37,481 nt of DNA from a virus. The translations under genes and the position numbers were made by a program. The stretch lies in the IMG/VR virus record IMGVR_UViG_3300021959_000149, positions 1 through 37,481 of that record; one strand, written 5' to 3'. Positions 1 through 37,481 of this stretch are shown piece by piece (position 1 is the stretch's first letter; the number at the start of each line of letters is the position of its first letter). The notes beneath the pieces were generated by a model that was given only the letters and a program-made list of their open reading frames with translations, was not told the origin of the DNA and did no database searches.

Positions 1-17
1 GGATTGGAGGAATGAAA

Positions 18-446
18 ATGAATGAAGAATATGTACCCGAAAAGAAAGACTTGGGAAGGCGTGCCTTAGAACTGAACCTTGAACAGCGCAAAGACTTGTT
101 CTTTGACATCGTGAGGGATAGGCTGGATGGAGGATGGGACTTGTCCTTTGTGGAGTACGCTCCCGACTATGCCTACACTTTCAACTACGAGCCTGTACGA
201 AAGTTCTCTATCACTGAAGAGTGGTACGACCAATTCAATTCAGACAAAGAAATGTTTGATGCGTTTTGTGAGTTGATGGAGGATGGTAAGTTCCCACATC
301 AATACGGCAAGTGGGAGAAAGAGATTTGTAACACAATCAACGAACACATGATTGACAACTACATTTGGGAGGAGTGCCAAGACGACGACTGGCAATACAG
401 ATTGTCATTGTGGAATCAAATTGAATCTATGTTAAAGGAGAAATGA
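18..446 (+). CDS. hypothetical acidic protein (142 aa)
   Basis: Unrecognised soluble protein, rich in Asp, Glu, Trp and Tyr, with no signal peptide, membrane segment or known motif. Two in-frame ATGs exist at 12 and 18. The GGAGG at 6-10 leaves only 1 nt before the first but 7 nt before the second, so 18 is preferred. It ends 2 nt before the next small gene and shares an operon with it. The acidic, aromatic composition resembles many small viral accessory proteins, but no function can be inferred. Confidence 0.7.
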   Translation: MNEEYVPEKKDLGRRALELNLEQRKDLFFDIVRDRLDGGWDLSFVEYAPDYAYTFNYEPVRKFSITEEWYDQFNSDKEMFDAFCELMEDGKFPHQYGKWEKEICNTINEHMIDNYIWEECQDDDWQYRLSLWNQIESMLKEK

Positions 447-448
447 AC

Positions 449-595
449 ATGGGAAGAATGAATGACGGAACTGAATGCCTGCTGTGCGAACTGTGGCAAG
501 ACCTTGACAGTGCTGACGACTTGGACGAGTGCTGTAAAGAATGCCGAGAAGAAATTGAATGGTTGCTTAATCAACGAAGAGCGGGGAATGAATGA
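449..595 (+). CDS. tiny Cys-rich probable zinc-binding protein (48 aa)
   Basis: A 48-residue ORF starting MGRMNDGTECLLCELW. It has a CxxC knuckle (residues 10-13) and a second Cys cluster (CCKEC, residues 28-32), the usual layout of a small treble-clef or zinc-ribbon protein. GGAG at 437-440 lies 8 nt before the ATG, and the stop overlaps the next start as ATGA at 592-595, which suggests translational coupling. Part of a set of mini zinc proteins in this genome. The function is unknown; a DNA, RNA or protein adaptor role is only a guess. Confidence 0.65.
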   Translation: MGRMNDGTECLLCELWQDLDSADDLDECCKECREEIEWLLNQRRAGNE

Positions 596-732
596 TGGCA
601 ACCATTGTGTGTGCGTGTTGTGGGTGTTGGGTTCCCGTCCACCTTGCGAAAGAAACAGGTGAACTGTCGGAGGATGTTCACCGAGAACCACTCTACGCAT
701 GTTGGGACTGTTACAATGAGGAAAGTGATTAA
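592..732 (+). CDS. tiny Cys-rich probable zinc-ribbon protein (46 aa)
   Basis: Begins MMATIVCACCGCW and ends ACWDCYNEESD, so it has two CxxC-like knuckles (residues 7-12 and 37-40) about 25 residues apart, as in a zinc ribbon. The start overlaps the preceding stop as ATGA; the second Met at 595 is equally possible. The following gene starts 2 nt after the TAA. It is too short for family assignment. The Cys pairs and its place among other mini zinc proteins support it as a real gene. Confidence 0.6.
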   Translation: MMATIVCACCGCWVPVHLAKETGELSEDVHREPLYACWDCYNEESD

Positions 733-734
733 GC

Positions 735-926
735 ATGACCGAAGTAATTGACGCTGAGATGAAGGACGAGTGCAACATCATGCTCTTTGTGCGGCGTAGT
801 AACAATGACCAATGGGAAAACCACGGTAGCATCCTGCGAGTACGCCGTGCAATTTACGATGGACTCCTTAATTGGACTGGTAAGAATGAGCCGCCCGAAT
901 GGTGGGAAGGAAAGAAGAATGTATGA
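735..926 (+). CDS. hypothetical protein (63 aa)
   Basis: Small soluble protein (MTEVIDAEMKDEC...), acidic at the N-terminus with a Trp-rich C-terminal stretch (PPEWWEGKKNV). A purine-rich GAGGAAAG lies about 10 nt upstream of the ATG, and the gene starts 2 nt after the previous stop, consistent with one transcript. I recognise no motif. An overlapping ORF in another frame over the same bases lacks a comparable ribosome site and is probably not coding. Confidence 0.6.
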   Translation: MTEVIDAEMKDECNIMLFVRRSNNDQWENHGSILRVRRAIYDGLLNWTGKNEPPEWWEGKKNV

Positions 927-961
927 ACAACTTGATAATGGAGAGGTAAGTGGTGAGGTCA

Positions 962-1684
962 ATGGAATGGCAACCGAGTGAAGAATTGATAACATGGGGC
1001 AACGAGCATTTTAGTAAAATGCCAGTGGATAGCGTGTGGTCGCCCGATAACAGCGGCGTGCAGTACCGTAAGATGAGCGAGACAAGTTACGCACTCATCT
1101 TCATGCTCAACCACCCGCTGGCTCAAGAACACCACGAGAAGTTCACGCTCCTTATGGAAGCGTGTGGCTACACCGTGGAGAAGCCCGATGGGTTGGAAAT
1201 GGTGACACCACCGATTGACCCCATGGCGCAAGCCGAAATGAACTTCCGTGCGAAGCAGGAGGTCGCTCAGTCGTGGACTTGTGAGTGTGGCTTTCCACTG
1301 GCGAATAACGACTTCTCTTCATCGGTTTATGAGTATGTGGAAACAATTGATGCTGAAACAAGTAACGGTGGCACTACGCCGATTGATTTGTGGCGTGTTG
1401 TTCTTGGGTGTATTTCCTGTGGTAATGACCTAACAATTGACCCCGATGATTTCCACTTGTTGGCCGGTGATGATGAGTTCATGCGTTGGCGCAACGGAGA
1501 CAAGGAGTATGTTGCTCTTACAAGGGAACAACTCAAAGACTTCGCTGATAGCGGTATGTTTGACGAAGGTTACACCAACCGTACCGTGACGGTCATGGGC
1601 AAGTTCCGTGGTGAGGATAGAGTACCACCGTGGTTGTGGGGCATAAGTTGTTTGATGAAAACCATAAATAATGAAGAAGAGTGA
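962..1684 (+). CDS. hypothetical protein with central zinc ribbon (240 aa)
   Basis: Unrecognised protein with a likely central zinc ribbon: WTCECGFP, then about 40 residues on, GCISCGND, giving a CxC...CxxC set. An in-frame GTG at 950 could also start it (244 aa); ATG 962 follows GGTGAGGT, which resembles sites upstream of neighbouring genes. The N-terminal half (EELITWGNEHF, YALIFMLNHP) looks like a compact alpha/beta fold and the C-terminus is Trp-rich and acidic. It overlaps or abuts the next gene. Function unknown. Confidence 0.7.
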   Translation: MEWQPSEELITWGNEHFSKMPVDSVWSPDNSGVQYRKMSETSYALIFMLNHPLAQEHHEKFTLLMEACGYTVEKPDGLEMVTPPIDPMAQAEMNFRAKQEVAQSWTCECGFPLANNDFSSSVYEYVETIDAETSNGGTTPIDLWRVVLGCISCGNDLTIDPDDFHLLAGDDEFMRWRNGDKEYVALTREQLKDFADSGMFDEGYTNRTVTVMGKFRGEDRVPPWLWGISCLMKTINNEEE

Positions 1685-1688
1685 GCAC

Positions 1689-2933
1689 ATGCTAACTTTA
1701 GCGAGAGCAACTGAACTGCTCTCCCGAATGCCAAAACGATTGCGGGTAAAACAAATTACCAAGCAAGAGTGTGAAGAACTTTGGGAGTTCATCAACAGTA
1801 AGGATAGACTTTCTATTTCTCAGCACATGCTGAAAGTGGAATTGGCTAATGAATGCGGTGTGATGCTTGAGCGGTTGCTTGATGTGTTAGGCGATACTCC
1901 TTTCATTGAGGGGTTGATAATGGAGGCTCGTGAAGAGTCAAGTGAGTTCACACTCTTGCAAGCCACCGAAGTTATGCGTAATGCTCATCTCAACAAGAAT
2001 TGGATTCTTCCTTTCTGTCGCTCTATGAGCGTTGAAGAATCATACCTTATTTGGAAGTGGGCTACAGAGTATTATTGGAAACCCCAACGCAATCGCTTTC
2101 TCAAGTGGCTTAAATTACACAGTAAATTAAATGGGGATTATTCTTTTGATGTTCACCTTTCGGTTATATTTGATAAACTCAAAGTGACCAATGACATCAA
2201 GCCATTCAAGCGATTAGAACCTTGGGAGGGTGGTGTACCCGACCAATGGTGGTTCGTGACCGATTGTGGTACGCTGAAGTACATTGGCGGAGGCATCGTG
2301 CGTAACCGAAACGGTACACTGAACACCGAACTGACACCTATGCTTGACAGTAATGTGGAATGTTGGATGTGGAGAAACCCGTTGGACACCGGATATAACC
2401 ACTCAGCAAATGTCAACTTACCCTTTTCATCGTATAAAAATCCAATGACTGAAAACTTTCTTTGGTATGAATCACAGGTACTATTGGATTCATACGCCAA
2501 GGGTGGATTTTTAATCGCTCATGAAATAGAGAGTGCATATAAAGAACCCAAAAAATTGGCGTTTTATTTGCTGACGAAAGGAACCAATGTATTGTATGCA
2601 CAAGTAATGACGATACGCAATTTGAACAAAGGAGGCTATGAACTTGTTATCGGTTTTAATGATGCTGGCGAGGTTGTTGAAACAACAACGCACACCATGA
2701 ATGAACTACCATTTGCACTGGACAATGCGCTGAGGCGGCGTGGGGTGAATGCTAACATTCGCCACGCTTTTCATCCTGTGAATGATTGTTTAGTTGCTAA
2801 GTTCAAATACACTTGGACACCCAATGAAGAGTGGCACATGAAGTTCGTTGAAGTAGAGGACAACATGGGTATGGATGATGTGGATGACATACTGGATTAC
2901 TTTGCGATTGTAGGTGGAGAAGATGAATCTTGA
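1689..2933 (+). CDS. hypothetical protein with possible N-terminal helical duplication (414 aa)
   Basis: Long ORF I cannot assign. The first ~170 residues contain two helical segments that look related: one beginning LTLARATELLSRM and one beginning FTLLQATEVMRNA, each followed by an acidic helix (ECEELWEF and ESYLIWKW). The C-terminal ~220 residues appear beta-rich (WWFVTDCGTLKYIGGG, KGGYELVIGFNDAGEV) and end in an acidic tail. A start at 1671 would overlap the previous gene by 14 nt; ATG 1689 leaves a 4-nt gap. I considered an ATP-dependent DNA ligase because of the helical N-terminus, but found no KxDGxR adenylation motif. Confidence 0.7.
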   Translation: MLTLARATELLSRMPKRLRVKQITKQECEELWEFINSKDRLSISQHMLKVELANECGVMLERLLDVLGDTPFIEGLIMEAREESSEFTLLQATEVMRNAHLNKNWILPFCRSMSVEESYLIWKWATEYYWKPQRNRFLKWLKLHSKLNGDYSFDVHLSVIFDKLKVTNDIKPFKRLEPWEGGVPDQWWFVTDCGTLKYIGGGIVRNRNGTLNTELTPMLDSNVECWMWRNPLDTGYNHSANVNLPFSSYKNPMTENFLWYESQVLLDSYAKGGFLIAHEIESAYKEPKKLAFYLLTKGTNVLYAQVMTIRNLNKGGYELVIGFNDAGEVVETTTHTMNELPFALDNALRRRGVNANIRHAFHPVNDCLVAKFKYTWTPNEEWHMKFVEVEDNMGMDDVDDILDYFAIVGGEDES

Positions 2934-3354
2934 ATGGGTCGGGCTTGGACTTGCATTAACCCACATTCAATACAACGCTATGGTTGTAAGAAGCCCTGTT
3001 GCCTACGGCTTCAAAATAATCATGTTCGCTAAACCGAGGAAAACTTGTACCGATGAGCAGTTGAAGTGTATGGAAGTGTGGGCGCAAGCCAACGGCTTTA
3101 CCTTCATGGAAACTGCTCAACTCCACGGTGACAAACTCAACAGACTGTTAGAAGTCTTGGAGCCTTTTCATTCACTGATGAAACAAACCGACCTTAACAC
3201 CATCAAAAAGATTCGTTGGTTACAAGAGAATCCTATACCCAAGACGCTGTGGCGAGATGATGGTACACGGCGCAAAGTCAAGATAGGTAGGAACTGGAAG
3301 AAGTTCATGTATTGGGCTGAGGCATGGGACGCATTCTGTGAGGGATTGGAATGA
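2923..3354 (+). CDS. hypothetical protein (143 aa)
   Basis: Small alpha/beta protein with no motif I recognise. The N-terminus is mildly hydrophobic (WVGLGLALTH) but too short and polar for a clear membrane segment, and the C-terminus is Trp- and Lys-rich. An in-frame GTG at 2914 is an alternative start; ATG 2923 follows GGAG at 2916-2919. It overlaps the upstream gene's end and the HNH gene's start (ATGA at 3351-3354), so all three are probably co-translated. Confidence 0.65.
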   Translation: MNLEWVGLGLALTHIQYNAMVVRSPVAYGFKIIMFAKPRKTCTDEQLKCMEVWAQANGFTFMETAQLHGDKLNRLLEVLEPFHSLMKQTDLNTIKKIRWLQENPIPKTLWRDDGTRRKVKIGRNWKKFMYWAEAWDAFCEGLE

Positions 3355-4289
3355 AAAAGACATGTAAGCAGTGTGGCATTTCATTTACACCCTCAAGAAA
3401 AGACAAGCAGTATTGCAGTGAGCGTTGTGGGCACATCTTCCGTAGCCGTGCCAAAAGAAAGCGAGAGCGAAAAGATAGGTATTGCCTCGTTTGCGGAACG
3501 CTCATTACTGACAAATACAAAACGAAGTATTGCGGTGATGTTTGTGTTAAGAAGGTAAATAGTGAAAGAGAGTGTGCTAAAGCAAGAAAAGAAGTTCGTG
3601 AACGGCAAAAACGAAATCCAAAGTATTGTGTGTCATGTAATGTACAACTGAAAACCACTACAAGAAATTACCATCAAAAGAAACATTGCAACCCCTGTGG
3701 GGAAGTACATTTGAAAGCATATCAAGAACAACACAGGAAGGAAAACGACTACACTGAGTATTTTAGAAAGAATCACGCTAAGAAAATGCAAGACCCTACC
3801 TACAGAAAGAAGCGAAGGCTTGCTCAAAAAAGCAGAAGAGAAAACAACCCTGTAATTGTTGATTGCGAAGAGTGTGGGACTCCATTTAGACGAATGCGAT
3901 ATGAGAGATATTGTACACATTCTTGTCGTAAAGTTGCAGAATTGAAGAGGCGGAACAAACCATCCAACATACTGAGTAATCGTTTTCGGAGAGGTATTCG
4001 TAAATCACTCAAGGGTGGAAAAAGTAAGTCAACATTTGAAGCACTTGATTTCACACCCGATGAATTGCGTGCCCACTTTGAGTCATACTTCACGGAAGAA
4101 AATGGGTACTCATGGGACAACATAGGCAAGTGGCACATAGACCACATCCGACCTGTATCATCGTTCAACTTCACGACCACGGAATGTGAGGACTTCAAGA
4201 AATGTTGGGCGTTGGAGAACCTACAACCCTTGTGGGCCGCTGACAACTTGGCTAAGGGTAATGAGTGGGATAGCGAAGTGAACGCTTGA
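3351..4289 (+). CDS. HNH endonuclease with four zinc ribbons
   Basis: Probable DNA endonuclease. The last ~75 residues carry an HNH signature: WHIDHIRPVSSF, then FKKCWALENLQPLWAADNLAKGNEW, with catalytic-type His in IDHI and the Asn residues in ENLQP and DNLAKGN. Ahead of it lie four Cys-pair modules (KQCG...YCSERC, YCLVCG...YCGDVC, YCVSCN...HCNPCG, DCEECG...YCTHSC) separated by very basic Arg/Lys-rich linkers, which probably bind DNA. Such genes in tailed viruses are often free-standing homing-type or packaging-related nucleases. It is the last gene before a new promoter-like repeat. The four-ribbon array is more than most HNH proteins carry. No intron boundary is visible around it. Confidence 0.85.
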   Translation: MKKTCKQCGISFTPSRKDKQYCSERCGHIFRSRAKRKRERKDRYCLVCGTLITDKYKTKYCGDVCVKKVNSERECAKARKEVRERQKRNPKYCVSCNVQLKTTTRNYHQKKHCNPCGEVHLKAYQEQHRKENDYTEYFRKNHAKKMQDPTYRKKRRLAQKSRRENNPVIVDCEECGTPFRRMRYERYCTHSCRKVAELKRRNKPSNILSNRFRRGIRKSLKGGKSKSTFEALDFTPDELRAHFESYFTEENGYSWDNIGKWHIDHIRPVSSFNFTTTECEDFKKCWALENLQPLWAADNLAKGNEWDSEVNA

Positions 4290-4299
4290 TTTGGTGAGG

Positions 4300-4326
4300 A
4301 GTATTTAAACCAACAAAGAGAAAGGG
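4300..4326 (+). promoter_or_regulatory. promoter-like 27-bp repeat, copy 1 (TATA-type), before the clamp-loader gene
   Basis: Begins AGTATTTAAACCAACAAAG and continues as AGAAAGGG. It is identical over 27 bp to 17436-17462. TATTTAAA (4302-4309) fits an archaeal TATA box; transcription 22-27 bp downstream would begin just before the ATG at 4338. The GGGG at 4324-4327 could act as a ribosome site. It follows the HNH stop by 10 nt at an operon break. That this is a promoter is inference; the repeat itself is seen directly. Confidence 0.7.
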
Positions 4327-4337
4327 GTTGAGAAGAA

Positions 4338-5276
4338 ATGTCATGGAACGAAGTGTTGCGGCCTGTTCACCCATCCCAAGTGGTGGGTAATGACCAGTTC
4401 GTAATGGATGCCGAAGAGTGGGAGAGGTCGGGGGAGTACCCCTCAGCCTTGCTCTTTATCGGAGAACCCGGCACAGGCAAGACCAGTGCCGCCAATGCTA
4501 TTTCTCGCACCATGCTCGGTGGTGCTTACAATGACATGAATGTAATGTGGACAAACGCCAGTGACGACAGGGGTATCTCTCACATCCGAGAGGAAGTGAA
4601 GAACTTCGCACGACTAAGCGGTATCGGTACAAAGCGGAAGGTGGTAGTGCTTGACGAGGCAGACGGCCTCACCAGTCAAGCGCAAGACGCTATGCGAGGT
4701 ATCATGGAAAAGTATGCCTCAAAGGTACTCTTCATCCTTACCGCCAACTATGCTGACAAAATCCGCCCTGCAATCAAGAGTAGGTGTACGGTCTATGTAT
4801 TCCACCGAGTTTCAGCCGAGCATGGTGCATCTCACCTTACACGGCTCACCGAGTCGTGTGGTGTCCCAGTGGATTGGGAGCCATACTACGGTGATGTTGT
4901 TGAATATCACGGCGGCGACCTGCGAGCGGCGGTTGCCTCCCTTGAGCGCATCCCCAAAACGGCTGATGCTATTAAACAATTCACGGTCAAACAAACTGAG
5001 GACGAGTGGTGGGACTTCGCCATTAGCAACAAGTGGAACGAGTTGCGAGAGTACCTCATTGAAGTATTACATTCATCGGGCGATAAGTTGCACTTCATGA
5101 ACAACTTTCATCATGCCATTCGGAAGCATTTTGAAAACGATGCTGACACCACCTTTGCGATAATGGAGGTGTGGGGTGAAATGATGAAGTATGTCTATGA
5201 ATGGGGCGGTTCGGGAGAATCCTATGTGGATGTCCTTGTCGCACGATTGAAAAAACAAATTGAGGTGAAAACATGA
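4338..5276 (+). CDS. rfcS: replication factor C small subunit-like clamp loader ATPase
   Basis: AAA+ ATPase that would open the sliding clamp and load it at primer-template junctions. Visible motifs: Walker A GEPGTGKTS (residues 42-50), Walker B VVVLDEAD (102-109), sensor 1 TANY (135-138) and the SRC arginine-finger motif (148-150), followed by a helical lid and collar region to residue 312. This order and length match archaeal RFC small subunits (about 320 aa). No large subunit is present in the window, so it may act as a homo-oligomer or with a host subunit. First gene after the 27-bp promoter-like repeat; its TGA overlaps the next ATG (5273-5276). Confidence 0.92.
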   Translation: MSWNEVLRPVHPSQVVGNDQFVMDAEEWERSGEYPSALLFIGEPGTGKTSAANAISRTMLGGAYNDMNVMWTNASDDRGISHIREEVKNFARLSGIGTKRKVVVLDEADGLTSQAQDAMRGIMEKYASKVLFILTANYADKIRPAIKSRCTVYVFHRVSAEHGASHLTRLTESCGVPVDWEPYYGDVVEYHGGDLRAAVASLERIPKTADAIKQFTVKQTEDEWWDFAISNKWNELREYLIEVLHSSGDKLHFMNNFHHAIRKHFENDADTTFAIMEVWGEMMKYVYEWGGSGESYVDVLVARLKKQIEVKT

Positions 5277-6607
5277 GTACATGGGAAAACGATGATGAAT
5301 ACGGTGACATTGACGAGAACAGTGCAGGCAATGGCTTCGGAGCGGCATCCGAAAGCAACGCCAATGCTGGACTACCAAGCGGTGTCATTGACAGACTGAA
5401 AGCATATGCCGAGCGAGTGGGTAAGAAACTGAATGAAGTCGTGGATGATTTCATTACCATGTGTAAGGAGTATTCCGCAGACCCCACAAGCGAAGATGAG
5501 GATTTGCTCATTGATTGGGCTGAACAACTTGTCGTTGAAACACGCCGTGCAAGCGGTGGCGGTAACAGCAAGTTACAAACTTGGGTTGGGTGTTTCCTCG
5601 GTGTGGCTGACAAGAAGGCTGACCGACTCGCTAACATTGTGCGAGCCAATCTCAAGTGGTTCAAGGATGACCCCGAAGAGGCCATCAGTAGTGGTCGCCT
5701 TGGCGTGTATTCCAAGAACGATGGCGTATGGAACTTGACCACCAAAGAGGGTACTGAGAGCACGGGCCTTTCTATTGAGGAAAATCCTACCCCACCTCAC
5801 GGCATCAAGCACGAGAACATGTGGGTTTGTCTTACTACCTACGACAACAAGGCGGCTCCATCCAAGAAGATGGGTCGCTACGCATACTTCCTTGGTGGGG
5901 AAGAAGAGGACTTCGTGAAGAATGGTAACATTGCACTGTGGCGTGTTGACCTCACTGGTGAACATGTGTATCACAACCTCACCATTGGTCGCCCTTGTAA
6001 GATACCCGTTGTTCCTCCTCGTGATGGAGCAAGTGATGCTTTTAGCGATGTCCTTAGCATTTACTCGGACTTTGAAGTAAACTACACTGACGAGTTCGTA
6101 AACGAAGAGTTGCGACCCCTGTTGCACCCTTCTCGCTTTTGGACGAACCCCGACTTCCATGAGTTGTATGTCCCTGTTGATTCCTTGGAGGAAGCATACG
6201 AAGAGCGTAAGCAATTCTATGACGCTGGTGGAGAGCGGCGTTCCTACGGCCCATTGGTTATCACCAAAGGAACGGTTACACGCATGAGCACTGAGGCTCG
6301 TGAAAGCGATTACGACGAAGAGGGACACAATTACAACTTGACCCTCTCAAGCAGTGTGAGTGGTGATATTGATTGTTGGGTGCCCGGTGCCGTCGGCAAG
6401 TGTTCTCAACCATTCGTGGCTCATTGGGGCGAGGACTCTTTCCCCTATGCTGAACGCTCAACCGTATTCGTGTTTGGTCGTATTGGTTTGAAAGCACGAG
6501 ATGGTCTTACTACTCCCAAACTGACGGTGTTCGGTGTCTATGCCGACCCACGCCGCTCTCGCCGCCGTATGACTGGCGGGGACACTGGTACGGAGCAATT
6601 CAACTGA
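5273..6607 (+). CDS. probable RPA-like single-stranded DNA-binding protein
   Basis: 444-aa protein with an acidic, disordered N-terminus (first ~35 residues), a helical segment (about 40-130) and a beta-rich C-terminal half. The last ~130 residues (GPLVITKGTVTRM..., then STVFVFGRIG...KLTVFGVYADP) look like an OB-fold, with alternating hydrophobic strands and a basic tail (RRSRRRM). No zinc finger is seen. Its place between the clamp loader and the RecA-like ATPase, in a replisome operon otherwise lacking an SSB, supports an RPA-type role, but the assignment rests on composition and context, not on a decisive motif. Co-translated with the clamp loader through an ATGA overlap. Confidence 0.5.
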   Translation: MSTWENDDEYGDIDENSAGNGFGAASESNANAGLPSGVIDRLKAYAERVGKKLNEVVDDFITMCKEYSADPTSEDEDLLIDWAEQLVVETRRASGGGNSKLQTWVGCFLGVADKKADRLANIVRANLKWFKDDPEEAISSGRLGVYSKNDGVWNLTTKEGTESTGLSIEENPTPPHGIKHENMWVCLTTYDNKAAPSKKMGRYAYFLGGEEEDFVKNGNIALWRVDLTGEHVYHNLTIGRPCKIPVVPPRDGASDAFSDVLSIYSDFEVNYTDEFVNEELRPLLHPSRFWTNPDFHELYVPVDSLEEAYEERKQFYDAGGERRSYGPLVITKGTVTRMSTEARESDYDEEGHNYNLTLSSSVSGDIDCWVPGAVGKCSQPFVAHWGEDSFPYAERSTVFVFGRIGLKARDGLTTPKLTVFGVYADPRRSRRRMTGGDTGTEQFN

Positions 6608-6618
6608 GGTGAAGAAAC

Positions 6619-7593
6619 ATGGCAGGATTTGGACAAACAGCGAATGCACAAAAGGAATTGAAAGAAGAGCAAGCACAGCCATCCATGGTTGTCACCACCA
6701 TGACAGGTGGAGACATGTTCGCTGACATGCGAGCAGAAGAAGCGAAGATGATTGAACAAGAGATTCAACACATGTTCGTTGGGATTGCTGGTTTTGATGG
6801 TACGGGTAAGTCGGGCATTGTCACCCACGCTTTCGGAGAATACCTCAAGACACATCCCGATGCTTCCATGCACGCTATTGATTTTGACATGGGTGTTGCC
6901 ATGCTTAATTCAGCAGTAAACAACAACCCCAACATCATTTCTTGGAAGCCATGGCAAATGGGTATCAATGACCGCACGGCCTACGACTACCCCGGTACTC
7001 ATGACCGAGTGATGAAAATTATGCGCTACATCCTCCACCAAGTGGAGAATGAAGGGGCGCATGTATGGGGTGTGTTGGTGAGTGGTCTTGATTCATGGTT
7101 GGAGATTTGTACCAATAACATGCGAATCATTGACTTGGGGCTGGCCAAAGATGGTATTGAGTCGGCTGACATTCGTGGTGCTGGTGATGCAAAGCGTGTG
7201 GAGCGACAGTCCGACTGGGCAATTCGCAACACTCGGTTTCACCAACTCACGGCTTTGTCCCGTAGCCTCGTGCGTGCGGGTGTTCGTGTGTTTTGGGAAA
7301 CTCACTTGCGTGCTACGAACTTCTCTTACGGTGCTGACGATAGCAACAAAACATCGTGGCAACCCGAATGGGAGAAGAAAACCAACAACTACCTTCCTAC
7401 CATCATTTGGATGGAACAGGAAGAACACTACGACGATGAGAATGAATTGATTAAAACAGAATACAGGGCACGATTCAAGAAGTGTAAGACAAATCCCGAA
7501 CTTCAAGACCAGTCACGCACTGTATTTGTGACTCGTCCTAATGGACAACCCGAATGGTTTGGCTTGCCCGAACTGTACAATGGGAGTTTGTGA
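6619..7593 (+). CDS. RecA-like/Sak4-type ATPase (RadA-core-like)
   Basis: P-loop ATPase of the RecA fold. Walker A is GFDGTGKS (residues 58-65); a hydrophobic strand ending in SGLDSW (about 149-160) fits Walker B; HLRATNFSY near residue 230 may be a sensor or L2-region segment. The protein lacks the N-terminal helix-hairpin-helix domain of cellular RadA and at 324 aa resembles phage Sak4/AAA_24 ATPases, which work with SSB in strand annealing or exchange. Position directly after the probable SSB supports recombination-dependent replication or repair. Strong GAGGTGA ribosome site before the ATG. A KaiC-like role is less likely. Confidence 0.75.
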   Translation: MAGFGQTANAQKELKEEQAQPSMVVTTMTGGDMFADMRAEEAKMIEQEIQHMFVGIAGFDGTGKSGIVTHAFGEYLKTHPDASMHAIDFDMGVAMLNSAVNNNPNIISWKPWQMGINDRTAYDYPGTHDRVMKIMRYILHQVENEGAHVWGVLVSGLDSWLEICTNNMRIIDLGLAKDGIESADIRGAGDAKRVERQSDWAIRNTRFHQLTALSRSLVRAGVRVFWETHLRATNFSYGADDSNKTSWQPEWEKKTNNYLPTIIWMEQEEHYDDENELIKTEYRARFKKCKTNPELQDQSRTVFVTRPNGQPEWFGLPELYNGSL

Positions 7594-7735
7594 TACTCGT
7601 TGCATCCCGTAACTGAGAGAGGTTTTAGGCAGGTAATGAACGGAAAAGGTTTGCTGGTTACATTCACACTCCTTGTGACCGCCAATGGGGGTAGGGGTAC
7701 CTCCTTTCGTTCCCCTCTCTTACGAGGTGATATTG
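7594..7735 (+). other. 142-bp intergenic leader before the sliding-clamp gene
   Basis: The longest non-coding gap of the + strand block. It contains a perfect short hairpin (TCACA-CTCCT-TGTGA, 7664-7678) and a G-rich stretch followed by pyrimidine-rich sequence (7686-7719). An alternative reading is a 39-codon ORF starting ATGAACGGAAAAGG at 7638, which runs through the clamp gene's ribosome site. There is no copy of the 27-bp promoter-like repeat. It may be an untranslated leader or a processing site. Confidence 0.4.
7724..7731 (+). promoter_or_regulatory. Shine-Dalgarno deciding the clamp start
   Basis: GAGGTGAT lies 4 nt before the ATG at 7736. It favours that start over the in-frame ATG at 7685, whose extra 17 residues (Gly- and Pro-rich) do not look like a clamp N-terminus. 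Confidence 0.7.
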
Positions 7736-8488
7736 ATGACAAAAATAACGATTAACAGAAAAGACTTGCTGGACTTCCTTACCTTTTTTGGTAAGGGGGT
7801 AACTTATGTTCGCATGAGTTGTGCAGGCAATCGTCTTACGGTTGAAGTGGGCTTCTCTACCTACTACCTACGAAAGCAACTTGTGGGTGCTTCCGTTGAG
7901 GAAGAAGGGTTCATCCACATCGCTTTACTTGAGAAAGCAATTGCTTTCCTCAAAGCCAGCAAGCAGACTTCTGTTACACTGCGACAAGCCGAAGAAACGA
8001 AGCCCCTTCATATGGAGGCGGGGGGCAACAAGTTGCAACTACCAAGCACTGACGACATCCTCTCAGCGGCCAAGACCGTAGTAGTGCGTAACCTCCTTGA
8101 AAAATCATCAGCAAATGGATGGAGTAGTTTTGGTGAAGATGAACTAATCGTACACGCTACACTCAAAACCAATGATTTGATTTCCCTTGCTGGCATGAAG
8201 GGCTTGCTTGCTGATGACTCATTGTACAAAATGCGTATTCACTGTGGTGAAAATGAGTTCGGTATTGTTGCCGGTAAAGCCGCTACGGGTCGCTTGTTCA
8301 CCACGCTACCCGCCCTTGACAGCGATGGGCCAAACGCTACGGTAGAGACTTACTTTGGCGACTGGCTTCCTACTTGCTTGCAGTTCCTTGACGAAGGTGA
8401 AGCACGCCTTCACATGGGTGACAGTACATTGGTTATCTTTGAGCAACAGAATACTTTACTGATGATTGTAAACGAGAGTGATGTATGA
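7736..8488 (+). CDS. pcn: sliding clamp, PCNA-like DNA polymerase processivity factor
   Basis: 250 aa from the preferred start, the usual length of archaeal PCNA. It would form a ring that tethers PolB and nucleases to DNA. Sequence identity to cellular PCNA seems low, but the pattern fits: repeating beta-alpha-beta clamp segments, a middle linker region, and a C-terminal segment resembling clamp ends (ARLHMGDSTLVIFEQQNTLLMIVNE). It lies between the clamp-loader operon genes and PolB and overlaps PolB's start (ATGA, 8485-8488), which strongly supports the assignment. A T4 gp45-type clamp is the main alternative. Confidence 0.75.
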   Translation: MTKITINRKDLLDFLTFFGKGVTYVRMSCAGNRLTVEVGFSTYYLRKQLVGASVEEEGFIHIALLEKAIAFLKASKQTSVTLRQAEETKPLHMEAGGNKLQLPSTDDILSAAKTVVVRNLLEKSSANGWSSFGEDELIVHATLKTNDLISLAGMKGLLADDSLYKMRIHCGENEFGIVAGKAATGRLFTTLPALDSDGPNATVETYFGDWLPTCLQFLDEGEARLHMGDSTLVIFEQQNTLLMIVNESDV

Positions 8489-10884
8489 TGATTATTGACT
8501 TCATCTCCAACGACCCCTACGAACCGCTCACCATCTACGAGCGTACCCGTGGGGCTGACGGGGTGTTGAAAGAACGCTACATCACCCACGAGGATGAGGG
8601 GTATGTGTACCCCTTCTGTTGGTTGCGGCAAAATGCTCCCACTTGGGTTATCAACCGCCTTAGCAACCTCCATGCTCGCATCAATAAGAACGAGGTAGCC
8701 ACTGGACTTGACGGTGGTGAGTTGTGGAAAGTTGAAGTGAATGACCCTAATGTATTGTGGGAAATTAAAGAGTTGGTTGGTAAGTGGACATACGAGGCTG
8801 ACTTAAATTATCTTGACCAAATCCTTCTCACCAATTACCCCGACAAATTGCCGGAGTTTCACCCACGCAAGTGGTATTACGACTTGGAGTGGCAAACAAC
8901 AGGCGAAGGTGCCATCACGGTCATGGCCGTGGCCGATACGCACGCTGAACACAATGTTGTGTTTGCTTGGAGTCAAGACTCTATTCGTGACACTATTACC
9001 AAGACCGAGTGGATTGACCGCTACGAAGGGTACGAGTTGCGTACCTATCCCAATGAGGACAAGATGCTCATTGGTTTCCTTGAACATCTCAAGGAGTGCG
9101 ACCCCGATATGTTGATTGCTCACGCTGGTGGGTGGGCTGACCTGCCGAAATTACATGACCGATTGGGTGCTTTGCGCCACGACATGTCACCCCTCGGTAT
9201 CTTCCTTGCACCTAAAAAGGACGGGTCGGGTTACAAGACTACGGCTCAGCCTATCAAGGGGCGACTGGTCTTTGACACAGCGGCACGGTGGGAAGAAGGC
9301 AGTGGCTTTGAAGGCGTGTGGCAAAAGAGTGGGCGTGGCAAAGCACAACAACGCAAGTTGAATTGGTTCGCTACTGAACTTGGATTGGGCCACAAACTTA
9401 CTGATGAAATAGATGGCATGACCGTACACAATGGTTGGGCTGAATACTACGATGACTTTGTGGATTACTGTTTAGTTGATACCACCTTGCTTCGTGACAT
9501 TGATAACAAACTCAACTGCACTGATTTTCACATTGCGCTACAACAAGTTGCTGGTGTACAGTTCGGTAGCACACACAATGTGAGCCGCTACTTCCGTGGT
9601 TTGATTGGTCGTAAAACAAATCTCAAAGCACCTACTTCTTACATTGAGGACAGACCCGAACTACAGGCCGCATGGGTTATGCCTCCCGTCGCTGGTCGTC
9701 ATGAGAATGTGGCACTGGTGGACTTCGCATCTCTATACCCTAACATTATTCTCTCAGCCAACTTATGCTGGACAACGCTGACTGACCAAGCGGGGCCGAA
9801 TGTTCTCACGCTTGACATACCCCCTAAGATGGATGATAAGGGTAACTACATTCCCGGTACGGGTGGTGTGTTCCATTGGCGACAAGATAAGGAGGGTTTG
9901 CTTCCGAAGGTTGTCAAGGACATGCTCGCTCTTCGTAAGCACTACAAGGGGTTAATGAAGGCGGCAACCGACCCCGATGAAAAGTTAGGCTACAACATGT
10001 TACAGATGGCCGTCAAGGTCGCTGTGAATGCTGTGTACGGTATGGTGGGAAGCCGTAAGGTTCGTGGACAGTGGAGCAGTTATGAGATTGCTCAATCTAT
10101 TACCTATCTTGGCCGTGAGTCTATCAGTATGCTGGTGGAGCGTAGCGAAGAAATGGGGTATCGTGGGTTGGCTGGTCACACCGATTCGTGCTACATTCAA
10201 GTGCCTTTAGACGAGGCTGAAGTTGTGGCTCAACGACTCAGTGGTATTGCACAAAATGAAATGGGGTTAAAATATCTTGATGTGGAGTTGGAGGCTTTCT
10301 TCCCGTACTGGTTTACGGCCAATGTGAAGAACCGTAACTTCGGTATTAAGTCGTGGCCTCCCGAAGATGCGGGTGACATGAAGGTGACAGGTTTCTCCAT
10401 CAAGGCTTCAAATGCACCTCCGCTGACAAAAGAATTACTGGGCAAAGTATTCCATATGATTTCTACTGGGAATGAAGAAGATGAAATCTTTAACGAGATT
10501 CGTCCTGCTATTCGTGAGGTGTACATGGGTAAGCGACCTGCTACGGATGCCTCATCTTATGGTGCTGTCAAGAAGGACTTGGATGAATACGGTGTGGTAG
10601 TGCCTAACCCTGCGAAAGCGGCACGATATTCCAACGAATATCTTGGTACGGACTACAAGAAGAATGACAGTGTACAATGGGTATTCATTGATGATGTACC
10701 CGAAGGTCAACCGTTCTGTAATGTGATTGCGTATGATGATGAGCGACAACTCAGTGAGTATGGAATTGATTGGGCGACCATTGTACAAAAATGGATTCAT
10801 GATAAATTGAAGTCGGTGTATGAAACACTTGACTGGGATTTGGAAAGGCTGACGGCACGCCGAGTGCCGAGAAAACTATGGTGA
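8485..10884 (+). CDS. polB: family B DNA polymerase with 3'-5' exonuclease domain
   Basis: Replicative polymerase, 799 aa. Exonuclease motifs: Exo I DLE (D133, E135), Exo II region HAGGWADLP (D219, with Ala where Asn is usual), Exo III YCLVD (Y328, D332). Polymerase motifs: A DFASLYPN (D413), B KVAVNAVYG (K511, N515, Y518, G519), and C GHTDS (H565, D567), where family B enzymes normally have YGDTDS. The second, catalytic Asp of motif C is retained but the first is His. The KNRNFG segment near 615 matches the KKRY-type palm motif. No intein or split is seen. The gene overlaps the clamp upstream and sits at the MORC-like gene downstream, so all are probably one transcript. Confidence 0.95.
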   Translation: MMIIDFISNDPYEPLTIYERTRGADGVLKERYITHEDEGYVYPFCWLRQNAPTWVINRLSNLHARINKNEVATGLDGGELWKVEVNDPNVLWEIKELVGKWTYEADLNYLDQILLTNYPDKLPEFHPRKWYYDLEWQTTGEGAITVMAVADTHAEHNVVFAWSQDSIRDTITKTEWIDRYEGYELRTYPNEDKMLIGFLEHLKECDPDMLIAHAGGWADLPKLHDRLGALRHDMSPLGIFLAPKKDGSGYKTTAQPIKGRLVFDTAARWEEGSGFEGVWQKSGRGKAQQRKLNWFATELGLGHKLTDEIDGMTVHNGWAEYYDDFVDYCLVDTTLLRDIDNKLNCTDFHIALQQVAGVQFGSTHNVSRYFRGLIGRKTNLKAPTSYIEDRPELQAAWVMPPVAGRHENVALVDFASLYPNIILSANLCWTTLTDQAGPNVLTLDIPPKMDDKGNYIPGTGGVFHWRQDKEGLLPKVVKDMLALRKHYKGLMKAATDPDEKLGYNMLQMAVKVAVNAVYGMVGSRKVRGQWSSYEIAQSITYLGRESISMLVERSEEMGYRGLAGHTDSCYIQVPLDEAEVVAQRLSGIAQNEMGLKYLDVELEAFFPYWFTANVKNRNFGIKSWPPEDAGDMKVTGFSIKASNAPPLTKELLGKVFHMISTGNEEDEIFNEIRPAIREVYMGKRPATDASSYGAVKKDLDEYGVVVPNPAKAARYSNEYLGTDYKKNDSVQWVFIDDVPEGQPFCNVIAYDDERQLSEYGIDWATIVQKWIHDKLKSVYETLDWDLERLTARRVPRKLW

Positions 10885-10889
10885 GAACA

Positions 10890-12341
10890 ATGGGAAAAAG
10901 AACACTGCAAATGGAGAGCAACAACGAATTGATGGCAAATACAATGTCCAAGAGTGGATTTACATTCACTTCGGCATTGCACGAGTTGGTGGATAACGCC
11001 ATCGTGACAGCGAAGAACATTTCTGTCAATTTGTTGGTGGACAATCAAGGACAACGAAGTATCAAGAAAATCTCAGTGATTGATGACGGGTGTGGCATTT
11101 CTCTTGAGGATTGTGCCGTTGCATTGAGTGTTGGTGCGAGGACAAATCAAGGCATTCATGAACACGGTGTGGGAATGAAAAGTGCCATCGCATACTTTGG
11201 CGATACCGATATTTCCAAAGGATTGGACAAAATCTTCTCTTACGATGGAGTGGATTCATACGCAATCGTTGGTTACGAAGGAAACAATTTACACATTGAT
11301 GACGACATTTCTGTTCCCGATTCAACAGGCACAAAAATTGTGATGAATGTTTTGTTGAATGTCTTTGCGGCAAAACGGGTAAATAGCCTGCGAGATTCAC
11401 TCGGTGTACGCTATGCTAACTTTATCAACGGGGGAGGTAAAATCGTCATTAACGAAGTTGATTTGATTAGTAATAAAGTAATCAAAGATGCAAAGGGTAA
11501 TCCAACATCCATTACAGTGCCAGCAATCACTCCACCATACTTTCACCCTACAACGCTTACCAATGTTCATCTTCTCAAAACTGAAGTAGCAACGCAAAAT
11601 GTTGTTGCAGAACTTACCATTGGAATGAGTCCCGAAGATTATGAGGGGGTGTGGGCGAGACAAAGTTATGGAGGTGGTATTGATGTCGTACAAAATGACC
11701 GAGTTATTATGCACCGTGAGTACGAACCACTAACCGTATGGCGAGCAAAGAATCACACCTCATTGAATGGACTTGTCGGACAACTCGTTGTTAAAGAAGG
11801 ACACTTGCCTACTACTCCAAAGAAAGACAATATCCAACAAACCGATGAATGGTACGAAATGAAAAAGGCCATTGCGGAAGCAATCAAAGATGCCAAAATT
11901 ACTTCTTTCTTCAATCCACCCGAAAACGAAGATGATTACGATAACCTCAGTGAATCTCTCATTCGTGATGGTTTAGCCAATTACCTTGAATCACAGGTCT
12001 TACCGAATGGTGAAAAGATATGGACTGATGTAAAAACAGAAGAGTCCACAGATACAAACCTCAGTATGGATGTTACAGCATACAGTGGTGACACTTTGTA
12101 TGTTTTTGAGGTTAAAAAGGGTAACTTCAATGCTCAAGACATGAATCAACTCGTTGGTTACATGGTGACAGTTGGTGCCACACACGGTGTTGTGTTTGCG
12201 AAAAATGTGCTGGCTAATGCAAAGAAACAATTTAACGAACATTGGAAGCCATTGCTTAATGATTTTAACATTCAATACTGGGAAGAGTCAAGTGCACAAC
12301 ACAAAACTGTACTTACTACATATGTTGATGTGGGGAATTGA
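10890..12341 (+). CDS. MORC-like GHKL ATPase fused to a PD-(D/E)XK nuclease-like domain
   Basis: 483 aa. N-terminal GHKL ATPase: N-box ELVDNA (E32, N36), DDGCG (D66, G67, G69), lid GVGMKSA (93-99). A middle S5-like domain follows, with GGIDVVQNDRVI and LPTTPKKDNI, like the MutL/MORC pattern where a conserved Lys contacts ATP. The C-terminal ~110 residues contain D394 in SMDVTAY and E407-V-K409 in VFEVKKG, the D...ExK layout of PD-(D/E)XK nucleases, then a helix with QLVGY. Prokaryotic MORC-type ATPases are known near restriction-modification genes. A DNA-clamping or looping nuclease is my inference. GGTGAG precedes ATG 10890; ATG 10878, overlapping polB, is the alternative start. Confidence 0.75.
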   Translation: MGKRTLQMESNNELMANTMSKSGFTFTSALHELVDNAIVTAKNISVNLLVDNQGQRSIKKISVIDDGCGISLEDCAVALSVGARTNQGIHEHGVGMKSAIAYFGDTDISKGLDKIFSYDGVDSYAIVGYEGNNLHIDDDISVPDSTGTKIVMNVLLNVFAAKRVNSLRDSLGVRYANFINGGGKIVINEVDLISNKVIKDAKGNPTSITVPAITPPYFHPTTLTNVHLLKTEVATQNVVAELTIGMSPEDYEGVWARQSYGGGIDVVQNDRVIMHREYEPLTVWRAKNHTSLNGLVGQLVVKEGHLPTTPKKDNIQQTDEWYEMKKAIAEAIKDAKITSFFNPPENEDDYDNLSESLIRDGLANYLESQVLPNGEKIWTDVKTEESTDTNLSMDVTAYSGDTLYVFEVKKGNFNAQDMNQLVGYMVTVGATHGVVFAKNVLANAKKQFNEHWKPLLNDFNIQYWEESSAQHKTVLTTYVDVGN

Positions 12342-12342
12342 A

Positions 12343-12453
12343 ATGGGATTTTGGGACAGACTGTTTAAACGATTGAGAACGCAAGAGGAAGAGCGTATCA
12401 TTGAGGGGTACTACGAGCAAGCGAAACGATTGTACGGAGATGAGGAAGAATGA
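12343..12453 (+). CDS. tiny charged protein (36 aa)
   Basis: Begins MGFWDRLFKRLRT and continues as a predicted amphipathic, highly charged helix ending GDEEE. It starts 1 nt after the MORC-like gene's stop and overlaps the next start (ATGA, 12450-12453), a pattern shared by real genes here. The aromatic/basic N-terminus could touch membrane or nucleic acid. No family is recognised and the short length limits confidence. Confidence 0.45.
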   Translation: MGFWDRLFKRLRTQEEERIIEGYYEQAKRLYGDEEE

Positions 12454-12698
12454 GTGCTAATTTCCCTTGGCATTGTGAGTTTCATGCTGAGCACGGGCCG
12501 GGTGCTTTTGAGGCAGATTGTGGTTGTTATCCTCGTATGTTAAAATGGCTTGAGGAACATCTTTCATCTTGTCCTTCGTGTGTTAATTTGGATGAAGAAG
12601 AGAAAGATTTCATGTTATATATCCGAGGGGGAATAAAACTTGATTTGTGGTGGAACGGTACTGGGGCTATGCACGAAGAACGAGGTGAAGAAGAATGA
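12450..12698 (+). CDS. small Cys/His-rich protein (82 aa)
   Basis: Probable metal-binding protein: HCEFHAEHG near the N-terminus, then DCGCYP, then CPSCVN (residues 41-44), giving several Cys and His ligands in the first 45 residues, followed by an acidic tail rich in Glu. The start overlaps the previous stop and the stop overlaps the next start (both ATGA). Not assigned to a family. It belongs to the group of small zinc proteins between the MORC-like and CoiA-like genes. Confidence 0.6.
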   Translation: MSANFPWHCEFHAEHGPGAFEADCGCYPRMLKWLEEHLSSCPSCVNLDEEEKDFMLYIRGGIKLDLWWNGTGAMHEERGEEE

Positions 12699-12871
12699 GA
12701 AGAGATGTATGTTGGCTTTGTGGTGGAAAACTGATTTGGGGTGCTGACTTTGATGCGGAAGATTACGGTTATGAGGGTGATGGCATAGTTGCTACATTGT
12801 CATGTTCTAATTGTAATGCTGATGTAACTTATGTACTTTTAAACGAGGATGAAAAGAATGAGCAGAATTGA
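12695..12871 (+). CDS. small zinc-ribbon protein (58 aa)
   Basis: Begins MRRDVCWLCGGKL and has CSNCNAD about 28 residues later, a standard two-knuckle zinc ribbon with a hydrophobic beta hairpin (ADVTYVLL) at its end. It is joined to its upstream neighbour by an ATGA overlap, and its 3' end overlaps the next small gene. Similar CxxC...CxxC mini proteins are common in tailed phages and archaeal viruses with unknown function. Confidence 0.65.
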   Translation: MRRDVCWLCGGKLIWGADFDAEDYGYEGDGIVATLSCSNCNADVTYVLLNEDEKNEQN

Positions 12872-13043
12872 AGATGAAGTATGCGCCAAGATTCAGCAAC
12901 GGGCTGAGGTCGGCAAGGCCAAGTATGGCGTGACGATGGAGCGTGGCGACCTTTCCCTCATTGAGTGGCTTACTCACCTACAAGAAGAACTGATGGATGC
13001 CGCCGTATATGTTCAACGCTTGATTGAAGAGGTGAAGGAATGA
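12858..13043 (+). CDS. MazG-like mini protein
   Basis: 61 aa: KIQQRAEVGKAKYGVTMER, then LIEWLTHLQEELMDAAVYVQRL. This matches a short phage protein family related to MazG-type nucleotide pyrophosphohydrolases; EELMDA keeps the ExxD part of the metal-binding helix motif. Full MazG domains are longer, so activity is uncertain; the small phage versions may act as dimers or be regulatory. GAGG at 12845-12848 lies 9 nt before ATG 12858, favouring it over ATG 12849. The gene overlaps the flanking genes by a few bases. Confidence 0.65.
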   Translation: MSRIEDEVCAKIQQRAEVGKAKYGVTMERGDLSLIEWLTHLQEELMDAAVYVQRLIEEVKE

Positions 13044-13180
13044 ATACGATTAAGACGGCTACCGTTCACATGCGGGATTACCAACTTGAGTTCACGGACT
13101 TGACATTGGATGACATCAATTGGTTGCGCCAAGCGTTGAATCAATTGGAACAACACATCTTGAGTGGTGAAGAAGAATGA
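13040..13180 (+). CDS. small hypothetical protein (46 aa)
   Basis: Starts MNTIKTATVHMRDYQLEF and reads as a short beta hairpin followed by one helix (DDINWLRQALNQLEQH). Joined to both neighbours by ATGA overlaps. The hairpin-helix layout is like small phage accessory proteins, but no function can be named. Confidence 0.55.
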   Translation: MNTIKTATVHMRDYQLEFTDLTLDDINWLRQALNQLEQHILSGEEE

Positions 13181-14106
13181 GTGAAGTCCAATTTTGGGTA
13201 GCGTATGATAGCGTGGGCGAAAGCCGTGTTACCATCAATGAGGCTAAGCGAGGCGAGCAGTACGAATGCTTGGAGTGCAAGGGCATCATGATACCCAAAA
13301 AGGGCGACATCAACCGACACCACTTCGCTCACAAGGCCGATTTCTCTTGTACGGGTGAGGGCCAACGACATTTGTACATCAAAGAAACAATGTATTCGTT
13401 TCTTCAAAATAACCTTGAGCGTTTGCATCCACTTACAAACAAATCGTTGTCCGTTGAAATGGAAAAGAAGTTCAAAGGGCACATACCCGATGTGATTCTT
13501 AAGTGGCACAGTGGAAGAAAAATGTGTTATTTAGCGATTGAAGTGTGTGACACATCACCTTGCACAAAGGAGAAGATTGACGCTTATGGTAAGAAGAATA
13601 TCTGCGAAATAAAAATTACTGACTGGAAAGAAGAACAAATGAATAACCCGTTTTTCATCGCCATCACTCTATACGATGCTGTATATCAGCAATTGATGAA
13701 GGTACACCATGCGAATATATTGAAGCGAATAACTGAAAAAGAAAAAGACCTCAAAATCATTCGTAGTAAATTAACTTCAGTTAGGCAACAGGTAAAACAC
13801 GCAGAAGAGATGTTAGAAGAAGAGATTCGTGATAAACATAAGAGATTTTTTATTGGGAAATGGAGGAAGCATAGTGACGGTGAGTTTTATGCCTACTTAC
13901 CAAGTTCGTGTGCAATGGGGGATTTAGCAATTTTGAAAAATAAGAAAAATGACTATTTTGAGTTGGTGGTTGTGACGCAACATATTGAGACAGATTGGAA
14001 GTACAACTATGCGTGGTTCAGTTATACAACTATTGCAAATAAAAGGGAGAGAGATTCTTTTGATTTTGCTAACGGGGATAACTCTAATCGGTGGTGGGCT
14101 GAATGA
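13177..14106 (+). CDS. CoiA-like zinc-finger nuclease family protein
   Basis: 309 aa. The N-terminus shows the CoiA pattern: ECLECKGIM (C31, C34), then RHHFAH (residues 47-52) and E61...H65...K69, a zinc site leading into a restriction-endonuclease-like core. PDVIL (D105) and LAIEV (E122) fit the PD-(D/E)XK acidic residues. CoiA proteins are tied to DNA uptake and recombination in bacteria; a viral copy more likely processes DNA ends. The C-terminal part holds a Lys/Glu-rich coiled coil (about 185-225) and a beta-rich end. It is base-poor in G and C relative to the following gene in its second half. Catalysis is inferred. Confidence 0.65.
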   Translation: MSEVQFWVAYDSVGESRVTINEAKRGEQYECLECKGIMIPKKGDINRHHFAHKADFSCTGEGQRHLYIKETMYSFLQNNLERLHPLTNKSLSVEMEKKFKGHIPDVILKWHSGRKMCYLAIEVCDTSPCTKEKIDAYGKKNICEIKITDWKEEQMNNPFFIAITLYDAVYQQLMKVHHANILKRITEKEKDLKIIRSKLTSVRQQVKHAEEMLEEEIRDKHKRFFIGKWRKHSDGEFYAYLPSSCAMGDLAILKNKKNDYFELVVVTQHIETDWKYNYAWFSYTTIANKRERDSFDFANGDNSNRWWAE

Positions 14107-15134
14107 GGTGGAACCCCAACGGCGATGATAGTCGCCCGTCCATTGACGACTACCTCGCTGAGACAGGCCACGAGGAAGAGGCTGAGTCCTACCGCATGAG
14201 TACCTATGCGTGGAATCCAACCCTTACACCCGACAAGAAACTGCGGGTCACCAAGTCAAGCCTCGGCACTTTCGGCTGGTGTCCCGAACAATACTACCTT
14301 GAGAAGTTCAAGGGCTTGCAAGGCGAGCAACAAGACCACCATATTCGTGGGCTGAATGTCCACGATATGATGGAGTGGTTTTGGGCGAACTTCACCAAGG
14401 AGCAAGAAGAGCGTGTCTTGGAATTAGTGCATGTTGAGAACAAACCACGAGAAGCACGAGAGGTTTTCTTCAGTGCTATTCCTCAGCCACCCGAACCGTA
14501 CATCTACGGTGAGGATGAGCAGATTGCACAGTGGGCTGAGTGGCAGTTCCAACGCCTTCTGCATACGGGTGGCAAGCAATGGCGACCCGTAGGGGTTGAG
14601 GCTAACATTCACGCCACCCGCTATGTAGAGGTGGATGGTGAAGGCATACCTATTCACATCAATGGTTTCATTGATACTTTGTTTGCCGATGAAGATTCTT
14701 TCGCATTGATGGAATTAAAGAGTGGCAAATACAACGCACGAGGCAAACCCGGTAGTATGCGAAAAGAAATGGCATTTTACAAGATGATGCTGGAACATAG
14801 CAAACACGATGAGTACCTTCCTATATCTCATTGGGGATGGGAGTTCCCCGGTGGGGGCATCAATGGTGGAGATGGGCCTACTATCCATTATGAAAACGAG
14901 CGACCTACGGCCATGGCATCTGTTGAGAAAGCATTACAGAAGTTGGTAAAGGCGCATATTGAAATGGACTTTCCGCCCGACCCGTGGATGAAACAAAAAT
15001 TGCATGATGAAGAAACTCTTGAGGAAATGTTGGAACGCAATGCACTAAAGTGCTCGTGGTGCGACTTCAAAGAACATTGTTCTTTTTGGTCGCTAACTGA
15101 TGATTTCCTTGATGAGATAATGGAGGGAGAATGA
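14103..15134 (+). CDS. Cas4/RecB-like PD-(D/E)XK nuclease with probable Fe-S cluster
   Basis: 343 aa. Nuclease motifs in order: H87 in LNVHDMM, D191 in GFIDTLF, E204-x-K206 in LMELKSG. Four cysteines in the arrangement typical of Cas4/AddB-type 4Fe-4S nucleases: C60 (FGWCPEQ) and C317, C320, C326 (CSWCDFKEHC). Such enzymes resect single strands from DNA ends, which fits a virus with recombination-linked replication or end processing. No cas1 or cas2 or repeat array is nearby, so this is not a CRISPR adaptation gene. Overlaps both neighbours by ATGA. Confidence 0.85.
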   Translation: MRWNPNGDDSRPSIDDYLAETGHEEEAESYRMSTYAWNPTLTPDKKLRVTKSSLGTFGWCPEQYYLEKFKGLQGEQQDHHIRGLNVHDMMEWFWANFTKEQEERVLELVHVENKPREAREVFFSAIPQPPEPYIYGEDEQIAQWAEWQFQRLLHTGGKQWRPVGVEANIHATRYVEVDGEGIPIHINGFIDTLFADEDSFALMELKSGKYNARGKPGSMRKEMAFYKMMLEHSKHDEYLPISHWGWEFPGGGINGGDGPTIHYENERPTAMASVEKALQKLVKAHIEMDFPPDPWMKQKLHDEETLEEMLERNALKCSWCDFKEHCSFWSLTDDFLDEIMEGE

Positions 15135-15451
15135 TGAGAAACGCAGTGATACTTTTAGAAAAAGTGTTGAACGATAAATTGAGCATGAAAGACAAAGCCA
15201 AGTACAACATCCTTGTACATGCATCAAGTAGTGGGAACTTGCCTAACCGTGTGCCGTTTATTCGGCAGGTGTACAGGCAAACCACTCTTGATGAGTTCAT
15301 AGATGTAGGAGTGGGTGACATTAAGCAAAATGTTGGAAAGATGGACATTATTTATACTGTTCACACTCGCCAATTGCAAGAAGATAAAATTGCAAAAACA
15401 CATGAAATGCTGATTAAGGATTTGGATGATTATATTTTCAGCAAGCGGTGA
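15131..15451 (+). CDS. hypothetical protein (106 aa)
   Basis: Basic-then-acidic helical protein (MMRNAVILLEKVLNDKL ... KDLDDYIFSKR) without a recognised motif. It lies between the Fe-S nuclease and the primase with overlaps on both sides, so it may serve in initiation or end processing, but only position suggests this. The second Met at 15134 is an alternative start. Confidence 0.6.
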   Translation: MMRNAVILLEKVLNDKLSMKDKAKYNILVHASSSGNLPNRVPFIRQVYRQTTLDEFIDVGVGDIKQNVGKMDIIYTVHTRQLQEDKIAKTHEMLIKDLDDYIFSKR

Positions 15452-16545
15452 GCAGTGTGCCATTCGTGCCCATTGATTATCCTCGTGAGGTGCTTGAGTT
15501 ATCAAGCACTGGCGAGAAAGGTTGGCGGCGCATAGTAAAAAACGCTGATGAATTAGAATCCTATTGGCGGGGTAAAAACGGTAGCGGCAATGTGTATTTC
15601 ACAGCCTATGGCTACACAGCAACCCAAGCACCGAAGCACCACCGAGTGGACTACAACACACCACTCATACACCACTTCGTGATGGACTTTGATTGCAAGG
15701 ATTTCAACAATCGTGGGGCTGAGGTAGCGTTTGATGTACCGCATGAAGAAGTGAAGCGACTTCACCAATTCCTGTTGAGCAACAACACCCTTCACTATGT
15801 GTGGTTTAGCGGCGGCGGTTTCCATGTTTGGATTCCGCTTTCCGAATCTCTCACACCGAAAAGCGGGGGAGAAGTATCTCGTATCAAACAGTCGGGGCGG
15901 GTGCTAATTAAATCATGGGAAAAGGAAATCGGGCCGTTGAACTGTAACGACCCTACCGTGATGTTTGACACCAGCGGTATGATTCGCATACCCAACTCGT
16001 ACAATGCTAAGCGTGGCGTGTGGTCATTTCCTTTGACCAGTGAAGAAATCATGACCTTTACCTTTGACGATTTCATGAACAGGGGGATGGAGTCACACAG
16101 TGGGTACATCGCCCACGGCGAAAACAAATTACTCATGAATCTAATTGAGAATAAGTTCGCTGAGAACTATGACCTCAAGCCTGTGGATTTGCCTACGGTA
16201 TCGTTAAATGACATTCACATTCTTCCTTGTTTGTCGCAAGCGGCGATGGGTGGGGGCAACCCTCCCCACCGTGCGAGATACCACTTTGCCTCCTACTTGG
16301 CTGACAGGTTTCGCATGTTCTTTCCCGCTTGGCGAGTTGGGAACGAAGAGAAGGAGGAGCATATACGAAGTATCGTGAGCATCTGTGAACAGCAGGAATG
16401 GGTGGACTACCGATACGAGAAAACAGAAGAGCAAGTAAGAAGCATTGTTATGACAGGTTACTCACATGCGACATGTTCAACGCTATATACCGAAGGCTTC
16501 TGTATGGGTAAGTGCAAGTATTACGATGGTACAGGAGTGAATTAA
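15448..16545 (+). CDS. archaeo-eukaryotic primase: PriS-like catalytic domain fused to a PriL-like Fe-S domain
   Basis: 365 aa. Catalytic motifs of the archaeo-eukaryotic primase fold: DFD (D80, D82), SGGGFHVW (S121-H126) and DTSGMIRIPNS (D174, R179). The C-terminal ~110 residues resemble the primase large-subunit Fe-S domain: LPC (C261), a His/Arg-rich helix (PPHRARYHFASYL), then ATC (C343), FC (C352) and KC (C356), four cysteines able to hold a 4Fe-4S cluster. It would make primers for PolB as a single-chain enzyme. The GTG start overlaps the previous stop; GTG 15457 is possible. Close to the viral and plasmid primase fusions that combine both subunits. Confidence 0.85.
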   Translation: MSSVPFVPIDYPREVLELSSTGEKGWRRIVKNADELESYWRGKNGSGNVYFTAYGYTATQAPKHHRVDYNTPLIHHFVMDFDCKDFNNRGAEVAFDVPHEEVKRLHQFLLSNNTLHYVWFSGGGFHVWIPLSESLTPKSGGEVSRIKQSGRVLIKSWEKEIGPLNCNDPTVMFDTSGMIRIPNSYNAKRGVWSFPLTSEEIMTFTFDDFMNRGMESHSGYIAHGENKLLMNLIENKFAENYDLKPVDLPTVSLNDIHILPCLSQAAMGGGNPPHRARYHFASYLADRFRMFFPAWRVGNEEKEEHIRSIVSICEQQEWVDYRYEKTEEQVRSIVMTGYSHATCSTLYTEGFCMGKCKYYDGTGVN

Positions 16546-16740
16546 ATGAGGAATAAATGGATTGTAAATAGATTGATGAAAATGTTGCAAAATGCAGATA
16601 CAATGCTTTCAATTGAGGAATTGTACGAAGGTGTATTATCTCTCAAGCGATGTCCTACACGCCAACACTTGGGTGTAATTCTCTCATCATTGCCCAATGT
16701 AGTAGCAGAAGAAGAAGGCATGTGGAGGCTGAAAAAATGA
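16546..16740 (+). CDS. small winged-helix protein (64 aa)
   Basis: Helix-turn-helix with wing: LMKMLQNADTMLSIEELYEGVL, then a recognition helix (TRQHLGVILSSL) and a beta wing (NVVAEEEGMWRLKK). This size and order match single-domain winged-helix DNA-binding proteins. It starts directly after the primase stop and overlaps the XPF-like gene (stop and start at 16737-16740). It may regulate transcription or assist the nuclease at junction DNA; the sequence does not distinguish these. Confidence 0.65.
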   Translation: MRNKWIVNRLMKMLQNADTMLSIEELYEGVLSLKRCPTRQHLGVILSSLPNVVAEEEGMWRLKK

Positions 16741-17435
16741 AACCCCAGTTGATAATTGATAGTAACGAGCGTGGCTTGCTTTGCGAATCTGTTGAGCGCA
16801 AGGCCGCTAATGCAGGGCTGACAGTGGTTCGCCAGCCATTGGTAGTGGGGGACTACCAGTTGGGCGGGGCATGTGTTGAGGCTAAGAGTATTGGTGACTT
16901 GTTTCAGTCAAGTCACAGCGGCCACTTATGGCGGCAACTTGACAACATGGATGCAAATTATGAGCGTTTCTTTCTTGTTGTACACGGTGACATAGCCAAA
17001 CACATAGCCATGGCAAAAAGTAATGGTAAAACAAATGTCTCTTATTCTAAGGTACAAAATGAATTGATGGGTACAATAGCACGCTTGATGGCTGATTTTG
17101 ATTGTCAAGTATTTTACTGCAACAATGTAAGTGAAGCCGCATCTTTCATTGTGCGATTACATGGTAAATTGCATAAACCAGCCAGTAAGCATGGTGCACA
17201 GTCTGTACGCCGTGTAGCATCAAACGACCTACGACTTGACATGCTCATGACCGTGCCGGGTATCGGACAGGAAACAGCCGAGAAGTTGCTTGAGAAATGT
17301 GGAAGCATAGAAGAGATGTGCTTTCCCGACTCTATCAAACAGGTGAAAGGACTTGGAGAAGTGAGAAGAAAAATGTTGGTTGATGTGCTAACAAGCGAAG
17401 AGCCTGTACGCCAAGAACGCACGGTTCGTCGTTAA
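16737..17435 (+). CDS. XPF/ERCC4-family structure-specific nuclease
   Basis: 232 aa. ERCC4 nuclease domain: IIDSNERG (D8), VVGDYQLG (D39), and VEAKSIGDL (E48, K50, D54), equal to the family ERKxxxD motif with Ala in place of Arg. Two helix-hairpin-helix motifs follow: VPGIGQETAEKLL (about 173-185) and VKGLGEVRRKML (about 203-214). This is the domain order of XPF/Mus81/Hef nucleases, which cut branched DNA such as flaps and stalled forks, usually bound to the sliding clamp. No helicase domain is present, so it is a short version like crenarchaeal XPF. Its TAA is directly followed by the second 27-bp promoter-like repeat. Confidence 0.88.
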   Translation: MKPQLIIDSNERGLLCESVERKAANAGLTVVRQPLVVGDYQLGGACVEAKSIGDLFQSSHSGHLWRQLDNMDANYERFFLVVHGDIAKHIAMAKSNGKTNVSYSKVQNELMGTIARLMADFDCQVFYCNNVSEAASFIVRLHGKLHKPASKHGAQSVRRVASNDLRLDMLMTVPGIGQETAEKLLEKCGSIEEMCFPDSIKQVKGLGEVRRKMLVDVLTSEEPVRQERTVRR

Positions 17436-17462
17436 AGTATTTAAACCAACAAAGAGAAAGGG
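17436..17462 (+). promoter_or_regulatory. promoter-like 27-bp repeat, copy 2 (TATA-type), before the helicase gene
   Basis: Perfect copy of 4300-4326, with TATTTAAA at 17438-17445 and AAAGGG at its end. It begins right after the XPF-like stop. Expected initiation about 25 bp beyond the TATA box falls near 17465, so the helicase mRNA would be leaderless or nearly so from ATG 17464, or start with ATG 17473. Role inferred from archaeal promoter rules. Confidence 0.7.
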
Positions 17463-17463
17463 A

Positions 17464-18867
17464 ATGAGTTACATGTTAATGAATAAATACCGTGCCGTTG
17501 AGCGATTCCCTATTTTGAAGGCTTACCTTCACCATTTCTCTCAAACTTCAATGAAGAACGAGATGCCGGGTCTGTTGTCGTTTTTCTTTATTCAAGGACA
17601 AACGACCCTACCGTATATTCGCCTTCCTACAGGTGACACCCATCTTGATTTGCGAGTGCATGTATTTTGGATTCAACCTTCTCGTACAGGAAAATCAATC
17701 GCTTGGAACTTCATTAGCGACATTATGAATGAGGCTGAGATTCCCTTTGAGTTGTTTGCATCGGGTACAGATGCAGGGCTGATTGGTTCAACAAACAATG
17801 TCGTGGATGACAATGGAAAGCCTACAGGTGAAGTGGAAACCATTGAGGGATTGCTTGCGGGGCGTAAAGCCATTAACTTTGATGAAGGGTCTATTCTTCT
17901 TACACCTAACAAGCACAGTCAAGAAACGGTGTTGTATCTTCAAACAGCCTGTAACCCTGTAGGTAGCGGCAACAACACGCTTGTTAAGCACATGAAGGGA
18001 AACAAAGTTGAGTGTCCCTCGTTGGTGTCCTTATGGATTACTACTTACCCACCAAAAGGAGTCAAGGACTATGTTCTCACAAAGGGTATTTTCCAGCGTG
18101 TCCTGTTATACTACCGACACTGGGACATGGACGAGCGACAAGAAGTAAGCAATCGCCGTCTTGGTACATTCTTTAACCGACCCGATAAAGCGGAAATCAC
18201 CAAAGAAGATTTGTACGCTTATTTCAAAAACACCGAAAAGCGTATTCGTGACCGCCTACTTAACATGGCGGAGATTTCTTTTATGCAGTGGACTGAATCC
18301 TCCAATGAAGAGAAAGAAGAAATTGTACAGGAATATATGTGGGAGATGTTCACCACAACCGATGATTACGAAACGGCTTTGTACCAAGCATCCGATGAGT
18401 TGTACGACCTGTTGCGAGACATGACTCCTTCTATGTCCGAGATTGTAGCATCCTTTACACCCGCCATTGAAAATTACTTGGGCATCTTCTCGGTACACAT
18501 GGCCATTCTTGATGAGTCATGGGTAGTCACTGCGGAGCATGTTGATTTGGCTCACGAGATTTTGATTGACCTATTCCAAAACCTCATCGCATGGCTTGAA
18601 GATTCTGTTGAAGTCGGTGGGAACAAGCAAAAGGAAAATAAATCACAAGAAGGTATGATTGCCGCTTACAACGAATGTCAAGCCTATGAGATTGAGGGCT
18701 ACGGTGATGGGTGGAGATTGCGCTCAACATTCTTCAATACCTACATGGAAAAATCCAAGGTGTCCAAGAGTACCGCCGAAAGGCACTTCAAGGATTACGG
18801 TGGGTCACTGTTCAAGACCAAGAAGAGCGGAGGGCGTGTGTTCATTCGCAAGGTAGGTGATGCATGA
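17464..18867 (+). CDS. AAA+ ATPase with C-terminal winged helix, probable replicative helicase (MCM/DUF3987-like)
   Basis: 467 aa. Walker A QPSRTGKS (residues 71-78), Walker B AINFDEGS (about 136-143), sensor-1-like LWITTYPP (about 190-197) and an arginine in GIFQRVLLYYR (R212) that could be a finger. A long helical region follows, and the C-terminus is winged-helix-like (SKSTAERHFKDYGG, then KSGGRVFIRKV). This layout suits MCM-type or DUF3987-type hexameric helicases, and no other helicase is in the replication set. The first ~65 residues are not recognised. ATG 17473 may be the true start. Its 3' end overlaps the exonuclease gene (ATGATGA). Confidence 0.65.
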   Translation: MSYMLMNKYRAVERFPILKAYLHHFSQTSMKNEMPGLLSFFFIQGQTTLPYIRLPTGDTHLDLRVHVFWIQPSRTGKSIAWNFISDIMNEAEIPFELFASGTDAGLIGSTNNVVDDNGKPTGEVETIEGLLAGRKAINFDEGSILLTPNKHSQETVLYLQTACNPVGSGNNTLVKHMKGNKVECPSLVSLWITTYPPKGVKDYVLTKGIFQRVLLYYRHWDMDERQEVSNRRLGTFFNRPDKAEITKEDLYAYFKNTEKRIRDRLLNMAEISFMQWTESSNEEKEEIVQEYMWEMFTTTDDYETALYQASDELYDLLRDMTPSMSEIVASFTPAIENYLGIFSVHMAILDESWVVTAEHVDLAHEILIDLFQNLIAWLEDSVEVGGNKQKENKSQEGMIAAYNECQAYEIEGYGDGWRLRSTFFNTYMEKSKVSKSTAERHFKDYGGSLFKTKKSGGRVFIRKVGDA

Positions 18868-19469
18868 TGAGCGACATACTGGCACTTGACATTGAAACTG
18901 CAAACTTTTCTCATGAAATAGGAGGGTGGCACAACACACACTTGTTTGAGCCATCGGTAGCCGCTACATGGAATGGGCACGAAGGAACAATTTACTGCAA
19001 CGAGGGGCTGGATGTAGATAACACCGTCAAAGCCCTACACCCACGCACTCTTGGTGACGACTTAGCCGACCATGTGGATAAGGGTGGTAAAATCCTCGGT
19101 CATAACATTAAAGCATTTGACTTACCAGTGCTAAGGGATGCACTGGATTGCTGGACGGCCAGCGACTTGATGAAGTCGGACTCCGTTCTTGATACTCGCA
19201 ACTTGGTTAGCAAGGCCGCACTAAGTGTTGAAAAGGTGGCTACATCGCTTGATATTCTCGTCAAGCATACTTTAGACACCAACAAATTGATGAACAGTGC
19301 TGATGCCCCCATTGCTTGGAGAGAAGGACGATATGACGAGGTAGCGAAGTATTGCTTAAACGATGCTCAACTTACCTATGACTTGTATCAGTTTGGAAAA
19401 GCCGAGGGGCATGTCCTCTCAAGGAGTCTTGAGACAGGAAAAGTTGTTGAGATAGAAGTGGACTGGTGA
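18864..19469 (+). CDS. free-standing DEDDy 3'-5' exonuclease (DnaQ/PolB-exo-like)
   Basis: 201 aa. Complete exonuclease motif set: Exo I LALDIETAN (D9, E11), Exo II GHNIKAFDLP (N81, D86), Exo III YCLNDAQ (Y163, D167). It resembles an isolated proofreading domain rather than RNase T or Pan2, and has no polymerase part. PolB in the same genome already has an exonuclease domain with altered Exo II, so this enzyme could add proofreading or trim primers and ends. It follows the helicase with a 4-nt overlap and lies 7 nt before the thermosome. Confidence 0.85.
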   Translation: MMSDILALDIETANFSHEIGGWHNTHLFEPSVAATWNGHEGTIYCNEGLDVDNTVKALHPRTLGDDLADHVDKGGKILGHNIKAFDLPVLRDALDCWTASDLMKSDSVLDTRNLVSKAALSVEKVATSLDILVKHTLDTNKLMNSADAPIAWREGRYDEVAKYCLNDAQLTYDLYQFGKAEGHVLSRSLETGKVVEIEVDW

Positions 19470-19476
19470 AGGAAAC

Positions 19477-20982
19477 ATGACAGAAAAAGATAGCGCAAAA
19501 GGTGGAAAAGCACAGATACACAACATTCGGGCGGCAAAGACGGTTGCAGAAACCGTCAAGAGTACGCTTGGCCCGATGGGTATGGACAAAATGATGGTTG
19601 ATGGTGGCGGTAATGTCATCGTCACCAATGACGGAGCAACCATTCTACGAGAGTTGGATGTCTCCCACCCCGGTGGGAAAATGATTGCTGAAGTCGCTCG
19701 TACCCAAGAATCCCTGTGTTACGATGGAACAACGAGTACAGTCGTGTTGGCTGGTCAATTGCTTGGCAACAGCGAGATGCTGTTTGAGAAGGGATTGCAT
19801 CCCAATGTGATATGTCGTGGCTATCACGAGGCCGCTCAAATGGCGGTGAAATATCTTACCGAAGAAGTGGCACAAAATAGCAATGACCGTAGAAGGCTTG
19901 TAAATGTAGCCAAGACTGCCATCACGGGTAAGACCCTTGAAACAGCCCTTGATGCTGTGTCCGAGTTATGTGTGAGTGCAGTGGAGAGGGCTGGTGATGC
20001 TGAAAGCGTCAAGGTCGTATCTTTCCCCGGTGGCTCGCTTGAAGATTCATACTTGTACAATGGTGTGATTGTAAACAAAGACTTCGTGCTTGAAGGTAAT
20101 GACTTTTACAACAACTTGTTGCTTATCAACACGGGTCTTGAAACTGAGAAGGCTGAGGATAATGTACAGGTGCAACTTGATGCTAAGTCGTATCAATCCT
20201 TCAAGGGTGCAAGCAAGGCTGATTTGGTAGCCAGTGCTAAACACATCGTGGACGCTATGCCTAATGGTGGTGTTGTTTTTGTGCGTGATGGTGTGAGCGA
20301 CATGGTGTGTTCATATCTCAAGAAAAACGGCATCATGGTTGTGCGTCGTATGCCCGAATCTTCTATGCGTGCGTTGAGTCGCATGACGGGCTTAGACATC
20401 GTGCAAGTACCCGAAGAAATTGAGGGCAACGCCGATGTTTCAATTACTCGTGAAAGGAAAAACGATGTTTGGTACTTGTTTGTCAATAGCAAGGAAGAGA
20501 GTGAAGAGGCTACGCTGGTCTTGCACGGTGCTACATCGCACACACTGGAAGAAGTTGAGCGTGGTTTTGATGACGCACTGGGTGTTGTCTCGCTGGTCAT
20601 GAAGAGCGGGCAATTCGTCGTGGGTGGAGGCAACGCCTATGTGCGTATGGCCACGCATCTGCGCCAACACGCCGCTTCGGTGGGTGGTCGGGCACAGATG
20701 GCCATTGAATCGTTTGCTGATGCTTTGGAGGTCATTCCTGCTACCATCGCTGAGAACGCTGGCCACGACCCGTTGGACACGATTCTTGCTATGCGCCACG
20801 AAATCTTACAGGGCAGGTTGTCGGTTGGCCCCGATGTCACCGAAGGTGGTGTACGAGACTTGCTGGCTGATGGTGTGATTGAGCCTGTTGTATTGGTGCG
20901 ACAAGCCGTATTGAGTGCCAGCGAAGTCACCAATGCTATTCTACGCATTGATGACATCGTGGCTCGCCGCCCGGTACAGTGA
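19477..20982 (+). CDS. group II chaperonin (thermosome-like)
   Basis: 501 aa, about 40 shorter than cellular thermosome subunits. ATP-site motifs: STLGPMGMDKMMVD (29-42), TNDGATIL (50-57), DGTTS (83-87, preceded by Tyr where Gly is usual), GGGNAYVRMA (from 383) and the C-terminal LRIDDI (489-494). The apical part (about 190-330) looks short. It would form a double-ring folding machine in the host cytoplasm, perhaps for the giant structural protein or capsid. No GroES-type partner is needed by group II enzymes. Virus-encoded thermosomes are a known hallmark of magroviruses. GAAGGAAAC precedes the ATG. Confidence 0.92.
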   Translation: MTEKDSAKGGKAQIHNIRAAKTVAETVKSTLGPMGMDKMMVDGGGNVIVTNDGATILRELDVSHPGGKMIAEVARTQESLCYDGTTSTVVLAGQLLGNSEMLFEKGLHPNVICRGYHEAAQMAVKYLTEEVAQNSNDRRRLVNVAKTAITGKTLETALDAVSELCVSAVERAGDAESVKVVSFPGGSLEDSYLYNGVIVNKDFVLEGNDFYNNLLLINTGLETEKAEDNVQVQLDAKSYQSFKGASKADLVASAKHIVDAMPNGGVVFVRDGVSDMVCSYLKKNGIMVVRRMPESSMRALSRMTGLDIVQVPEEIEGNADVSITRERKNDVWYLFVNSKEESEEATLVLHGATSHTLEEVERGFDDALGVVSLVMKSGQFVVGGGNAYVRMATHLRQHAASVGGRAQMAIESFADALEVIPATIAENAGHDPLDTILAMRHEILQGRLSVGPDVTEGGVRDLLADGVIEPVVLVRQAVLSASEVTNAILRIDDIVARRPVQ

Positions 20983-20986
20983 TAGC

Positions 20987-21211
20987 ATGGGTAGATTGAT
21001 GGACAAATTGAGGCAGAAATGTCCCATGTGCGGAGAACATGAGATTCCTCGCCGTCTTACTGGCCGCTTCATTGACTACGACAACGAGCGTGTGTATCTT
21101 TTGCATTGCCGAAAATGTGGTTTATTTTGGCTTGACCCATCCATTAAGAAACTCAAGCCCTATCGTTTGAAGGGTATTTATTTGCACCCTTCAATGGATG
21201 AAGAAGAGTAA
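20987..21211 (+). CDS. small zinc-ribbon protein (74 aa)
   Basis: Begins MGRLMDKLRQKCPMCGEHE and has HCRKCGLFW about 25 residues later: a CPMC...CRKC zinc ribbon with a basic C-terminal segment (KKLKPYRLKG) and an acidic end. Starts 5 nt after the thermosome stop. The reading frame is open further upstream inside the thermosome gene, but that part is a shadow. Its TAA at 21209-21211 directly abuts the stop of the opposite-strand gene. Confidence 0.65.
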   Translation: MGRLMDKLRQKCPMCGEHEIPRRLTGRFIDYDNERVYLLHCRKCGLFWLDPSIKKLKPYRLKGIYLHPSMDEEE

Positions 21212-22360
21212 TCATTGCAAGCGCACGAAGGTAGGCGTGCTGGCGTGGCTTACGGTACAGACAAAACGCCCGTAGCCGCTGGCCGCAATTGTTTCACCAG
21301 CAAATGTAGCGGTGTCACCTGCATCTTGATTCTTGATTTCAACGATGTAGCCAGCGGGGAATGCTCCGCTTGTTGTGATAGCACATGTACCACTGCGTGT
21401 GGTGAGGATGAGGATGTTAGCGTCTGCTGATGTGATGGTGAGGGAAGTAGCGGCGGTGGTCAGCACACGGTCAAACACGGAGCGGGTAAAACGGTCGGCG
21501 TGGGTGCCGCTGTAGTACAACACATCTCTTCCATCATCATCTGCTGTGGTGCTGGCGATTTGTGCGCCAAACGATTGCCACATTCCACCGAGGCGGCTGG
21601 TCGTAAAGTTACCAGTATCGCCGTTGAACGCATCAAGTTCAGTGTGTGAATCAACGGGTGTAGTGGCGGCCACGGCACCCGTTGTAACAGGGGTGAAATA
21701 AATTGGTGAAGGGCGAATGAAAATACGCTTATCGTTGCTCTCGGTAATACTGATGTTAAGGTCACCACCCGATGCCGAGTACACTACACGAATGACCGCA
21801 AGCACCACGCTTTGTGTCACATCAAGCCCACTCGTTTTTGGATTGCTGAGGAAAGCAGATGGGGTGGTAGGGTAGGTGTTGGAGGCTGTCGTAACAGGCG
21901 TACCCATCTCCCATGTGATGCACTGGTTAGCCGTATCGGTTGAAACATACACAACAATGAGGGCTTCTTCTCCACTGCTTAACGCACTGTAAGTAGCACG
22001 CTTGTGTGCGCTTGTCGTGGTGAATGCTACATCAACGAAACTTTGAGCAGGTGATGTGGTGTGCCCAAACTTGTACAACACACCATCAATGACAGCGTTC
22101 CCGCCTTGAACACGCACCGTATAGGTGTTGGTGACTTGCTCGCATACTCCGGGTAAATCTTCGGGAGTGTTTCGTTGTGCATCGCCCGAAGCCGTATCTT
22201 CTTCAAGGATGATACCGTTACCATGCACACCCTCAAGCATGTTTGTGAGGGAGGGGCTGGTGATATGCTCGCCGTCCTCCAAACTGTCCGTAAAGACCCC
22301 GCTACCCGTCATGGATGCTTGATTTGCCGCTGTGTGTCCCGATAATGGATTGCCTGTCAT
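21212..22360 (-). CDS. probable tail fibre/structural protein (382 aa), beta-rich
   Basis: Ser/Thr/Ala-rich, low-charge protein with long runs of alternating beta strands (ALIVVYVST, SLTITSADANILILTT, GYIVEIKNQDAGDTATF) and a C-terminal segment typical of fibre or receptor-binding tips. The N-terminus (MTGNPLSGHTAANQ) could be an attachment region. Last gene of the structural block, where tail fibres are often found. The ATG overlaps the preceding stop (TAATG). No enzyme motif is seen. The assignment rests on composition and position. Confidence 0.6.
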   Translation of the reverse strand: MTGNPLSGHTAANQASMTGSGVFTDSLEDGEHITSPSLTNMLEGVHGNGIILEEDTASGDAQRNTPEDLPGVCEQVTNTYTVRVQGGNAVIDGVLYKFGHTTSPAQSFVDVAFTTTSAHKRATYSALSSGEEALIVVYVSTDTANQCITWEMGTPVTTASNTYPTTPSAFLSNPKTSGLDVTQSVVLAVIRVVYSASGGDLNISITESNDKRIFIRPSPIYFTPVTTGAVAATTPVDSHTELDAFNGDTGNFTTSRLGGMWQSFGAQIASTTADDDGRDVLYYSGTHADRFTRSVFDRVLTTAATSLTITSADANILILTTRSGTCAITTSGAFPAGYIVEIKNQDAGDTATFAGETIAASGYGRFVCTVSHASTPTFVRLQ

Positions 22361-22704
22361 TATGCCACCTCAATTGCGATTTGGATTTTGAGTTCATTTG
22401 CTGATGATTTAGTTATCGGTGAAATAGTGTATCGTGCCACAGGCGTGAACTCGTTTGTGTCACGGAACTGGATGTACACCTCCTTGATTTGGTCAGCAAA
22501 TGTGGTATCGTAGGGCAGTTTGGCCTCAACAAGCAGGGAGGTGTCATCAACCACCGTGATGGTGGGGGTGAGGGTGATAGCGGGGCGACCCGCTGAGCCA
22601 TCGTCCGTGGTGGCTGGTGTACCATCAAAGCCCAAAATAACCTCGTTGATGTTGCTGGCGAGCGTGTCAAGCAACAACCGCCGCATGTAGTCACTAATCG
22701 GCAT
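22360..22704 (-). CDS. small structural protein of the tail/baseplate region (114 aa)
   Basis: Starts MPISDYMRRLLLDTLASNIN and then forms beta strands (AITLTPTITVVDDTSLLVEAKL, VYIQFRDT). The order of helix then beta sandwich and its position between hub and fibre genes fit a baseplate or fibre-connector protein. A strong ribosome site TCCTCC (complement of GGAGGA) at 22711-22716 precedes the ATG at 22704. Overlaps the hub gene by 11 nt and the fibre gene at its 3' end. No family named with confidence. Confidence 0.55.
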   Translation of the reverse strand: MPISDYMRRLLLDTLASNINEVILGFDGTPATTDDGSAGRPAITLTPTITVVDDTSLLVEAKLPYDTTFADQIKEVYIQFRDTNEFTPVARYTISPITKSSANELKIQIAIEVA

Positions 22705-24109
22705 AGATGTTCCTCCGTTCCCTCGTCTTGTTCACACCGATGGGCAAGCCGTTCTTGCCGATTTTGCCCCTATCGTGGGTTCCCTTCACGCCACCGATGA
22801 GGTATGCTGTGTTAAATACTCCTCTTTCCTTAACCACTGATACGATACGCAACTCCACTTTGCCGAACAAGGCTAAGTTCTGTTCCACCACCTGTACATA
22901 GGTAGCGGGGTTGGTGGCGTTTGCACCCACGCTGGTGCCCTCAGCCACGCCCTGTAGGATGCCCTCAATGCCCGTGTCAAGGTTCATCATCGTAAGGTCG
23001 CTCATGTTCTTCATCGGCATGTGCTTAACCTCGGTAACCACTTTGTTGCCACCATCGTACTTGACCGTCATACCGGGCCGCAAGTTGAGCAAGTTGAGAT
23101 GGCCTGCGCTGGATATGGAGCCACGCATAAGCGAGCGTGATTTGAGCACTTGCCGTGCGACACGGCGGGCGGCGTTGGTAGTGCGGGCGGTATTGTCCAC
23201 GATGGGTGCGCTGTCCTCACGCACTTCCTCCACCTGTCCTTCCACATCATCCACCGTAACAATCACCAAATCGTTGAGAGCCAACGGCTGGCCCTGCACT
23301 GTTACACGGTTGGAGATGTTTTCAATCGGGTTGTCGGTCTTGCCACCAAATCGCAAGTTCTTGTCCACGAACACACTCGCCTCGCTGAATGTGATGGGAA
23401 TGTACAGCAGGTTACCGAAGCGGTCAAGCAACAGCATACGGCTGTCGTGACGGCCAAGGAATCGCAGGGCGGTCATGAGGTTCATGTTGTTGAAGTCTTG
23501 ACCCACGAAGCGTGTGCTGTGCTTGCGTGCTGAAGATGCGGTGACATTCTTTGGGCGTGAGATGTTCACGCTGGTTGCTCCGCTGTTGATGGACTCACCG
23601 AGGCGCACGGCCAAGTCCGTTGTACGCAGGCCCACATCCACAGGCTGGCCAAGTTTGACAGTGCGGCCAGTAAAGCCGATGCCGTCAAGCGTCTTACCCT
23701 TCATGTTGCGTAGGTTCACCAGCACACCAAACGATGATGATTCAACCGTGTGCGGCAACAGGCGTTGCGCTGATGCGTCAGCGTTGTAAATGAGCATGGG
23801 GCTGTTGGTGCTGGAAATTAAATCATCAGCAAAGAAAGGGGCCGTATTGAGCGAATGGCCGGGGGTGTTGTTATGCGACAACTGGATGTACGATTCGCCC
23901 TCAAGGATGCGGTAGTTGCGTTGCGGCATCACTTGTAAATTACGAGTGTTTTTCTTCTCCACTGTGACCTTTGCCTTGTTCGCCTTTTGCACGCTGATGC
24001 GACCGTGATGAATGGCGTTGTCCACAAACACAGGCTTACGCACATGGGTCATGACCTCATCTGCGTCAGTGCTGTACCGACCAGTCCTTGTGTTTTTAAG
24101 AACGGTCAT
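22694..24109 (-). CDS. probable tail hub/baseplate protein (gpD/gp27-like)
   Basis: 471 aa starting MTVLKNTRTGRYSTDADEVM. The middle and end carry features of phage tail-hub proteins: MTALRFLGRHDSRML, FGNLLYIPITFSE, NRVTVQGQPLALND, a helix (ARRVARQVLKSRS), and NLRPGMTVKYDGG followed by a short beta domain. In such hubs this part forms the ring at the tail tip that holds the puncturing device. An in-frame upstream ATG at 24139 is rejected because GGAGGAA sits 6 nt before ATG 24109. The start overlaps the end of the 237-aa gene. Confidence 0.55.
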   Translation of the reverse strand: MTVLKNTRTGRYSTDADEVMTHVRKPVFVDNAIHHGRISVQKANKAKVTVEKKNTRNLQVMPQRNYRILEGESYIQLSHNNTPGHSLNTAPFFADDLISSTNSPMLIYNADASAQRLLPHTVESSSFGVLVNLRNMKGKTLDGIGFTGRTVKLGQPVDVGLRTTDLAVRLGESINSGATSVNISRPKNVTASSARKHSTRFVGQDFNNMNLMTALRFLGRHDSRMLLLDRFGNLLYIPITFSEASVFVDKNLRFGGKTDNPIENISNRVTVQGQPLALNDLVIVTVDDVEGQVEEVREDSAPIVDNTARTTNAARRVARQVLKSRSLMRGSISSAGHLNLLNLRPGMTVKYDGGNKVVTEVKHMPMKNMSDLTMMNLDTGIEGILQGVAEGTSVGANATNPATYVQVVEQNLALFGKVELRIVSVVKERGVFNTAYLIGGVKGTHDRGKIGKNGLPIGVNKTRERRNIYAD

Positions 24110-24809
24110 CGTATTCCTCCGTTTGAGGCCACCATCCAAGTTCTTTTACAGAGTTTTCGTAATCAATGAACTCTTGGTCACGCTTTTGCTGTTCGGGATA
24201 TAGGCTATTATTCAATCTCGCCCACTCACTTGTTCTTCCGATTCTCACAAGTGCTTCGGGTGGAATGTTTTGTGGAATTGCATATGAATTGAAAATCTGC
24301 CTTTCCCCGAACTCATCGGGAGAATACGATTCATCCAAATAAGCATCGTTAAGCCTATTACCTCTTATTCCCCATACATCCATCGCTCCTGTGGGTGAAC
24401 GAGCCGATACTTCACCACCCATATTGTGTACCATCCTTACGACTTTCTCCATGTTGCTCGTTGTGGGTTCAATGTTGTTATTGAGCATCCATGCCCAAAC
24501 TGCTTTTTCGGGCATACTTTCACCATGATAATGTTTCCAACCTTTTGTTGGTAAAGCCTTCATACCCTCGCTTTGGATTTGTTTTCTGCGAGGCTCTTTT
24601 GTGTAGCGTGCGCCTCTCACCGGCCCATACGAACTGGGAAAGTCGGGATGGAACTCACCCAACTCAGTTTGGCGTGATGCCTTGAGGAAAGCCCATGCTT
24701 TTTTCATGGGTAATTTTTTGTCTTTTGGAGTTTTTTCTTCAAACTCACGAGCCATTTTCGGGTGTTTCGCATACATGAAACGCCGCTGTGCTTGGCTCAC
24801 AAATGGCAC
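24096..24809 (-). CDS. phage-type protein with SQAQRRFM N-terminal motif (237 aa)
   Basis: The N-terminus (MPFVSQAQRRFMYAKHPKMA) is a short basic motif found at the start of many phage proteins of unknown role that lie near structural genes. The rest contains basic linkers, a helical segment (ESMPEKAVWAWMLNNN, then VVRMVHNMGGEVSA) and an acidic, Tyr-rich C-terminus. It starts with GTG at 24809, with GGTGAGGT on the - strand 5 nt before, and lies 6 nt after the DUF6321-like stop. It may be a minor structural or assembly protein. Function unknown. Confidence 0.6.
   Translation of the reverse strand: MPFVSQAQRRFMYAKHPKMAREFEEKTPKDKKLPMKKAWAFLKASRQTELGEFHPDFPSSYGPVRGARYTKEPRRKQIQSEGMKALPTKGWKHYHGESMPEKAVWAWMLNNNIEPTTSNMEKVVRMVHNMGGEVSARSPTGAMDVWGIRGNRLNDAYLDESYSPDEFGERQIFNSYAIPQNIPPEALVRIGRTSEWARLNNSLYPEQQKRDQEFIDYENSVKELGWWPQTEEYDDRS
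24115..24120 (-). promoter_or_regulatory. Shine-Dalgarno deciding the tail-hub start
   Basis: GGAGGA read on the - strand, 5 nt before the ATG at 24109. It selects this start over the ATG at 24139 and lies inside the end of the upstream gene, so it supports translational coupling. Confidence 0.7.
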
Positions 24810-24815
24810 ATGACC

Positions 24816-25139
24816 TCACCACTTTACCTTGTTAGCCCAGTATGCGGCACTCATTGGCCCACGGGCGATGTTCTTAGCGTGGCGGGATTTGAACGACTTG
24901 CGCTTGTTCTTCATGCGCTCCGATTCACCAGCCTTTGGTTTGCCAGCCACGCTTGCACCCTGCTCACCAAAGCGAATCGTCTTAGTTTGTCCACCCGACC
25001 GAGCCACCACGATATGCGACTTCTTGGGATGGTTGGGGGTGCGCTTAGGCTTGTTGTACCCGCTCACGCCCGCACGAGCGAGGCGTGGGTCACGCTTGCT
25101 TTCTTTGAGAAGCATCCATGCGTCATTCATTGGATTCAT
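24816..25139 (-). CDS. DUF6321-like phage protein (107 aa)
   Basis: Very basic protein with the patterns NDAWMLLKESKRDPRLARAG, SHIVVARSGGQTKTIRFGEQG, KSFKSRHAKNIARG and MSAAYWANKVKW, which I recognise as a widespread family in marine tailed phages (DUF6321). It probably binds DNA or an internal virion component; the biochemical role is not known to me. The start overlaps the stop of the giant gene (ATGA), with GGTGAT a few bases upstream. A second Met at 25130 is an alternative. Confidence 0.75.
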   Translation of the reverse strand: MNPMNDAWMLLKESKRDPRLARAGVSGYNKPKRTPNHPKKSHIVVARSGGQTKTIRFGEQGASVAGKPKAGESERMKNKRKSFKSRHAKNIARGPMSAAYWANKVKW

Positions 25140-28100
25140 GAAGCATCACCACTGTGGTCATTTGAATTGTAGGTTACATCTCCTTTATGTCCTTTTGGAT
25201 GGAGAGATTGCGAGAAGCGGGGTTGAACGGTGTAATCCATGCGCTCTTCCTTGCTCTCACCCTCTTGGTGCGTGCGTCGGCGTGATGCGTCAGCACGGTA
25301 ATGTTGCAGGGTGTTTTCACTGATAATGACACGAGTAATCTCGTTGTCCAATAGCGATGAATCAAAGCCAGTAGCGGCTGTGCCGATAATCTTTGGGCCT
25401 TGACTCATTGGCACGGTGTCGCTTGTACTGATGTCCATGTAGTATGCGGGCGCATAAGGTGGGTTGGTGTCGGGATTGGTGCTACGGATGTAAGAGCCTG
25501 CCGATGCTTGACCGCTGGTTGTCTCGTACACATACAGCCCGTATTTACCACCAGCGGTGGCACTGAAGTAGTTACTACCATACTGTGGACTTGATGAGTG
25601 CAAGTTGAGGTTGGAGCGGAACATCTCAGCGTGTTGTTTGTCCAGCAAACGAACTGGGCGCAACATGTAGGAAATGCGCTTGTCGGTGAGGTTGGTACGC
25701 TGGTGCCCGTTGGTGTCAGTTTGATACGGGTTACTGGACTTCCATTGTGAAACATTGTATGTAAATCCATACTTTTCCGCAAGGTAACCTTCCACTTGCC
25801 TTTCTTCCTCAATTGTTAATGCACGATTATACTGTATTACTTCCGCAATTTTTCCATTCAAGTAATATGAAATGGGTACATTCCCAACAATGTAATTACC
25901 CTCATCTGCTTTCCAATAATTGCCTGTTGCAGTGTAATTTCCTGCACCTTGTAAGTTCATTTTGATTGTAGCAGTGCTTCCATTACCATCACCACCAGTA
26001 ATAGAAGCAGTGACCAACTCGGCTTGTCCACCCACTGCGCTGTTTGTTGCTGAACTTAATGTTGTCCATGTGGTGTTGCTACCTGCCCACCATTGCCATC
26101 GGTTGTTTGAATCCATTCGGATGTATAAATTGAATCCACTGCGATTAACTGGACTTGTTGCTCTTGATTCAATAATACCATGAATAGCGTTATCGTCACT
26201 ATCTGCCCATGCAACGACAAATACTGTTACTTCAGCGGTGTTTAAACGAGCATCAAATGGAGTTTCCAATTTATCATCACCGTCGCAATCTATGACCGGC
26301 ATGTTGTTTACATTAGGTGATGAGGCAATGTATGTTGGTTGAGCACTGGCTGTTGATTGAGTGAACTCGTGCCCGTTTCCACTCACATCTTTCCACGAGG
26401 TAACAGCCGCCCCATCAGCCAAATCAAGACTATCTGCTTTGAGCCACAACGCCATACCCGATGTTGGTATGCCTCCCCAATCAGTATCGTCAATGGGAGA
26501 TACGAAATTGCGGGCTTCTGCGATGTAGGTGCCGCCGAGCGGGTTGAAGTTAGAGGTATGGGAGAGGCGCATAACACCACCCTGCGGTTGGCCACCAAAG
26601 TCCAGTGAGGTAAGGTCGTAATGCCCAATTGATTGCGAGCCTGCTTGCATACCACCATGCACGATAACACGCTGGCCTACGCCACGGTCGGTATGCAGGC
26701 TGTGAGCCTCAGTGTTAATGGCAATGAGGTTATCATCCACGCCCTCCACATTCTCGGTGTCAAGTCCAATACGGGGCGCACTACGGCTTACAGCGTCCTT
26801 GTGTGGAGAGTCGCCGCTCACCGTTTCCACACGGTCACTCACCACGGCTTCGGGCTTGAGCAGGCCATCCTCAGCGATGTTAAGGCGTGCGCTAATTCCA
26901 CGGGGCACTTCAAACGGTTGTAAAATATCGTTACGAGCACGGATATAGCCATCATTCATGTTTGGCTCAGCGGTGTGGTGAGACAACACAACACCTGTTG
27001 CGTGATACGGCTCGTTGAGGGCTGTCAGCACATCCTCATTGAAAGCAGTGGGGTATCGCAGACCACGCCCGTGTCCATCATCACCAACACGATGGGCGTT
27101 GGTGGGGAAGTACACATCCACAAGTTGTGTAGTGTCATTGTTGTTGGTGTCGTTAAGTCGCCCACCGAAGCGTGGGACAGTTACACCCCCCGCTAAACTT
27201 ACTTCACCATTACTATCAATCAATCCCTTCATATTAACAACTGGGTTTCCGTTGTTGTAAATGCGCTGATAGGGGGTTCGGTCATCTGTTCGGTCATATT
27301 CGTACACATCAGCGGCATCCCAAGCAGGGCGAATACCGAAGGCACGAACAGGATGGCGGCGCACATCCTCACCACGAGTGTTACCCCACCAGTCCACCAA
27401 GTAATAGGCTACAGCCTCGTCTAATTTGTAAATACCCTTGCCTTCGCTATCACCCCACCAATCACGAAGAACAGTGTTGGTGTTTCGTAGCGTGCGAACA
27501 GGACAACCGAATGGGCGGGCTACACGCATACCGTCGCTGTAACGCACCTGCCATTCGGGTTTGTCCACTCCAAGCATACCGCTGAAGTTGGTTTGACGCT
27601 CCATGATACCGAGTTGGGTGTTGGGGTATGTACCATTGGAAAGGCCACTCCCGCCTGCGTATGTCCATGTTTCAGTTTCACCTTGCACAAGTGGCCCGTG
27701 TGGATAACCTACGACATTGTTCGTAGTCGTTACAGCCGCCTCACGGAATGCACGCATACCATACAACGACCATTGTGGTTTGTTGTACGGTTGGCGCAGA
27801 CCAATACGATAACCAAATGGGCGGGTGCGGGTAGGGTCGCTGATACTGTCGTAAGAGGTATTACTAACACCGTTGAGCACCGTGTAACCGCTACCAGTAT
27901 CATCAGCGTCAGTCCATACTGGGCCATCAAACGAGTAGTCTCGTGGATAATTCCATGCGGCTGAGACATACCCGTACCCGTCAAGACGACTGATGAGCGG
28001 GCCACCACGACTACCACACGGCCAGTAATGGTTGAGGTTGGTCTTTGTTGCCGCATCGCCCGAATCAGCCTGTCCACCTTGTGGGTCAAATCGGTTTGCA

Positions 28101-31100
28101 ATCAACAAGGGGTTTCCGTATGTCGTGTCCAACACATCGGCGGTAACTAAATCTCCGCTACCATCAATAAGAATTGTACTGCCAATTGGTATAGTTGCTT
28201 TGACAGTTTCTTGGAAAATGATTTGTGTGCCGCTACCTCCACTAACGGTGTATGCTGTTCCATCAATGATAACTTTTAGAAGAGAAGATAAAACAGTACC
28301 TCGTAATGTAGTATTAACAAAATTACTACCTACCCCAGTTACCGTTGAAGGGTTACCAGTGGTGTCTTTAATTTCATATGGCGGTGCTACAAACTTACGG
28401 TCAAATGCAAATGGGCCGAGGCTGGCGTAGTATGCGGCATCGTGGTAGTGTACAGTCTCAAAATGTTCGGGCATACTATTGAGTGGTTTCTTGTCCACAG
28501 CACGGTCGGTGAGTGGGTTGAGCCATGTGCGACTGGAATCGGAATAGAAGGTATGGGGTCGCCCAAGGTTAGGATGCCACAAACACAAGAATGCATCGGC
28601 CATGTGCAGGCTGTTGGTATCTCGGCTACCCTGTAGCATCTGCGGTAGAATGCGAGTCACCATGCTGGTCTTGGAATCTGTGAAAATAGCACCAGCAGGG
28701 CGGAAGTCGTAAGCACGGGTAAGGCGCAACTTCGTGCCAGCAGTTAAATTGCTGGTGAAAGAAGTCTTGGCAGTAATAGTGAATTGCTTTGGTTCATTCA
28801 TGTTCGTAGCATCATACCCACTGCGCTCAGTGTAAGTATGAGTGCGTCGTACACCATTAGCATCCGTGTATTCCAACTTGTTGCCGTAGTAGGGTATTTG
28901 CGGGAAGCCACGAGCATCATCAACGGTGATGGTGGTTGATGTCCAACTTACCACGGTACACACAGGGTTGAGGCTGATGTTCTCAAGCACCTCGTGATAC
29001 AAGTCGGGGTACAAACTTGGGTAGCCTGCAAGTGTGATTTGACAGGCTATACTTCCCGTGCTTGCACGCAAGAACTCGTAGTAGTTGTCAAGACGATGGT
29101 GGTTGAGGTGACGGAAGCCCGTAGCGTCTGCATGGTCGGGGCCGTTTTTGTGGATGATACTCCACCACGGGATGTTGGTCGTCATACCCGGAGTAGAGCG
29201 GTCAAACATTTGCGGGTGGTAAGGCAGTGAACGCTTGACAAATGCAGGGCTTTCGGTTGCCTGCACACCCAAAGCGTTGTACAGCATCAACGGCGGGATG
29301 TTGGTGAATTGGCTACCGTGGTCGGGGTCGTGGTCAAGGATGAGTTCATTGATGAACACCTCACACCCACGCACATCAGCCATCGTAGCCTCAGCCAATA
29401 CAAGAGCGACCGCACCCGTAGCACTGTCGGGTTCACGCAGACCTACAACGAGTGCGACCTGTTGGCTGGTCAGTTCATTGACGGTGCCATCGGGTAAACC
29501 AGTGGCCGCACCGTTGGCATGGTAGCCTATCAATTGAGATTTGTGAATGTTAGGCTGAATGACAATTTGGTATGCACCTACCTCGCTTGGGTCGGGGAAG
29601 TGATGGCGCAGGGTGTAGGTAGCGGCGGCTTCTAACACAATGGAGTGTCCACCAGCCTTGTTGATGTTACCAGCCTCTCCTTCCGATGCCAGTACACCAT
29701 ACCCATCGCTACGAATCTTGGATTCAAACATAAGTGTGAAAGCACCGCCGTGAATATCACTCGGCCCGCTTGGTGTAGCCGTAAGCGCACCGAAGGTGTG
29801 TAGCGTATCGTAACCGTACAGTTTATCCGTAAGTGTAGTTGAAATATCGGTCTTGAGGTCACCAAGGTCTTGTTCTTCCATTAGTGCTGTTTCATGCGCT
29901 TTCACTGTAGCAGAACGGATTGCTCGGTGTTTATTGTACAGACCTTGATAGGCAGGGTGAGCAAAATGGCCGGGAAGCATTGCCATGGTTGGATTGACAA
30001 AGTGATGCCCCATACGAGGCAAAGACAATGGACTCATCTGCGGTATTTCGTAGATAGTATGACATAGCGTATCAGCCAGTGTCCAAAAATTGATGTAACG
30101 AGTATGCACCATGTCGGGTGAATTACCACTCACTTCTGCATGGTCACGAAGGCGGCGAGCGGCAAAGAAGCGAGTACTGCCTGCTGGAATGTAGTACGAT
30201 GGAACAACTTTCAGCGAAGTAATTGAGGATGAAACAAGTGCATCAAAGTCAGCATCTCCAACACATCCAGTAAAAGTGGAGCCAACAATGTTGGTAAATG
30301 ATGCAACCCCACCTCGGTCAGTAACAGGGTCATACAAGCGCAAGAACTTGCGACCATCACGAATGGCTTCATTAAACAACAAAATATCGGGAGCGGCATT
30401 GACAGTAAGTGTAGTGCCGCTGTATGACACAGCCGTTAATTCAGCGTTTGTTACACCACCAGCGTGCGTATAATAAGTTGGGTATCGGTGACTGTGGGTG
30501 TTACCGTTCTTGGTGATATGGAAGAACAGTGTACGGTCATGCAACTCGTATGAAGTTTCAAGCGGAGCGTTGCCTGTAGCCGTTTCCCAACCCGAATAAG
30601 TTGGGTCGGGGAAGTTACCTTGGCTGATATGTTCCCAGTTATGGTCGCTAAATGTACCACCAAGGCGTGGCCCTTTTGTTTCATCAGTAAATAGATGCTT
30701 GATACTGTTAGCAGACATAGGCCGCATCATTCCACCCGTGCCAAACGATTCGTTTTGGTAGGCTTGCAAACGGTCAAAGCCAGCACGCACAAGCAGGTTA
30801 CCGGGAATGCTGTCGGGGTTGGGAAGGCGTACCTTGAGGTTTGGCTCTACTCCACTTCCAGCGGTTGCGGGAGCAAGACCTTCTGCGCTACGGTCGGAAA
30901 CAGGGTTGAAAGTGCGGATAATCGTACCAAATGGCGAACCACCTTCAATAATGTGAACTTGGCCCGTGTCGTCCTCAACTTGCACTTCTTCAAACTGCAT
31001 TTCTTCATTGGGGATAGCCAATACATTTCGCAATTCATCGGGGTGTGCGGCGGCGATTTGTGGATGGGCCAATTCTTGAGCCTGTATAATGGGGAACATG

Positions 31101-34100
31101 GCACTGTTCGTGGTTTCAAATGAGAAGCGGTTGATACCGTACAACTTTTCACCTGTGGTGTAGGCTGTTCCACTGTTTACTCGTGTAACAAATGGTACTG
31201 CACCAAGTCCACGAGCGTTGACAGCAGGGAGTGAAAGATTACCGCCATCCATGCGCTTCCATACGATATGCTCCACGGAGAAGTTACGAGCGGGTGAGCG
31301 TTGATTCATTTTGAAAGCGTTGGTGTCTCCAAGCCAATAATTCGCATCATCTCCGTATCGGTCAAGTTCAGTGCTGGTACTTGTTTTGAGGTCAGTGATG
31401 AGGTTTCGCTCAACATCAGTAGCATCTTCCAAAAAGAAACTGCCGGGGCTTTGGTCAAGGTCAAAGAATAAATCACCAGTCTTTGCGTAACATGGTTCAG
31501 CATTGTACAATATATTGTCATCAACAACAGGCCCGTGCATTTGGAAAGGCACTGATGGAATGTCGTCAATAGGCAAGGTCACGGGCAGGGGAATCAAAGC
31601 CTCAATGTTTGGCCCTCCATGGGCAGGCGCAACAAATCTATCCACACCATGAATGCGCTCATCCCACTGTACTGTACCAGCAAACTTGATGGCATCGGCG
31701 GCGGCAGTACCACCAGCGGTCTTGTTTACTACAGCCAACCAGTCACCTGTTCCAGTGATTCCGTCACGGTCATACTTAGCCACTAACGGCATTTCGGCTT
31801 CATACGATATAACAAGGAAAGCACGACTAAACACGCCTTGAGTATGATGAAGGGCACGAGGTACAGCGTTTTTGTCACCAATGTGAACAGGGTCAGTGAA
31901 ATAATTTGAACTTTCAGCGTCAGTAAACGAGTAGGCTGGTGTGGTATTGGTTGATGCGTATGTCCAAGTGTACTTTGTTGTAATCATCGTGTCTGTGTTG
32001 TTCACACCATTAAGCACACCTGTTGCTTCGGGGGCGTTACGCATAGGTGTGTAGTGAGGAAGATGCCCAAAAGTGCTCATCACACTTGAGGCTGGCCCGT
32101 AGGGTGAAAAGCCCAATATGGGGTGCCATGCACCCAACCCTGCACCATATCCTTCTGTACCGACTTTAAGTGAGTTAAGGTAAGAGTAACGCTCACCAGC
32201 CCACCCCATCGCACCAACAGGTCGTGTACGGTCAAGAGCATCCACAAGACCGCTAAAGTGTACACGGGTCATGTGGTCACGAGTGCTATCGTTTTCGTTG
32301 TTGTAGTAGTGAACACCCGACTTGCTCCAAATGTACAATTTTGTTGGAACACCGTATGGCGGAGCAATAGCAAAAGTAGGAACAGTGACAGGTGTTATTA
32401 AGTCGCACTTTTCCTGCCATGTGGTTATATCTTCAAACTGTGCTTTACCCGTGATTCGGTTTGGTGCAAGCCAAAATCTCACTGTCCATGTACCACCGTT
32501 GTCATACACCTCACGAGAATGATATGGTGCAAAGGCTGGACAAATGCCCCCACCCGCTACGGGACGACCACCATCATCAGTGCGAATCCAACCACACGCA
32601 GGGATTTGTTCAAGCGATGCTTGGGTACCACCACTCATTGTACCTTCAATGTAAGACTGAGAAGAAGTGGCGGTGTCATTCACATACACCGTGTTCCAGT
32701 CCATTTCAATCCAACCGTATCGGTCTTGGCGTTGAGCGTTACCCATACTTGGCATGAAAGTACCACCCATTGCTTTGAGTGCCCCTTTGCCGGGGTTTTC
32801 GTTAATGGCTTGGCCGATGATAGTCGCCAGTTCTTCTCCGTTTTGACAGCGTGTAGCATCAACTACGATAATTTCACGGTCAAAGTCACTGGCACTTTCT
32901 CCAAGTAAGCCATTTAACACACTGGTAGCCATTACTCCCGATACACGGAAAGCCGTTGGGTTCACGAGGTTACCGTTGATTTTGCTAATCGTGAAATCAT
33001 TCTTTTGCATTTGCGGATTGAATGCCATTTGATTGTCAAGCCACGAGCCGCCGGGGTGATACCCACCATCCATGTGGAAAGTCATATCGGCACTCATGGC
33101 TATGCCGTAATACGCCATAGCGCAGTGCTGGTATGGGTGTGCTTTACGATAATCTGCATCGTTACTGAGAGAAATCTTACCGGGTACTGGATTGATAAAA
33201 TGCTCACCATAATGGTAGCCGTGTTCGGGTCGTTGGTATAAACCGACACCATCTCCAATGTTTGGAATACCTTGTGCTGGTGACCAGTTAAGTGTTGTAC
33301 GCCAATGAAATCGTTGTCGGTCTGTTTGATATACGCTATTGGGTGGGCCATAATCACCATCCGAGTTGGTAATTTCGTTGGGTAGATTGAGATTGGCTGG
33401 CACTTTACTCCATGTGTTACCCGTAGTCACCACATAGCCGGGGTGCGGCTCAACATCTCCAAGACCCGATGTTGGTTCATTGAATGGGAAGGCTTGACCG
33501 GGGCCATAAATGAGGTAAGTGGTGAAATACTTCGTGCTTGTTTTATGGTCAGTGTAGCGTGCAGTTTGATGTGGCATACGCATAACAAGAGGAATGGGTC
33601 GTTGGCGAACAATACCGTTTGCGTATCGTGCTGTTACATGGCTCGGATTAGTGATAAGATTTATCAGCGTTCCTGCATCAAGGTCGGGTGACAATACATT
33701 GTCTTGGTTGTACGCTGGCGGGTTAATGCTACCACGATGTTGGTTGAGAAGAGGCGTGCCGGGGAAGAAAGCGAGCAGGGCGTTACAGTCCACCAACGCA
33801 TATGCTGTGCTAATTTCGTTAGCGTTCTGTATGCCCGCTGTACCTGTTGGGCCAGTAGAATACGGGTGCGTGTAAAATGAGGAGTAATCGTTTTGCGAGC
33901 CGTCATTGACATCCAGCACGACCCCACTGAATCCACCACCGAAGTACAGGGGTACACTGTGGTCGGTGCTGTCCCGCCCGCCTTTGAAGTAGGTGATGGG
34001 TTCACTTTCTACGCTACCGTATAGGCGCATACCACTACACTTTATGTCAGCATGACTCATTAGTAATCCATCTTCAGTTACACTTCCGCCACCAAACTCA

Positions 34101-37100
34101 TTCATAAAAGCATCATTAGCGTATAAATCGGAAACTTCTAAAATTGTTAAAGAGTTTACACCCTGTTGTGATTTCATTATGGCTATTTTGTCACTTCCAT
34201 GATATACTTTTTTTCTTTCACCAAAAGAAAGAAGTTTTGTTTCACCACTAAAAGATGCACTTTCTTGTCCAGCGGGTTTTACCAAATCAGTAACATATTC
34301 ACCAACAAGAAGAGTAAAAGTGCTTAAATTATTAGGTGGACTATAATTGTGATTAGCAAATACAGCCATATTATTATTGATTGCTGGTAAAATATGGTCA
34401 CCACTACGAGAAGTGTAAGTCAATCCTTTGAGGTTGTTTGCCCATGTTTTTGTAGGCACTGGGTCGTTATACGAATCCACCAGTACAGGTGTAGGAGTAT
34501 TGGTATGGTAACCACGGGCCTTTGTGCGGATTTGTAGCACAGTGTAAGGCAAATAACCACAATCGGCTTTTTGGTGATTGTCCTTAATGTTTGCATCACT
34601 CACTGGTTTATGGTGGGCACTGCTTGCCGTAACCGTCCATTGACTGTTGCTTGTTTGGTCAAGTTTTTCGTATTCACCAAACTCAAGGTGCGGTGCCTCA
34701 ATACCCAAGTCTTGGTGAAGTGATGCCTCAAACATGGTGGAGAGCGGGCGTGCCCCCCGTTGCGGATTGTGGGCACGGATGCGAATAGCGTCAGCGGCCA
34801 CGCCCCAGTCTCCAAAGGTGCGCCCGTCAGCGGCGTACATGTGTCGGCAATCAAAAGTCACACCGTCCTGCACATTGGGATTAACCAAGTTGATAGCCTC
34901 AGCCGTGACAGCCGCAATTAACTCATCAGTTACGAGTGTTGTCCAATTGATTCGTGGTGTAATAATGGCTTTAATGATACGATTTGTTGATGTGTTAAAC
35001 ATTGTTACTGCACCAGCAGTTAATGATATATCTCCTAAAACTGATAAATAATGAGATGCGTTGAACTCATTACCTCGTACACCGTAAAACACATGTGTAC
35101 CAGTAGTACCTAATTGAGTACGACTTTCATATGAAATTACATTACCAGTGCTACCAGTTATTGATGTAAAAGGGTCAGTAATTTGAATAACACCGTTTTG
35201 GCGAGGGAAACCAAGATAACCAAGAATATCGGGATGATTATTAAGAACAGTTGCACCAGTGTCAAATGGTGCACCTAACAAAACTTCTAATGTTGATGCG
35301 CTGGCATCCCACGATATATCACAATCAACCCCTAATGATGGCGCATAAACACCTCTCCATTGGTTTCCTCGCCAACTGTTTTTACTGAGTAAAGAAACAT
35401 CCATTTGTCCTGTAGCATCACCATATCCCAACATGTGGTGTCCAATGGTAAAGCCACCTTTTGCTACATCCCCATCGTTGAAATAAATGCACACTTCATC
35501 ATCAAGCGTGGAAGGAATGGTTGTCAAATCGTTGGCAAAGGCTTCATCCATTTTGCGGTAAATGTAACGCACACCGTAGCCTTGTCCTCGGTGGTCAGCA
35601 AAACGGAAACCGTACAGTGGAGTATCACCGATTGCATCATCAATCACTTCTGTATTCTTGACATGGCCGCTATAATTTGTAATAGCCGAAGGAGAAGTGC
35701 TTCCAATTTGGATTCCTTCATTGTACAATTTGTCAAACGACGAATCACCTTTGCGACCAAGACCATGCTTACCAGCGATGGGTGAAAAGCCGGGTACACC
35801 CGAAGCAACCAGCCCACCAAAGTTGATACGACCTACGGCCTGCTTACCAACACGCAATCCTTTGACGAGTGCTGTGGATGGGCTTTGCGTTTCAAACGAT
35901 TCATCGTTCACACTGTTATGCGACATACCACCGAGATGAGCAGAAATGTTGCGCCCCTTGGGATTAGCCACTTCATTTCGTCGTGAAGTAATATCGTGAT
36001 TACTGGTGAAGGCTTCATCGGGTTCTTCCTGTGCTACATACTCACGCAGTGTCGTAACGGGTGCAAAAGGTCGCCCGTCTTTGTTAAGTGGCATGGGTGC
36101 AGGGTGCATGTTTTCACCCAATATCTCATCGGGCTGTGCCCAAAAGTTGCGGAAACGGCCACCGTGACCGATGAGGAATTGCGGCTGATACGATGATTGG
36201 CCCTTGCTGTTGTCAAGCCACACACAGAAATTACGACCCGATGCACCGGGAATGGTGGAGTGGATGACAATGCTGTAGCCTTCATTACCGTTAATGTCCT
36301 CAACCACCCGACCTAAGTGCGCTCGGACATACCCCATGTGAGAACCACGGTCATGCGTGTCAAAGGCGATGTCGCCATACCAAAACGGAGCAGGGTCGTA
36401 TGTGGAACCTGTGGCGGCAAAGTCTGCGTTAATGTGGGCTGAGGTGGGGTCTTTGTTTTCATCAGCGATGTCTTGACGCACACCGATTCGTGTAAGGTCA
36501 AGCCGTTCACTTTCACCGGGGTATTGCTGAGAGGGACGGCGAGCGTGCGTGCGACCATTAGGTGCACCCCCTTGGTTGATGAGGCGCACCATTTCCCGTG
36601 CCGCCGCTTCAATGTCAGTGACACCCTCTTTGACTCCGACTTCACCCAAGTCAAGAGTCATACGGCGCACGAAATCCATTTGAGTCCAGTGTTTGAGATG
36701 TTGCAAGCGTGACTCTTCATGGTTTGCTAATTCAAGAGTGGAGTTTCGTTTGCCTTTCAAACAAAGGAAAGCCGAAATCACACGAGTACCATCGGGTGTG
36801 TCAAACAAGGTGCTTGGGTCAGTTAATGAAAACAAATTGGGGTCTTGGTCGGCACGGTGCTTTTTCAATCGTTTTAACAAAGCGTTGCCATCATTCTCTT
36901 TGCGAATCAACTTATGTGCTTGTGAGGCATAATAGACTGAAGCCACCGCAGGTTGAACACGAGGGAGGTTGCTATCTCCTACAGTGTGCGTATTACTTGT
37001 TTGCTCGTGAAATAAACCAGTGTGAACGAAGTGCCCGTGTCCCTTTCCTCTCCGTGCTGAGTTTGCTGTACTTGTAGGGTCGCCAATTGTGTATTTTTCA

Positions 37101-37481
37101 TCACTACCAGCCGTGGTTTTACCCAACAAGTCATGTGTGACGGTGTTTGGAACATTGTGAGCGTATGCACTTTCAATGAACTTTGATTGTTGCGTAGCAC
37201 GAACATACTTGTTTTGTGAAGGGAAACCATTGGCTACATCAATCTGTGTGGTAAAGTAGTGCGGCGCACCACCGTTGGTGCTGATAAGGAACTTGTCAAG
37301 TTTGATGGTTCCTGTTTCGTGAGCGATGTTGCGGGTGTAACCAATAGTAGGCGTAGCCGCACTGGATTGCACCTGCATGTGAATGTCATGGAAAGCAATG
37401 AACTCACGGTCGTGGGCTACATCAAACAACAACACACGAGCGTTTCCATCGGTGGATAGATACGGGTCAATGTAGGCAACA
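25136..37481 (-). CDS. giant structural/adhesin-like protein, 5' end outside the window (4114 codons visible)
   Basis: The reading frame is open from the stop at 25136-25138 to the right edge; the first visible codons read VAYIDPYLSTDGNARV, so the GTG at 37435 is unlikely to be the true start. The protein is rich in Gly, Asn, Thr, His, Tyr, Trp and Pro, with few Cys and no long coiled coil or membrane segment. A LamG/concanavalin-type domain lies near residues 3670-3905. Several beta-rich inserts have clearly lower G+C DNA. Size, composition and the downstream tail-like genes suggest an extended virion surface or tail protein contacting host glycans; a tape measure is less likely because heptad helices are absent. 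Processing into smaller pieces is possible. Confidence 0.85.
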   Translation of the reverse strand, partial: VAYIDPYLSTDGNARVLLFDVAHDREFIAFHDIHMQVQSSAATPTIGYTRNIAHETGTIKLDKFLISTNGGAPHYFTTQIDVANGFPSQNKYVRATQQSKFIESAYAHNVPNTVTHDLLGKTTAGSDEKYTIGDPTSTANSARRGKGHGHFVHTGLFHEQTSNTHTVGDSNLPRVQPAVASVYYASQAHKLIRKENDGNALLKRLKKHRADQDPNLFSLTDPSTLFDTPDGTRVISAFLCLKGKRNSTLELANHEESRLQHLKHWTQMDFVRRMTLDLGEVGVKEGVTDIEAAAREMVRLINQGGAPNGRTHARRPSQQYPGESERLDLTRIGVRQDIADENKDPTSAHINADFAATGSTYDPAPFWYGDIAFDTHDRGSHMGYVRAHLGRVVEDINGNEGYSIVIHSTIPGASGRNFCVWLDNSKGQSSYQPQFLIGHGGRFRNFWAQPDEILGENMHPAPMPLNKDGRPFAPVTTLREYVAQEEPDEAFTSNHDITSRRNEVANPKGRNISAHLGGMSHNSVNDESFETQSPSTALVKGLRVGKQAVGRINFGGLVASGVPGFSPIAGKHGLGRKGDSSFDKLYNEGIQIGSTSPSAITNYSGHVKNTEVIDDAIGDTPLYGFRFADHRGQGYGVRYIYRKMDEAFANDLTTIPSTLDDEVCIYFNDGDVAKGGFTIGHHMLGYGDATGQMDVSLLSKNSWRGNQWRGVYAPSLGVDCDISWDASASTLEVLLGAPFDTGATVLNNHPDILGYLGFPRQNGVIQITDPFTSITGSTGNVISYESRTQLGTTGTHVFYGVRGNEFNASHYLSVLGDISLTAGAVTMFNTSTNRIIKAIITPRINWTTLVTDELIAAVTAEAINLVNPNVQDGVTFDCRHMYAADGRTFGDWGVAADAIRIRAHNPQRGARPLSTMFEASLHQDLGIEAPHLEFGEYEKLDQTSNSQWTVTASSAHHKPVSDANIKDNHQKADCGYLPYTVLQIRTKARGYHTNTPTPVLVDSYNDPVPTKTWANNLKGLTYTSRSGDHILPAINNNMAVFANHNYSPPNNLSTFTLLVGEYVTDLVKPAGQESASFSGETKLLSFGERKKVYHGSDKIAIMKSQQGVNSLTILEVSDLYANDAFMNEFGGGSVTEDGLLMSHADIKCSGMRLYGSVESEPITYFKGGRDSTDHSVPLYFGGGFSGVVLDVNDGSQNDYSSFYTHPYSTGPTGTAGIQNANEISTAYALVDCNALLAFFPGTPLLNQHRGSINPPAYNQDNVLSPDLDAGTLINLITNPSHVTARYANGIVRQRPIPLVMRMPHQTARYTDHKTSTKYFTTYLIYGPGQAFPFNEPTSGLGDVEPHPGYVVTTGNTWSKVPANLNLPNEITNSDGDYGPPNSVYQTDRQRFHWRTTLNWSPAQGIPNIGDGVGLYQRPEHGYHYGEHFINPVPGKISLSNDADYRKAHPYQHCAMAYYGIAMSADMTFHMDGGYHPGGSWLDNQMAFNPQMQKNDFTISKINGNLVNPTAFRVSGVMATSVLNGLLGESASDFDREIIVVDATRCQNGEELATIIGQAINENPGKGALKAMGGTFMPSMGNAQRQDRYGWIEMDWNTVYVNDTATSSQSYIEGTMSGGTQASLEQIPACGWIRTDDGGRPVAGGGICPAFAPYHSREVYDNGGTWTVRFWLAPNRITGKAQFEDITTWQEKCDLITPVTVPTFAIAPPYGVPTKLYIWSKSGVHYYNNENDSTRDHMTRVHFSGLVDALDRTRPVGAMGWAGERYSYLNSLKVGTEGYGAGLGAWHPILGFSPYGPASSVMSTFGHLPHYTPMRNAPEATGVLNGVNNTDTMITTKYTWTYASTNTTPAYSFTDAESSNYFTDPVHIGDKNAVPRALHHTQGVFSRAFLVISYEAEMPLVAKYDRDGITGTGDWLAVVNKTAGGTAAADAIKFAGTVQWDERIHGVDRFVAPAHGGPNIEALIPLPVTLPIDDIPSVPFQMHGPVVDDNILYNAEPCYAKTGDLFFDLDQSPGSFFLEDATDVERNLITDLKTSTSTELDRYGDDANYWLGDTNAFKMNQRSPARNFSVEHIVWKRMDGGNLSLPAVNARGLGAVPFVTRVNSGTAYTTGEKLYGINRFSFETTNSAMFPIIQAQELAHPQIAAAHPDELRNVLAIPNEEMQFEEVQVEDDTGQVHIIEGGSPFGTIIRTFNPVSDRSAEGLAPATAGSGVEPNLKVRLPNPDSIPGNLLVRAGFDRLQAYQNESFGTGGMMRPMSANSIKHLFTDETKGPRLGGTFSDHNWEHISQGNFPDPTYSGWETATGNAPLETSYELHDRTLFFHITKNGNTHSHRYPTYYTHAGGVTNAELTAVSYSGTTLTVNAAPDILLFNEAIRDGRKFLRLYDPVTDRGGVASFTNIVGSTFTGCVGDADFDALVSSSITSLKVVPSYYIPAGSTRFFAARRLRDHAEVSGNSPDMVHTRYINFWTLADTLCHTIYEIPQMSPLSLPRMGHHFVNPTMAMLPGHFAHPAYQGLYNKHRAIRSATVKAHETALMEEQDLGDLKTDISTTLTDKLYGYDTLHTFGALTATPSGPSDIHGGAFTLMFESKIRSDGYGVLASEGEAGNINKAGGHSIVLEAAATYTLRHHFPDPSEVGAYQIVIQPNIHKSQLIGYHANGAATGLPDGTVNELTSQQVALVVGLREPDSATGAVALVLAEATMADVRGCEVFINELILDHDPDHGSQFTNIPPLMLYNALGVQATESPAFVKRSLPYHPQMFDRSTPGMTTNIPWWSIIHKNGPDHADATGFRHLNHHRLDNYYEFLRASTGSIACQITLAGYPSLYPDLYHEVLENISLNPVCTVVSWTSTTITVDDARGFPQIPYYGNKLEYTDANGVRRTHTYTERSGYDATNMNEPKQFTITAKTSFTSNLTAGTKLRLTRAYDFRPAGAIFTDSKTSMVTRILPQMLQGSRDTNSLHMADAFLCLWHPNLGRPHTFYSDSSRTWLNPLTDRAVDKKPLNSMPEHFETVHYHDAAYYASLGPFAFDRKFVAPPYEIKDTTGNPSTVTGVGSNFVNTTLRGTVLSSLLKVIIDGTAYTVSGGSGTQIIFQETVKATIPIGSTILIDGSGDLVTADVLDTTYGNPLLIANRFDPQGGQADSGDAATKTNLNHYWPCGSRGGPLISRLDGYGYVSAAWNYPRDYSFDGPVWTDADDTGSGYTVLNGVSNTSYDSISDPTRTRPFGYRIGLRQPYNKPQWSLYGMRAFREAAVTTTNNVVGYPHGPLVQGETETWTYAGGSGLSNGTYPNTQLGIMERQTNFSGMLGVDKPEWQVRYSDGMRVARPFGCPVRTLRNTNTVLRDWWGDSEGKGIYKLDEAVAYYLVDWWGNTRGEDVRRHPVRAFGIRPAWDAADVYEYDRTDDRTPYQRIYNNGNPVVNMKGLIDSNGEVSLAGGVTVPRFGGRLNDTNNNDTTQLVDVYFPTNAHRVGDDGHGRGLRYPTAFNEDVLTALNEPYHATGVVLSHHTAEPNMNDGYIRARNDILQPFEVPRGISARLNIAEDGLLKPEAVVSDRVETVSGDSPHKDAVSRSAPRIGLDTENVEGVDDNLIAINTEAHSLHTDRGVGQRVIVHGGMQAGSQSIGHYDLTSLDFGGQPQGGVMRLSHTSNFNPLGGTYIAEARNFVSPIDDTDWGGIPTSGMALWLKADSLDLADGAAVTSWKDVSGNGHEFTQSTASAQPTYIASSPNVNNMPVIDCDGDDKLETPFDARLNTAEVTVFVVAWADSDDNAIHGIIESRATSPVNRSGFNLYIRMDSNNRWQWWAGSNTTWTTLSSATNSAVGGQAELVTASITGGDGNGSTATIKMNLQGAGNYTATGNYWKADEGNYIVGNVPISYYLNGKIAEVIQYNRALTIEEERQVEGYLAEKYGFTYNVSQWKSSNPYQTDTNGHQRTNLTDKRISYMLRPVRLLDKQHAEMFRSNLNLHSSSPQYGSNYFSATAGGKYGLYVYETTSGQASAGSYIRSTNPDTNPPYAPAYYMDISTSDTVPMSQGPKIIGTAATGFDSSLLDNEITRVIISENTLQHYRADASRRRTHQEGESKEERMDYTVQPRFSQSLHPKGHKGDVTYNSNDHSGDAS
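25770..26470 (-). other. LamG/concanavalin A-like domain within the giant protein
   Basis: Read on the - strand: MALWLKADSLDLADGAAVTS, W-x-DVSGNGHEF, VIDCDGDDKLETPF, TVFVVAWADSDDN, LNGKIAEVIQYNRAL and EEERQVEGYLAEKYG. These are the usual landmarks of LamG-like jellyroll domains that bind sugars or mediate adhesion. The DNA of the inner part is AT-richer than its surroundings, as if the domain was acquired separately. Confidence 0.8.

What the first reader, a model, noticed from the sequence alone, without database searches (positions are those of the whole stretch)
10890..12341. MORC-like ATPase fused to a PD-(D/E)XK domain inside a viral replication operon
The protein shows all GHKL motifs (ELVDNA, DDGCG, GVGMKSA), an S5-like transducer with a late Lys segment, and a C-terminal D...ExK core. 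MORC/MutL-type ATPases clamp and compact DNA, and prokaryotic relatives sit near restriction systems. A single-chain ATP-gated clamp with its own nuclease, next to PolB, could be a viral host-DNA degradation, counter-defence or DNA-repair machine. I know of no described viral system of this type.
Basis: partly seen in the sequence, partly recalled or inferred. Interest (0 to 1): 0.78.

Follow-up and report, generated by a model that had tools for sequence, protein, structure and literature searches.

The report
Virus-borne MORC-type ATPase–nuclease fusion
A virus, probably one of marine archaea, carries a single gene for an ATP-driven DNA-gripping protein of the MORC type joined to a DNA-cutting domain; the gene is an optional add-on that comes and goes behind the viral DNA polymerase gene and is probably a weapon against other DNA in the infected cell.

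Summary
The gene at 10890-12341 encodes 483 aa: a complete GHKL ATPase, an S5-type transducer and a C-terminal PD-(D/E)XK domain. A model (pLDDT 84) matches MORC/SMCHD1 ATPases best, narrowly ahead of Hsp90 and GyrB (Z 22.3, residues 9-346), and the S5 domain carries the published MORC signature. The nuclease profile hits NucS/EndoMS and Cas4. The architecture has precedents: paraMORC3 (2008), and VcSduA, a proven GHKL-nuclease anti-phage protein. It is not a Shedu by sequence. New here: the gene is an accessory cassette. It is in 10 of 80 records with related PolB, always directly behind PolB; filled and empty sites have 92-96% identical flanks, and it moves between lineages. Distant relatives sit behind PolB in T4-like contigs, in 6 of the 75 loci that show either this gene or gp45 there. 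That argues against a core replication role. Most likely it is a virus-borne restriction-like effector against competing or host DNA; the target is unproven. New variant of a known kind.

The parts
10890..12341 (+). GHKL-S5-PD-(D/E)XK gene, 483 aa, stop included (an ORF start at 10878 is also possible)
10890..11369 (+). GHKL ATPase domain, about residues 1-160
   Evidence: HATPase_c_3 1.9e-8; model
10983..11000 (+). ELVDNA, residues 32-37 (catalytic E32, Mg-binding N36; roles recalled)
   Evidence: E32, D35, N36 invariant 19/19
11082..11096 (+). DDGCG, residues 65-69
   Evidence: D65, G69 invariant 19/19
11166..11186 (+). GVGMKSA, residues 93-99
   Evidence: G93, G95, K97 invariant 19/19; residue 98 varies
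11367..11912 (+). S5-type transducer domain, about residues 160-341
   Evidence: MORC2 alignment to residue 346, Z 22.3; MORC3 profile match at profile positions 22-358
11676..11708 (+). MORC signature GIDVVQNDRVI, residues 263-273 (GhXhhpXXRhl)
   Evidence: motif definition from PMC2292703
11823..11825 (+). K312, late lysine of the transducer (TTPKKD)
   Evidence: invariant 19/19
11889..11912 (+). linker motif DAKITSFF, residues 334-341; PIP-box-like (lead only; box definition recalled)
   Evidence: K, I, F, F, N, P, P invariant in 8 close rows; low pLDDT just after it
11943..12338 (+). PD-(D/E)XK nuclease domain, residues 352-483
   Evidence: profile hits NucS, EndoMS, Cas4; order of helices and strands
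11952..11954 (+). E355, helix-1 glutamate of the E-D-ExK set
   Evidence: invariant 19/19
12069..12071 (+). D394
   Evidence: invariant 19/19
12108..12116 (+). E407-V-K409
   Evidence: E407, K409 invariant 19/19
12147..12161 (+). Q420xxxY424, RecB/Cas4-type motif (name recalled)
   Evidence: Q420, Y424 invariant 19/19
8485..10884 (+). PolB, left border of the accessory slot
12849..13043 (+). 64-aa gene, right border of the slot in 77 of 80 loci (in the other 3 the border used was the PF12705 nuclease gene)

Best explanation
It is a virus-borne, single-gene ATP-gated DNA clamp with its own nuclease. Shown by computation: a MORC-type GHKL+S5 module with intact ATPase residues, a PD-(D/E)XK nuclease of the RecB/Cas4/NucS kind with an intact E-D-ExK-QxxxY site, purifying selection, and accessory, mobile behaviour of the gene. 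Inferred: two protomers close over duplex DNA when ATP binds, as in MORC, MutL and topoisomerase VI-B, and this brings the paired C-terminal nucleases onto the trapped DNA. The virus makes it with its polymerase and uses it as a restriction-like effector against competing DNA (superinfecting viruses, plasmids) and possibly the host chromosome. How its own genome is spared is unknown.
For: Fold and motifs. Same-architecture relatives lie in mobile or restriction settings: a Priestia plasmid protein (E=2e-9; window residues 15-437 of 483 aligned) beside dcm and a SNF2-related gene; two L. plantarum plasmid proteins, found as 47-49% relatives of L031, one near a Sau3AI-family endonuclease and one next to a RecD-like helicase; L049, whose neighbours look like an integrase and repressors (my reading of ORF starts, no family search). 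A proven analogue: VcSduA, GHKL plus PD-(D/E)XK, stops phages and needs both activities (PMC12137116, one section read). Patchy: 10 of 80 records (7 of 30; 3 of 50). Empty/filled pairs with 92-96% identical flanks. On a PolB tree of 28 rows (7 carriers) a carrier has a non-carrier sister four times. Transfer: L002-L003 share 93.6% in this protein but 66.5% in PolB and 67.5% in the primase-like protein. A distant form sits behind PolB in T4-like contigs, again patchily.
Against: No test of ATPase, nuclease, dimer or target. No DNA methylase or restriction helicase was seen among the 20 window ORFs scanned with Pfam. In the window's group it always sits next to replication genes, which fits a replication role too. 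The nuclease core is strikingly invariant among close relatives, not diversifying as many conflict proteins are. Some bacterial relatives (L030-L032) stand in unremarkable surroundings. By sequence it is not related to Shedu SduA_C, so VcSduA is an analogue, not a proven homologue.
Confidence: 0.5

Rival explanations
1. A replication, recombination or mismatch-repair factor of the virus: a MutL-like clamp joined to an EndoMS/NucS-like nuclease, working with the viral polymerase and perhaps tethered to a sliding clamp through the linker motif KI[ST][SA]FFNPP.
For: Sits between PolB and other replication genes; nuclease profile nearest to NucS/EndoMS; linker motif invariant in 8 close rows; next to PolB in a second, unrelated-looking phage group.
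Against: 70 of 80 related records show no copy, including five with 85-91% identical PolB (L057, L058, L060, L069, L077). The motif lacks the canonical Gln and is absent from the distant relatives. The neighbouring 250-aa protein could not be verified as a clamp.
Confidence: 0.2
2. A host-takeover nuclease: degrades the host chromosome or disables a host defence complex early in infection.
For: Position among replication genes, so probably made early (inference); a restriction-like nuclease is apt for DNA destruction. GHKL proteins (rIIA) are discussed as poorly understood phage counter-defence factors (PMC7824862, passages).
Against: Close relatives manage without it. No evidence on self/non-self discrimination.
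Confidence: 0.16
3. A selfish mobile gene that homes into the site behind PolB by its own nuclease.
For: In the pair L074/L076 the insertion is almost exactly the ORF, and the gene is at the same site in 13 of 13 close loci; sharp similarity border at the PolB end; a haloarchaeal virus has an HNH gene directly behind PolB that a relative lacks.
Against: An ATPase clamp is not known in homing enzymes (recalled). The same slot holds a GroEL-like gene in two T4-like loci, L228 and L232 (read from the sequence), so it accepts non-nucleases. Distant members sit in other places.
Confidence: 0.09

Closest known systems
paraMORC3 (Iyer, Abhiman, Aravind 2008, PMC2292703)
   Same: GHKL + S5 + C-terminal RecB-type nuclease with E-D-ExK; some are standalone genes
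   Different: Described from bacteria and archaea; said to lack the MORC S5 signature, which this protein has
Prokaryotic and eukaryotic MORC
   Same: GHKL + S5 fold (Z 22.3 to MORC2) and the GhXhhpXXRhl signature
   Different: In the parts of the 2008 paper read, MORC nucleases are neighbouring genes; here the nuclease is fused
VcSduA, GHKL-Shedu type I-D (PMC12137116)
   Same: GHKL ATPase joined to a PD-(D/E)XK nuclease; both needed for anti-phage action in the paper
   Different: No SduA_C domain here: hhalign probability 1% for the nuclease parts; a GHKL-SduA_C protein (L166) shows only GHKL similarity
MutL and EndoMS/NucS
   Same: ATP-gated clamp idea; NucS-like nuclease profile
   Different: MutL has another kind of nuclease module (PMC2292703); EndoMS lacks an ATPase (recalled)
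Phage rIIA
   Same: Viral GHKL proteins; many among the BFVD structure matches
   Different: Mostly longer in that list, with a variable C-terminal domain (PMC7824862, passages)

Membership tests
MORC | All GHKL ATP-binding motifs | tested here: met
MORC | S5 domain with a conserved basic residue | tested here: met
   K312 invariant 19/19; MORC2 structural match to residue 346
MORC | GhXhhpXXRhl signature in S5 | tested here: met
   GIDVVQNDRVI at 263; 46 of 20000 shuffles have it anywhere; 7 of 19 rows of A8 and the Priestia protein match, the other 12 rows do not
paraMORC3 | C-terminal RecB-type RE-fold domain with E-D-ExK | tested here: met
paraMORC3 | Lacks the MORC signature | tested here: not met
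   feature from PMC2292703
paraMORC3 | Direct sequence relation to the 2008 family members | not tested
   no named paraMORC3 sequence was at hand
Shedu (type I-D) | SduA_C (PF14082/DUF4263) domain | tested here: not met
   not among the Pfam hits listed up to E=10 for the C-terminal part (HMMER's filters drop most weak hits); A9 against 7 SduA_C domains prob 1%, E 0.053
PD-(D/E)XK superfamily | D...ExK core on the right order of helices and strands | tested here: met
PD-(D/E)XK superfamily | Fold match of the domain alone | tested here: inconclusive
   VIA rows mostly span residues 9-360; the domain was not modelled or searched alone
MutL | Equivalog score | tested here: not met
   27.2 bits against cut-off 180
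MzaB | Equivalog score | tested here: not met
   19.7 bits against cut-off 850
Magrovirales (the virus) | PolB, RFC-S, ERCC4 nuclease and chaperonin genes (four of the reported features; MCM, ligase and glycosylase were not sought) | tested here: met
   features from PMC10768690 and PMC10160649
Magrovirales (the virus) | Phylogenetic placement with named members | not testable with these tools
   ON649702 and OR863078 are not in the collections

The most novel reading that the evidence does not exclude
Archaeal and bacterial viruses have repeatedly captured a MORC clamp with a built-in nuclease and express it with their replisome. The virus thus carries a self-contained topological trap that closes ATP-dependently on competing DNA and cuts it. 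Its MORC signature would make it a viral, nuclease-armed version of the machine that eukaryotes use to silence foreign DNA.
Probability: 0.3. Interest if true: 0.8.

Novelty: new variant of a known kind. Interest (0 to 1): 0.56.

Why it matters
MORC ATPases silence genomes in eukaryotes and lie in restriction loci of prokaryotes. A viral, single-chain form with its own nuclease gives a compact model in which DNA trapping and DNA cutting can be tested together, and it suggests that viruses use such machines in conflicts with other DNA. The exact empty and filled sites make the effect of the gene directly testable in principle.

Tried and rejected
First AF2 job with 8 close sequences: pLDDT 36.5, not used. 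Core replication factor: lowered because 70 of 80 related records show no copy. Membership in Shedu: rejected. MutL and MzaB: far below cut-off. A PCNA identity for the 250-aa neighbour (which I labelled 'clamp' by position) was sought and not found (best E 0.23), so the PIP-box idea stays a lead. The relaxed PIP pattern also occurs in five other window genes (recA6619, the 'clamp', PolB, PDDEXK14103, u17464), so it is not specific; the one FF example whose relatives I checked (u17464) is not conserved. GenBank phages gave no tblastn match at E<=1e-3 to the window protein, L055 or L048. A genome-contig scan with close sequences found none. No host was identified: relatives cannot be drawn for a virus record. 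VIA-align listed no chain for the C-terminal domain alone; that is no evidence of a new fold. PADLOC gave only weak hits: MzaB and CARF-PDDEXK for the whole protein, CARF-PDDEXK and Cas4 for the C-terminal part. A 274-genome draw of one class gave 4 genomes with a match to the family at 1e-15, only the centre genome itself full length.

Dropped or selected rows: the PolB scan kept the best 80 of 97 relatives, the T4-like PolB scan the best 80 of 259. The PolB tree used 27 of the 80 loci, chosen by hand, plus the window's own PolB in place of L056 (28 rows); three carriers (L067, L068, L108) were left out as copies, and one row under 60% identity (L093) was kept. A8 used 19 rows: it leaves out the close forms L002 and L043, copies, the Priestia protein L024, L054 (no single open frame found) and the partial relatives L026-L029 and L033. 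The codon comparison used 7 of the 8 distinct close proteins. 13 contigs besides the window record carry the close form, 8 distinct proteins (the window standing for the identical L001).

Full report
What is there. The ORF 10878-12341 on the + strand starts, by comparison with relatives, at ATG 10890 and encodes 483 aa. Pfam finds HATPase_c_3 (1.9e-8). The N-terminal part carries ELVDNA, DDGCG and GVGMKSA. The middle part has a late lysine in TTPKKD. The C-terminal part has E355, D394, E407-x-K409 and Q420xxxY424. No Pfam family covers the C-terminal part above its cut-off; tested alone it gives only weak hits, all to PD-(D/E)XK-type families (NERD, Cas4, Hjc).

More than chance. Close relatives (67-100% identity) lie on 13 IMG/VR contigs, with 8 distinct proteins. 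Distant relatives of similar length and layout (about 19-26% identity) were found in viral contigs, three bacterial genomes (one Psychrobacter, two MAGs) and a Priestia plasmid. In an alignment of 19 of them, 16 of 17 tabulated ATPase, transducer and nuclease positions are invariant in every row. For the window against six other distinct relatives dN is 0.08-0.27 while dS is saturated or not estimable, so the protein is under purifying selection.

Fold. With the 19-row alignment AF2 gives pLDDT 83.8 and pTM 0.67. VIA-align ranks MORC2, SMCHD1, MORC3 and MORC4 first (Z 21.0-22.3; 9cdj_B: rmsd 3.5 over 289 residues, model 9-346), then Hsp90 at 20.8 and GyrB at 20.6, so the lead over other GHKL proteins is small. 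Foldseek by E-value puts Hsp90 chains first. By sequence profile the best PDB matches are topoisomerase VI-B (4.4e-11), MORC4 (7.2e-8), SMCHD1 (4.8e-7) and MLH1 (5e-6), and MORC3 is matched over profile positions 22-358. The S5 domain carries GIDVVQNDRVI, a fit to the MORC signature GhXhhpXXRhl of Iyer et al. (definition; test). Only 46 of 20000 shuffled versions of the protein carry it anywhere. Seven of 19 rows and the Priestia protein match; 12 of 19 do not. The C-terminal profile (19 rows) hits NucS 5.1e-6, EndoMS 4.4e-4, Cas4 0.0012 and an unnamed chain 0.0014. The predicted order helix 355-368, strands 379-386, 392-399 and 402-413, helix 415-428, strand 432-440, helix 442-452 is that expected of the superfamily (recalled). 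The domain was not fold-searched alone.

The virus. The surroundings are PolB, an RFC small subunit, a PF12705 nuclease, a primase-like protein (weak), an ERCC4 nuclease and a Cpn60/TCP1 chaperonin. That set resembles the texts on magroviruses of Poseidoniales (PMC10768690 and PMC12999244 whole text; PMC10160649 one passage). Named magroviruses are not in the collections, so the placement is an inference, and no virion gene was identified in the ORFs scanned.

Accessory gene. Of the best 80 PolB relatives in IMG/VR (of 97), 10 records hold the gene anywhere in the record (7 of 30; 3 of 50). Many records are fragments, but the slot itself is visible in all 80 loci. The gene lies directly behind PolB in 10 of 10 of these and in 13 of 13 close loci. 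In the 70 others the gap between PolB and the next shared gene is under 50 bases in 27; the rest hold no ORF of 50 aa, short ORFs (up to 144 aa), a 284-aa ORF in L133, or, in four, a relative of the gene otherwise upstream of PolB. Filled L076 and empty L074 have flanks 95.7-96.5% identical, and the difference at the slot is the gene itself; filled L061 and empty L062 have flanks 94.3% and 91.9% identical. On the PolB tree of 28 rows a carrier pairs with non-carriers four times: L076/L074 (support 89/74), L061/L062 and L059/L060 (100/100), and the window with L057+L069 (93/92). L002 and L003 share 93.6% of this protein but only 66.5% of PolB and 67.5% of the primase-like protein; L004 and L007 share 86.0% against 73.4% and 75.0%. 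Along L002-L003, nucleotide identity is 60% in the last PolB block and 87% in the first block of the gene. The gene therefore moves between lineages or is repeatedly exchanged.

Second capture. A distant form (24.5% identity) sits between PolB and a gp45-like gene in contigs that I read as T4-like from their ORFs (the label is my reading, no family search was made on those ORFs; the clamp loader is a tblastn match to the window's). Of the best 80 relatives of that PolB (of 259), 6 carry the gene, 69 show gp45 behind PolB without it, and 5 show neither. Two alleles only 36% identical (L053, L183) occupy this slot in phages with 97% identical PolB. In two of the 69, L228 and L232, the slot holds a GroEL-like gene (read from the sequence). 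The slot is thus a general landing place, which weakens the homing explanation. In L055/L140 the gene lies instead just before gp44.

Known relatives. Iyer et al. 2008 (PMC2292703; introduction parts 1 and 2 of 3 read) describe paraMORC3 with GHKL, S5 and a RecB-type nuclease with E-D-ExK, some of them standalone genes. VcSduA (PMC12137116, section 12 read) is a GHKL-nuclease protein that blocks phages and needs both its ATPase and its nuclease. A review (PMC12904381, passages) reports that EcSduA binds DNA ends with an N-terminal clamp and nicks nearby. The window protein shares the layout but not the SduA_C domain. It combines the MORC signature with the paraMORC3 layout.

Mechanism. Shown by computation: intact sites, MORC-like fold, accessory and mobile behaviour. 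Inferred from MORC, MutL and topoisomerases: ATP-driven dimer closure around DNA, bringing two nucleases together. Inferred from mobile and restriction settings of some relatives and from VcSduA: action against competing DNA. Against this stand the constant place beside replication genes, the lack of a methylase or restriction helicase among the 20 window ORFs scanned with Pfam, and the strongly conserved nuclease core. A linker motif KI[ST][SA]FFNPP, invariant in 8 close rows, resembles a clamp-binding box without its Gln; the clamp was not confirmed. I give the weapon reading 0.5, replication or repair 0.2, host takeover 0.16 and homing 0.09.

Novelty. The architecture is known in cells; I saw no report of a viral member in the search listings, but the magrovirus papers PMC5434244 and PMC11706807 could not be read. 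New variant of a known kind.

Noticed in passing
25136-37435 (-): A 4099-aa ORF fills the last third of the window; no Pfam match at E<=0.01.
   Followed up: no
13177-14106 (+): A protein with a CoiA N-terminal domain (8.8e-11) lies in the same plastic stretch behind PolB; a relative was seen in only two of the 80 PolB loci, L056 and L060.
   Followed up: partly
L228:2881-4509; L232:6768-8384: In two T4-like contigs a GroEL-like gene (read from the sequence) occupies the PolB-gp45 slot used elsewhere by the GHKL-nuclease gene.
   Followed up: partly
L173:5501-5600 and 7181-7275: Near-duplicate AT-rich promoter-like blocks stand before the GHKL gene and before gp45; the TAnnTTTG element resembles Bacteroidota promoters (recalled), as if the cassette came with its own promoter.
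   Followed up: no
L149:11436-11864: Haloarcula virus HJTV-3 has an HNH endonuclease gene directly behind PolB that Serpecor1 (L150) lacks at that place.
   Followed up: no
11889-11912 (+): PIP-box-like linker motif DAKITSFF, conserved in close relatives only.
   Followed up: partly
7736-8488 (+): A 250-aa protein at the place where a PCNA-like clamp would be expected gave no match in Pfam, PHROGs or NCBIfam (E<=0.1) and none better than E 0.23 in the PDB.
   Followed up: partly
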